Origin: Chiua virens
Taxonomy: Eukaryota; Basidiomycota; Agaricomycetes; Boletales; Boletaceae
Assembly (NCBI GenBank): GCA_019787685.1
Contig: JAHNUO010000018.1
Span: 372,001-436,000 of the forward strand
Length of the DNA stretch: 64,000 nt
Direction: 5' to 3'
Shown piece by piece: positions 1-64,000 of the stretch. The notes under the pieces were generated by a model that did no database searches, was not told where the DNA came from, and worked only from the letters and a program-made list of their open reading frames with translations. Every line of letters starts with the position of its first letter. Positions within the stretch are counted from its first letter, which is position 1. Both the position numbers and the translations under genes were made by a program.

Positions 1-1683
1 CACCGTGGGGCAAAGAATTACCCGCTTTGTAAGGCCATGGTCTACCACGACCATGAGAGAGTCATAGCCCTCCGCGGAGGTGGGGAGATCCGTGATGAGA
101 TCAACGGAGACGTTCTGGAACGGGCGGGTGCACGCGGAGGGGATCGGAGAGAGCGGAGGTGTGGTCGGATGGGTGTTGACCTTGTGTTGTTGGCATGAGG
201 CACAACCGGAGACATAGGAGCGGACGAAGGATGCGAGGCCGGGTTACCAAAATTCAGCGGCGACCAGCTGGTGAGTTTTCAAGAAGCCAGGGTGTCCAGC
301 AGTGTGGGAGTTGTGGTGGTGGGCAACAATTTGTTGTCGGAGTTCGCGGTTAGGTGGGACGTAAATGCGACCTTGATAGGTCAGGACACCGGCATCATAG
401 TGCCAGTTGGAGAGGCGGGAGCGAAATGACGGCGGGAGGCTGCCATCCATGGCGTTGAGGGTGTCCAAGACAAGCAGATCCGCGGCTGAAGAGCGGGAGA
501 TCAGGTCTTGGAGATCCGTGGTGATGAGGTTGACAAAGACGTTGTCCGGGAGGAGTGTGACATCTTCATTATCTGAGTCTGAGGTGATATGATCAGGACG
601 ACGGGAGAGTGCGTCTGGACCATCAAGGAGTTTGCCAGGCACGTGGGAGAACGTGAGGTCGAAGTCGGCAAGGTCGAGAAGCCAGCAGGCTTGACGATGG
701 TTGAGGTTTTGGGGTTGTCGGAAGTAGGTGAGGTTTTTGTGATCCAAGAAGACGGTCACAGGAGTAGCACTACCATGAAGGTAGTGGTGCCAGGCTTTCA
801 GGGATCTAATGACGGCGAGGAGCTCGCAGTCATAGATGTCATAGTTCCGTTCCGCAGCGTTGAAGGACTGCGAAAGGTAGGAGCAAGGTTTCCAGTCGCC
901 GTTTGAGTCGGTCTGGAGGAGTACACCACCCGATGCGAATTTAGAAGCATTGGTGGCAATAGCGAAGGGTCGAGACATATCCGGGAAATGAAGTACCGGA
1001 TCAGAGGTAAACACCCTTTTAAGGCATTCGAAGGCGGTGATCTGGGGGGAACCCCAGGTCCAAGGCATGTCTTTCTTGGTAAGATCGATGAGAGGGCGGG
1101 CAATAGTGGAGTAATCCAGAATGAACCGGCGGTAGAAGTTGGCAAAGCCCATGAATGATCGGACGTCCTTGAGCTTGGTGGGAGTGGGCCAGTCAGCGAT
1201 GCCAGCGACCTTGATGGGGTCCATGGCAAGTTTGCTGGGGTGAGCGATCATGCCGAGATATTCTACTTCAGTGGTGGCGAAGTGACATTTCTCGAGCTTG
1301 AGGTGAAGGTCAAGTTCCTTCATGCAGGCGAGAACGCGCTTGGTGCGTTCGGTGTGTGTGGCGTCATCTTCGGAGAAGATGAGGAGGTCGTCCATGTAAA
1401 TGACGAGCCATCCTTCAGTGATCATCTCGCAGAAGGACTCATTCATGAAACGCTGGAACGTGGCAGGGGAGTTTGTCAGTCCGAAGAACATGACTGTGGG
1501 TTCGAAGAGACCGCGGTGTGTGATGAACATGGCTTTCCATTGGTGTCCATCCTTGATGCGGATGTTGTTGTAGCCCCATCAGACGTCAAACTTAGTGAAA
1601 AGCTTAGCGTCCTTCAGCTTATTGACAAGGTCAGAAATGAGGGGAAGGGGGTAGGTGTCATGAACGGTGTGTTCATTGACGTA

Positions 1684-3292
1684 CAGTGGCTCAAACAACT
1701 GTCCCAATGTTTGCATGTTTTTCACTAAATGCAACAAAACGCGGTAATTACTAAACCTTACCCAAATCTGTGGGTGTATGAAATATAGTGCTTACTCTTG
1801 GCTTTCTATTGGATCAAAGGTCAAAGAATTTGAATAAGAATTGATGAAATGGCATTCATTTCAAAATGCTCACTCATTGGGACAGTTTTTTGACTTTATA
1901 CAAATATAGGTATTTAGTACTTGGTATGACCCCCTTTGGCCTTGATAACTGCTTTAAGCCTTCTAGGCATGCTTTCTATCCAATTCTGACACTCTTCTGC
2001 AGAAATCTTCCCCCACTCCTCTACTAATCTCTCCCATAGTTGATGAACTCCTTTAGGAGCACTTTCATAAGCTGAAAGGCATCTCTTGAGGTGATTCCAG
2101 GTATGTTCAATAGGACTGAGGTCTGGAGACTGTGCAGGCCAATCCAAAAGCTTAATCCCTTGGTCATCAAACCAAGTCTGAGCTCTTTTAGAGGTATGCT
2201 TGGGATCATTATCTTGTTGAAAGATAATGTCATCTTCTGGAATTCCAGATTCCTCCATGCTTTCCAGCAATCCCTGCTCCAAGATTCTCACATACTGTTC
2301 AGCATCCATCCTTCCCTCCACCTCACTCAAAACTCCCACCCCATTCCATCCTATACAGCCCCATACCATCAATGAACCTCCTCCATGCTTGACTGTACCT
2401 TTGACCTCTCTAGAAATCAACCCTTCCCCTGCCTTTTTCCACACATACTCTTGCCCATCTGACCCAATCCTATTAATCTTGGTCTCATCTGACCATATAA
2501 CCCTCTTCCAATCCTCTACAGTCCAATGTTGATACTTGAGAGCAAAGGCTAACCTTCTTTGCTTGTGACTCTTGGAAAGAAGAGGTTTTTTCTTCTTCAC
2601 TACAGCTTTCAAGGAGGCTTCCTTGAGGGTATTCCTGACTGTCTGAGCACAGACAGGAGTGTCAATAATAGTATTGATAAATTTGGTGGCCTCAACAGCA
2701 TTTTTGGCTTTGCCAGTGATGATCTGTTGTACAATAGCCCTCTTGTTGGTAGATGAAAGTTTTGAAGAGCGACCACCAAGATGTCTAGTCTTGTCTGGCT
2801 GGATTTCCTGAAGAACCCTAGACACTGTAGACTTGCCTAGACCAGTTTGAGAGGCTATTTTCCTAGAGGAAAGGCCAAGAGAAAGGAGAGAGATGATGTT
2901 GTCCCTTTGAGAGCTAGAGATGGGTTTCATGACAATGGTGGGAAAATTATCATGAGATGGTAGGGTTTATATAGTGCTAGCTGATGACAGTTACATAAAG
3001 ATAACATAACAGAACCATTGTCATGCTTATGTAAGTACTTTACAGCATGCTAGGGCCCAACATATGTAATCCAAACTTAAAGTCAAAAAACTGTCCCAAT
3101 GAGTGAGCATTTTGAAATGAATGCCATTTCATCAATTCTTATTCAAATTCTTTGACCCTTGATCCAATAGAAAGCCAAGAGTAAGCACTATATTTCATTC
3201 ACCCACAGATTTGGGTAAGGTTTAGTGGTTACCGCATTTTGTTGCATTTAGTGAAAAACATGCAAACATTGGGACAGTTGTTTGAGCCACTG
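1684..3292 (-). mobile_element. Tc1/mariner element 1, 1,609 bp, intact ends
   Basis: Flanked by a TA duplication (1,682-1,683 and 3,293-3,294). Both ends start CAGTGGCTCAAACAACTG and the terminal inverted repeats are long, about 220 bp each (1,684-1,905 and 3,077-3,292), with only scattered differences. The internal transposase is open over its full length. TA target, Tc1-type transposase and size fit Tc1/mariner. It lies in the RT of gypsy C and appears to be the youngest insertion in this part. TIRs this long are unusual, as most Tc1 elements have TIRs under 100 bp. Confidence 0.95.
1914..2930 (-). CDS. Tc1-family DD34E transposase, full length
   Basis: 338 residues, the usual Tc1 transposase length. 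The N-terminal helix-turn-helix region covers about residues 1-110. The catalytic D of WSDE is near residue 147. The second D in QQDNDPKH and the E in SPIEH are separated by 34 residues, giving a DD34E triad. It would cut and reinsert DNA at TA sites after binding the TIRs. The ATG at 2,930 is the first in the frame and is followed by a typical MKPISSSQRDNI start. No stop or frameshift is seen, so it could still be active, unlike elements 2 and 3 further right. Confidence 0.93.
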   Translation of the reverse strand: MKPISSSQRDNIISLLSLGLSSRKIASQTGLGKSTVSRVLQEIQPDKTRHLGGRSSKLSSTNKRAIVQQIITGKAKNAVEATKFINTIIDTPVCAQTVRNTLKEASLKAVVKKKKPLLSKSHKQRRLAFALKYQHWTVEDWKRVIWSDETKINRIGSDGQEYVWKKAGEGLISREVKGTVKHGGGSLMVWGCIGWNGVGVLSEVEGRMDAEQYVRILEQGLLESMEESGIPEDDIIFQQDNDPKHTSKRAQTWFDDQGIKLLDWPAQSPDLSPIEHTWNHLKRCLSAYESAPKGVHQLWERLVEEWGKISAEECQNWIESMPRRLKAVIKAKGGHTKY

Positions 3293-4304
3293 TAGCGGTA
3301 ATCTTGACAGGGGCAGAGCTTGCCATCCTTTTTCTTGACGAAGAAGAAGGGGGAGGCCTGAGGGGAGTTAGAAGGGCGGATCTTACCGGAGGCAAGGTGT
3401 TCGTCAATAAAGTCGTCGGTGGCCTTGCGCTCATCAGGTGACAAGGGGTAGACCTTTCTGACCTTGGGTTGGAAGGTGTCCTTTAGGTGGATTTTGTGAT
3501 CACAGGACCTAGAGGGGGGTATCTGAGTGGCGGGTTCCTTCACGAATACGGATTCGAATTCCGAATATTCCGAAGGGAGAGTGACCTTGGCTTTGGTAGC
3601 CGCAGCCGCAAGGGCGGTAGCGTTGGTGAGCTTCTCCGGTAGAGTGGTTTGAATGAAGCGTTGACCCACGCGCATGACACAGTTCACAGAGTGTTGCACG
3701 GATTGGGTCGTAAGACAATGCCCAGTTTCCGTACCAAGGTAGTCAAAGATTTTGCCATCCCAGATGGGATTGACATCGATATGGCAGGTCGGGATGACTG
3801 GCGGCGGGTGAGCGAGTTTGGCAGAGTGGCGAGGTTCGTCATGGGTGATAGGTGGGAAGTCAGGTTCAGGAGCGGTGATGGAGATGGTTTTAGCAACCCA
3901 ATTGATGGTGGGGTTGGTCGCTTTGAGCCAGGGGAGGCCAAGGATAACGTTCTCAGAACCACAGTGGATGATGTGGAACTTTACACGTTGGAGTACTCCG
4001 CCAAGAGCAATCTGGAGGGTAGTGGTGAACTTGATGTCACCGTTTTTGTTCGAAGTGGAGTCCACGTTCTGAACCGGAATGGGTTTCGGAAGGCGCTCCT
4101 TAGGAAACTTGTTCTTCTGGACAAAGTGCCAGTCGATACAGTTTATCCCTGCTCCCGAGTCAATGAGAGCACAGGTGTCGACATCTTTTGAGGTAGCGGT
4201 AGCATTCAGTCTAATCAGGATCTGCATAGATTGACATGCTAACTCAGCTACTAGTACATGGGTACGAGAATGGGAAGATACCGGCATCGAATCAATCTTC
4301 CTCC

Positions 4305-4314
4305 TTAAAAACCC
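4305..4314 (-). promoter_or_regulatory. putative -1 ribosomal frameshift site at gag stop of gypsy C
   Basis: On the minus strand the gag frame ends GGT TTT TAA, preceded by G, giving the heptamer G_GGT_TTT (4,314-4,308) of the X_XXY_YYZ type directly followed by the stop. A -1 slip here enters the frame that stays open into the protease. The same heptamer and stop arrangement is present in element A at 12,053-12,062. Function is inferred. Confidence 0.6.
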
Positions 4315-5537
4315 GTGATGGGTTCAGGGGTGTTCGAGTTGACTTTGTTGACGCTCATAGAGTCGTCACCATCGTCCTCTATCTCCTGCAAAGCAGGGAC
4401 AGGTTCAGGTTTGGGTTCGGCTTTCTGGACCTTCTTGTTAGGCGCGGGAGCGGAACAAGCGGAGTCGGTTGTAAAGACCGGGCAGGAGGAGGTGCAATGG
4501 CCGGGTTGGCGGCACCAGAAGCAGAGGTTCTTGTTGATGCATCGCTTTCACTCAGCATTGGTCATCTTGGTGACGCGGATAGAGTCCACGTCCATAGCAT
4601 CGGGATCTCGTTCCTTTTTATGGGAAGGAGTGGGAGAGTCGTGGAAGACTACAGCGGTGGTGGGCTTCTTGTTGTGACGAGCGATCTCGTCTGCGCACTC
4701 CCACTGCATCTTAAAGTGAATGGCCTGGGTGTACCACTTGTCGATAGTCGTGGGTACGGTGTCCATTCCCTGGATCCTGCGCATGAGCAAAGGGGGAAGG
4801 CTGGCAGCGAAGAAGTTGATCAGAACTGAATCCGATCTGGTGAGGGTGGCGGTGGCAACCTTGTTGCGGAACGAGGAGGTGTAAGAGGGTACATCCTCGT
4901 TGCGGGTCACCCGAGTGGTGGAGAGCCAGGCAATGGCATCGCCCTTGGTGTCGTGGTGTTCAAAGTCCTTTCAGAACTCCGTCTGCCAGTCAGTCCAGCT
5001 CCTGAAGGAGCGGAGGGGGATAGCCTTGGCACGGAATGTATTGGCCCAAGTCTTAGTGGATCCTTCCGTCATAAACGAAAGGGCAAAGGCAACACAGTTG
5101 TTATCCGTGTCATAGATGGGGTCGTTGATGAAGAGGTATGTTGCTACGTCATTGAGCCAGGGTACGGCGTGGTCATAGGACCCGTCGAAAGTAGAGGGTT
5201 TTCCGAGGTGCAGCTTGACTGCCTTGCTAGACATGTTGCTAGACGAGGTGGTGGGCATAGGGTTCGGGGTTGGTACCGAAGGGAGAACCACAGAGGGGTT
5301 CGGGTTCTGGAGTGAGGAGGGTCCAGGGTTGATCCTTCGTGGGGTCATAGGGGAGGCAAAGGAGGCAAGACTCGGTATGTCAAGTGAGGTGGTAAGACGT
5401 TCAGCTAGTTACTGAGTTTCGTCTTCAGAGTCAGAGTGTTCAACGTTGATGTTGAAGTCGTTCTCCTGGAGTTCAGAAGAAGCTGAGGTGGGTTCAGGGT
5501 TGTCATCGGATAAATCGGACGACAGGGTGTTAGACAT
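4305..5537 (-). pseudogene. gypsy C gag with three in-frame stops
   Basis: Capsid/nucleocapsid polyprotein of gypsy C. The start at 5,537 (MSNTLSSDLSDD) is the first ATG after the 5' LTR. An acidic and Ser-rich N-terminal part is followed by a retrotransposon gag domain (WLNDVATYLF near 5,160 through the region near 4,730) and a CCHC zinc knuckle, CX2CX4HX4C, near 4,524-4,483. In-frame stops are TAA at 5,411-5,409 (CAA expected), TGA at 4,973-4,971 and TGA at 4,550-4,548 (CGA expected). Each can arise by one C-to-T change. The natural gag stop is the TAA at 4,307-4,305. Confidence 0.85.
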
Positions 5538-5632
5538 CCAAAGACTCCAACTAGGGTTGAGGAGCGGACGAGTGGGGGGTCATCCCGAAGAAATGGTGGG
5601 CAGCTACTGTGCGGTGGCAGGCTGAGGAAGCG

Positions 5633-5643
5633 AGTCTTGATCT
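5633..5643 (-). promoter_or_regulatory. primer-binding site, self-priming (Tf1-like)
   Basis: The 11 nt AGATCAAGACT begins 2 nt inside the LTR end on the minus strand. It is the exact reverse complement of AGTCTTGATCT in the LTR (5,976-5,966 on the minus strand), which lies about 33 nt after the TATA box TATAAATA (near 6,009-6,002), where the transcript should begin. Tf1 and related fungal elements prime from their own mRNA 5' end using an 11-nt match, so this pattern fits that mechanism. Confidence 0.75.
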
Positions 5644-5645
5644 TA

Positions 5646-6403
5646 TGTTACGATAGTCCCGGGTAGGGCCTAACATAGACGCAAAAGCGCTAAGTACCAA
5701 GCGGCTGCGATAACTCAAACAACCACCACTTGATATGTGGCGCGCTGTAGAGTTCAAGGAGAAGTACTGGTCAGCGGATTGCTACCAGTGAGACGAGTTA
5801 GAACTTAGGACGTTGCCTAAGAGCGTCCTGTTGGGAATCTATACCCAAAGGACTGAGACTGCCCCTTGCGATCGGGGTGGGCCGAGATGCTGGACGTTGG
5901 TCGCAGCAACGAGGGATGGCTTAGGTTAAGCCCGAAGAGGAGCAGTGATACTAGCTAGATTGCGTAGATCAAGACTAAGGTACAGGAGTATCACTGTGTG
6001 GTATTTATACTACGAGAATCGTGCATGGACCATTGGTCCAAAAGGGTGGCCAGGAAGAGCGGAACAGTCAAAGGGCCAAAAGGGGTCATGCGGGGCGGAA
6101 GCACCGGACGGACGAAAGTGTAAAAGGTAAAACGCGGAAGCTGTCCAAATGACAGCGGAAGTGAAAGTGTTCCCTACCGGATCAGGAAGCGGAAGGAAGG
6201 AAGCGACGACGGAACAACGGGTTGGGCCAGAGTTGCGTAATTGGATCAAAGAAAGAAGAAAGGGAAAAGTGGGGCAAAGGGTTAAGCCCTTGCTGAGTAA
6301 TCCGAAGCAAGGGTAAGCCTTGCGGATTGAACGTAGGAGGTACCTGTAGTACCGAGTGTAGTAAAAGTAGCAAAGAAAGCAAAGAAAAGAAAGAATCATA
6401 ACA
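5646..6403 (-). repeat. 5' LTR of gypsy C, 758 bp
   Basis: Begins TGTTATGATTC on the minus strand (6,403) and ends CGTAACA (5,646). It is homologous over its whole length to the solo LTR at 30,367-31,120 (754 bp), which starts TGTTACGATTC and has a proven 5-bp duplication, so the borders are firm. It contains a TATA box (minus strand, about 6,009) and the start-site sequence AGTCTTGATCT. Confidence 0.92.
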
Positions 6404-6408
6404 AGTGT

Positions 6409-7045
6409 CAGCCGGTTTGTAAGGGATCGTCATGATCCGCCGGCTGAGACAGTCCTAACTGGTCATATCTGGATCGCTGCCGTTTGTATACCCCCAAGGC
6501 CCATGAAACATCTGAACGTTTGTGCGGGCACCTTTCAACTACTCATTCTACCTACACACGCGTCCTTACCCCATCTTAATCCACTTCCTTCTTGCATTCA
6601 TTCACCCGCGTTCCTGTCATTTATTATTCAAGTTCCCCTCGTTCACATCCAGTCTTCCGTTACGGCCGCTTTGCCTTCATTCTCACCATCCGCCTTGGCA
6701 GCCGGTTTCACCGTGGAGCCTTCAAAACTGAATCCGCCTATTCCTCATCTGTCACTGCTTAATCCGCTAGTACATATAATGCTTTCCTTGCATACTTTCA
6801 ATGCCCGGGAGGTCATCATTTCAAGTTCCCCTCGGTGTGAGCTTGGTTGGTACCTAATACCAAGCTCAGTTTTTCGTGTTTTTAGTTGCATAACACGCAC
6901 TTTCAATGCCATCTGCTTGTATACGGATCTGCTTCTGTGCATTACTAACTGGTTCATTGATTTTATAGTTCAACCTGATGATCCGCTGTTGTTAGTCAAC
7001 ATCGCAACTACTTGGCAATGGTCCAAGCATCGTCTCAAAGCATAA
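6409..7045 (+). pseudogene. C-terminal part of element B ORF (D-type unknown domain)
   Basis: About 180 codons are open from the ATG at 6,503 to the stop at 7,043-7,045, and they match in frame the last third of the element D ORF (minus strand, to 21,970). Shared blocks include AGTFQLLILPTH, FNAREVIISSS and the identical C-terminus WQWSKHRLKA. I do not recognise the domain; there is no RT, protease or integrase motif. Upstream homology continues to 6,409, where gypsy C is inserted, so this is a fragment. Many replacements between the two copies suggest weak constraint. Confidence 0.5.
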
Positions 7046-7535
7046 AACATAAAGTCAGCCATATGATACGTATCCATCTCTACCCCGGGATTCGACTGGC
7101 ACTCTCTATCTCACCCTGGGATTCGATCTGGTGCCTCTAAAACAACGAAAACTGCCACTAAACACACAGACAATTCATATGATACACTCTTTCCTTCGAT
7201 ACAACAAGACAGAAAAATAAAACAACGAAACCATCCGTATACTGCCAGTTCCTTTGCCTTCAATCATAACCGTTGTTATGTAGATATTCACCTTCGCTAC
7301 TACTTCTTTTGTCTCATCCAAAACCGCTGTCATATGCAATCTGGCCGCTCGATGAAGCAATTCGTGCAGGTATAGACTCGAAAGACGCCCGAAGAAGGCA
7401 AGCCAGATGGACAACTGCACCCCATATTAATTATTCTCATTTCTTTTCACTCACATTTCATTTTATTAATCACTTTCCATTCATTGCTTAATTAGGGATC
7501 ACGACTGGATTGGACAGAGGACACGACAACTCTAT
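7046..7535. other. Non-coding spacer of element B
   Basis: No gene is seen. The stretch is homologous in inverted orientation to 21,443-21,969 of element D. It contains two direct copies of a motif around GGGATTCGA...CTGG (about 7,080-7,135) that also occur after the pol stop of element A (about 16,425-16,475), which ties the three elements to one ancestor. Confidence 0.6.
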
Positions 7536-8435
7536 CTACAGAAGCCGTAGTACGGCCTTCACCTTCTCCAATTCAGCCTCCTTTGATGCAATTGCTGTTC
7601 CTTTATCTGCCAACTGCATCTCGAGCGTCTTGTACTCAGTTTTGGAGGCAAGCAGCTCTGCCTCCATAGCGAGCACGGCCCATTTGGCCGCGTCGACCTG
7701 AGAGCGCGTGGGTCCGTCTTGACCTGATGTCTTCTGCTTCTTCTTGGGGCCCGTATCCTCTTCCTCCTCGTTGTCCACAATGGATACCTTAGCTTTAGGA
7801 TGTGGCTTTGGCCTTGCCTTGCACGTATCTGGAACCGGATTGGACGGTTCCGTGAAGAGTTGGCATGGTGGTATGAATACCACCGGTTTTGTGAAGCTAA
7901 ACCGTGTATTAATACACATGGACTGATGAGCAACGCATTATTACTCACCTGGGACCCTCATCGCTTCTGCCTTCCCATCCGTCTTCGCCCTCTTGCCGCC
8001 ACATCTGCTTGAATAGGTGCAGCTCTGGCGGTCCTTTCTGCAGCGTCTGCATACATGACTAGGAACCCCAAAGCAGGGGTACCCTGCGCCTTCGCACTGC
8101 TCGCACGGCACCTCGTGGTCGATGTCACCTTCCTCCCGCAGCAAATTGGTATGGGTCAGCAGTGTGCTCTTGGCTGTACTGCTTTCAACAATGATCGGCT
8201 CGTCCTCGTTCTCCATCACGATAGGACGCTGTGCATATAACCTAGTTAGCATTGCACGTACCAGATATGTATCTGGACATGCACCTTCCATTTCTCCCTC
8301 CCCTCTGGCTTTCCTCTTCTCCTTGCGCCTCCTTCGCGTCTTCTCGTCTCCCGCATCCTCTCGTTCCTCACTCTTGTGCACTGCCGCCGTTGCCTTTGCC
8401 GCGTCATCAGCTGCCTTTCGTAGCTTCTTGGCCGC
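7536..8435 (-). pseudogene. Zn2Cys6 gene of element B, 3' half (zinc cluster and coiled coil)
   Basis: Continuation of the gene that starts at 19,667 and is split by element A. Exon 2b (8,431-7,949) holds a basic KKLRKAADD stretch and a zinc cluster, CX2CX6CX7CX2CX6C, at 8,105-8,019, the spacing of fungal Zn2Cys6 DNA-binding domains. A 52-nt intron (7,948-7,897, GTGAGT...TTTAG) leads to exon 3 (7,896-7,536), which encodes an acidic linker, PKKKQK and a C-terminal coiled coil ending ELEKVKAVLRLL. Relative to the copy in element D, an A run just after the intron is one base shorter (four A, not five), which breaks the frame. So this copy is dead by both insertion and frameshift. Confidence 0.82.
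8432..8435. other. 4-bp target duplication of element A (left copy, CCGC)
   Basis: CCGC directly precedes the 5' LTR and pairs with CTGC at 19,292-19,295 after the 3' LTR, one C/T difference. Counting it once restores the reading frame of the interrupted Zn2Cys6 gene (WWDA continuing into AKKLRKAADD), which independently supports a 4-bp duplication. Confidence 0.8.
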
Positions 8436-9318
8436 TGTAGGAGTCAATGACCCCTTGAGGTGATAAACCCGTGTTCCCGCTTTGTTTACAGGATGCCCGG
8501 ATTGCCCATATCAATTGTCCTACCCATCCGTCGTGGTCCCGTGTCCATCCGAGTGGATCCAACCCATATTCGTATGTTTTGTTCTTCGTTCCTACACGTT
8601 TTCGCGCGAGGTGACCGAATCGGGTTGCTCGATCGGGATCGCACGACGTACACTAATCAACTCTCTTTTGTCCAATTTCTATTTTATTTCGTACCTTCTT
8701 AGATTTTTTTAGACGGTTCCATGTTATCGACACGTATCCGATTGGTTATAAGGAACGGATAGTCGGGTCGTACGACGTTTTAGAGGTAGTCCATTGATTC
8801 ACAGATCAAACCTTATCCCACCTTGACAGAACATTGTTTTCCTTTTCACGGGTCGATCTCCATGAGAGTCGGCTCCATATGCGTATGCTTCCCTTATTTA
8901 TTCGATACTTTATCCGCTGTAAAAGTCCCGGGGAATACCTGAGACTATAAAATTTGTGTTCGTAAATAAAAATTTCATCTTTCGATCCCCGTTTTCTCTC
9001 GCGTTCTAAGTCGCCTCGCCCGTTTATCTATCTTCCCTATCCGCCCTTACTCGTACTCGATTACCGTTGTGCTCGAGTCTCTGCCTTGTCGCCGAACTAT
9101 CCGACTGTCCGCGTTTCGGCCGGTTTTGTCGACCTTCGTATGGTTTCACCCGGGAACGCGTCCGGATTGCTTTCAAAGCTCCTGTCAACGCCTTGACACT
9201 TCGTCTCCAACCTCAGAACCCCTTGGGACAAGTCATACTCGCACCCATCCCTTTTCTTTCTATCTGACAGTCCTACTAACCCTGTTCCTGTCACACCAGC
9301 CTGTTCTTTATTTCTTCA
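8436..9318 (+). repeat. 5' LTR of element A (883 bp)
   Basis: Starts TGTAGGAGTCAATGACC and ends TTTATTTCTTCA. The borders are set by the exact points where identity with the 3' LTR begins and ends. TATAAAA is at 8,946-8,952 and is preceded by a dyad (8,924-8,946). Small ORFs inside it are repeated in the 3' LTR only because the DNA is. Confidence 0.95.
8924..8952 (+). promoter_or_regulatory. LTR core promoter: CGG-type dyad overlapping TATA box
   Basis: Arms AGTCCCGGG (8,924-8,932) and CCTGAGACT (8,938-8,946) form an imperfect inverted repeat with a 5-bp spacer; the last T begins TATAAAA. The same layout occurs in LTR family B (25,237-25,265, arms AGTCCTGGG and CCCAGGACT, perfect) and family E (37,844-37,872). 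CCG/CGG half-sites in inverted order are the usual targets of Zn2Cys6 proteins, and these elements encode such a protein. Binding is inference. Confidence 0.55.
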
Positions 9319-9337
9319 ACTGGAGCCCACCGCGAGG
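9319..9337 (+). promoter_or_regulatory. primer-binding site of element A
   Basis: ACTGGAGCCCACCGCGAGG follows the 5' LTR directly; the TGG start after a 2-nt offset is typical for pairing with a tRNA 3' CCA end. Element D has the same site with one change (24,326-24,308, minus strand), so both use the same primer. I cannot name the tRNA. Confidence 0.65.
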
Positions 9338-9347
9338 GGTTCTTTTT

Positions 9348-12062
9348 AGGTTGTCAGGACGAGATCGCTCAGGCCTACACCAGAGCGACTAGAGGTAGAC
9401 GAGCTACTCTCAAGTCTTAGAAATCCGGATATCTCTGCCAATACCGAGCTTTTTACTTCGGTTACCCCGGATAGAGCGCGGCATAACCGCATTGACTCCT
9501 TCATACTACGTTCACCCGATTCACCCGTTGTCCCGGGCGGTTTTACTAATTTTCCTTCTGAACCGGAAGCCTCTTTTACTCGATACCGTTCACCCGACCC
9601 TGATCTATCTCCTCTAACAACTCTTCCTTCGTTACCGTCCTCACATTCCTCTACCCCTTCTAAACCATCTTCTAAATCCTCTTCCTCCGTTTCTTTATCT
9701 TCTCTACTTAACCCGTCCCCTACATCCCCTTCTCGAACCGTATCATCACCTTCGCAACCGTCTTGTCCTACCCCACCTCCACAGAACCCGATGGCACAAC
9801 AACCCTTCCAGATGCCTTTACGAGGCACACCCAATGCCCCTAAGTTTGACGGAAAAACGCAGTCCGAGTTACCGCGTTACCTGGAGGACATAGAATTCCT
9901 TGGCGACGCGGCTGGTCTTACCCCGACGAACAAGGTAAAAGCTGTGTTACGCTACGCAGCCCTAGATGAAGCCGAGGTCTGGCAAACCCTGCCGGAAACA
10001 ACAGCCAACCCGATGGATTGGGATGCATTCGTGTCAGCGGTTAAAAAACTATACCCGGGATGTGAGGGTACGAACCAATATGGTCGTGCAGACCTCGAGT
10101 ACTTGGCTCAGAAGTGTCACGGCGGGCAGATGCGTAACCAGGATGAGCTCGGGGAATATACTCGAGCATTCCGTAAGGTCTCTTCCGTATTAATTGCTAA
10201 CCAAAAAATCTCAGACATCGACCGTAATGGCCTATACCTAAATGGGTTCCCACCTGAGCTACAGCGGGAGATCCGTGACCGGTTACGCATCATACTACCG
10301 GATCACCACCCTAACGACCCGTATTCCATGGATGATTCCACGAAGGCGGCCACTTTTCTCCTAACGGGTTCTACATTTCGCCCGACATTCACCCCCACGC
10401 TCAGTCCCCCCCCCGTTCACCTCTACATATCAACTGCCACGTCAACCAGCTCAAATACCCGCACCACCCGCATCAACGTATCGACCAACCGCACCTATTC
10501 CCTCATACTCGCCGGCCCCAACAGTGAAGGTAGAGACAAACCAAACCTCACGTACTTCGTCCGCTTGCAAGTTCTGCGGTGGACCCGGCCATTATATGCG
10601 TTCTTGCCCCATCTGCATCGAATACCTCAATACGGCGAAGGTGGTCAGAGGGTCTGATAACAAGCTCTACATGCCGGACGGCTCTAACATCCCTCGAGCG
10701 CCGGGCGGACAATGTTTCAAGGACGGTGTCGACTACGCATGGGCTAATAGCCAACCGGTTCACCCCCCTGTCGCATCCACGTCATCCAGCAGTACTACCA
10801 GGGACTTACCCCCACATATCACGGCAGGCATTCTATCATCCGCGCATCCGGGAACACCAGCGGTCCTAGACATCAAACCGGCCGCCTTTGCACTCACGGA
10901 AACGGACGAGGAAAGCGAACCTCTATCCGTAGTAGCCGACCCGGATTTCCAGCCCTACATTGCACAGGCTTGGGCTATGTTCTAGGCAGATAAGGCGACC
11001 AAGGAAAAGGGTAAACGTGTCCGGTTTGATGGCGTATATATGCCACCTCGGAAACTAAACAGTCGGTCGGCCACGGTGTCTGAGGAGATCATCTCGCCAG
11101 AGTTACAGACCGCCAAAGAAGCTAACCCCAAATCATCATCATCATCTACGCCATCATGCTCCCCACCGGCCTCGTCACCCGCACCCACATCCGCAATAGC
11201 CGGACCGTCCGGTTCTTCTTCTTTTAGTCGTGCCAACGACAATAGCAATCCTCCTTCCCGCGCAGCACAAACTAACCCTTCGTTTAACCCTACGACGCAA
11301 TATAGATACTCGTTTCCGCTCGAGGATGACTCAGCTCCACAACGAGTGTTGGACCAAGTCCTGGATACGAGCATACCCGTGCCCGTTAAAGATTTATTTG
11401 CAGTAGCACCAGAGTTCCGAAAGCAATTTCGGGACCTTACCACCACTAAACGAGTAACGACTAACCTATCCACTCAGGCTGTGCAGGTAAACGAGCTCGC
11501 GGGTCTTGACCCGTTTGCAATCGAACGCCAATACGGCGACCGGATAAACAGAAACGACGACGGACTCATAGTGGCGCATCACAGTCTTCCCCTTCGGTCA
11601 ATCGAGGCCAAGATAGGAGAATCCGGACGACCCATCCAATGCGTCTTGGACTCTGGGTCCGAGATTGTCGCGATGCCCAAACGTATCTGGGAGACACTCG
11701 GTATCCCAATTCGGTCGGATCACACGATGAATATGTCATCCGCCAACACAAGCATTGACAAAACAGTGGGGGTACTGGAGAACCTATCCGTAGACTTTGG
11801 TACGGGCGAAGTGATGCTTCAGGTCCAGATTCTGGCCAGGGCAAACTTTGATCTATTGCTCGGACGACCGTTTCATTGTCTTATGAGTGCGACTACTGAC
11901 GATTACCCGGATGGAGCACAGATGATTACGTTGCGCGACCCTAACACGGGGAAGCAATTCTCTTTGTCTACTCGGGCGTGGACGGAAGGATGCCCCCGTT
12001 GCCGAGAAAAGAAACAGTGTAACAGCCATCAGACTGTCATCGAAATGGACTTGGGTTTTTAG
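9348..12062 (+). pseudogene. Element A gag-protease polyprotein with one frameshift and one stop
   Basis: The first ATG is at 9,791 (MAQQPFQMPL); the same frame is open, without ATG, from 9,348 and is Ser/Pro-rich, so a spliced or non-ATG start upstream is possible. The gag domain covers about 9,800-10,370 (YLEDIEFLGDAAGL to AATFLLTGS). A frame change is needed between 10,370 and 10,420, at or near a run of nine C (10,406-10,414). A CCHC knuckle (CX2CX4HX4C) lies at 10,566-10,607. TAG at 10,983 interrupts the frame. From 11,025 a conserved fungal Pol-linked region (YRYSFPLEDD, LFAVAPEFRKQF; resembles DUF4100) precedes the aspartic protease motif D-S-G at 11,649-11,657. The frame ends at TAG 12,060-12,062, inside the frameshift site. 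Confidence 0.85.
12053..12062 (+). promoter_or_regulatory. putative -1 ribosomal frameshift site between PR and RT
   Basis: The gag-PR frame reads TTG GGT TTT TAG. The heptamer G_GGT_TTT (12,053-12,059) fits X_XXY_YYZ and touches the stop. Shifting back one base enters TTA GCT ATC..., which stays open to the end of RT-RH-IN. The pol frame has no ATG before the RT, so a shift is needed. The same heptamer with a stop occurs in the unrelated element C (4,314-4,305). Confidence 0.65.
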
Positions 12063-15004
12063 CTATCGATGATCCGTATACCAATCGGGGAGATTTCAAT
12101 CTTCTATCCGCGTCGCATCCAGTTTCGTTTTTTTTTAAACTGTCATTCGTTTCATCTCTCTATTTCCCGACTTCTTACACACGGCTTCTGCCTCTTTCGA
12201 TCGGACCAGTTCCGCCTTCGACCGATTACTCATTTTTGTCATCCACGCGTACAGACCCTAATCCGGACGTTCTTTCCGCTATCACTTCCGTTTATTCGTA
12301 TGATACCATTTCGCACGCGCTGGTTTATAAACTGGTAGCACGTAAAGTTCGGTCGGTAGTGGTTCCTACGGGGGAGGAGTTTCGTATCACGCGATCTCTG
12401 CCGGACGATCCTATCGCCGGACTGAAACCTTTACCTACTCATCCACCCGACTTTACCCCTGGACAATGTTTCACACAGGAACGCGCTGATGCTTTAGATC
12501 TTGACCCGGCTAACTGGCTATGGCCAGAAGAAGTCAAATTAATCCGATGGATCGTCCGCGAACACGAAACGGCCTTTGCTTGGATACCGACCGAGCAGGG
12601 CCGTCTCCTCGAACAATATTTTCCCCCTGTCAAAATTCCTACCATACCTCATACGCCTTGGATACTGCGAAACATCCCAGTTCCCCCTGCAATGTGGGCT
12701 GATACGATCCAGATTATCAAGGACCGGATTGCGTCCGGTGTGTATGAACCCTCGACATCTGCCTATCGATCGCGGTGGTTTTGCGTCCTAAAACAGGACG
12801 GTAAATCGCTACGACTCGTCCACGACTTGCAGCCGCTGAACGCAGTCACAATCCATGACTCTTCTACCCCACCCCTTGTCGAACACTTCGCGGAATCTTT
12901 TGCCGGATATGCAGTATACGGGATGATGGACTTGTTTGCCGGATACGACCAATGTCCATTACACCCGGATTCACGCGACCTCACCACTTTCAACAGTCCA
13001 ATGGGTCCGCACCGGCTCACTACGGTACCCATGGGGTACACAAACGCGGTACAAATCTATCAGGCCAACATGTCGTTTATTTTGCAGGACAAGATACCTC
13101 GTTATACCTATCCATTCATAGATGATCTGCCGGTCAAAACAGTCTCGACCCACTACCAAAATTCGGATGGCTCTTACGAAACCATCGCAGAAAATCCGGG
13201 TATTCGTCGCTTCATCTGGGAGCACCTCCTTGTAGTCCATCGCATCCTACAACGACTACAAAACGTCGGAGTAACGGTATCCGCTAAGAAATTCGTACTC
13301 GCAGCACCAGACGCGACCATAGTCGGACACAAGTGTACGGCTGATGGCCGTATCCCTCACGAGAAGAAGGTACAAAAAATCCGCGACTGGCCCGAGTGTC
13401 AGAACCTTACGCAAGTACGCGGATTCTTAGGTGTGTGCGGTGTTCTTCGAATTTTCATCAAAAATTTTGCTATGATTGCTCGACCGTTGGTCAACTTGAC
13501 CCGAAAGAGCGTCTCTTTTGAATGGGGAGAACCCCAGCAAATTGCTATGCTGCGTCTCAAGGATGCGATCTGTCACTCCCCTGCTCTTCGTTGCCTGGAT
13601 TACGAATCCGGGAACGAGGTTATCCTTGCAGTGGATACGTCGTACATCGCGGTTGGCTATATCTTGTCGCAGGAAGGAGATGACGGCAGGAGGTACCCGA
13701 ACCGCTTCGGTTCAATTAGTCTCACAGAGGTCGAGAGCCGCTACTCTCAGGCCAAACTGGAGCTGTACGGATTGTTCCGCGCTTTGCGAGCAGTCCAGAT
13801 ATTCGTGTTCGGTGTTGCCAATTTCACAGTGGAAGTCGACGCGAAATATGTTAAGGGTATGATCAATAACCCAGACCTCCAGCCCAACGCGACCATTAAT
13901 AGGTGGATCGCGGGCATTTTGTTATTCAATTTTCGCCTCGTTCACGTCCCTGCTACCCGACATACTGGCGCAGACGGACTCTCTCGTCGTCCACCATCCA
14001 AGAATGACCCTCCCGAAGAGGATGATTTCGAGGATTGGTTGGACCAAGCATATTCCTTCTCTATGGCATTGTTAAACGACCGGTTGTCACCACCGGGTCG
14101 GTCTGCTCACATTAACAGACATTCCATCACACATTCCTTCCAATCCGTATCCGTATTTGTTTCCCCTATGGCAGAACCGGCAGAACCAGAACCGGTTATC
14201 CCCCGCTCCCCCAAAGCTCTGGCAAAAGAAGCGCGCATTGATCAGATTCGCCTATTCCTCGACGACCGGGTCCGTCCTCCGGATTTGACAGATCGCAACT
14301 TCACCTCCTTCGTTAATTCTGCGACCCGGTTCTTCCTTCTAAACGGATCTCTCTATCGTCGAGAACCGCACGGCAGACACCAGTTAGTCGTGCCAAGAGA
14401 ACGCCGTTACGGACTCATTAAGGAGGCGCATGACGACCTTGGACACAAAGGCGTCTTCTCAGTTCGGACACGGTTACTGCTACGTTGCTGGTGGCCTCTG
14501 CTCATCGATGACGTCAAATGGTATACCCGTACCTGCCACGAGTGTCAAATTCGACAGACGCAGAAGTTTCATATCCCTCCTACCATACCAGTTATGGGCG
14601 GGCTATTTCACAAAGTCCACATCGACACGATGGTAATGCCTCGATCAGGCGGATACCGGTATATTGTACAGGCCCGATGCGCTCTTACTGCGTATCCTGA
14701 ATGGCGCATGTTGCGATCCGAGAATGCGTCCTCCATCGCATCTTTTATTTTCGAAGATATCCTATGCCGTTGGGGAGCCGTCTCTGAGCTCATTACGGAC
14801 AACAGTCCGGCATTCGTACAGGCACTCAACAACTTGGCTACCCGATACGGTATCCACCATATCCAGATTTCCCCTTACAACTCTCAGGCGAACGGCATTG
14901 TCGAACGGCGTCATCTCGATGTCCGGGAGGCCATCGTCAAAAGTACCCTGGGAGGGGAAGTTCGCTGGCCGATGATCGCTCACTCTGTTTTCTGGGCCGA
15001 ACGC
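12059..15004 (+). CDS. Element A pol: RT, RNase H and most of integrase
   Basis: One open frame of about 980 codons reached by -1 frameshift. RT has LVHDLQPLN and the catalytic motif as FIDD (13,115-13,126) in place of the common YxDD. RNase H shows AVDTS, KLELYG, VEVDAK and GADGLSRRP. The integrase zinc domain is H-X4-H and CX2C (about 14,428-14,552). Catalytic integrase residues are D of VHIDT, D of ITDN (14,798) and E of IVERR (14,903), the last two 34 residues apart. The frame is cut at 15,005 by a solo LTR; coding resumes at 15,778. Apart from that insertion the frame has no stop, so this is the best-preserved pol in the window. Confidence 0.92.
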
Positions 15005-15773
15005 TGTAGAAAAGAAATAATAGGTGATAAGAGAAGAAAGGTGGGGCGATAGGTTTGTCCCAAGGGGGGTTATGTTTGAAGGGATGATGGATTCAGGTTT
15101 GTCTAAGAGTCCTAGAAGCTGCTGGACAATCCGGAATGAAAAGCGGTCGATATAAAAGTATCCGGGTGGAGGCGAAGCGATGAGAGTATTGATTCGAGTA
15201 GATGAGACGTCGAGGAACAATAGGACAAGGTAAAAGGGAAACTATCCAGCTCACGCACGCACGGGAGAGTAAACAGGAGATCTCCTGAACGCAGAAAGAC
15301 AATATTTTTGTGTTAGAAACAGGGTTTTATAGTCCTGGGCATAACCCAGGACTGTTAAAGGTAATCTGACCCTAAGTAAGTGTACAGGATTGACGTAGGG
15401 TGAGTATGGAAAGAAGGGGTGTCAAACCTTGTAGATGACAAAGAAAGGGGATTGACGTAGGGTGAGTATGGAAAGAAGGGGTGTCAAACCTTGTAGATGA
15501 CAAAGAAAGGGAAGGTGTTAGGATAGTAATGACCTTAATAAGGCCAAATCGAGTAGAACAAGTCAAATCGGATGAAGCGGAATACGTACGAAAGCACCGG
15601 ATTGGATCGCGTTGACTTGGATTGGACTCGGATTGGACTCGGATGATCTGTAAATGCTAGGAATGAAACTGGGCTGGCACGAAGTCGATGGCGGATGAGA
15701 CGGGAGATGATATGACATGATGAAGAGCGAGGAAAATGTATCCTACAACCGTAGGGAGTATCTAACTCCTACA
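15005..15773 (-). repeat. Solo LTR, family B, in element A integrase (769 bp)
   Basis: Read on the minus strand it runs TGTAGGAGTTAG to TTTTCTACA, as do the LTRs of element D (705 bp). The extra 64 bp is a tandem duplication at about 15,389-15,513. The flanks ACGC (15,001-15,004) and ATGT (15,774-15,777) are a decayed 4-bp duplication; counting it once rejoins integrase in frame (AER to VTI). Confidence 0.9.
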
Positions 15774-15777
15774 ATGT

Positions 15778-16371
15778 GTCACTATACTCAAAGCAACCGG
15801 TCTTTCGCCGTACTTTATGGTACATGGTGTCGAGCCGCTTTTTCCGTTCGATTTATCAGAGGCAACATTTCTCGTTCCCGTTCCTAATGCTGACCCAGTT
15901 TCTAGTGAAAGCTTGATAGCTTGGAGAGCTCGTCAGCTCCAAAAGCGTCAAACAGATATCGATTCTATCCGAGAACGCGTCTTGGCATCACGGTTTGCGT
16001 CCCTTAAAGATTTTGAGGCGCAATTCAAGAACTGGATATGGACGAAAGAGTTTAGTTCGGGTGACCTCGTCTTGGTTCGAAATACGCGGATTGAGAAGGA
16101 GCTGAACCGGAAAACGAAGCCACGCTACCTCGCTCCAATGGTGGTCCTTCGCAGGACTACTGGAGGATCGTATCTGCTAGCCGAGTTGGATGGCGCCATT
16201 TCGAAACTGAGGTATGCGGCGTTTCGCTTGCTACCTTACTTTCCACGGACGAAAATCACTATTCCGGTTACTGAACTGACCAGAATAGGCGACGAGGAAT
16301 ATGACCACTCTGATGCTGAGGAAGATGTTGAGTACGAAGATGAAGACGAGGGCGATGTCTCACAAGACTAG
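15778..16371 (+). CDS. Element A integrase C-terminal part
   Basis: Continuation of pol after the solo LTR: MVHGVEPLFPFDL, a Gln/Arg-rich helix, then a region that resembles the GPY/F module (KPRYLAPMVVLRR...GSYLLAELDG) and a very acidic tail (about 30 residues). No chromodomain is seen. Stop at 16,369-16,371. Confidence 0.85.
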   Translation, partial: VTILKATGLSPYFMVHGVEPLFPFDLSEATFLVPVPNADPVSSESLIAWRARQLQKRQTDIDSIRERVLASRFASLKDFEAQFKNWIWTKEFSSGDLVLVRNTRIEKELNRKTKPRYLAPMVVLRRTTGGSYLLAELDGAISKLRYAAFRLLPYFPRTKITIPVTELTRIGDEEYDHSDAEEDVEYEDEDEGDVSQD

Positions 16372-16993
16372 CCTTCTGTCGTTACCCCCCCCTTATACCG
16401 CCCGATACGTATTTATTCTATCCTGGGTTTAGTCCAGTGCTCTCTATTTCACCCCGGGTTTCGTCCGGTGCACTTGATTTCGAAGAAAAATGATATCCGA
16501 GCCAATAATAAAGTCTTACGATACCCCATAGAACTTCACTCACTCACATCCTCCGCTTTCTCGCTCAGTCAGACCGAAAAGATCTAAAAACCGTAGATAA
16601 AGAAAAAACCAGAAAAACAGAAAAACAGACGTCTATCCATTTCCCCTCCTGCCCCAACGAACTAATACCTAGATTTTCGTCTTCGAACGCGTGATGGGGC
16701 ACACGCACGTTTTGACCCGGTGATAGTTTTACCGACCCGCTTTCGACCGATATAGACGATAAAGGCTACAAAAGTAGGCAAAGACGCGATAGATGACCGA
16801 AGAAAACAAGACGGGCGGAACCCCGCGCTCAGGTGTCATTCATTCAGATCTCTTTTCATTTGTATCGTTTTGTTACCCTTCTAATCCTTGTTTTCGTACT
16901 TAGGGATCTCACTCGGACATGGGCACGGACACGGACACGGATACGGATATCGACTATACGCTATCATACAAGTAGGGACGGGCTGGAAACGAC
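16372..16993. other. Spacer of element A between pol and the antisense gene
   Basis: No gene is seen. The motif pair around CCTGGGTTTAGTCC and CCCCGGGTTTCGTCC (about 16,423-16,475) is homologous to the spacers of elements B and D. GACAC/GGACAC-type short repeats occur near 16,920-16,950. Confidence 0.6.
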
Positions 16994-18247
16994 TCAAGAC
17001 ATTCCAAACGCCAGCTTTACCCTATCCAGTTCTCCCTGCTGCGAAGCGACGTACGATTCCATGGCCGAAGCACAGGCCTGAAGCTCCTTGAAGAAGGACC
17101 TGGTCGACAGGAACTTCGCCTCTAGAGAGAGAATAGCGCGTCGGATATCGTCCGCCCCATCGTAAGGCTCAGACGGCGAGCCAGTCTTAGACTTCTTCTT
17201 GGGCGACTCTACTTCTTCCCCCCCATCTTGAAAAGGGAGTGGAGACACGGGCTTGGACTCGTAGAAGAGCGGCTCGGGCGCATCCGGTGTCGGAGGAGAC
17301 GCAGGTGAAGGATCGACCACAGCCTTGCGAGCCGGGATGGTAACCGTGATAACAGGTAATGCTACGAAAAAGATCAGCCGAGTTGATGCGATCCGAGGAG
17401 AGAGGTCCTACCTGCAGCCTTGGCCTTCGGATCCGCTAGTTTCCACTTCTCAACCGACGGCCCACTCTTAGCGCCCCGACCACTTGACTTGTTGCACCGG
17501 GCCTTGGCTTTGAAGCAAGGATCACAAGTGCGACCCGGAATCCCTGCGCACAACTTACTAGTCCGAGCACACATCTCGCACGCCGGGTCGTGAACCATAC
17601 GATCTGGAATTTTAAGCGGACCCTCGACTACCACCTCCTCCTCCTCGTCACACGGGCTCTCGTCCATAGTGGCCTTACGAGCGGACCGCTGAAAAGAACC
17701 GTTAACAGAGCGAAACATCTGAGGTAACAGCGGTCTCACCTTGCGCTTTCTGCCAGCCTCGACCTCGACGGTCTTGCCTGTCCCCGCGACCGAATCACCC
17801 AGAAGCGAAGCGGATCCGAACGACCCACCCCCCGTTGCCTTGCCTGAGGCGGTTCGTTGTCTCTGAGCGTCCGCGCGTTGAGCTACTTCCCCCTGCCATC
17901 TACGAAAAAACGTGGTTGCTTCGCGCATCGTCTTCACCGTCTCGTCGCTGAGGCGGCAGGAAACGCTGTGCGATTTAGCCTGGCTAAGGGCGGTATTTAG
18001 ATGCTCCTACAAGTCCGGTTAATACCCGACCAACCCTAAGAAACTCGCGAAGTACCAAAGCCCATTGCCACTCCTGGCACCATCCCTCCTGTTCTTCTTG
18101 CAGCTCCTCCTTATCATCCGGCACCGCCAGCGCCACAGCCGCAATCCGATCCTTTCCTTGTGCGAGGTCCTTCTCAACCTTGACAGTCGCCTCATCGACG
18201 GGAGAGTCTGCGAATGCAAGGATGGAGTCGAGGGACGTAAGAGACAT
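16994..18247 (-). CDS. Antisense Zn2Cys6/coiled-coil protein of element A, spliced, about 384 aa
   Basis: Gene on the strand opposite to gag-pol, between pol and the 3' LTR. Model: exon 1 18,247-18,056 (64 codons), intron 18,055-18,007 (49 nt), exon 2 18,006-17,412, intron 17,411-17,362 (50 nt), exon 3 17,361-16,994. All junctions are GT...AG and in phase, and both introns match positions in the element B/D copies. A further in-frame stretch, 17,739-17,689 (GTGAGA...TTTTCAG, 51 nt), may also be spliced (367 aa). Protein: acidic helix (PDDKEELQEEQE), basic region (AGRKRKV), acidic EEEEVVV, zinc cluster CX2CX6CX7CX2CX6C (17,580-17,494), Pro/Ser linker, PKKKSK and a C-terminal coiled coil. It is probably a nuclear DNA-binding regulator. 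The start was chosen because the aligned copy B starts at the same place; an upstream in-frame ATG exists at 18,367. Confidence 0.82.
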
Positions 18248-18369
18248 GGTGACGAGTAGCGAAGCGGGAGGAGAGTAAACTTGTCGAAAGAACGGACGGC
18301 CAACGCGAGGCTTTAATGCGCGGCCGATCCCAGTCACCGGTTCAAGGTCAGCGTTCGCAGGTGTCACGT

Positions 18370-18408
18370 GACTGACTGAGGACAGTCAGTATTCAAGTCC
18401 TTGTCAGG
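18370..18408 (-). promoter_or_regulatory. Putative promoter/operator of the antisense gene (element A)
   Basis: Between the gene start and the 3' LTR lies a perfect 8-bp dyad with an AGGA spacer; its core ACTGAGGACAGT (18,375-18,386) is conserved at the same place in element B (19,787-19,798), within about 35 bp of shared sequence that also includes CACRTGAC and ATYCAAGT. No purine-rich tract is seen where a polypurine tract would be expected. Confidence 0.45.
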
Positions 18409-19291
18409 TGTAGGAGTCAATGACCCCTTGAGGTGATAAACCCGTGTTCCCGCTTTGTTTACAGGATGCCCGGATTGCCCATATCAATTGTCCTACCCGT
18501 CCGTCGTGGTCCCATGTCCATCCGAGTGGATCCAACCCATATTCGTATGTTTTGTTCTTCGTTCCTACACGTTTTCGCGCGAGGTGACCGAATCGGGTTG
18601 CTCGATCGGGATCGCACGACGTACACTAATCAACTCTCTTTTGTCCAATTTCTATTTTATTTCGTACCTTCTTAGATTTTTTTAGACGGTTCCGTGTTAT
18701 CGACACGTATCCGATTGGTTATAAGGAACGGATAGTCGGGTCGTACGACGTTTTAGAGGTAGTCCATTGATTCACAGATCAAACCTTATCCCACCTTGAC
18801 AGAACATTGTTTTCCTTTTCACGGGTCGATCTCCATGAGAGTCGGCTCCGTATACGTATGCTTCCCTTATTTATTCGATACTTTATCCGCTGTAAAAGTC
18901 CCGGGGAATACCTGAGACTATAAAATTTGTGTTCATAAATAAAAATTTCATCTTTCGATCCCCGTTTTCTCTCGCGTTCTAAGTCGCCTCGCCCGTTTAG
19001 CTATCTTCTCTATCCGCCCTTACTCGTACTCGATCACCGTTGTGCTCGAGTCTCTGCCTTGTTGCCGAACTATCCGACTGTCCGCGTTTCGGCCGGTTTT
19101 GTTGACCTTCGTACGGTTTCACCCGGGAACGCGTCTGGATTGCTTTCAAAGCTCCTGTCAACGCCTTGACACTTCGTCTCCAACCTCAGAACCCCTTGGG
19201 ACAAGTCATACTCGCGCCCATCCCTTTTCTTTCTATCTGACAGTCCTACTAACCCTGTTCCTGTCACACCAGCCCGTTCTTTATTTCTTCA
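18409..19291 (+). repeat. 3' LTR of element A (883 bp)
   Basis: Same length as the 5' LTR, about 15 differences by eye, mostly transitions. TATAAAA at 18,919-18,925. It is followed by CTGC, the decayed right copy of the target duplication, and then by exon 2a of the element B Zn2Cys6 gene. Confidence 0.95.
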
Positions 19292-19667
19292 CTGCATCCC
19301 ACCATTCCATCACCTTCTGCGACTCTTGAATCACAAGGGTGACCGTGTTGTCAACCTGAGCCTCAACGCTGGCGTCCCGAGTGTGTTGAAGGCAATCGCT
19401 GAGATGTTTCTGTAAAAACGAATTGTCCGCGGTTAGTACACAACTAGACGTGATTGGTTAACTATGTACCAGGATCTCATCCCATTCCTCTCGCCACATG
19501 GTCTGCTCCTTGGCTAGGTCCTCCCTATCATCCGGGATCGTCTTTGCGAAGTCCCTGGCGTGTCCATTCGCATGCTTCAGCTCCGTCTCAGCAAAGACGT
19601 GTGGTTCGTACGGATCAACCACTTTCTGTGTGTCCACGTATTTGAGGATCAACTCAGCGTACGACAT
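19292..19667 (-). pseudogene. Zn2Cys6 gene of element B, 5' half
   Basis: Exon 1 19,667-19,470 (66 codons, MSYAELILKY...EEWDEIL), intron 19,469-19,410 (60 nt, GTACAT...TTTTTACAG with a TACTAAC branch-point match), exon 2a 19,409-19,292 (KHLSDCLQHT...VMEWWDA). It aligns with the antisense gene of element A in exon structure and in the PDDREDLAKEQ/PDDKEELQEEQ helix. Element A separates it from its zinc cluster at 8,105. A continuous copy would have had about 380 residues. Confidence 0.82.
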
Positions 19668-19786
19668 AGTGGAAGTTTAAAAGATAAAAGGAATGGAAGA
19701 GCAGTGTGGACGCGACGCGTTCAAGTAATGTCCAGTGGCGCATTGTTCAGTTTTCAAACCCAGCTCGCGCGTACATCACATGACCA

Positions 19787-19820
19787 ACTGAGGACAGTCG
19801 GCATCCAAGTTCCCCTCGGG
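19787..19820 (-). promoter_or_regulatory. Putative promoter/operator of the antisense gene (element B)
   Basis: Core ACTGAGGACAGT at 19,787-19,798, as in element A, between the gene start and the 3' LTR. The last 12 nt before the LTR (TTCCCCTCGGG end) are repeated, inverted, at 20,683-20,694 before the 3' LTR of element D. Confidence 0.4.
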
Positions 19821-19977
19821 TGTAGGAGTTAGATACTCCCTACGGTTGTAGGATACATTTTCCTTGCTCTTCATTATGTCATATCAACTCCCGTCTCATC
19901 CGCCATCGACTTCGTGCCAGCCCAGTTTCATTCCTAGCATTTACAGATCATCCAAATCCAATCCGAGTCCAATCCGA
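19821..19977 (+). repeat. 3' LTR of element B, first 157 bp
   Basis: Family B LTR in plus orientation, TGTAGGAGTTAGATACTCC at the start; interrupted at 19,977 by element D. Together with 25,036-25,583 it makes exactly 705 bp when the CCGA duplication is counted once. Confidence 0.9.
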
Positions 19978-20682
19978 TGTAGAAAAGAAATTATTGGTGA
20001 TGTGAAGAAAGGTGGGGTGATAGGTTCGTCCCACAGGGGGTTATGTTTGAAGGAATGATGAATTCAGGTTTGTCTAAGAGTCCTAGAGGCTGCTGGACGA
20101 TCCGGAATGAAAAGCGGTCGATGTAAAAGTATCCGGGTGGAGGCGAGGCGATGAGAGTATTGATTCGAGTAGATGAGATGCAGAGGAACAATAGGACGAG
20201 GTAAAAGAGAAACTATCCAGCTCACTCATGCACGGGAGAGTAAACAGGAGATCTTCTGAATGTAGAAAGACAATATTTTTGTGTTAGAAACATGGTTTTA
20301 TAGTCCTGGGCATAACCCAGGACTGTTAAAGGTAATCCGACCCTAAGTAAGTGTACAGGATTGACATAAGGTGAGTATGGAAAGAAGGAGTGTCAAACCT
20401 TGTAGATGACAAAGAAAGGAAAGGTGTTAGGATAGTAATGACCTTAATAAGGCCAAATCGAGTAGAACAAGTCAAATCGGATGAAGCGGAATACGTACGA
20501 AAGAACCAGATTGGATCGCGTTGACTCGGATTGGACTCGGATTGGATTTGGATGATCTGTAAACACTTGGAATGAAACCGGGCTGGCACGAAGTTGATGG
20601 TGGATGAGACGGGAGATGATATGACATGATGAAGAGCAAGGAAAATGTATCCTACAACCGTAGGGAGTATCTAACTCCTACA
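19978..20682 (-). repeat. 3' LTR of element D (705 bp)
   Basis: On the plus strand it runs TGTAGAAAAG to CTCCTACA. Near-identical to 24,327-25,031. Confidence 0.95.
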
Positions 20683-21442
20683 CCCGAGGGGAACACATAT
20701 CCGGTATGCGCGATGCTAACTAGGTTATACACACAGTGTCCTATCGTGATGGAGAACGAGTTGGAGGGCGAGGACAAGCCGATCATCGTCGAAAGCAGCA
20801 CAGCCAAGAGCACGCCGCCGACCCATACCGATTCACTGTGGGAGGAAGGCGACATCGACCACGAGGTGCCGTGCGAGCGGTGCGAGGGCGCAGGGTACCC
20901 CTGCTTTGGGGTTCCTAGTTGTGTATGCAGACGCTGCGGAAAGGACCGCCAGAGCTGCACGTATTCAAGCGGACGTGGCGGCAAGAGGGCGAAGACGGAT
21001 GGGAAGGCAGAAGCGACGAGGGTCCCAGGTGAGTAATAATGCGTTGCTCATCAATCTGCGTGTATTAATACACGGTTTAGCTTCGCAAAAACCGGTGGTA
21101 TTCGTACCACCGCGCCGACTGTTTGCGGAACCGTCCAATCCGGTTCCAGATATGCGCAAGGCAAGGCCGAAGCTGTGTCCTAAGGCTAAGGCATCCATCG
21201 TGGACAATGAGGAGGAAGAGGATATGGGCCCCAAGAAGAAGCAGAAGATGTTGGGTCAAGACGGACCCACACACTCTCAGGTCGACATGGCCAAACGGGC
21301 CGTGCTCGCTATGGAGGCAGAGCTGCTCGCCTCCAAAACCGAGTACAAGACGCTCGAGATGCAGTTGGCGGATAAAGGGACGGCAATCACGTCGAAGGAG
21401 GCTGAGTTGGAGAAGGTGAAGGCCGTACTACGGCTTCTGTAG
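20626..21442 (+). pseudogene. 5'-truncated Zn2Cys6 gene of element D, frame open into the LTR
   Basis: Homology with the element B gene starts at about 20,695 (right after 12 nt of LTR-adjacent sequence), so promoter, exon 1 and the first part of exon 2 are deleted. Exon 2b ends at 21,028, intron 21,029-21,080 (52 nt, GTGAGT...TTTAG), exon 3 21,081-21,442. The zinc cluster CX2CX6CX7CX2CX6C is at 20,872-20,958 and the coiled coil ends ELEKVKAVLRLL. Unlike copy B, the A run after the intron has five A and the frame is intact. The reading frame continues left into the LTR to an ATG at 20,626/20,629 (MKSKENVSYNRREYL), so a protein of about 250 residues with LTR-derived N-terminus is possible. Confidence 0.72.
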
Positions 21443-21969
21443 ATAGAGTCGTCGTTCCCACTTTGTCATAGTATAGCAATCGATCCGTGTCCTCTGTCCA
21501 ATCCGGTCGTGATCCCTAATTAAGCAATGAATGGAAAGTGATCAATAACATGAAATGTGAGTGAAAAGAAACGAGAATAATTAATACGGGGTGCGGTTGT
21601 CTATCCGGCTTGTCTTCTTCGGTCATCTTTCGAGTCTATACCTGTGCTGATCGCTTCGCCGAGCGGCCGGATTGTGTATGACAGTATTCAGTTTCAGATG
21701 AGAGAAAAGAAGTAGTAGCGAAAGTGAATATCTAAATAACAACGGTTATGATCGAAGACAAAGGAACTGGCAGTATACGAATGGTTTCGTTGTTTTATTT
21801 TTCTGTCTTGTTGTATCGAAGGAAAGAGTGTATCGTATAAATTGTCTGTGTGTTTAGCGGCGGTTTTCATTGTTTTAGAGGCACCGGATTGAATCCCGGG
21901 GTGAGATAGAGAGCGCCAGTTGAATCCTGAGGTAGAGACGGATACATATCATATGGCTGACTTTATGTT
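21443..21969. other. Non-coding spacer of element D
   Basis: No gene is seen. Homologous, inverted, to 7,046-7,535 of element B, including the CCCGGGGTGAGATAGAGAGC motif region near 21,893. Confidence 0.6.
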
Positions 21970-24018
21970 TTATGCTTTGAGACGATGCTTGGACCATTGC
22001 CAAGTAGTCGCAACGTCGACTAACAACGGCGGATCATCAGGTTGAACTATAAAATCAATGAACCGGTTAGTAATGCACAGAAACGGATCCGTATACGAGT
22101 GGATGGCATCGAAAGTGCGTGTTATGCGACTAAAAACGTGAAAAACTGAGCTTGGTATTAGGTACCAACCAAGCTCACACCAAGGGGAACTTGAAATGAT
22201 GACCTCCCGGGCATTGAAAGTACGCAAGGGCTGCGTTATATGTACTCGCGGATTAAGCAGTGACAGATGAGGAATAGGTGGATTAAGTTTTGAAGGCTCT
22301 GTGGTGAAACCGGCTACCCAGGCGGATGGTGAGAATGAAGGCAAAGCGGCCATAACGGAAGACCAGATGTGAACGAGGGGAACTTGAATAGTAAACGACA
22401 GAAACGCGGATGAACGAATGCAAGAAGGAGGTGGATTAAAATGGGGTAGGGACTCGTGTGTAGGTAGAATGAGTAGTTGAAAGGTGCCTGCACGAACGTT
22501 CAGATGTTTCGTGGGCCTTGGGAGTATGCAAACGGCAGTGATCTGGATACGACCGGTTGGGACTGTCTCAGCCAGCGGATCACGACAATCCCTTACAAAC
22601 TGGCTGACACTCGTTTGTCCTAAAATGTTAGTCTTGCGCGGGTATGAAACAAAAATAGATAAAAATGAATGCCTGGGATGGTCAGGGTACAGCCGAGGGG
22701 GCTCGTGTATACTGTGGATCGAAATGATATTACTGGCCGGTAACGCCTGACTCGGTACAATAGCGGTCCACAGATGGAACAGCTGTAGTAGGAAAAGGGA
22801 AAATGATCGGCACGAATGGGGGATGGGTCGATAGGGAGCATTTGAGAGTGATTTCGGGGGAATGGGACGAGAGGCCGGATTGGATGCGAGACCGAGTTCG
22901 GACACGACAACGGGGGTATTTCATAGCTGGGAAATGGCGGGGCTGATTATAGGTTCTACCGATCCGTCATTTGGATCATCCGAATCACGACCGGTTTCGA
23001 TTGGACGTGGTGCTGTGTCGTGTACTACCAGCCGAGTTGTTACCGAATATGACAGAGTGTCCAGTTCGATGTCAAGTAGGTCGCAAGGACAGGCTGACCG
23101 TGCGCCCGTGATGCTGAGAGGTGTCATGATGACGGTTGTACGAGGTGCAATTGGGATTGAGAGTGGTGAGACCGGTTCAGTTAACACGGTCGAATCGATA
23201 ATAAAATCTGTCAGTCGTTCCGTAACCGACGGTCGCGATGACAGAGCAACACACGGGTTGATCTCCGTAACTGGTGCGATAACCACAGCACTATATGAGT
23301 TAGTAGGCAGTCCTTGGATTGATGGTGAAATAAAAACGGATGAAGAGATGGGTCGGTTATACGGAAGCGGATTGTAGGTGTCAGGTAGCAAAAGCGGAGG
23401 TGATTGAAGGCAAAGCGAAGGTGTAGGTGTAAAATAAGAATGTGATCCTGATAAAAGAAACTCGGCTGCATCACGAACGTCATCGAGCACATACGAGGCA
23501 TCTGGGTGGATATCCAGTCGCAGGATTGCTAACCATCGATGAATCTTGTACTGTAAATCGACTGGGAAACCACTAAGAAAAAGAAAGTCTCGATCAAGAG
23601 TTGCTATTCGTTGTCGGGTGAGAAGGAATGATGATAGTTTTGTAAATTCCCGAATATACTTCCCCAGCTCATCAAGGGAGCGCATTGACTTGGATTGATA
23701 GTGATTGACGAGATTTTGGAGATCTTCGAAACAGTACTGGTTATCAAGTTCCAGGTAGAGTGTCTTGACGGCTATAACAAATGCCTGCCAATCTGGTGGA
23801 TTGGCAACCGCTTCAGGTAGGGTCTCCCAAAGGTCACGTATACTGGGATCGACGTAATGCAATGCATACCATACTTTCTTCGATTGGGGCAGTCCAACGC
23901 ATGTGCAAAGAAAGTCGTCATTGTCTAGATATGGTTGGAGATGGGAAGCTTTTCCGCTGAAGGTTGGTACATCCAGGGTGCCTTGATATGGCATCCAGAT
24001 TGTGCTAGCCGCGATCAT
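21970..24018 (-). pseudogene. Element D gag fused to an unknown C-terminal region, one stop
   Basis: ATG at 24,018. The frame is 683 codons to 21,970 with a single internal TGA at 22,923-22,921, where CGA would read Arg. Residues 1-200 are a gag domain aligned with that of element A (YLDNDDFLCTCVGL, LWETLPEAVANPPDWQAF, LDRDFLFLSGFP, AAEFLLSGS). The rest is Ser/Pro/Thr-rich and unrecognised; it has no zinc knuckle, protease or RT, and it ends WQWSKHRLKA, shared with element B. It may package a non-autonomous RNA. Strong antisense frames in this stretch are shadows. Confidence 0.7.
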
Positions 24019-24307
24019 GATGGACGGAAATGGTGTCAGTTGATTGTCTGATGCGCTCGTGACCTTCGTAGCTAAGGGCGGATGTATCGTGAGACATGGA
24101 GGAAGGGTTAGTAACGGTACAGGGGTGCGAGCAGGGTGAATGGGAACTAAAAGTCAGAAGGTATCGTAACCGGATCCGAAAAAATATAAGGTTTGTGAAA
24201 CCAGCTAAGGCGCAAGTTGGGGACGGATGTAGGCGAGGTGCATGGCAAAATGAAGGGAAAGCAGTAGGAGAGCAAAGACGTCCGAATCCGAACCTTCTGA
24301 AACCTCC

Positions 24308-24326
24308 CCTCGTGGTGGGCTCCAGT
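24308..24326 (-). promoter_or_regulatory. primer-binding site of element D
   Basis: Minus-strand ACTGGAGCCCACCACGAGG follows the 5' LTR directly and differs from the element A site by one base (G/A). Confidence 0.65.
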
Positions 24327-25031
24327 TGTAGAAAAGAAATTATTGGTGATGTGAAGAAAGGTGGGGCGATAGGTTCGTCCCAAAGGGGGTTATGTTTGAA
24401 GGAATGATGGATTCAGGTTTGTCTAAGAGTCCTAGAGGCTGCTGGACGATCCGGAATGAAAAGCGGTCGATGTAAAAGTATCCGGGTGGAGGCGAGGCGA
24501 TGAGAGTATTGATTCGAGTAGATGAGACGCAGAGGAACAATAGGACGAGGTAAAAGAGAAACTATCCAGCTCACTCATGCACGGGAGAGTAAACAGGAGA
24601 TCTTCTGAATGTAGAAAGACAATATTTTTGTGTTAGAAACATGGTTTTATAGTCCTGGGCATAACCCAGGACTGTTAAAGGTAATCCGACCCTAAGTAAG
24701 TGTACAGGATTGACATAAGGTGAGTATGGAAAGAAGGAGTGTCAAACCTTGTAGATGACAAAGAAAGGAAAGGTGTTAGGATAGTAATGACCTTAATAAG
24801 GCCAAATCGAGTAGAACAAGTCAAATCGGATGAAGCGGAATACGTACGAAAGAACCAGATTGGATCGCGTTGACTCGGATTGGACTCGGATTGGATTTGG
24901 ATGATCTGTAAACACTTGGAATGAAACTGGGCTGGCACGAAGTTGATGGTGGATGAGACGGGAGATGATATGACATGATGAAGAGCGAGGAAAATGTATC
25001 CTACAACCGTAGGGAGTATCTAACTCCTACA
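24327..25031 (-). repeat. 5' LTR of element D (705 bp)
   Basis: Family B LTR; see element D. The 5' end on the minus strand (TGTAGGAGTTAGATACTCC) contains a short dyad, GGAGT...ACTCC. Confidence 0.95.
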
Positions 25032-25035
25032 CCGA

Positions 25036-25583
25036 GTCAACACAATCCAATCCAGTTCCATCGTATGTATTCCGCTTCATCCGATTTGACTTGTTCTGCT
25101 TGATTTGGCCTTATTAAGGTCATTACTATCCTAACACCTTTTCTTTCTTTGTCATCTACAAGGTTTGACACTCCTTCTTAGCATACTCACCCTATGTCGA
25201 TCCTGTACACTTACTTAGGGTCGGATTACCTTTAACAGTCCTGGGTTATGCCCAGGACTATAAAACCATGTTTCTAACACAAAAACATTGTCTTTCTGCA
25301 TTCAGGAGATCTCCTGTTTACTCTCCCATGTGTGAGTGAGCTGGATAGTTTTTATTTTACCTCGTCCTATCGTTCCTCTGCATCTCATCTACTCGAAACA
25401 ATACTCTCATGTCCTTGCCTCCACCTGGATACTTTTACATCGACCGCTTTTCATTCCGGATCATTCAGCAGCCTCTAGGACTCTTAGACAAACCTGAATC
25501 CATCATTCCTTCAAATATAACCCCCCTTGGGACAAACCTATCGCCCCACCTTTCTTCTTATCGCCTATTATTTCTTTTCTACA
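25036..25583 (+). repeat. 3' LTR of element B, remaining 548 bp
   Basis: Second part of the LTR begun at 19,821, ending TTTTCTACA. The core promoter dyad is perfect here: arms 25,237-25,245 and 25,251-25,259, TATAAAA at 25,259. The sequence directly after it, CTGT, is not its own target duplication but that of the LTR at 28,047, exchanged by inversion. Confidence 0.88.
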
Positions 25584-26080
25584 CTGTTTTGCCTCAGACT
25601 CCTTTATTTTATTTTTGATGCTCGTTATTCATACTTAGCATTGGCTAGACCATGTCATGCAGCCCTTGCAGGGACATTTGGGTGCCTCTCAAACTGTATA
25701 CCGTACGAAAACCTTCTTTTTTTATTATTATCCTTACTTAGGACAAGTCTGAGGGTATTCCCGAGGACTATAAATTCACTGTATTGACAAAATACAGTAG
25801 CTTTTGCCCATGCGCATCTGTCTCACATTGTTTTCACTCGACGTTCGCTTTCTCTCGCTCTCCTCGTGTTTTATCAATCCGGATTTGGACTGCCATGTCC
25901 ACTTTTCTATCTGTTTTAATCTGGATTCACCCCGGATTCACCTCGGACTACTCAAAAACCATTTCTCGTCGTTCACCAACTCAGCATTGTCCCTGGGTCA
26001 AACGGAATTGCATTCCTTCACCCTTTTCTTGCTTTCAATCCCCCTGAGTACTGCACTTCAGCCGGGATTTATTACCTTCA
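25584..26080 (+). repeat. Family E solo LTR, 3' part
   Basis: Matches 37,687-38,179 of the intact family E LTR, ending ATTACCTTCA. Following 4 bp ACGT pair with ATGT (minus strand at 28,875-28,872) as a decayed duplication. Confidence 0.88.
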
Positions 26081-27499
26081 ACGTGCCAATGCACACGTTC
26101 ACTGGCAACTTGAAGTGAGTCCCACTCACAGGCAGGCAGGCTCGGGCAGTCTCCACCTAAGAATATATCAAAGGGACTGAATGAAATGGAATTTGCTTGA
26201 CCAAACTGGATCCTCAACAACATTCAAAATAAAATCTGAACAACCACCTGGCACGTTATCATGATGCCGGCCCGAGAGGGATGACTTGGACAACACAGTG
26301 CCAGTGAATGACTCACCACATGAACAACCTAGATGAACCCACGTAATGAAAAAATGGACCTATAGAATTCAAGTTAAGATCACAAGAAAGATGAGCAAGC
26401 TCCAAATTTTAGCTTGTGGTAGTAAGCATGAGGTGAATGGGCCAATTCCAAGATAATATAATACTTGGAAGTTGGTACAGAATGGTATGTACACCAATGA
26501 TACCATTTCTCAATCCAGGCTGCCTGTGCTCCAGTTCTCACTTTTACATAATGTTTATGTGTGTGTAGCACTCGGGCACTGGGAGATCAAATGAACTCAA
26601 GCCGCTAAGCTTAGTCGACTTTTTTCACATTGTAGTACAAGACTCCGAGTCTACACCCGGACTTCCCACCTCTTCACACACACTTGGCACACTTACTCAT
26701 GTATCCATTTACACTGATTGCACCATCATGGCCCAGGTGACTCGGAGTGCAGAGTGCAGACTTGGATCAGATGTCCCTTTGTTAGACTGCAAGTGTAAGT
26801 CCCTACATCTGAATTTCTGAACCCTTGCAGCTTTGCCCATGTCAGTAGTATGTTACTTAGACCTTGCCATTCAAGTTGTGGACGCATTCTCACTCACTAT
26901 CTGCTCCAAGTTATCTGAAGAAATACAATGGTTGACTCAGGGGAGATCAATCCACTTATCCGAATGGGAGGCGTTCTCACTTATCTGCTTCAAATTATCT
27001 GAAGGAATACAACAGTCGACTTGGGCTCAAGCCCACCCTTTGGAGGAATATTAATCCATTGGAATAGGTCTCAGTGAGGCATTCTTACTTATCTGAAGGC
27101 ATATGGCTCAGGCTTGAGCCCGCCTTTCAGGGAAGATCAACCCAAATGGGGCAGAATTTCTCACTTGCGAGGAGGTATACGACTGGGCTTAAGCCTTACT
27201 CAAGCTCTCTTTTCTTTGTGGAGAGAGTGATAAGTGCACAGGTAATCTGCAACCCTTCGAAAGACCCTGAACTTTGTTTAATAGCTGTGTCCTTAGGAGT
27301 CAAATAACACTTACCGCTCATCATACCAACTTGTATGATGACATTACTGCCATGCTATAGGCCAAGGTTCTTAGAAGTGGGGCCTTGCCCATGGTAAGTA
27401 CTAATCACGCTAGCAGACCTTATAAGAATTGTCATGGTTTTCTGACAGCAAGCCAGACTTACCCTCTCTCCACTTTGCCAACTACTTGTGACGCACTCT
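26081..27499. other. No recognisable gene
   Basis: AT-rich unique-looking sequence with only short unconserved frames. Three loosely similar stretches around ATCTGAAG-AATACAA (26,915, 26,998, 27,090) suggest a decayed tandem repeat of about 85 bp. Confidence 0.4.
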
Positions 27500-28046
27500 A
27501 TGTCCATCCAGGAACTTCCTGCTCTGCACACCCTGACCGCTGAAGCTCAAGGTGATGCCCTATTTTCCAGTGGCAGTCATGAGAACAAGCAACTTCTGTC
27601 CAGAACAAAACATCAAATCAGGGAGTGAGAGGATGAGGTCAAGCAGCTTCAATTGCGCAAGGAATCAAAACAATTGTAAGTCCTCATACCTTCCTACTGC
27701 CTGATTAAGTTGATCAACCCAAATATTTCCACTTGCAGAAACTCTGCCAGTACTGTTAACAAAGGGCACACATTTAGGAGAGTCATCTCTTTGTTTGAAA
27801 ACCCAATTGACCTTGTCCATGAATACAATCAACAAGCAGAGATTGCAGATCAAGATCTGGACAGTGAGGATAACCCATTTCCACATTCTCCTGGGTGAGT
27901 GTCATTCCTGAGTCATCACACTTTCTATAGCGTTAACTGATATCCATAGCCACAACTGCCTTCACCAAGGGTTTCAAGAATTTCTTGAATTTTTCCTGTG
28001 GATCAAGACTAAATTAATGACTTGCGAGGCTGCCAAACTTGATCGT
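27500..28046 (+). pseudogene. Host-type gene fragment 1, three exons, cut by element B
   Basis: Possible ATG at 27,500 (MSIQELPALHTL). Exon 1 27,500-27,675, intron 27,676-27,738 (63 nt, GTAAGT...TTGCAG), exon 2 27,739-27,894 (NSASTVNKGHTFRRVISLF...), intron 27,895-27,949 (55 nt, GTGAGT...CCATAG), exon 3 27,950-28,046. The phases join. One TGA (about 27,627) stands where CGA would fit. The protein is rich in Glu/Lys/Gln; I do not recognise it. It ends at the family-B LTR at 28,047; before the inversion it faced element B, so element B probably broke it. Confidence 0.5.
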
Positions 28047-28751
28047 TGTAGAAAAGAAATAATAGGCGATAAGAAGAAAGGTGGGGTGATAGGTTTGTCC
28101 CAAGGGGGGTTATATTTGAAGGAATGATGGATTCAGGTTTGTCTAAGAGTCCTAGAGGCTGCTGAATGATCCGGAATGAAAAGCGGTCGATGTAAAAGTA
28201 TCCAGGTGGAGGCAAGGACATGAGAGTATTGTTTCGAGTAGATGAGATGCAGAGGAACGATAGGACGAGGTAAAATAAAAACTATCCAGCTCACTCACAC
28301 ATGGGAGAGTAAACAGGAGATCTCCTGAATGCAGAAAGACAATGTTTTTGTGTTAGAAACATGGTTTTATAGTCCTGGGCATAACCCAGGACTGTTAAAG
28401 GTAATCCGACCCTAAGTAAGTGTACAGGATCGACATAGGGTGAGTATGCTAAGAAGGAGTATCAAACCTTGTAGATGACAAAGAAAGAAAAGGTGTTAGG
28501 ATAGTAATGACCTTAATAAGGCCAAATCAAGCAGAACAAGTCAAATCGGATGAAGCGGAATACATATGATGGAACCGGATTGGATTGTGTTGACTCAGAT
28601 TGGACTCGGATTGGATTTGGATGATCTGTAAACGCTAGGAATGAAACCGGGCTGGCACGAAGTCGATGGCGGATGAGACGGGAGTTGATATGACATAATG
28701 AAGAGCAAGGAAAATGTATCCTACAACTGTAGGGAGTATCTAACTCCTACA
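28047..28751 (-). repeat. Solo LTR, family B (705 bp)
   Basis: Plus-strand ends TGTAGAAAAG and CTCCTACA. Its flanks TCGT and ACAG do not match each other, but ACAG matches CTGT at 25,584 as its inverse. It was inserted in a family-E LTR and took part in the inversion. Confidence 0.9.
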
Positions 28752-28871
28752 ACAGGCGCAGATACAGCAATCCAGATGAGTTCGCACAAGCAGACAGATC
28801 AGGATTGGGATCAGGTAATGACAGGGTGTGGAAACATGCTATGCGAGCACAGGGAATACCTATTCCCTACA
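28752..28871 (-). repeat. Family E solo LTR, 5' part (120 bp)
   Basis: Minus-strand TGTAGGGAATAGGTATTCCC, the start of the family E LTR found whole at 37,566. The remainder is at 25,584-26,080. Confidence 0.85.
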
Positions 28872-29953
28872 ACATGCATGCCAGCCCCCTGCTGTCCCAC
28901 ATGGTACCAAGGCTGCCAGTGCATGTGCTCATCTCACATCCACCTGTGTTGCTCACTGCTCTTGTCCAGTCACTTTTTCCATTCTATCCACATGGTCGTA
29001 GCTGATGATCTATCTCCATGGAGTCAACTTTGCTCACTTATATGGATGTAGACTCATGCACTTGCCTCCTCACTTTACCCTGCACATGAACATTCTTGTG
29101 TGAACAACCCTCAAGCAACAAACTTGAAGCACTGTTGGGTTCCAGTCCTGATAGTCTCCTAATCGCTCACACTGTGAGTTGTTTCGTTTCTTCACCTGAT
29201 CACGGCCGCTGTTGTGTCACCATGTCATAGCTACATCTTGGTGGCATTCATTATGAATCAATTCCTGACAGGCTGTGACATTGAAACGATAACAAATATC
29301 ATTGCTCCTAGTCACTGGTGGCTATTGTATGGGCAAGTTGAAGGGAGTTTGGAAGACTAAAGCCTCTTCAAAGGTGAGATCATCTGTTACTCCAGTCACA
29401 GTGTTGAGAAACTGTCACCCATGCAAGATATGATTAAGAATTTGATTCCAATTCCAATTTCAGATGTGACTGCATGGGAGCTGTGGCATTTAAGCTCTGT
29501 TCCAAAGAATGACTATGCAAGTCAAGTTCCTCCCACTGGCCTGCAGTCACGTCATCATTCGTCATAAACGACACTCTAATCCTTTCCCCTTCTTCAAACA
29601 CAGATTCGACAGAACTGAGTCCATCTATGCCTTTCTCACTCGACGCCTTGCTCTTTCATACCCCTAATAAGTGCCTAATGAATCATCGGGGGGAAACACG
29701 TCCCTCCCCATCTTCATCATCCCCAGAATCTCCCAGAAGACCAGTTTCTGTCTATCAAAAGTGTACTATGGATGCTCACAAATTGATGAAGAAGATGCTC
29801 ACCCCTTCCCAACATCGAGTATGCCAACCTTTCGAGTTGCGATTTGTGATGAGGTCCTTGGATAGGACATCTCACTCTTCACTATCACTGGATAATACGA
29901 TTGATGTTAGTTTTAGTGTTCAAAATCACTGATGTGTTCTAATTTAAACTTAG
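28872..29953. other. No firm gene; short unconserved frames
   Basis: A Ser/Pro-rich frame at 29,627-29,932 precedes a possible splice acceptor (TAAACTTAG at 29,945-29,953) for the next fragment. Otherwise nothing recognisable. Confidence 0.35.
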
Positions 29954-30312
29954 GGGGAGGATGCATTCAGAGAAGGATTGAGACAGTTGCCTCAGCATCT
30001 TGTGAGGCAGTTTTATATTGCCAAGCTTGCTTCCAGGGACTGTATCCTGGCCTGTATTGCAAGCAACCTTCATGAGATTGATGCTCTGGAGAAGACTCAA
30101 ATGGTCCTCTTGGAAGTCAAGAAGCATGATCAAGCCATGCTGGCCACTGCTGACCAAGAGTTAACAGCCCTGAAAGAAGTGACTGAACCCAATGTAGTGA
30201 TATTGAGCAAGACATCGCTTTTCATCATGCTGTCTATGCTGATGAGTTGGTAGCTTTGACGGTCTTGAACACACAGCTGAGCCATATGTTGAACCTCTCT
30301 GACCTCGGATAA
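29954..30312 (+). pseudogene. Host-type gene fragment 2, coiled-coil protein
   Basis: Follows an acceptor AAACTTAG. Reads GEDAFREGLRQLPQHLVRQFYIAKLASRDCI..., a Leu/Glu/Lys-rich helix (KKHDQAMLATADQELTALKEV) with coiled-coil character. A one-base shift near 30,197 is needed to continue to the stop at 30,310. Unrecognised. It lies upstream of the solo LTR at 30,367. Confidence 0.4.
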
Positions 30313-30366
30313 TCAAGTCAATCTGAACAAATGTCAGGACATCAGGTTTCAGGAGCACAGGAACAT

Positions 30367-31120
30367 TGTTACGATTCATCTTTTTCTTTGCTTTTCTTGC
30401 TACTTTCACTACGCTCGGTACTACAGGTACCTCCTACATTCAATCCGCAAGCCTTACCCTTGCTTCGGATTACTCAGCAAGGGCTTAACCCTTTGCCCCG
30501 TTTACCTTTTCTTTCTTTGATCCGATTACGCAACTCTGGCCCAACCTGTTGTCCTGTCATCACTTCCTTCCTTCCGCTTCCTGATCTGGTAGGGATCACT
30601 TTCACTTCCGCTGTCATTTGGACAGCTTCCGCGTTTTACCTTTTACACTTTCGTCCGTCCGGTGCTTCTGCCCCGCACGACTCCTTTTGGCCCTTTGACT
30701 GTTCTGCTCTTCTTGGCCACCCTTTTGGACCGTTGGTCCATGCATGATTCTCCACATATAAATACCGTGCAGTGATACTCCTGTACCTCAGTCTTGATCT
30801 ACACAATCTAGCTAGTATCACTGCTCCTCTTCGGGCTTAACCTAAGCCATCCCTCGTCGCTGCGACCAATGTCCAGCACCTCAATCCACCCCGATCACAA
30901 GGGGCAGTCTCAGTCCTTCGGGTATAGATTCCCAACAGGACACTCTTAGGCAACGTCCTAAGTTCTACCTCGTCTCACTGGTAGCCATCTGCTGACCAGT
31001 AACCCTCCTTGAACTCTACAGCGCGCCACGTATCAAGTGGTGGTTATTTGAGTTATCGCAGCCGCTTGGTACTTGGCGCTTTTGTGTCTACATTAGGCCC
31101 TACCCGGGACTACCGTAACA
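30367..31120 (+). repeat. Solo LTR of gypsy C family (754 bp)
   Basis: Starts TGTTACGATTC, ends TACCGTAACA, with a perfect 5-bp duplication AACAT (30,362-30,366 and 31,121-31,125). TATAAATA at 30,757-30,764; the inferred transcript start AGTCTTGATCT, complementary to the family's primer-binding site, at 30,790-30,800. No internal region remains, so it arose by LTR recombination. Confidence 0.95.
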
Positions 31121-31125
31121 AACAT

Positions 31126-32027
31126 AATGGTAGCCATGACTGTACATCACTTCTTGTCAAACCCCATGGTAAAATGTGAATTTTTGTTTGTATAGGATCA
31201 TAGGTCAGAATCAACACCAATGTGTACAATTTCTGTTGTATTTCTGCCCTCTGCCTTTGTGTTTGAGTTATTGTCCTGATTTGGACTGTCTGTAACCATA
31301 GACCAAACAAATCATGTATGTTGTTTTGTTTGGCTTGTGTTCAGCCTCTTAGTAGATCAAGAGGTCTCCAAATTTCTTAGTTCTGGCAGAACCGTGATGT
31401 GTGACATCCAGACAACTTCCCAGTCTACTAGTAAATGCTCAGGCATATGTCAATGTATATGTCTCCCTTATTCATTGGTAATATGTTTGACAGGTCCCAG
31501 CCATGTCATGGTCTGAAGCGTGATATCCCCCTCAGGACCAAGTACAGGACTCTGGTATTCCGCCCTTCTTCCCCAATCCCTGCACTCAGCACAACTGTCA
31601 GCCCTTGCATCATGATCATTATGATCATCAGTCCCTGCATGATCTTTCGCCTAGGCAGCCAGAATACCCTCAATCTGGCTATCCAAATCATTCTCTCTTG
31701 CTTGATCAAGGATCAATGGCCATGTCTAGGTCATCCACTATTCTGGCACCCCTCTCAGGATATGCCCAAGGACTGTTGTCTATTCAACTAGATGATTGCA
31801 ATCATTCAGCATCAGTTGACCCCATCCCTTTCTATTATGGTTCTGCCAGTCCTTTTGGGGCCACAGCAACCTTCTCCGATACCTTCAACAGTGTCGCGAT
31901 CAACCCTGCAACTTGGCCAGACATACCCAACCCCTACAATTTGGTGTGTGTCATGATATTGTCAATGATTTTGAGTCTGAGCCTTGCCACTGCAGGCAAC
32001 TTACCCAATATCAACCACACCAGAAAC
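31126..32027 (+). pseudogene. Host-type gene fragment 3, Pro/Ser-rich, cut by copia 1
   Basis: The frame from about 31,540 encodes a His/Pro/Ser-rich protein (HHDHYDHQSLHDLSPRQ...). A likely intron at 31,944-31,995 (52 nt, GTGTGT...CTGCAG) leads to an exon cut at 32,027 by the copia insertion; coding resumes after 39,563. 31,126-31,500 has nothing recognisable. Confidence 0.4.
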
Positions 32028-32395
32028 TGTTGGAATATATATAAACTGTTCCAACCATTCCAGGTAGTTCCCGCGCTTCCGAGGCTTCCACTTCCAGAAG
32101 TTCCGAGGTTCCTGTGCTCTGGAAGTACCAGAACAACTATAGACTTATTGTAGTACCTTAGGCACTACAATACAATTAGTTACAATCATCAATGCAGTAC
32201 CATTACTCCTCACTATAGGTACAGCATAGCATTACAGTAGATATATAAACATGTTCTACTGTATATACAGAATAACAATCTTCTCTCTCTTCATCCTCCA
32301 CAATATTGTCTTGAGCTTCACCATCAGGTAAGTCACCAGAGCAGTGACTCTGCCCTCAGGACAACCGGGTCCTTTGGAACCGGTCTGTTCTAACA
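32028..32395 (+). repeat. 5' LTR of copia 1 (368 bp)
   Basis: TGTTGGAATATATATAAAC to TTCTAACA; matches 39,191-39,558. Confidence 0.95.
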
Positions 32396-32407
32396 GGTTA
32401 TGAGCCC
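32396..32407 (+). promoter_or_regulatory. primer-binding site of copia 1, matches initiator tRNA-Met anticodon region
   Basis: GGTTATGAGCCC directly after the LTR is complementary to GGGCUCAUAACC, the anticodon loop and stem of initiator tRNA-Met. Priming from a cut half-tRNA is known for Drosophila copia. Confidence 0.65.
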
Positions 32408-32737
32408 TGAGTGGCCAGCTGTGCGATATACCCGCCGCTGACTGCTCTTGGTGGACACCTGATAATTCACCATCCAATGCAATTGAATATTAATATTCTT
32501 GCTGGATGTGCTGAATAAAGCCAGTCCTGTGTGATTGAGAATTCTCACTGGACACTCCCTTTTGATGCAAATACACTCAGGGAAATGGGCTTTTAGACCT
32601 ACAGTGTAGGGGGAGACTATGTCACCCCAATCTGAGGGTCACTGAATGTTCAGCAGATGCGATTGATTTCTCCTTGCTTCCTTCTTCTCTGTGAATAAGG
32701 TTTACTGACATTCATACCATCAGATTACCTACCTGTT
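32408..32737. other. Leader of copia 1
   Basis: Untranslated stretch between the primer-binding site and gag; contains GGGGGAGAC at 32,608 but no gene. Confidence 0.5.
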
Positions 32738-34396
32738 ATGTTGTCTAACACGCTCAACAACATTTCTAAGCTCAACGGATCTAACTACTGTCGCTGGGCT
32801 GATGACATGAAGAATTATCTTCAGTCAGTCAGTGTCTGGAATGCCTGTATGAAACGGACATGCCCCACGGATGATGATTTGGAAAAGCAGAATAATTGGG
32901 ATGACAATGATGACAAAGCCATGGGTTCCATGAAGCTTCAGATTGAGCATCACTTGCTCAGTCGTCACACTGACTGTGGTACAGCTCTTTCCCTCTGGAA
33001 TTCACTGAAGCAACAGTATGATGGCCACACCATCTCTTCCGCTTATTCTGAATTCAAGTCCATGATGTCCCTTTTCTTCTCAGAAAATCAGTATCCTGCC
33101 CAGACTTTTGCCAAATTCAATACCCATTTTGCCCAGCTCGAGTCTTTTGAATACAAGGTTGATGACAAGATCAAGCTGATGATCGTCCTGTCCCAGCTAC
33201 CCAAATATGCCAACTTCTACACCAATTTACTCAATACTGCTGCAAATGAGAAACCCTCTGCCGATACCAAAATCCCTACTATGGCAGATGTAGAACAGGC
33301 CATCACAGCTGCTTGGCAACAACATGTTGCTCGCTGTCCAACTCAGACCAGATCTCAGGCTAAGCCTGAACAGCAAGTGAACAAGGTTTCCGCTGTTAAG
33401 CGGAAAGGGGAGGAACCGAAGTTTGGTGCCCAGCAGAAACAACAGGGAAATTCTAGTTCCAGTGGTTCTGGTCCAGAAGGCTTCGGAAGGAAAAAGAGAT
33501 GTGGCAAATGCTCTGACTATAGCAAGAACCCCCAGCAACATCGCCACAAAGCCAACATTGTAGCTGAGAAGGTCCCCTCATTTGCTTTTGTCAATTTTGA
33601 TGAAGAACCTGTCATCATTGATCCTGCCTCATCCACTTTCACCTCTCCGACCATTGACCCACGTCTGCTCTCCCATAAACCAGCTTCAACTCACTATGGT
33701 CCTCCTGCATTCCCTCATGTTCAGAATGCAATATCCCTTCTCCACCGTATTTGGGAAACACCTTCAATTCAATCTGTTCACAATGTGGACATGATAGCCA
33801 ACAAGCACTTGGATTGGTCGGAAGAAATTCCCACTTCATCCAAGCGTCTCTTGGAATGTGTTGAACAAGACACTTCCATGGCTGTCATTGAGGATGAAGA
33901 TGCTGTCTCCCTTGGTGATGATGAAGACGACTGGCTTGGACACTACTATGATTGTGGATCCACTCCCGAGTATGTCTCTCATTCCAGACAATCCTACTCT
34001 GACACTAACGCGCACCTTGTGTTGCAGCAAAGTCATTTACTAGTGTCTAATGTAGTAGATAGTCTGAGAATATCATCTGCTACCCAGCCTCTCACAATGT
34101 GTGACAACTGTCACAAGTACACAGGCAAAGGAAAGCAAAGAGAGATCACTCATGAAGAAGATATCCCAGACATGTGGTTACTTGACTCTGGAGCATCATC
34201 ACACTTTACTTCAAATATTGATGACTTCGTTGAGTATAAGCCATACACCACACCACACTATATGCAAACTACAAATGGAAAAGCTCCTGTATTAGGTTCA
34301 GGAACTGTCATCATTGAGTATGAGAGCAGACCTGTGTGTTTATCACCAGTCATTTATATGCCTGCTTGTAAAATCAAGCTAATTTCAATGGGCACT
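32738..34396 (+). pseudogene. Copia 1 gag and protease
   Basis: ATG at 32,738 (MLSNTLNNISKLNGSNYCRW, a copia gag start). UBN2-like gag region to about residue 190, Gln/Ser-rich linker, then CGKC followed by HRH in place of a normal CCHC knuckle. Long Pro/Asp-rich segment, then the protease motif LLDSGASSHF near 34,180. The frame is open up to the solo LTR at 34,397, where it is cut; it resumes at 35,036. Confidence 0.85.
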
Positions 34397-35030
34397 TGTT
34401 ACAATTTCTTTCTTTTGTCTCACTTGTACCTCTTCACTTTACTCAATACCTAGGTATCATCGTATGCTCATCCGTACTCATTCTCTTCTGCCTTTGTAAC
34501 TCCACACCGGCTTTACCCGAGTGTTTACGTTTTCCCTTTCTCGTCATCATCCGATGGCATCGCACTTACTCATTCACTTCTCGTCATCATCCGATGGCTT
34601 CGCATTTGTCATTTCGTCTTCGTCATCGTCCATTGCCTTCGCATCGTACGATTCCCCTTTTTGATTACTGCGCACTTCTTTTGGCCCTTTGGCCCTTCCG
34701 CAATCTAGCTGAGTATCTCTGCTCCACTCGCCACAGCGCCTGTGACCACTCGACCAGGGACTTCTCTCGTCGTCCCTTGACCCAACACTCGGACTCATTG
34801 TAGTCAACCCTCGACCCTCGACCGTCCCTCGGGTATAGATTCCCAACAGGACAACTCTCAGCAATGCCTGAGTTTTCACTCGTCTCTCTGGTAGCAATCC
34901 GCTGACCAGAACCACTTGTTCAACTCTTCAGCGCACCACATATCAAGTGGTGGTTGTTTGAGTTATCACACCCACTTGGTACTTGGCGCTTTTGCGGCTA
35001 CGTTAGGTCCTACCTGGAACTACCGTAATA
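34397..35030 (+). repeat. Solo gypsy LTR in copia 1 (634 bp)
   Basis: TGTTACAATTTC to TACCGTAATA with perfect duplication GCACT (34,392-34,396 and 35,031-35,035). The 3' half is clearly related to the gypsy C LTR; the 5' half has diverged. Confidence 0.92.
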
Positions 35031-35035
35031 GCACT

Positions 35036-37561
35036 CTCCTCAAAGACTGTACACTATCTGTGCACACACGTCCTGGACACATAGACGTTCACCATTCACA
35101 GCAGAAGCGTACTGTGTTGTCATTTCATTCACATGGTACAGACACAATGTACTGGCTGCGTGCTAAGAGCATCAAACCTGCTCCAATCACCTCAGATCAC
35201 TTCCAAAACACTTCCAAGTTGCTCCCAAACACTTCCAATTGCTTCCGAGACTGTTCCGAAGCAGTTCCGAGCAGTTTTACACCTACCTTGATCACTACTG
35301 ACACTTCCGACCCAGAAGCGCTCGGAACCACTTTTCTCGATCAAAGTCATTGTAGGAAACTTCATTCCGGTTCGGAACACTCGGAACCACTCGGAACCAC
35401 TTATACACACTTAAAATCAACTCAGAAGGCCAGTTCCAGTCCGGAACAACACCTGGAACACTTAGAACAACTTAAAAGAAGTGAAACACACCCAGAAACA
35501 CTAAAAAGTGTTGAAACTCATTCAATGTCACTCAATACCATTGATTTTGAGTTGATACATCGTCATCTTGGCCATCCTTCGTGTGATGTGCTTAAAGCTG
35601 CACGCAAACACACCAAAGACTTTCCGGAAGTAGACATTCCGTTGAAAGCACCCATCTGTCCTGGATGTGAACTTGGAAAACAACCAAACCGATCATTCCC
35701 TCATACTGAGAAGAGAGCCTCTGCTCCCTTTGAGTTAATACACTCAGATCTCAAGTATTTCGAGGTTGAATCATATCATAAGCATAAATATGCAATCGTG
35801 TTTTATGTCTCAAATCCAAGGATCAAGCCTTAAAGGCTACAAAGCAATTCTTTACCCATGTCCACAACCAATATAATGCTCAAATTAAAGGATGGTGTTC
35901 CAATGCCGGAGGTGAATTCACTTCTAAAGCCTTTACCGAGTATATGCGAGACCGAGGTATACACATACTCCAATCAGCCCCATATGCTCATCAGCAAAAT
36001 GGACGTGCAGAACAGTTAATTCATACTCTCATGGATAAGGCACAGGCAATGCGACTTCAAGCTTGTCTCCCTAATTCCTACTGGGAATTTGCATATTTAC
36101 ATGCTTCCCATGTGTACAACCACACTCCATTGGCCCGATTGAATTGGAAAACTCCTTATGAATTGCTCACTGGACAGAAACCTTCGATCTCACATTTACG
36201 TGTTTTTGGATGTGGTGCCTATGTGCATCTTCCCAATGAGATTTGAACAGGCAAACTACAGCCCAAATCACAGTTGATGATCTACCTTGGTGTATCAGCA
36301 GGAAGTGAATCCAATTGGATTTCCATGCATCCTAACAATGCAATATTCACTTCTGCTCATGCCATCTTTGATGAGAACCTGTTCCCTCATTGTCCAGGGG
36401 CTCGGCCTCACAGGCCGGTAAGCAGTGTACCACACAACCCACCTCCTCATCATGACCATCACTCTGAACCAGAGGATTTCTCCTCTGATGAGTCTGATGC
36501 ACCTCAACGTGCACCTCATCATCCTGTCATATGACCAGAAACACCAATACAACCAGAACGCCCGGAAACACCGGAAGCACCAGAACACTTGCAAGAAACA
36601 CCACCACCCCCAGTGACCCCTCCTCATGCTCCTAGACTACCTCCAGCCCCTCCAGCTTTACCATGTCGCAGTGAAAGAATTAAAAACCCTCCTAGACAAC
36701 CTGGGAATGTCTATGGAGAACAGAGACACCCTTTGAAACAATGCAAAGAAATTGAGAGGGAATCACGCTGGAAAGAGATGATTGGTGAATCATCGAGCAC
36801 TCCACATGAACCTGCAACACCAGACATCCCTGGTGGCCTCCCACCCTCACCAACTCTGTCAGAAGATGATGTAGAACGCCTGACCATGGAAGGGGGAGAT
36901 GCTTTATTGCATTATCTATGTGCTCATGCAGTTCCGCTTGGAAACTCTGGAATGACCAAAGTCAACTATAGAGACTGGTCATACCGTGACATACTTAAGC
37001 TCCCTTACCAAGAGCAAAAGCTCTGGCATAAAGCTTGTGAGGAAGAGCTACAAATTATGAAAGATCACAAAGTCTTTGAAGTCACAGACTGTCCACCCAA
37101 CTGAAAGGTTATAAAAAATAGATGGGTGTTTGATGCAAAAACAGATGGTCGCAAGAAAGCCCGCCTAGTTGCCAAAGGCTTCTCACAGGTGGAAGGGCTT
37201 GACTTTGATGAGATCTTCAGCCCAGTTGTACGCTTTGAGACAGTGTGATGCATGCTTGCTCTATCTGCTCTCAATGATTGGCACATATCAGGACTTGATG
37301 TCCGATCTGCCTTCCTATATGGAATACTGGAAGAGGAACTCTACATGGAGTTTCCTGAAGGGTTTGTGCCTCCCAACTCAAAAGGCAAAGTCCTCCGACT
37401 ACTCTGAGCCATCTATGGCTTAAAACAGGCAGGTTTAGCCTGGTGGAGATCTTTAGATCAGTTGATGCAGGCACTAGGCTTCAAGCGACTTAGAACAGAC
37501 ACTGGCCTCTTTATCTATCACAATGGAAAAGATATCATCCTAGTGATTATCTACATAGACG
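35036..37561 (+). pseudogene. Copia 1 integrase and first part of RT
   Basis: Pre-integrase zinc domain HRHLGHPSCDVLKAA...CPGCELGK (35,557-35,690), integrase first D in LIHSDLKYF. A deletion/frameshift near 35,805-35,830 removes the stretch after it. The second catalytic D is replaced (CSNAGGEF instead of SD...GGEF), the E of GRAEQL is kept. RT from about 36,970: [33 protein letters not shown] at the right end. In-frame TGA codons near 36,244, 36,532, 37,102, 37,246 and 37,405 all stand where Arg (CGA) fits. Confidence 0.88.
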
Positions 37562-37565
37562 ACAC

Positions 37566-38179
37566 TGTAGGGAATAGGTATTCCCTGTGCTCGCATAGCA
37601 CGTTTCCGCACCCTGTCATCACCTGATCCCAATCCTGATCTGTCTGCTTGTGTGAACTCATCCGGATTGCTGTATCTGCACCCATTTTGCCTCAGACTCT
37701 TTTATTTTATGTTTGATGCTCCTTATTTGTACTTAGCATTGGCTAGACCATGTCATGCAGCCCTTGCAGGGACATTCGGGTGCCTCTTGAACTTTATACC
37801 ATACGAAAACCTTCTTCTTTTATCATTATCCTTACTTAGGACAAGTCTGAGGGTATTCCCGAGGACTATAAATTCACTGTATTGACAAAAATACAGTAGC
37901 TTTTGCCCGTGCGCATCTGTCTCACATTGTTTTCGGTCGACATTCGTTTTCTCTTGCTCTCCTCGTGTTTTATTGATCCGGATTTGGACTGCTGTGTCCG
38001 CTTTTCCATCCGTTTTAATCTGGATTCGCCCCGGATTCATCTCAGACTACTCAAAAACCATTTCTCGTCGTTCACCAACTCAGTGTTGTCCCTGGGTCGA
38101 ACGGAATCGCATTCCTTCACCCTCTTTTATATTTCAATCCCCCTGAGTATTGCACTACAGCCGGGATTTATTACCTTCA
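37566..38179 (+). repeat. Solo LTR, family E (614 bp), in copia 1 RT
   Basis: TGTAGGGAATAGG to ATTACCTTCA. Flanks ACAC (37,562-37,565) and ACGC (38,180-38,183) form a decayed 4-bp duplication; counting it once rejoins YIDDT to LFCR in frame. The first 20 nt hold a perfect dyad AGGGAATA/TATTCCCT. TATAAA at 37,867. Confidence 0.92.
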
Positions 38180-38183
38180 ACGC

Positions 38184-39129
38184 CCTCTTCTGCAGACCCA
38201 GTAAAGCTTTAGTAGATAAGCTAAAGGCCGCATTCATGAAGAAGTGGGAATGCCGTGATCTGGGTGAAACGCATGAATTCCTCAGAATGAATATACATCA
38301 AGAAGGTCATAGGATCCTCATAGACCAAGTCTCATACCTCGACAAAGTGCTTGAGCGCTTTAGCATGACAAATGCCAAGCCTGCTCGTACTCCCTTACCA
38401 CAGGGATATTACCCAGTGAAGAATGATGCCTCTGTCAATTTAGAGTTGCGGACGCACTTCCAGACAGTGATAGGCTCATTAATATATCTTATGATTGGCA
38501 CACGACCGGATATCGCCTATGCTGTAACACAACTGGCTAGACAATCCACAAATCCCTCACAGGAGCACCTTGATAAGGCCCTGTATATATGCCGTTACTT
38601 AGCCGGCACTCGTGATTATTCACTTGTCTTTGACGGATCTTCTGGCAAAGGGATTATTGCCTTCACTGATTCTGACTGGGGTCAAGATAAGATTACCGGT
38701 CACTCCCAGACTGGCTTTTATATGAAGCTAGCTAATGGTGTTTTCCTATGGAATTCACACCTGCAGAAAACCACAGCCCTCTCTTCTACAGAAGCTGAGT
38801 ACATGGCTCTGAGTGATTGTTCTCGCCAGGCTGTATGGATTTTTCAAATGATGGAAGAACTCAGATACCATCTAAAACCAATCCCGATCTGTGGTGACAA
38901 TCAGGGATCGCTATTTATAGCTCAGAACCCAGTCACTGAAAAGCATTCCAAACACATCCACATCCACTACCATTTTGTACGAGATGCAGTGATGATTTAC
39001 AAACAAGTAGAGCTACTTTATGTCCCTGGAGATGACAATCCAGTGGATATGTTCACTAAGAACCTTGGACATGTCAAGTTCAAGAAGTTTTGCTCCTTGC
39101 TTGGTTTGGAGTTTTACTTGCCAGCCTAA
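38184..39129 (+). pseudogene. Copia 1 RT end and RNase H
   Basis: Continues from YIDD: KKWECRDLGE, IGSLIYLMIGTRPDIAYAV, DSDWGQD, SSTEAEYMALSD, HIHIHYHFVRD, VDMFTKNL. All RNase H motifs are present and this section has no stop; natural stop at 39,127-39,129. A purine-rich tract (GGCAAGGGGGAG, 39,179-39,190) precedes the 3' LTR. Confidence 0.9.
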
Positions 39130-39190
39130 CAGCTTGTGCGAAAGTCCTTTCTTATGCCTGAAGTGTCTGCATACACAAGGCAAGGGGGAG

Positions 39191-39558
39191 TGTTGGAATA
39201 TATATAAACTGTTCTGACCATTCCAGGTAGTTCCCACGCTTCCGAGGCTTCCGCTTCCGGAAGTTCCGAGGTTCCTGTGCTCTGGAAGTACCAGAACAAC
39301 TATAGACTTATTGTAGTACCTTAGGCACTACAATACAATTAGTTACAATCATCAATGCAGTACCATTACTCCTCACTATAGGTACAGCATAGCATTACAG
39401 TAGATATATAAACATGTTCTACTGTATATACAGAATAACAATCTTCTCTCTCTCTATCCTCCACAATATTGTCTTGAGCTTCACCATCAGGTAAGTCACC
39501 AGAGCAGTGACTCTGCCCTCGGGACAACCAGGTCCTTCAGGACCAGTCTGTTCTAACA
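39191..39558 (+). repeat. 3' LTR of copia 1 (368 bp)
   Basis: Same length as the 5' LTR, followed by GAAAC. Confidence 0.95.
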
Positions 39559-39563
39559 GAAAC

Positions 39564-40287
39564 ATGCCCCCAGGCCACTGGAAAGCTGACCCCTACATTG
39601 ATGCCAAAATTCCAATACCATCATCTATTCTCAGGTGGCCATTGTATCACGCCACATTACGTTTGTTGGGCAGCAGAGACATCACATCTGCTAGCCTAAG
39701 TGTCCACACACTCCCTGTGCACCACTATGAAGACTCTCAGCCAGATTTGGGCCCCTCCAAGGGGCTGTCATATCAAGCCACATAATGTCCACTTGGTGGT
39801 GGAGACATTGCCTCAGGTAGCCTCCATACATTCCTCATCCACCATTATGATGGCTCTCGGTCAGACCAGGGCCCTTCCGCACTGTTGTATCAAGCCACGC
39901 TATGTCCACTTGGCAGCGGAGAGATCCCAATGCACCATGACTCTGACCCGGACTTGGGCTCCTCCAAGCCATTATATTGAGGCGCCCCACATCCGCTTAG
40001 TGGTGAAGATATCGCATCAGCTAAGGTCCATGCACATGGTGATTTTGGCACTGACCCAGACCCAAACCTCTCCGAGGGGTTCTCATCTCAAGTTGCACTA
40101 TGTCCACTTAGGCAATTGCACGGGTGTACCCCCAGGTGGCAGTGCTGACACCCGCACCCGCACCCGAGGATACACCTGCACCCTTGGCAAGGGTGCAGGT
40201 GTATCCTTGGATGTCCAAAACTGGCACCCGGGGGTACACCTGCACCCCAAGTACCTGTGGGGACCCGGATGCTACCATACACCTTGA
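39564..40287 (+). pseudogene. Gene fragment 3 continued, with coding minisatellite
   Basis: After copia 1 the frame carries about four degenerate repeats (roughly 87-116 bp; anchors near 39,772, 39,888, 39,975 and 40,087: TATCAAGCCAC...TATGTCCACTTGG). In frame this gives repeats like KPHNVHLVVE, KPRYVHLAAE and KLHYVHLGN. One TAA near 39,690 breaks it. Role unknown; probably an expanded low-complexity region of the split gene. Confidence 0.35.
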
Positions 40288-40314
40288 CCTCCTAACACTG
40301 AGACAGCGAGTGTG

Positions 40315-40830
40315 AGGGAGGACGACGACGATGACGACACGAACACCACATTATCATGGTGTTCGTGTCGTCATCATCGTCATCACCGTTGTCAGGTGAG
40401 GGTGACTCGGAGGGTGAGGATGACAGGGGTGAGTGATGACAATGACACCACAAGCACCATGATAACATGGTGCTCGTGTTGTTGTTGTTGTTGTCAGGTG
40501 AGGGTGGCAAGAGGACGATGGAGGTGAGGGAGGACAACAACAACACAAACACCACATTATCGTGGTGTTCGTGGTGTTGTTGTTGTCATCGCTGTCGGGT
40601 GAGGGTGAGGACGATGAGGACGACGATGACAGGGGTGAGTGAGGACGACAATGACAACACAAGCACCATGATAATGTGGTGCTCATGTTGTTGTTGTTGT
40701 TGTTGTTGTCAGGTGAGGGTGGCAAGAGGATAATGGAGGTGAGGGAGGACAACAACAACATGAGCACCACAATAACATGGTGTTCGTGTTGTTATTGTTG
40801 TCGTCATCGCTATCGGGTGAGGGTGAGGGC
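40315..40830. repeat. Array of five hairpin-forming units
   Basis: Five imperfect palindromes centred near 40,353, 40,470, 40,558, 40,675 and 40,775, each with GAC/AAC-rich left arm, core ACCAC...GTGGT or CACCATG...CATGGTG, and GTT/GTC-rich right arm, separated by GGTGAGGGTG-type spacers. Followed by a CACCCG-rich stretch (40,868-40,905). Confidence 0.75.
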
Positions 40831-41034
40831 GAGGACAATGGGGGTGAGCAGGTGTCGAACATGGTGACCCGCACCCGCACCCGGCAAACACCCACACCCG
40901 TGACCCGGCCAGGTGTCAGACACCCCTGCTATTGCCTATGTCCACTTGGTGGCAGTATTGAATCGCATCACAGAGTCACTGGCACTGCCAGCATCACAAC
41001 ATGACCCAGTAAGAAGGACAAGAACAATGAGCCT

Positions 41035-41833
41035 GTGCTCACCTCAGCTCAGAAGAGGCAGAAGAAGAAGCTATGGGATATTTTGAAACAAAAACTGGTG
41101 GAGTACACACTCTCCCAAGAGGCAATGGTAGTGGATGTGACCCCTCAAGACGAACTGATTGATGACAAGCTCCGTGAGGTATGCATAGCAGAGTATAACA
41201 GTTTCATCTTGCCAGAGGATGTGCCCTTCAACTTTCATTCTCCAAGTGTCAACTTCCTTTGGAAAACAAGAGATTATTTCTGCAAATTTGCAGACAACCA
41301 TGTGGAGCAATTTTTTGGTCTTAAATTATCAGTCAACCACTCTATAGAAGAAGGAATTTTGCACCAATGGGAGGCTGTTCAGGCAATCCTCAGTGACCAT
41401 GAGTATTTGCGTTTTCACAGCAACAACCCCGTAAGTATCTGCAAGTACTAATTCATACATGATATTCCTAATCTGGGATATTATCTAGGACCTGCCCACA
41501 GGCACTGACGTGCACTACTTTGAACACAACTGCATCCAAGACGCAATTGAATGTGTTGTTTGGTCAAAAATCCAGCACCCTGAATTCCTTCACCCCTCCA
41601 CCATGTCATCTCTCATTAGCCTTGTTGCCGTAGCTTATATGGTGGAATTGTATCATCATCAGAGCAGTCAAGTCACTCCCCAATTGACTCAGGAGCGACA
41701 TGCCACATTCTACCAGGACATTCACAACTTTATGAGTACACGTGTTTTAGCATCAAAGTGTTCACGAGAGCAATTTGAATATTTTTGTGATCAACTAATT
41801 TCTTGCAGAAATGCTACATATGTGATTGCATAG
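41035..41833 (+). pseudogene. Two-exon gene fragment, possibly DUF6532-like
   Basis: Exon 1 to 41,430 (KRQKKKLWDILKQKLVEYTL...), intron 41,431-41,488 (58 nt, GTAAGT...ATCTAG, phase 0), exon 2 41,489-41,833 (DLPTGTDVHYFEHNCIQDAIECVVW...). Helical protein; the pattern of a long helix followed by HPSTMSSLISLVAVAYMVELY resembles fungal hypothetical proteins of the DUF6532 type. No start codon is firm; it may be the C-terminal part of the gene split by copia 1. Low certainty on family. Confidence 0.4.
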
Positions 41834-44208
41834 ACATCTCGGTGACAGGACTTTCAAGTTGTCAAAGTGTCCTACACATTAGACTACTAGAACTTGATCT
41901 CAATGGTTATCATGTCAGCCGTGTACTATGATCAGGCTTTCTCCAAGTCTTCGTAACAGTGATGCCATTGGCAGTAGGACACCATGACCATGACCATGAC
42001 CACCATGCTGACTCAGATCTCAAGAGTTCATCTTGACCTTGTCTTTCAAACGGCAGGCATCCAGCATCAATGTCTCTCTGAATAGAATACAATGGACTGA
42101 ACACCAAGAATCTGGGACTCTGAGTCCATCACAAGGTACTACTAGTAACAATTCTGAGTCGAACCAGGAAACTAGGGACTCTCAGCAAGACAGGTAAGCA
42201 TCAACCTTCCTTTGCTCCTCTATTCAACCCTGCCTTCAAATTTGCTCCTCCAAGTATTACTCCTTTGTTGACCTCGAACTTCAATCATGATGGTACACTG
42301 TGACTGGTTCAAGTTGTCCATTGGCGAGACAGTCGAGGAGATGTAGGCCACTGACTTCAAGTTCTTTTCATCAGTGCCGACACTCACTGTACTCCTTCAA
42401 TACAAGTTCACCCTCACAAGTCATAACTTGAACATTCGTCATGTTTTGGCTAATGGACTTGTATACAAGTTGCACTTTCAAGTTCTTGATCATAAGACAA
42501 TTGTTGCTGAGATGGTCAATTTGTGGTTTCACTGACTGCACTGGCAGGCTCAGAGTTGGTTTGTTTTGGACTCTTGACTTCAACTGTCAAATCCACACAT
42601 ACCAAGATAGAAAAGTGATGGGGTTAACAATCTTGCCACTGAACTTCTCTGAAATCTTGAAGGTTGTGAGTGTATGCCTTTCAAGTTCTTGCATTGAATG
42701 AAACTCATGTCTCACATTTTGTGACTTTCCTATCATACAGGCCATTTAGTAAGATGATAAAACCCTTCAGATCTTTTTCTTTTTCTGGATTCTTAACCAC
42801 ACTGGCAACAATCAAGCTACATGATGCTTGGTGTGTCAAACAAATTTCTACCTTGGAGTTGTTGTCATTCTTCCTATCATGCTGGGAGGTCATTAGTTGC
42901 GAGGACCAAACCATTCATATCATTTCATTCGATCCTGAAAGCAAATTGGAGATGATTGGTTAAAATGGTGTTTGGTGTGCCGAATGAATCTCTGCCTTGT
43001 GGTTACTATAACAGGCCACAACTGGATTCAAGGACCAAGATGTCCATATTGTTTCTCTGGATCCAGAAAAAGTTTATCAGACCATAGGAGGATCCGACTC
43101 TGGTCAAATTGCTTGTTATCTTGGACTATGACCCCAAAATGGCTGTTTCATCCAATTACATTAAGAAACCTTTGGGAACTCTGCAAAGCTTATATATAAT
43201 CTGAATGGGGATGGGTGGCCAACTTGACAATCTTGTCATTGTTGGAAGTACACAAAAAGAATGCGATTATATACCACATTTTTTATCTTGATGTTGGGTT
43301 TGAAAACCCCATGTTTACCACACTGGAGGTCAACCATAGGTATGGAATCTGATCAGAACAGAACCGAGGAAGTCTCTAACAATGCTGAAAAGTATGTCTT
43401 TCAATAGCCACATCCAATCTCATTTACTCGAGCAAATTTCTAGACGTCACCCTTCTATGAGCTGGATCTGGGTCTCGATCATGTTGGCATATGGATATGA
43501 CCTCATCCTGCATCAAAGACATTCATCCACTTGAAGATCTATGAAGAGGTGTCAGAATCATTGTAGCTGTCATGCACAACATGAAGGTTTGTTGCTTAAT
43601 GACTTCTGCATCATATCTCTTACTTTGTGTGTCATTTAGGGTGGCTTCAAGTTCTTCTTCCTCCTTGGAAGTGAAGATGGTGACCTGCTTAAAGTTATGA
43701 TAGACCATGAAGAAGACGAAGCCAGGGGACAAAATCAACTATATCGCCACTGTACCTGCAGCTAATAGCTACCATATCTTGAATCCAGTTTCCATCTTGC
43801 TTTTGAGACGAGTCACCTTTATGTTTCTATCTTCTGGACATCGGCTCATCTTTTGATAGGTGTGTTTACCAATTCAAAAATTGGGCAATAACGACAACAA
43901 ACCTGAGTTCAATTTGACTTCCCACCCTCTTCCTACCCTTCATTTGGCATAGCTGATCTAATTTCCCCACCACCACATGCATATGTTTACTCCCACCTTT
44001 GCATTACTTGGTGCTCTCAGATCATACATTGGGCTTGAAACTGTTGAACATTCTATGGAATTCAGATGCTCCTCAATTCCAGTAGCTTGTGGATGGGGTG
44101 CACTCATGGTCTTGATGTGGAGGAATTCGTCAGCTCCAAGCTTACAAGTATCCCAAATGCCATTTGGATGTCAAAACAATGGGAAGACTTGGAGAGTGTG
44201 TATCTCAT
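41834..44208. other. No recognisable gene
   Basis: Only short frames without known motifs (longest about 97 codons at 42,670-42,963). No repeats of note were seen. Confidence 0.4.
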
Positions 44209-44583
44209 TTAGGGTTCTGCATGGGTATACCCATGGGTATCAGAGCTCATACCCATACCCATACCCACCAAAAACCCATACCCACGGTGTGGGTATGGGT
44301 TTTCCTGTGGGTATCAAAAACCGTACCCATGGGTTTAGTAGTACCAAGCCTAAACTATAGACTAAACCTTGTTCTAAACATCATATCTATACTCATTCTG
44401 CTATCTTATACCTTATCCTAACTTAGCTAAACCTCACTCACTCATGGTAAGCCATCATCATCGTCACCCTCACCCCCATGCTGTGGGTATGGGTATGGGT
44501 ATCCAAAGTCTGACCCATACCCATACCCATGGGTATAAAACTCACAACCCACATGGGTTACCCATACCCATGCAGATCCCTAA
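44209..44583. repeat. Foldback element with ATACCC minisatellite
   Basis: Terminal inverted repeats TTAGGGTTCTGCATGGGTA (44,209) and its complement at 44,565-44,583 match at 18 of 19 bases. The inside is rich in ATACCC/GGGTAT runs in both orientations, so it folds into several stems. Non-coding, MITE-like; no clear duplication at the borders. Confidence 0.55.
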
Positions 44584-45574
44584 GATTCTCATTGTCTGTG
44601 TCCATCGATTGTGTTGATTTCATCCCTTTGTAGATGGGCTCAAAACATGATTGTGTTCTGATCTCATTTGTCAGTGGTACCCTGGTGTTGTCCATTTGCA
44701 AGGTGATTGAGGAAGTGTAAGACACTGGCAACAATCTGTGAATTGACTGCTGGTGAGTAATCATCTTTCCTTGTTCTGAGTCCATCATCTTGACCTCACA
44801 TACCAGTGAATTTTTGTACTATCCATAGCTACCCAGTCTGGCACATGAAGTTGGAGGCTTGTCTCGTAGTTCATGGCCCATTGGTGTTTTACCTTCTCAA
44901 GGATGCAACACTGGCACGTGGCCCAACAGTCACTAAACCGCTTCCTGACCCCATGTTTATTAGATTCTGTTTCGATTTTTGAGATAACCCAACCAGAAAG
45001 GTCTCGCCACCACTTCCATGATCCCAGCATCTGCCTCCAAGTTGGCAGCCTCAAGGCATTCCCAGAGAAAGTGAGTCTCAATTATACAGACATGTGTTGA
45101 TGACATGACATCTTGATGCTCCATATTCTAGTACCCTTGTTATTGAAAAATCTACTAGATGGGCCAGTGACAATGTATGTTCTTCAATATATTTACCTAG
45201 CATACCAATTTGACCTGAGACTAACTTTGACTACTGGAGGACTCACATGTGGCCATATACTCGCTTCTGGAAAGTAAGCTCTGAGATCCACATTCATGTT
45301 ATATGGCAAGATAGGTATCTATCAACTTCAAGTTGTACTATGTAGTAGTAGCATGCCAGGAATACCCAGTTGATGTTCAAGTTTAATTACATAAACAGAC
45401 TTTACTGTGACTACTGCCATTACAGTGATGGTGCTATACTTCTGAGTCTATGAAATCCATCAAGGCTTGCATATTGATATTGGTTCTTTTCTTGGTCTCC
45501 ATGGATGCTGTATTCTCCTGTGGAAATGGATGTCTGAAGCTCCCTTTTGACAGCTAACACTCACTCAACTGACA
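44584..45574. other. No recognisable gene
   Basis: Short frames on both strands without known motifs. Confidence 0.4.
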
Positions 45575-45815
45575 TTGAGCAACCTGCCAAACATATCATG
45601 TCTCCCTGTACACAAGCATGCTAAAATGCAGAGAACATCTCAAAAAGGCGAGGATCCCAAGTTACATGGCAGGCAAGCAGGCAAGACATTCATCCAGTAC
45701 AAAACCAATGATAGTAGTAAGTTCTGCGTGATTTCCCTTCACTGGCAGGCTCTTACTAGTAATTTGCTCAATCATTTTCTTAAACAAGCTTCCAGATGCT
45801 AATGAGACTAACAAA

Positions 45816-47506
45816 TTGATCACACAATCAAATTGTGGTCCAGCAACTCCATTTTCTCCTTCACCTGCCCAATCTGCTGGTTCTTCCCACCCTTTGGCAC
45901 CTCCACTACATTTGTCCCTCTCCAGCTCAATACCCACTACTCTCTCTAGCCTGGGCTTAACGTTTCCTGTAGCATCACCAGGACCTGTGCCATCCACATG
46001 TTCTCCCTCACTTGCCCAATCTGCCAGTTTCTCCTCCTGCCCCTCAGCCCCCCTGCATCTGTTCCTCTCCAGCTTAACACCCACTACTCTCTCCGGCCCA
46101 GGCTCAACACTTCCTTTAGCATCACCAGGTCCTGTGCCATCCACAGAACCTTCACACCCTGTATTTGACTGCCCAAGACTAACAATTTGGTTACCCCAAC
46201 AATACCATGGTGAGTTCCCCCAACCTTCTGCTCTGATAACAGCCTCTACAGAGAATCCGTCGCAGCCATTTATCCAGAGAGTAATACTACGCATCCACAA
46301 CACCATCTGTACAGCTGCCAATGCCTTTGGGATCCTGTGAGAGTATCCACATTGGCTGTCATGTGATCCTGATGCTTTTGTCACTTCCGATGATTTGATG
46401 TACAAATGCCACTGGCCACCCCAACCAGCAATTCCTCCATCGGAGAAATCAGAATCTCAACATCTACCCCTGTGGCCATTTCTCAATATGTCTACCTACT
46501 GCCTCATGAAATGGAGGTATTCTGGAAGCATTATGAAGTCCCAACAGGAGGTTGACTGTCTTGTTCACGACATCCTTCTCGCCAACAATTTTAAAGTAGA
46601 GGAGCTTAAAAATTTCTGTGTTGCAACTCAAAACTTGATTCTCAACACAGTTCAAGGTGTTGCCAGTGAAACATCAGCTTGGAACTCTGATAGTTGGCAG
46701 GAAGTGGATGCAAAGATTGAAGTTCCCACTGGCACTCGGGTTCACAATCCCTCTGAATTATATCACCAGTCATTCACAGTCAGTGGTTTGTTGTATCATC
46801 TGCTTGTTGATGTGATCAAGTCAGTATTCTCTGGTTTGCATGCAAAACACTTTCATCTCTTTCCATTCAAGCAGTTTTGGAAAAATCCTGTAGATGGCAC
46901 TGAACAAAGAGTTTTCGATGAGTTGTACACTTTGGATGCCTGGTTAAAAGCACATGATGACCTGCAGAAACAACCAAATGAACCAAACTGCAAGCTCAAT
47001 AAAGTGATTGCAGCCATTATGTTCTCGTTGAATGCAACCACACTGGCAACATTTGGAACAGCTAAAGCTTGGCCCCTTTACCTTTTTTTTGGAAATATGT
47101 CCAAGTACTCCCATGCCCAGTCTTCTGTTGGTCATGCTTGTCACCATGTCACATTTATACCTTCAGTGAACATTCAGTATCCAGTACTCAGTACTCAGGC
47201 TTACTTAATTGGTTGATTTGTCAGTTGCTGGATGCAATCACGGAATTTATCACCACTCTGGGCCAATTTTTGAAGACTGCAATTTGGCATATACTAGCAC
47301 ACTGTCAACATGAACTGATGCATGCCATGTGGAACATTCTTTTAGATGAAGAATTTCCATTTGTGTATGAACACAGTATAGTATTGAAGTGTGCTGACGG
47401 TATTTTTCATAGGATCTATCCTAGAATTTTACATATTCAGCAGATTACCCTGAGAAGTATGCTGTTCTCTCATTCCTTCCCCATATCTACTGATGTTGAT
47501 TGACAT
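45816..47506 (+). pseudogene. Plavaka protein, N-terminal and core part
   Basis: Ser/Pro-rich N-terminus with two copies of a roughly 130-bp repeat (PTTLSSLGLTFPVASPGPVPST / PTTLSGPGSTLPLASPGPVPST), then from 46,395 WPFLNMSTYCLMKW, FHLFPFKQFWK, DELYTLDAWLKAHDDLQ, FGTAKAWPLYLFFGNMSKY. A stop at 47,214 is followed by HCQHELMHAMWNILLDEEF and YEHSIVLKCADGIFHRIYPRI in the next frame. These are the conserved Plavaka blocks preceding the catalytic core. Confidence 0.78.
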
Positions 47507-47869
47507 GGGGTTTTGCTGGCAACAATCCATGATGGAGGTTTGTATCTTTGTCTGCGATGTTTGATCCTGAAGACAAAATTAGATCATACTGGCTTTCTTC
47601 ATGACATGTGACTTTGCCTCAGAAAATTTTGGACATATTCCCTCAAGACAGTCAGGCAAGCAAGGGACTTCATATACCAGCAAGGGAGAGCAATGGATGG
47701 CGCCACAGTACACCAACTACTTGACACAGCATCCCTTGTACCTACTTTGGTAACATTCATGATTTCTGGCCCCTGTGCAGTGCCCATTCTCATCGCTGTG
47801 TGAGTATAGAATTCTTTTTCTGAGAAGCTCCAGAAATTTGGCTTCAACCACTTCTGCATGCTGGTAGTG

Positions 47870-48786
47870 GATCTTATGCACAAGTTTGAGCTTGGGACGT
47901 AGAAGGCAGTGTTTACCCACCTGATATGGATCTTATATGCAGTTGACCCTTCTGGGCAGCTGGTCACCCAATTGGATGGATGGTATGTTGATGGTATTGT
48001 GGGATTCCCACTGTCAAATCTGATGTTGGTCAGCTTTCAGCAGGTGCCCAGCTTTGGATGTGGTGTTATTCATCGCTTTTCAAATAATGCTTCAGAGATG
48101 AAGCGACTTGCTGCCTGAGACTTTGAAGATCTCTTGCAAGTAAGTATCTTAGTTTTTCTTGATTGCAATTGCAGTTAACAGCTACAGTGTTCTATCCCAG
48201 TCTTTGAAGGATTTTTTCCAAAGGCCCATGGAGGGTTAATTATGACTATACTACATATACTGCTGTGCTGAATGGCATGTGTTTGCTAAACTCCCATTCA
48301 CACCAAGTCATCTCTCATGCACTTGGACAGGGCATGCAAGCAACTTGGTCACACTTTATGGAAATTCAGACAGTAAACTGCCAGGGTGTATCACACATCT
48401 GAGCTCCCAAAGAAATGTGTGGCTTGTTGGTGCTGAATGCAAGCTGAAGACCCACTCAAGAATGGACAATGTTCTGCACTGAAGGCGAAAGGACTTAACC
48501 TGAAGACCTACAAATTTCATGCCATCAGTGATTATGGACAATCTATCATTCAATTCAGCACCACAGATTCCTACTCCACTCAGATTGTATGAAACATTCT
48601 CCACACCTTACTGTTTTTATATTTTAAAAAATTCATAGGGCGAACTTTCCCACCACCATATAAAATCTCTTTATACCCTGACGAACAAGAATAATGCCGT
48701 TAGGCAAATAATGAAGCAGGAGGCCAGATGGCGACATTTCTGGCACCTCAGCTCTGATAGCTGTGGTGGGGCAGTCAGCAGCGATG
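47870..48786 (+). pseudogene. Plavaka protein, middle part
   Basis: MHKFELGT, VFTHLIWILYAVDP, FQQVPSFGCGVIHRFSNNASEMKRLAA, then LNLKTYKFHAISDYG and TTDSYSTQI. A 52-nt intron fits at 48,588-48,639 (GTATGA...TCATAG) and joins to GELSHHHIKSLY, which is the family order. The frame shifts several times. Cut at 48,786 by Tc1 element 2 and continued at 50,404. Confidence 0.75.
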
Positions 48787-48788
48787 TA

Positions 48789-50401
48789 CAGTGACCTCAA
48801 AAACCCTTTCCATACTAACCGCAACTGCAGTGCGCGAAGCGCACTGCCACACACTGTGGGAATCTTGCTTAGCTTTGGTGGAGTTATAAATAGCACTTAC
48901 CCTCAGCTACAAATCAGCCCCCAAGATTATGTGATTTGGTTCACAGGCCATTAAGATATGATCATTTTGAAACAGCCATGTCATGGAAAGGGTTTTTGAG
49001 CTTTTGAAATCACAAGGGTATTTGGATATTATTAGTACTTGGTATAGCCTCCTTTGGCTTTAAGCACTGCCTGAACCCTCCTAGGCATGCTCTCAATCAA
49101 TTTCTGACACTCCTCAACTGGTATCCTCTCCCACTCCATCTGAACTCTTTCCCACAACTCATGAATCCCATTAGGAGGGTTTTCATGCTCTGCAAGCCTC
49201 CTTTTAAGCCATCCCCAGAGATGTTCTATAGGGCTTAGGTCAGGAGACTGTGCAGGCCAACCCATGGTATCAAATTCCTGCTCCTCTAGCCATTCCTTGA
49301 CCTTCTTGCAGGTATGCTTGGGATCATTGTCTTGCTGAAAGATGGTATCAGGAGGATTGAAACCATAATACTCCAATGTTTGCTTCAGCTCATCCTTCAA
49401 AATCTGAAGGTAGAGGTCCCCATCCATCCTACCATCAATCTTGGAAGCAAATCCAACACCCTCCCAAGTCATACAGCCCCACATCATCAGAGTACCTCCC
49501 CCAAACTTGAGGGTCCCATTTACCAGCCTATCACTCAGCCCCTCACCTGACCTCTTCCAAGCCCATTTACGCCCATCTGACCCTAGGCGATTGATTTTGG
49601 TCTCATCAGACCATATTACCTTCTTCCAGTCCTCTACAGTCCAATCCTTGTGGGCATAAGCAAAATCCAAACGAGCCTTGCAATGCCTAGCAGAGAGAAT
49701 AGGGCGTTTGGACTTGACCACAGCCTTCATACTAGATTTCTTCAAATGAAGACGAACTGTACTGGCAGAGAGAGGTTCATTGATGATATTGGAGAGAGCT
49801 CTGGTCACTTGGACAGCATTTTCAGCTCTGCCAGAGGTGATAAGGTGCTGGGCATGGCGAATGTTGGCAAGAGAAAGCTTGGAAGGACGACCTCCAATAG
49901 CTTTGGGAAGGGTAGAACGCTTCTTGGAGTGAAGTTTGGATATAGCAGAAGGGCTGAGACCAGTTGCTTGGCAATGGCTTCACCAGAGTGGCCAGCATCA
50001 AGCAAAGAAAGAATAGTGTTTTGCTGAGTGAGAGAGAGGGATTTAACCATGATAGTAGTTGAGAAATTAAGAAGTGTGTGAACTTTTTAAAACTCAGACA
50101 TGCTATTTACATGTATATCCTTGTTTGCATTAACAAATAATGACAAATATTGAATGATTTGATTGAGATCCTAATTATCATTTCAAAAGCTCAAAAACCC
50201 TTTCCATGACATGGCTATTTCAAAATAATCATATCTTAACAGCATGTGAACCAAATCACATGATCTTGGGGGCTGGTTTGTAGCTGAGAGTAAGTGCTAT
50301 TTATAACTCTACCAAAGCTAAGCAAGATTCCCACAGTGTGTGGCAGTGCGCTTCGTGCACTGCAGTTGCGGTTAGTATGGAAAGGGTTTTTGAGGTCACT
50401 G
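48789..50401 (-). mobile_element. Tc1/mariner element 2, 1,613 bp
   Basis: TA duplication at 48,787-48,788 and 50,402-50,403. Ends CAGTGACCTCAAAAACCC with inverted repeats about 215 bp long. The transposase inside has one frameshift. Inserted in an exon of the Plavaka protein (SSDV|LLPCDPEL), which rejoins in frame without it. Confidence 0.93.
49032..50050 (-). pseudogene. Tc1 transposase of element 2, one frameshift
   Basis: ATG at 50,050 (MVKSLSLTQQNTILSLLDAGHSGEAIAKQ). One A is missing after AAGCAA near 49,963 relative to element 3, shifting the frame in the helix-turn-helix; the correct frame then stays open to 49,032. The DD34E triad is complete: WSDE, QQDNDPKH, SPIEH. About 336 residues when read through. 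Confidence 0.88.
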
Positions 50402-50403
50402 TA

Positions 50404-51530
50404 TTGCTCCCTTGTGACCCAGAACTACACCACTTTGTCTCCAATGCACTCAGAAATCCAGTGGACATATTCTCTTTTTTACAGGAACATGAAGGGGATT
50501 TTGCTGTGAGGGTGCTTCTCTTCCATTTTTCTTCCAAGTCCTCACCACTAATCATATCGTAGTCTTTTATCCTGAAGCTAAAGGACCACCTATTGTACCA
50601 TCTACTCAACCTTGATTTCAAAGCAGAAGATCATATCTTTACCAACGATCAATGCAACTGTGTGCAGATCCTTGATGGCCATCTATACTCTGTAGCAACC
50701 ATGCAGGTCAATTATATGATGTACGACATATGCAGGGAGCAGGACATACATAATCAGTCCTCGCACACACAAAGATGTAATGGTGCTGTCACAGGAAACT
50801 GGACCCAGTCATCATCCGTATTGGTATGCCCATGTGTTGCGGGTGTTTCATGCTCATGTTCGTCATTGTGGACCAGACTCACAAGATCTATTGATACAGC
50901 CTATGGAAATCCTTTGGGTATGCTGGTATGGAATTGTCCCTGGTCACCATTACGGTACAACATCAGCACAATTACCAAAAGTCAGCTTTATGCCAGACTC
51001 AGACCTTGCCACTTTTGGTTTTCTCGATCCCTCCCTCATGATTCAAGCATGTCACCTCATTCCTGCCTTTTCTGATGGTCACACCACTACCTTGCTAAAG
51101 GCAGGTCCTTCGCTCAGAAGGGCCCTAGGTGAGGTCGATGATTAGAGTGCCTATTACGTGATCATGTAAGCGACTTACTGTGACTGTCCGACTATACTTA
51201 ACTGAGTTCTGCTAGCTTTGCTAACAGAGACATGTTTATAAGACACAATATGATTGGTCATGGTGTCAGTCATTGTCACAATCCCTTCCCAATGAATGAA
51301 AACATTGATAGATTGCTGGCAGAGGATGGTGCTGATGATGAAGAAATGGAAATTGATTTGGATGAGGCAGATGCTGGTGGAGAGCATGAGCCTGGTGCGA
51401 ATCAGGACTCCAAGTCAGAATGTGACAATGACTTGGAGTCAGATGGGAGCAACTTGGTGCTGTCAAGTGACAATGAAATGATTCAGACTCAGGCCTTGAC
51501 GAGTATGGTGAAGAAGTCAACACGGAAACA
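50404..51530 (+). pseudogene. Plavaka protein, C-terminal part
   Basis: LLPCDPELHHFVSN, NYMMYD, HPYWYAHVLRVFHAHVRHCGP, PMEILWVCWYGIVPGHHYG, FGFLDPSLMIQACHLIPAF, then MFIRHNMIGHGVSH and a long acidic tail (51,330-51,530). These match the C-terminus of Plavaka proteins. Frame changes near 50,560 and 50,770. Confidence 0.78.
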
Positions 51531-52907
51531 GTTTTTGAGCTTTTGAAATGATAATTAGGATCTCAATCAAATCATTCAATGTTTGTCATTATTTGTTAAT
51601 GCAAACAAGGATATACATGTAAATAGCATGTCTGAGTTTTCAAAAGTTCACACACTTCTTAATTCTCAACTACTATCATGGTTAAATCCCTCTCTCTCAC
51701 TCAGCAAAACACTATTCTTTCTTTGCTTGATGCTGGCCACTCTGGTGAAGCCATTGCTAAGCAAACTGGTCTCAGCCCTTCTGCTATTCCAAACCTCACT
51801 CCAAGAAGCATTCTACCCTTCCCAAAGCTATTGGAGGTTGTCCTTCCAAGCTTTCTCCTGCCAACATTTGCCATGCCCAGCACCTTATTACCTCTGGCAG
51901 AGCTGAAAATTCTGTCCAAGTGACCAAAGCTCTCTCCAATATCATCAATGAACCTCTCTCTGCCAGTACAGCTTGTCTTCATTTGAAGAAATCTGGTATG
52001 AAGGCTGTGGTCAAGTCCAAATGCTCTATTCTCTCTGCTAGGCATCACAAGGCTCATTTGTATTTTGCTTATGCCCACAAGGATTGGACTGTAGAGGACT
52101 GGAAGAAGGTAATATGGACTGATGAGACCAAAATCAATCACCTAGGGTCAGATAGGCATAAATGGGCTTGGAAAAGGTCAGGTAAGGGACTTAGTAATAG
52201 GCTAGTAAATGGGACCCTCAAGTTTAGGGGAGGTTCTCTGATGATGTGGGGCTGTATGACTTGGGAGGGTGTTGAATTTGCTTCCAAGATTGATGATAGG
52301 ATGGATAGGGACCTCTACCTTCAGATTTTGAAGGATGAGCTGAAGCAAACATTGGAGTATTATGGTTTCAATCCTCCTGGTACCATCGTTCAGCAAGAAG
52401 GTCAAGGAATGGCTAGAGGAGCAGGAATTTGATACCATGGGTTGGCCTGCACAGTCTCCTAACCTAAACCCTATTGAACATCTCTGGGGATGGCTCAAAA
52501 GGAGGCTTGCAGAGCATGAAAACCCTCCTACTGGGATTCATGAGTTGTGGGAAAGAGTTCAGATGAAGTGGGAGAGGATACCAGTTGAGGAGTGTCAGAA
52601 ATTGATTAAGAGCATGCCTAGGAGGGTTCAGGCAGTGCTTAAAGCAAAAGGAGGATATACCAAGTACTAATAACACCCAAATACCCTTGTGATTTCAAAA
52701 GCTCAAAAACCCTTTCCATGACATGGCTGTTTCAAAATGGTCATATCTTAATGGTGTGCAAACCAAATCACATGATCTTTGGGGCTAATTTGTAGCTGAG
52801 AGTAAATGCTATTTATAACTCCACTCAAGCTAAGCAAGATTCCCACAGTGGCAGTGTGCTTCATGCACTGCAGTTGCAATTAGTATGAAAAGGGTTTGAG
52901 GTCACTG
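51531..52907 (+). mobile_element. Tc1/mariner element 3, left end missing
   Basis: Close relative of element 2 in the opposite orientation. The right inverted repeat is complete to 52,907, followed by TA. On the left only the inner 20 or so bases of the repeat (TTTTTGAGCTTTTGAAATG) remain, joined directly to the Plavaka tail, so about 200 bp are lost. Confidence 0.88.
51678..52670 (+). pseudogene. Tc1 transposase of element 3, two lesions
   Basis: ATG at 51,678. One base is missing near 51,787 (element 2 has GCTATATCC, here GCTATTCC). At about 52,397 a 26-nt deletion between two GCAAG repeats removes the second catalytic Asp (QQDNDPKH). The rest, to KAKGGYTKY, is readable. Dead copy. Confidence 0.88.
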
Positions 52908-53624
52908 TACATAAGGAGTCCTAGTACTAGTCAAGTAAAACCGTGACCTGAATTGCCAACAGTTGCCATACTTGGTGTCAGATCACTCATGTGTCTTCAA
53001 ATACTCTGCTCTACCAGCCTTGTACCATGACTTCCAAGCAGACTGGCAAGGACTCTTACTGTCATTCGATCAAATGTAATACTTTACAGCCACAAAATTC
53101 AATGACCCACAAATTTAGAGTGCGAAACATATTATCCATGCAATTGCAAGAGTGTAAATTTGTAGTGTAAATTTGCAAGTCAATTGGCTTCCATTGCCTA
53201 GACTTCCAGGATCGTGAAGGTACGACAAACCCATTATAATAGCTATTGTATTATATGTACAGTCTGTAAGATAGCATATAGTCATGAAGCCACTAATAAT
53301 GATTATCAGATATGACACCACAAAAGAAAGTTGATGAGACCATGTAAACCCAATGGCTAGCAATACAGCTCCTTACAATCACAATGCAAAATGGGATTGA
53401 ACTGAAAAATATAACATGTCATATCAAGATAAGTACCAACCAGTGATGCACGCCACCCTCCAGGCTTGATGTTGGTTCATGACAATGGTGACCTCAGCTA
53501 TGAACACCACAATATCAGCCTGGACCGTGAAGTTGACTCAAAGTCTGCGAGAAGCACTGTTCTTGGACTTCTGAGTCGGCATTCAATGTTTTTCAGATCT
53601 GTGACCAATGCTCAGGCTGTGCTC
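52908..53624. other. No clear gene; exon remnant next to copia 2
   Basis: A possible splice acceptor (TTTTTCAG, 53,590-53,597) precedes a short exon-like stretch (SVTNAQAV) that would continue beyond copia 2 at 59,065 (VSEAME) before stops. Otherwise nothing recognisable. Confidence 0.35.
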
Positions 53625-53864
53625 TGTTGGAGATCAAGCATTGAGCATTAGTATAAACACAAGCAAACCAAGCTCAGCCTCACTGTGTCAAAACAACAAC
53701 TACAGATTACACATCTGAGTTGTCCAGAGACAACAACAGTAGGGTATATAAAATGTCAACCTGTATCAGGGGATCCTAATTCATAGTCATCGTCTGTGGC
53801 CCTCACAAGGGCTCACCTTGTCTGATCCAAGTCAGTTGCCACCTCATGTACTCCTGCTCTGAAA
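53625..53864 (+). repeat. 5' LTR of copia 2 (about 240 bp)
   Basis: TGTTGGAGATCAAGCATTG; the end is set by the primer-binding site GGTTATGAGC at 53,865-53,874. The first 217 bp match 58,848-59,064. TATATAAA near 53,744. Confidence 0.8.
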
Positions 53865-53913
53865 GGTTATGAGCTCCTTGCTCTGACCCGGAACAGACTA
53901 AAAATCATCCACC

Positions 53914-55189
53914 ATGAATCCACTAGTACCAGCGCCATCAGCTCCCCAGGCCACACCACCAGTGCCGCCAGCACAGCCTAGTACACAGCCACCATTTCCA
54001 TCTGGATCATCCATGCCACCTACCATTGCTCCTCCATCATTTCCACTGACTACTTCTACTGCCGCACCCTCATCAGCTGCTGCACCCTCCATCCCACTCT
54101 ATGTCTCTACACCCATCACCCCCTTCGCCAAACATGAGAAACTCAACAATGGAAATTGGATTGCGTGGAAAATGCATATAATTGTTATTCTACAACACAA
54201 AGGGATTTGGGACATCGTAACCGGTGATACTCCTTAGCCCTCCAACCCTCCAACTAACCCCGCCGTTGTCCAATCTTGGACTGATCGTGATCTGGCAGCA
54301 CATGCCCAGATCCTCATCACTCTCACAAATGAACAGGTACTCCATGTTGTCAACTGCAGCTCTGCAGTGTAGATGTGGCAAGTGCTCTGCACCATCCATG
54401 AGCCATCACATGTCCATCTCAGGCAATACTCTGTTGGCATGCTCTGGCATATGTGTGCAACTGAAGACACAGACATCACAGAGCACATTAAGAAACTCAC
54501 TCACGTTCACCAGACTCTTTGCAAAATGTGCAGTCTGTATCTGACACTGACTTCAAAAATATCCTCCTCAAGTCTATCCCACACTCTTGGGACCTCTTTA
54601 TATCTGCTCTAGCCACACAGGACAGCACAAAGAAGATGACTGTCAACCAGCTCAAGACAACTCTGTCAGAGGAGTATCAGTGCCACAAACAGCAAAATGG
54701 AACAGGTGATACTGCCTATGCTGTTTCCAAGCCATCCTCATCCAGAAAGACTCAGAAACCATGCACCATCTGTAGCTGCATGGACCATGTCACTGCACAA
54801 TGCTGCTACAAAGGGAAAAATGTACCCAAGTGTGACATCTGTGGCAAGCTTGGACACGTAGTGAGAAGTGCTGGAAGAACCCCAAGAATAGGGGCAGGGG
54901 ATGTGTTAAAAAAGATTGTGATGACAAGGAAAAGAAGAATCCTTCATCAAACTTGACCAAAGGAAAAGGGAAAGAAAAAGTGCGTGCCAATGTTGCAGAA
55001 GAGGAATCAAGTAGCAATGAAGAACTCAAAAAGAGCTTTACCACATATGTAAATATATCTGACAAGAGCAAAATGTCAAAGGCTGATAGGGCCGATTTTT
55101 CTGCTTACTTGTGGATTATTAATTCTGGTGCAACAACACATATGTGTGCACAAATTGAGGCATTTGCGACATATCAGATGATACCTTAG
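53914..55189 (+). pseudogene. Copia 2 gag and protease
   Basis: ATG at 53,914, Pro/Ala/Ser-rich start, then a UBN2-type gag (LNNGNWIAWKMHI...). In-frame TAG near 54,236 and 54,372, frame changes near 54,520. Zinc knuckle CDICGKLGH (54,832) loses its last Cys by a one-base deletion. The protease motif reads I-N-S-G-A near 55,121: the catalytic Asp is replaced by Asn. Dead. Confidence 0.85.
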
Positions 55190-57169
55190 AAAATTGTCAG
55201 AGAACTTGGCGATAATTCTATCATTGCACGCAGACAAGGAACTGTTGTACTACAGACGTGCGTGAATGGTAAAGAGTTTACTCTATGCCTAACATGGGTA
55301 CTTCATGTACCCGAAGCCTGACAAAATCTTGTGTTGATTGGATGAATCGACAGTGCAGGTGGCAGCATCATATTTGATCGTGGCCAAACATTCCTGCATG
55401 ATGAAAAGGGGGATCCTATTGCCGTCACAACCCTAAAAGACGGGTTATATTACCTTGATGCCCAAGTTATGCCCTACTCCATGGCTAATGTCATGATAAA
55501 GATAAAACAAGCCTGGACATGGGAAGAATGGCATTGATGACTAGATCATATTGGCATCAGTGGGCTGTGCAACTTACATGGGAAGAACCTCGTTGATGGC
55601 TTCTTGCTGCATGATAGCCCACAGGACTTTGAATGTGAAGCCTGCATTAAAGCAAAAACAGAACAGAAACCCCTACCAAAAATGAGCACTCAACAAGATA
55701 GAAAACTGGGTGAACTCACTCACACCGATGTCTAGGGACTGGTGAGAACTGTGTCTCTACAAGGATATCATTACTATGTGTCATTTATTGACGATGCAAC
55801 TAGGAACTGTAAAATCAGTTTCATGAAAACAAAAGATGAAACACCTATGAAGGTGAAGCAATACCTAGTGTACATTGAGTGTCAGAACTCATTTCTGCCA
55901 AAGGTGATATGAGCTGACAATGGATGTAAGTACATCAATAAGAACTTATGGACGTGGTGCCTAAATCATGGAATCAAGATCCAAATGACAGTACCTTACA
56001 CGCCAGAACAGAATGGCATAGCCAAACGCTGGAATAAAACCATCATTGAATTAGGGCACTCCATGTTATTTGCATGAAACCTACCTAATGAATTGTGGCC
56101 AGAAGCTCTAAGCCATGTCACAAATATTTGCAACCGGGCCTATGCAAAAGCCATACCAGATAAAACGCCTCACGAGAAATGGTCAGAACAATGTCCTGAC
56201 ATCTCATCACTCCAGGAATTTGGACATCCTGTTTGGATTCTCAATCAGGAATTGAATCCATCCAAATTAGAGGCAAAGACACAACAACATACCTTCATCA
56301 GGTATGAAGATGGCCCAAGGGCGATAAAATATTATGACAGTCTGAAAAAGACAGTCAAAGTTAGTCATGAATACCAGTGACCAATGAATGCATCCCCACC
56401 TATAACCGGACAACAGTTTGAGGGGGAGGATCAAATGAGGATCAAACCTCCATCTACAACACTTAGCAAAACTGGATTGAAATGAAAAGCAACTGATGAA
56501 GCTGAAATGAGAGCTGGTAAATGTCACACGGGTGATAAAAAGGACATACCTTCACCTAAAAATAATGAGACATCCTGCCCACATCAGCAAGATGAACAAA
56601 TTAAAGACTCATCTATAAATAACAGTGACAGTGCACCCAATGGAATGCGATCAGATGGGAATGCGACTGATAATAAAAAGAAGCATCAAGCATCAGTTGT
56701 GGAGGTTCAGGATAATGATGACGTACCTGGCCTATGTCACAATGATGAAGATGAAGATGACGAAAACGATGATGACCCTGATCGTGAGAAATCAGTGTTG
56801 ACAGCAGCTGCTGCAGTATACACTGCATTTTCTGAAACAAATGTTGGCAGCAAAGATCCTAAATCGCTCAAAGAAGCAATGTGCTCACCTGAGTGGCCCA
56901 AATGGGAAAAGGATATTCAAATCGAGCTTGAGACACTGCAATGTATGGGCACATGGGAGCTTGTAGAACCTCCCAAAAATGAAAAGCCTATAACAAACAA
57001 ATGGGTCTTCATCTCAAAATATGATAAGGATGAAATCTTCCAGAAATATAAGGCCCATCTCATGGCCAGAGGGTTCAGCTATGTAGATACCAGGCATGGA
57101 CTATAATGAGACATTCTCACCTGTGGTGCGCCTTGAGATGATTCGTGCAATACTTGCGCTTGCTGTAGC
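55190..57169 (+). pseudogene. Copia 2 integrase and start of RT
   Basis: LDHIGISGLCNL and CEACIKAK (zinc domain), LGELTHTDV, FIDDATRN, ADNGCKYIN, PEQNGIAKRWNKT, then an acidic linker and RT start (EWPKWEKDIQIELETLQ, NKWVFISKYDKD, HLMARGFS). Stops are nearly all TGA where Arg is expected, e.g. before ADNG and before NLPNELWP; TAG in TDV*G stands where Trp is usual. One-base frameshift near 57,100. Confidence 0.85.
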
Positions 57170-57601
57170 TGTTACGATATCAACTTTTCCTCACTTCATA
57201 ACTCCAACTTTCGATCTATTCTAAAGATACATGCCTCATGTCAAGGCTGTCCAAAGGATCATATCCGATTGGCTGCCACAATAACACAGCACCCATCAAC
57301 ACATGTCCTTATCATTTCATTTCCCTTATCACTGATTCATCATCGGCAGTGCAAGGCTATGCTCTTATCTATGACTCATACTGATTCACACCTTATCATC
57401 CAATAGGATACATTAGGCTTATCTACGTAGTTCATACTCAGATTAGAACTCCGATATCCATGTAGTATATAAACCCCATGAATCACAACCAGAGAGCTCT
57501 AACAAAGTTCTCTTGGAGTTTTCGCCTCTTCACTGGACTAAACCCCCTCTTCACTACACCACTACAACTTTAAACAGTCTAGGTTGTTCTAGGTTGTTTC
57601 A
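57170..57601 (+). repeat. Solo LTR in copia 2 RT (432 bp)
   Basis: TGTTACGATATC to TTGTTTCA with perfect 5-bp duplication GTAGC (57,165-57,169 and 57,602-57,606). TATATAAA near 57,463. The start resembles the gypsy C LTR (TGTTACGAT). RT rejoins in frame (LAVA|KDWEIQQMDIKGAY). Confidence 0.93.
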
Positions 57602-57606
57602 GTAGC

Positions 57607-58834
57607 CAAAGATTGGGAAATCCAACAAATGGACATAAAAGGGGCTTACCTAAATGGAAAGCTCAAAGAGGACATATATATGGATCAACCCCAAGGCTAC
57701 GATAATGGCACATCTTGGCTATGCTGCCTAATAAAGACCCTGAATGGACTCAAACAATCCGGCTGGGAATGGAATGAAGAGCTTGATACCAAGCTCGGTG
57801 GGATCAATTTTAAATGTCTATATACTGATCCTTGTGTCTATATACAACATGAGGGTGATTCCATTGAAATCATAACAGTATGAGTCAATGACCTCCTACT
57901 GTTTACAAACAGTAAGGACAGAATGGTCAAACTCAAAGTCAACCTAAAAGGGTTGTTTGATATCACAGATCTAGACAAACCAAATAAGCTTGTGGGCTTA
58001 GAATTCATGCACAATCGAGAATGGGGGACATTAACGATACAGTAAACACAGTATATTGAAAGCATCCTAGAAAAATATGGTATGCATGATGCCAATGCTG
58101 TATTAACCCCACTTGATCCAAATGTCAAACTTGAGCCTTGAGAATTGAGTGCAGAGCTGTAATCCCAATTTGGGAGCTATGCATCACTCACAGGATCTCT
58201 CATGTGTGCCACCATTGGAACTCGCCCTGACATTGCATTTGCCTTAAATAAACTCTGCTCATTCAACAGTAACCCCAATCTGGCTCATTGGTCTGCTGCC
58301 AAATGAATCCTGTGTTATCTAAAAGGGACAAAGGATTTGGGGATTACCTATATGAGGAACAGTATAAATGGTGAGTTTTATGGTTATGCTGATGTAAGCT
58401 TTGCAAGTAATCATGACTTAATGTTGACCAGCAGCAATGTCTTCATCCTGAATGGTGGTGCAATTGCTTGGAGCTCAAAGAAGGAAATATCTCCCACACT
58501 CTCGACGGCTGAGGCTGAGTTCAACTCAATGGCACGTGCAGAGAAGGACATTATCTGGCTGTGAAATCTCTATAAAGAGATCGGTTATGAGCCAAAGAAA
58601 GCAATGATATTATATGGTGACAACAAATCTGCGATCACTATTATCACTAATGCCCAATTCCATAAACGAGCAAAATATTTTGACCTAAAGAATCCCCACA
58701 TGCAGAAATCAGTTCAAATTGGCTGGCTTACACTTGTGTATTGTCCAACAGATGAAATGACCGCCAATAAATTGACCAAAACCCTTCCATGTCAAAAGCA
58801 CCTTCTGCACTCCAAAGGTCTCAGCCTCTGCTAG
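57607..58834 (+). pseudogene. Copia 2 RT end and RNase H
   Basis: MDIKGAYLNG, MDQPQGY, LNGLKQSG, then V-N-D-L in place of the usual YVDD, GTRPDIAFAL, YADVSFAS, LSTAEAEFNSM, YGDNKSA, NKLTKTLP. Eight or so stops; TGA before ILCYLKG and before NLYKEIG replace expected Arg, TAA in TIQ*TQY replaces Gln. Natural end at 58,834. Confidence 0.86.
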
Positions 58835-58847
58835 GCTTGAGGAGGAG

Positions 58848-59064
58848 TGTTGGAGATCGAGCATTGAGCATTAGTATAAACATGAGCAAACCAAGCTCAG
58901 CCTCACTGTGTCAAGACAATGACTACAGATTACACATCTGAGTCGTCTGGAGACAATAGCAGTAGGATATATAAAATGTCAACCTATATCAAGGGATCCT
59001 AATTCATAGTCATCATCCCTGGCCCCCACAAGGGCTCACCTCATCTGATCCGAGTCAGTCACCA
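58848..59064 (+). repeat. 3' LTR of copia 2, truncated (217 bp)
   Basis: Matches the first 217 bp of the 5' LTR, then diverges at GTGTCAGAAG. Confidence 0.85.
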
Positions 59065-59593
59065 GTGTCAGAAGCCATGGAGTAGGCAGTTGAGGGAACA
59101 ACTTAAGATTGTGTTTGCTAAGGTTGTGTGATACATTCAATCATAGTCTCGTGTCTCATTGGTCTTCCAGGTGAAGGAGAGATATCCACAGCTCCTGGAG
59201 TATGATGGTGACTGGGTTGTAGCTGATTTCTCAAAATGTACCTTAAAAATAGTTCTGGGCGAGGAATGTAAATTTCAGATGGTTGACTACCTAGTACAGA
59301 AGTTGGTCATGCATTCCAGCCACCAAGTGACCCCACATCAGCCCTTTGAGAAGGGGGGTTGGCACTAATAAACGAGCAAGATAAATGGTATTGTTATAGT
59401 CTTGCTAATCAACGATCAACAACCTAGGTATTTTACAGTTACAAGTGATTCTTTATTAGTACAAACTCAGAAGGTTGATATTACAATTTTGACATCAGAA
59501 TTGATCAAATGCTCCTTGAAGGAGTGCTGTACTTCTCCAATCTTGCCATTCGAGAGGACAACATGCCATAAGACCAGTGTCACTATTTTTACA
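59065..59593 (+). pseudogene. Exon relic downstream of copia 2
   Basis: After an acceptor CTTCCAG (59,163-59,169) a short exon reads VKERYPQLLEYDGDWVVADFSKCTLK, a pattern common in agaric hypothetical proteins. No complete gene. The rest to 59,593 shows nothing. Confidence 0.35.
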
Positions 59594-60814
59594 TCAGGAA
59601 AAAACCCATCCATGGGGCACAATGTTTTTGTGGAGTGGATTAGTCAATGGTTGTGTGTATGAGGATAATACTTGCCATAATTTCTTCCCTTCATCAGTGG
59701 AGGTATCAAATGCTGCCACTATCCTGAGCCGGGTAACTCCACATGTGCATGCTTCATGCTTCGGAACATGCAATCCAGTGAGTGGGATGACCATGGTGGT
59801 CCCAGTGTTATTTGGACAGAAAGCTGCATTCATGTTGTGCAAACCAGGAAGGTACTGAGCACAATCCAGCACCTTCGAAATGTGGGGAGCACTAGTGTTG
59901 CCAAGCATGACCAAAAGTGTAGTTACTGAGTTGGGATGTTCAAGCTGTTGCAACAGTGATGACAGGTACTCTGGTGATCCACCAAGAGCCTGCAATGAGG
60001 GGAGATGAACAACAAGGGTTTTTGATCGTCAAGTATCACTTGAATTAATGCAGAAATGCAGAGAGATCAAATGCAGGAGTGTCACTGCAAGAACCTCAAA
60101 AGTGTATTAACCAAGCATTGGCAATCAACTTCAAGGAACTGTAGAAGGGGTAAATCCAGAACCTGAAAGAACTTCCACCACATAGTGGCAGAGAGTCCCA
60201 TGTCTTTTAGGACAAGCTCCCTGAGGGGAGAGTTGTGGAGAGTGGACACAGTAAAAGGAATAATGGGTACCGAGAAGATATTATTGCAGTCTGATGAGAA
60301 AGACTCAAGTCGGCTAGGCGCCACACAGGTAGGCTTTGGAAATGATGAGATGTAGTAGGGGAAGGGATCTGAGTGAGCAGAGTAAGAGAGCTCTTTGCAA
60401 CCAGATGCTCTGATGTCTTTGAGGAGGGCTGCAGTGCTAGATGCTGATAATGGATTATTGAAGCAGGATATATAAATGGCTGGAATATTGGTGCACTGAG
60501 GTGACTGAAAAAAAAATCTGTAGGAGGTGCAAATGGGAATCCTTTGCGTTGAAGAGGTGGCAATACAGGTTCTTGGGGCAGATGAAGTCAGCCATGCATC
60601 TCCACACTATGAGAGCTTTGTAGTTGTCTTGATCAACACTTGTCCAGAGACTGTCACCCAGTGCAAAACCAAGAGCAGCAAAAAAACATAGGGCAGCAAT
60701 ATTTTTCAAAATGATGCATACTCTTGTGCACACCCCAAGTTCCTTAGCATTGAAGAGACCCACAATTTCATGCAGTAGCTTGTTTGGAAGTATCAGGAGA
60801 GAGATGGCATGCAT
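59594..60814 (-). pseudogene. F-box/LRR-like protein, frameshifted
   Basis: ATG at 60,814: MHAISLLILPNKLLHEIVGLFNAKELGVCTRVC, an F-box-like start (LPxxLLxEIVGL...CTRVC), then CPKNLYCHLF. A one-base change near 60,457 is needed to reach STAALLKDIRASG..., RLESFSSDCNNIF, and Leu-rich units LRELVLKDMGLSATMWWKF and LPLLQFLEVDCQCL (60,215-60,085). A further frame change leads to TRLRIVAAFDTSTDEGKKLW, ending at 59,594. Known F-box proteins are substrate adaptors of SCF ubiquitin ligases. Frame breaks suggest a pseudogene. Confidence 0.5.
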
Positions 60815-60894
60815 GGCTACATTGGGATTGGTAAATTCTGCAGAGGACTGGCATTTTGCAGACAGTAGAATTGAGAATTCTAACGAAAGGAAAT

Positions 60895-61765
60895 AGTAAA
60901 GAAATTTACTGGATTGATATCTTGTGCGTGAGCGATTGTGTGCTTCATGGGTAGTAAATCACACGAGTCTTCATTCCTCTTCCACTTCAAAGACTGATAT
61001 TTGAGTCAGAAACTTTGATGCACATGAGAATGGGTAAGCATACTGGGTTAATTTCCTGCAAGGAGGTGACAACTTGAAGTGTTTGTGTCAGGTCATCCTG
61101 CCTCTGTTTCACAAGTACAGTTAGAAATTGTGATGAAAAGAAATAATAACAAACTTACTAGATTGGTACCTTGCACATCAGTGTCTGCACGCTTTGTGGG
61201 TGGTACATAAATCGTATGAATCTCCATCTCTCTTCTGCTTCAGAGGCTGGCATTGGAGACAGAAGTTCAAATGAGAAGAGCTGACCATAGAATGCTGGGT
61301 AAACCTACCAGGTTAGCCTATAATGTGGTGACAGCTAACCATGTGGGAGGTAGGATCCTGTCCTCCCCCCACTTCACACACATTAGAAAATCTGTTGAGA
61401 GGCCACAGTAAAGAAACTTACTGGAGTGGTATCTTGTACACGAGTGACTGGACACTTTGCAAGTGGTAAGTTGAATGGATCTTCGTCCCTCTTCCATTTC
61501 AAAGGCTGGCATTGGAGTCAGAAAATCCAACTAATGAGAGTTGGTAATCCTGCTGGGTTAGTCTCCTGTAAGGCAGTGACAGGTGCCCTTGTGGGTGATA
61601 AGTCATCATCCTCCCCTTGCTTCAAGTGTACGGTCAGAAAGTTTGATGGCAGAAAATACTGAATAAGCTTACAGGATTGATATTTTGTACAAGGGTGGGT
61701 ACAAGTGATAGGTCAGGTGGGTCTCCTTCATCCCTCTTTCACTTTAAATGCTAAATACCATAGTT
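60895..61765 (-). repeat. Tandem exon-like repeat, about 255 bp, four copies
   Basis: Units begin near 60,901, 61,152, 61,413 and 61,666 (spacing 251, 261, 253). On the minus strand each holds a stretch reading like LKWKRDEDPFNLPL...VTRVQDTTP or LKWKRNEDSCDLLP...AQDINP, ending at a donor GTAAGT/GTAAAT/GTAAGC, and a second stretch like LKQGEDDDLSP...VTALQETNPA. So one ancestral exon of about 28 codons seems to have doubled and then multiplied. It lies just upstream of the F-box relic. Confidence 0.55.
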
Positions 61766-62170
61766 ATGAGCAGGGTGAGGAAAGTAGATTGTGAAATGAA
61801 CTCACCTGGATACTTTGGCAGGACCTTGGGCACATAACCCACTATTGGAATAGCAGATACAACATCTTTACAATATATGTTAGGTAGATCAACTTGAGTG
61901 CCTAGATGAACAATCATGGTCAATGATGTTGACGTTAAATACGATCAGCATGTAACATACCCCCAATTGAGCTGGACAATACATCACTAGGCATGCTGTC
62001 CCAATTCCGTTGACGATAACCATGCACAACAGCCTATACCGAATCTAGACCTAAATCTTATTATTCATGGATCCAGCGATATAATTGTGAAATACATTCT
62101 GTTTTTTTTTTGTCTCTCTCTCTTTACTTTTGTCTTTCCTACAGTTGCATACAACGGGTATACTACTGTA
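61766..62170. other. No recognisable gene
   Basis: Short frames only; a T run and CTCTCTCTC near 62,102-62,124. Confidence 0.4.
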
Positions 62171-62399
62171 ACTTAGATGAGTGGCATATTAAGGGGAGTG
62201 TAGTTGCCACACAAAGTAGTGGCATAGATGGGGAAAGTGGAAGAGTTGTGCATGTGCATATTTGCCCCATAAATAGTGTTTGGCAATGGTCATCACATGC
62301 CAGTAATCCCAAATTGTCATGTGTGACAATCACTGAACACTATTTATGGAGCAAACCTTCACACACACAACTTTCCCACTTTCCACTATCATCTAAGTC
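62171..62399. repeat. MITE-like inverted-repeat element (about 229 bp)
   Basis: Ends ACTTAGATGA (62,171) and TCATCTAAGT (62,390-62,399) are exact complements. Further complementary blocks inside: GGGAAAGTGGAAGAGTTGTG with AACTTTCCCACTTTCC, and CCCCATAAATAGTGTT with AACACTATTTATGG. It can fold almost end to end and has no ORF. No clear target duplication. Confidence 0.6.
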
Positions 62400-62622
62400 A
62401 CTTTGACACAGCGGCCTTGGTGGTATTATGCCACTAGGCCACCCTACTAGTTACTATTAGTAGAATTCATGTAGGGATAGATGCAGAAAATAAAACCAAC
62501 AAAAAATGTAGAGTTGACGTCATGAAGAATTAAATTACCATTGTTCATCGTCATCGTCACCATTGCAGTCATTGTGCCTCATGATAGCACCTGCCAGTAT
62601 GTCCCTTACGTTGTCCAATTGC

Positions 62623-63037
62623 CATTAAGATATTAAGATTTGTTGTTGTCAGTGGTAGTGACTATTGCAGTTGTTTGTCATTGCCGTCACCATCATGGTC
62701 ATTGTGCCTCATGATAGCTCTGCTGGTATGTCCCTTATGTTGTTGTTGGTGGTAGTGACTCCCTGCAATGATCTGTTTATTGTGTTTACTACTCAAGTGT
62801 CATGAGAGCCGTCCCGGTACCAATATTTGTTATTGCTGATGGCATCACTTCATGATGATCTGTGATCAGTATGTCTACAATTTCATTAAGATATTAAGAT
62901 TTGTTGTTGTCAGTGGTAGTGACTATTGCAGTTGTTTGTCATTGTCATCACCATTGTGGTCATTGTGCCTCATGATAGCTCTGCCGGTATGTCCCTTATG
63001 TTGTTGTTGGTGGTAGTGACTCCCTGCAATGATCTGT
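62623..63037. repeat. 154-bp direct repeat, two copies
   Basis: 62,623-62,776 and 62,884-63,037, from CATTAAGATATTAAGATTTG to GCAATGATCTGT, with a handful of transitions. Part of a wider tract rich in TTGTTG and GTCATTG. Non-coding. Confidence 0.7.
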
Positions 63038-63147
63038 GATCAGTGTCCTGCATTCTCTCGTGCTTTGGTATATCCCTTACGTTAATGTTAATTGTCTAAC
63101 ATCACTCATCATCATTAAGATATCAAGATATTGAATCATTATTGTCC

Positions 63148-64000
63148 ATGGTATCCCAGATCGGATGCCCAATTGTCTGTCTACCATCGCTCATCTCACT
63201 AAATAGATTGTACAGTTGGTGCTTCATGAGTCCAACCTTCCCGTCCATTAGTGTCATGTCCATTCACATCGAAAAGCCAGAGTCACCGCCTTCAGCCACC
63301 TTCTCAATGCAAGCCATGGAGAAGATAGCCCATATGGTAAGCATACTATATACACTTGCAGGAGGTTAATTCAACTCCTCCGCAGGCAGAGGAATATACG
63401 AGACACTTTAGCCAGTGCCTTGGGCGCACACCCTTAGTCCCAGACCATCAAACTGGTGTTCAGGTGCATGTGATGGCTTCCTCCGACACTATCCATCCTG
63501 TCTATGCACCTTATACCCAATTTAAACCTCATGCATGTACCCCTGCTTTGTCCACTGTTGAAGATAAAACACCACCAGGTGGGGCCTCCCACAGCAGTCA
63601 TACCCCTGACCAATCTTCCTGTTGGCGATCACCTTCTCTGAACACCCTCACTTCTCGTCACAGTGCAACTCTCAGCTCTGGGATTACAGGTTCACAGACC
63701 AGCCCCATCCCAATGGACGAAATGTCATACCCACTACACCATTCAATTCCAGAATGTCCTCAGACAGGTTCAAACCTGACCCCAGGAAGTCAGATGCCAT
63801 TGGTAGGTTCACTCCTCTGCCATGTTTTGTATCCCTGATGTCCTGCAGCAAATTATTGTTCCATTCCAAACAAGCACTGGCAGTGATTGTATTGATCAAG
63901 ACCCTCCACTGGATACAGGCCTTACACCACAAAGCCAGATGCAATCAGTAGATATCTTGTATTGTGATGTTTCATTTCTCTGATGTCCTACAATAGGCTA
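63148..64000 (+). CDS. Spliced Pro/Ser/Thr-rich protein of unknown function, 3' end outside window
   Basis: Model: exon 1 63,148-63,336 (ATG GTA TCC CAG), intron 63,337-63,385 (49 nt), exon 2 63,386-63,802 (AEEYTRHFSQCLGRTPLVPDHQ...), intron 63,803-63,848 (46 nt, GTAGGT...CTGCAG), exon 3 63,849-63,947 (QIIVPFQTSTGSDCIDQDPPL...), intron 63,948-63,996 (GTAGAT...AATAG), exon 4 from 63,997. All phases join at phase 0. The last two introns resemble each other (TTTC...CTGATGTCCT), which hints at a duplicated unit. Low-complexity protein, no motif known to me. Confidence 0.4.

Follow-up and report, generated by a model that had tools for sequence, protein, structure and literature searches.

Can a spliced protein gene reside inside an LTR retrotransposon, on the strand opposite to gag and pol, and what would such a gene do there? 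The question is raised by a 64,000-bp stretch of the Chiua virens genome (C18:372001-436000, hereafter the window), where the first-pass annotation had described an antisense, spliced Zn2Cys6 gene of one common plan next to the 3' LTR of three related gypsy-type elements (A, B and D). Copies of this gene were sought in the whole genome (48.3 Mb, 136 contigs), and the features of the three elements are given in Table 1.

Organization of the elements and their antisense gene

Element A is a Ty3/gypsy LTR retrotransposon, with an LTR pair and with protease, RT and RNase H followed by integrase; the integrase core (E = 8e-5) is under its Pfam cut-off and H2C2 is above it. The named relatives of its pol in the protein database are all from Agaricomycetes (Rhodofomes, Leucocoprinus, Candolleomyces and Pleurotus). 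Elements B and D are members of a single family, being 88% alike over 1.9 kb, and no pol match was found in D, in agreement with its earlier description as an element lacking pol. The D-family LTR that interrupts A contains a perfect 62-bp tandem duplication (window 15387-15510).

Table 1. Features of elements A, B and D in the window (positions are those of the window).
Feature	Position	Strand	Remarks
5' LTR of A	8436..9318	+	LTR pair
gag-like ORF of A	9791..10657	+	43.7% identical to D gag over 211 residues
Protease ORF of A	11040..12062	+	DUF4100, aspartyl protease
pol ORF of A	12236..15052	+	RT, RNase H, H2C2; integrase core under Pfam cut-off
D-family LTR in integrase region of A	15005..15773	-	Insertion, splits integrase region
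C-terminal integrase ORF of A past insertion	15817..16371	+	By position alone; no Pfam match above cut-off
Antisense gene of A, exon 4	16994..17361	-	C-terminal heptad stretch, TGA stop
Antisense gene of A, exon 3	17412..17688	-	Six-cysteine cluster; KRKR straddles exon 2/3 junction
Antisense gene of A, exon 2	17740..18006	-	267 nt, equal in length to family B exon 2
Antisense gene of A, exon 1	18056..18247	-	Acidic, net charge -10; PDDKEELQEEQ...W..EW
Conserved block ahead of A 3' LTR	18364..18408	+	TCACGTGA (E-box like), then hairpin CTGACTG-AGGA-CAGTCAG (18372-18389)
3' LTR of A	18409..19291	+	LTR pair
Antisense gene of B, exon 4	7536..7896	-	
Antisense gene of B, exon 3	7949..8228	-	Holds cluster
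Antisense gene of B, exon 2 remainder	8285..8435	-	Limits approximate
Antisense gene of B, exon 2 first part	19292..19409	-	Cut by A insertion
Antisense gene of B, exon 1	19470..19667	-	
3' LTR of D	19977..20682	-	
Antisense gene of D, exon 3	20737..21028	+	D is a minus-strand element; exons 1-2 missing
Antisense gene of D, exon 4	21081..21442	+	Last 55 residues modelled as single helix
gag of D	22921..24018	-	D without detected pol
5' LTR of D	24325..25031	-	

In A the gene runs opposite to gag-pol, after the pol stop and before the 3' LTR, and encodes a protein of 367 aa in four minus-strand exons. Its three introns have lengths of 49, 51 and 50 nt, borders GT..TAG, GT..CAG and GT..TAG, and phases 0, 0 and 1. 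Several choices of intron 1 left the frame open, as did retention of intron 2 (51 nt), and the model adopted was the one whose intron positions agree with family B. With this four-exon model, the spliced antisense gene proposed between the coding region and the 3' LTR of A was confirmed. All four exons are homologous between A and B (25-40% identity), with the introns in place, and the B gene is split within exon 2 by the insertion of element A. The common plan claimed for the three elements therefore holds for A and B, whose intron places agree, and fails for D, because D retains exons 3 and 4 only; the D remnant begins 12 bases from the D LTR. A (CGGACA)n array (window 16914-16947) adjoins the antisense stop codon of A and differs in length among copies.

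Genomic copies and linkage to the elements

The A gene gave 43 DNA matches in the genome, and translated searches at E<=1 gave 69 matches for the A cluster exon and 62 for the B cluster exon. The two queries also detected each other's places (B-type places by the A query with E 5e-6 to 0.26, A-type places by the B query with 1.5e-4 to 0.13). Copy statistics rest on the best-scoring 30 loci of each family search, so the sample is biased to well-kept copies. Within it, a full-length uninterrupted gene was present at 25/30 A-type and 23/30 B-type loci, and the full-length copies retained GT-AG at 74/75 A introns and 69/69 B introns (143/144 together). Their frame was open in 10 of the 25 A and 9 of the 23 B copies, one open copy per set lacking a cluster cysteine (L026, L050), and more than half of them have broken frames (15/25 in A, 14/23 in B). 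Codon-aligned stops were mainly CGA to TGA (8/14 in A, 22/31 in B), which fits CpG decay following insertion.

The family's own LTR was matched beside the gene at 26/30 A loci and 26/30 B loci, and the LTR start was visible in the flanks of three of the other eight (L032, L033, L048). Most family copies have the antisense ORF beside the 3' LTR, and it can be classed as an aORF-3R (antisense additional ORF, pol to 3' LTR).

Linkage was also found from the sense genes. A pol search, in which 49 of 649 candidates were scored, gave 55 matches, 12 of which belong to a sister family (48-50% identity), while the other 43 merged to 32 A-like places. An A-type gene piece lies within 8 kb at 28 of these 32 places; at three exceptions the nearest gene piece is 10 kb (C1:60825), 14 kb (C30:205750) or 32 kb (C7:1830561) away, and at the fourth (C14:637297) there is no gene piece anywhere on the contig. 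For the B family, gene exon 3 lies within 4.1 kb of gag at 30 of the 39 B-type gag places listed (a 61-residue piece and additional pieces at places already counted were omitted). These linkages support the proposal that the gene is shared cargo of the elements; the matches fall mainly within elements, not in a host gene family situated mostly outside LTR pairs.

Exon 3 is 2,991-2,993 bp from the gag start in seven plus-strand B copies and B gag takes 1.1 kb, so that no space is left for a 2.8-kb pol. The B family thus has gag without pol, and nevertheless retains the antisense gene. The nine non-linked gag places include the window's own B, where the distance is 9 kb with insertions between; at the other eight, exon 3 is absent up to a distance of 20 kb. 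Among those eight, C16:610679 and C88 show other gene pieces, C39 and C47 show no exon 3, and four with gag of 74-76% identity (C14:42909, C14:115433, C30:306896 and C79:25905) have no gene piece within 20 kb and are perhaps a gene-less relative of B.

The 12 pol pieces of the sister family, whose pol is about 49% identical to A pol, have no gene piece within 12 kb. The sister LTR start was placed via LTR-only matches starting near query base 62, and in the 12 sister-type copies read (11 in the family and one 75% relative) the LTR follows 48 bp after the pol stop, with no gene between. The sister family is a cargo-free arrangement, and both a gain in the A/B ancestor and a loss in the sister fit it. 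Weak tblastn matches of the A and B proteins in a sister stretch, L079 (E 0.008 and 0.012), span its LTR and were taken as chance. In the 12 sister-type copies a purine tract, GTGAAAGGGAGG or GTAAAAGGGAGG, stands ahead of the 3' LTR, and A (window 18390-18408) and B have no purine run at the same place (CCTTGTCAGG, TCCCCTCGGG).

Two relatives were detected outside recognised elements. One (L077, contig C4, 3939-4463) matches the cluster and coil of both families, lacks intron 3 and has an open frame of 175 codons; a full-length search with it found only this locus in the genome. Its 8 kb gave no match to gag, protease or pol and no DNA match to the window, and it sits between two direct segments that are 77% alike. 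The other (L078, contig C14, 3601-4131) encodes, in an open frame, a tandem pair of related cysteine clusters. The two loci may be donor genes or descendants.

Selection on the gene

The dN/dS comparison proposed earlier revealed coding constraint among the copies: dN/dS was 0.415 in the gene frame versus 0.863 and 0.683 in the other frames, and differences at codon positions 1-3 were 0.062, 0.072 and 0.098, with 0.100 in introns. Compared with a context-matched null, the nonsynonymous/synonymous ratio outside CpG was 0.43-0.53 of the null value in A and 0.35 in B, lower than in all 500 replicates. Constraint on exon 4 was weak (0.87, 8/300) when the older D copy served as reference. The alignments show that frames and splice sites were kept while the A and B families diverged. 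At the level of sequence, two element families carry the gene as protein-coding cargo under selection, with a layout for antisense reading and splicing.

A conserved hairpin before the 3' LTR

Between the ATG and the LTR there is a 35-bp block that is alike in A and B at 31/35 positions. Its variation outside CpG was low, 0.016 in A (26 copies) and 0.003 in B (23 copies), where the leader had 0.047 and 0.033; L032, L033, L035, L037, L070 and L072 were dropped. The block core occurs 72 times in the genome versus 7 for the reversed control, and 64 of the 72 are within 2.5 kb of a gene piece. The hairpin core reads CTGACTG-AGGA-CAGTCAG in A, CCGACTG-AGGA-CAGTCGG in B, GTGACTG-GGA-CAGTCAC in the sister family (L079:64-80) and GCAACT..AGTTGC in the 75% relative (L080). 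In a covariation test on eight sequences chosen from about 70 (two A, two B, three sister, one relative), 96.2% of cells pair and none of 500 shuffles reached the covariation score, while slid versions scored far lower; 3/7 pairs change on both sides, which 108/500 shuffles equal. Single copies lose hairpin pairs through CpG decay.

The palindrome was considered as an antisense promoter or self-binding site, and this was rejected, since the covarying form is present in gene-less sister elements. Because these carry it, the hairpin does not depend on the gene and belongs to the clade as a cis element of the retrotransposon, paired or palindromic. Beside it, CACGTG (TCACGTGA) was present in A and B alone of the sequences compared, and is a candidate for a putative antisense promoter. 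When the blocks were compared with the LTRs, the A block shared an 8-mer with the A LTR (195/500 shuffles equal) and the B block a 10-mer (23/500, one marginal result of four); no repeat of the A or B block was found in the B LTR (499/500 and 423/500 shuffles as good).

Features of the encoded protein

Exon 1 has a net charge of -10 in A and -8 in B, and KRKR lies at the exon 2/3 junction in the A copy and in a B copy (L046). The cysteine spacing is CX2CX6CX7CX2CX6C in A and B, with one additional loop residue in the C4 relative, and a G and a P of the loop are invariant in the five sequences aligned. Members of the Zn2Cys6 family (PF00172) follow the spacing CX2CX6CX5-12CX2CX6-8C, a pattern that the A and B clusters satisfy. 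The Pfam Zn_clus profile PF00172 gave no match to the A protein at E<=10; one of five members scanned matched it (E = 4.7), and other places in the same genome pass the cut-off. Basic residues occur mainly in the second cysteine half (FKAKAR, GKDRQS, AKQKSK), the first half of A having one R and one K; in GAL4 the basic DNA-contact residues lie in the first half. A model of exon 3 built from three sequences (pLDDT 58.5) has two short helices, and this weak model found no match in the PDB with Foldseek. Given the missing Zn_clus match, the poor exon-3 model and the lack of a fold match, we speak of a cysteine cluster with Zn2Cys6 spacing and not of a Zn2Cys6 member: of the Zn2Cys6 gene first described the spacing survives, and family membership is unproven.

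Of 2000 shuffles, 6 equalled the C-terminal heptad pattern of A, 50 that of B and 61 that of the C4 relative, and a model of D exon 4 from three sequences is one helix (residues 64-118 of 119, mostly pLDDT >90). The Pfam hits of the antisense protein include no PF04195 (TRP28), bZIP or fungal_trans domain. No protein homologue elsewhere was found among the roughly 8,000 candidates scored for each of two queries, the A protein (E<=0.001) and alignment A1 (E<=1), a weak negative because candidates need exact words and exons may be split in the database, which holds Agaricomycetes. Viral contigs gave no match for A1 or the pol alignment, and the best PDB match by sequence had only E 0.31 (coil against ribosomal protein L9).

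Comparison with known antisense genes

A fungal precedent for the position is brtn, which reportedly goes back to Zhao et al. 2011. In the available parts of four citing papers it is an additional antisense gene of Boty-like gypsy elements in Botrytis cinerea (PMC8365987, PMC7264820, PMC4227169, PMC5987419), placed between pol and the 3' LTR by the review among them (PMC7264820). By this description only, it resembles the A/B gene in being antisense, in a fungal gypsy element and between pol and the 3' LTR; its host is an ascomycete, unlike here, and those parts of the four papers contain no statement on its domains, introns or selection. The earlier claim that such a gene had no fungal description is thus contradicted for the position (PMC7264820, as far as available) and stands for the cluster: no report of a fungal zinc-cluster gene antisense between pol and the 3' LTR was found in the literature, with subscription papers mostly outside the search. 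As far as this literature shows, four features are new: introns that are conserved, a cysteine cluster, a carrier family without pol, and a relative outside the elements.

Among plant gypsy elements, Grande, RIRE2 and Retand are established carriers of an antisense ORF that separates pol from the 3' LTR, according to the available sections of two papers (PMC7264820, PMC11963269). The Retand ORF has a predicted DNA-binding TRP28 domain (PMC11963269); TRP28 is PF04195, absent from the hits here, and the word "intron" is nowhere in that paper's main text, as available. The gene23 of Grande in maize is alike in being antisense and in encoding a nuclear protein, with its own promoter upstream of the gene (PMC7264820), and differs in its plant host and in that the review's account, in its available sections, does not mention a cysteine cluster.

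The best understood working analogue of an antisense retroelement gene is HBZ of HTLV-1, which in the available text of PMC10186651 is antisense, spliced and starts at the 3' LTR end, has an N-terminal activation region and a C-terminal dimerising helix, and acts on the element's own transcription. HBZ differs in being a bZIP protein, not a cysteine-cluster one, there being a heptad stretch only here, and no homology is implied. Fungal Zn2Cys6 (GAL4-type) regulators share with the A/B protein the cysteine spacing and a coiled-coil stretch further on, and are set apart from it by its lack of a Zn_clus profile match, the basic second half and the missing fungal_trans domain.

Possible role and origin of the gene

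The most likely reading, which we hold to be somewhat more probable than not, is that the gene product is an element-encoded nuclear regulator working like HBZ. A and B are two families of one Ty3/gypsy clade that carry an accessory protein gene opposite gag-pol, between the last sense ORF and the hairpin preceding the 3' LTR. Antisense splice signals stay in the sense genomic RNA and are unspliced there, so an intron-bearing gene can survive reverse transcription. Transcription would start from a promoter in the 161 bp ahead of the LTR, or in the LTR, and be followed by splicing. The predicted nuclear protein would have an acidic N-terminal part, a signal of the KRKR type and, at its C-terminus, a coiled coil through which it would pair; its cysteine cluster, presumed to bind zinc, would contact nucleic acid, and the protein would adjust the expression or chromatin state of the element that encodes it, like HBZ for HTLV-1. 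The gene would probably have come from a host zinc-cluster gene, or would itself be the source of the single-copy C4 locus.

A fuller scenario is offered more tentatively: the clade may have captured a host transcription-factor-like gene with its introns and kept it antisense, where reverse transcription cannot remove introns; it may now serve as a self-encoded dimerising nuclear regulator convergent with HBZ, kept even by a pol-less family that uses others' pol, and the intron-3-less C4 locus may be the donor or a domesticated descendant.

The rival that survives best, although we consider it unlikely, is that the protein serves replication, as a nucleic-acid chaperone or as a nuclear-import or integration-targeting factor aiding cDNA in trans. 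Retention of the gene by the pol-less B family would suit such a role, as would the combination of cysteine cluster, basic patches and heptad stretch and the lack of a CCHC knuckle in the sense frames of D by pattern search. However, A elements also encode a CCHC knuckle (at window 10566, where this copy has it out of frame with the 9791-10657 ORF; 2/3 other copies examined have it in one frame with pol), and a spliced mRNA and an acidic N-terminus are more regulator-like.

Passive retention of a host zinc-cluster gene captured once, with an apparent constraint produced by few source copies and mutation bias, is a still poorer candidate. The CpG-decay type of most stops, the broken frames in over half of the full-length copies and the relatives outside elements agree with it, but the non-CpG null test, the homology of four exons at 25-40% with introns and the maintenance in two families do not. 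It is very improbable that the antisense transcript matters and not the protein, by forming dsRNA with the genomic RNA and limiting copy number through RNA interference: the gene does overlap the sense genomic RNA by position, and such a role has been proposed for ORFs of this kind (PMC7264820, available sections), but frame-specific codon constraint and kept splice sites would then be unexpected. A benefit to the host, with the elements as mere carriers, is likewise very improbable: the open single-copy C4 relative outside recognised elements speaks for it, but dozens of element copies, the absence in the sister family and the decay after insertion fit element cargo.

The available sections of the plant review call the function of LTR-element antisense genes undetermined and urge a look at spliced antisense transcripts (PMC7264820). 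The present case combines a cysteine cluster and three conserved introns with numerous copies of graded age, a gene-less sister family and an outside relative, and by this combination the regulation, replication-helper and RNA-only models become testable. The preferred reading, a self-encoded regulator, would if true be a clear example of an intron-bearing gene living inside a retrotransposon.

Other elements in the window

The pol-less B family has a second sense ORF (window 21973-22905, minus strand), with no Pfam match at E<=0.01; in 24 copies, the constraint on one part of it (21973-22524) is frame-specific (0.73 of null, 0/300; other frames >1). The window also contains a copia-type element (32028-39559), whose LTR-like repeats (32028-32396 and 39191-39559) are 96.5% alike, and two Tc3-type transposases and one Plavaka transposase (1914-2930, 46395-47216 and 49032-49808).
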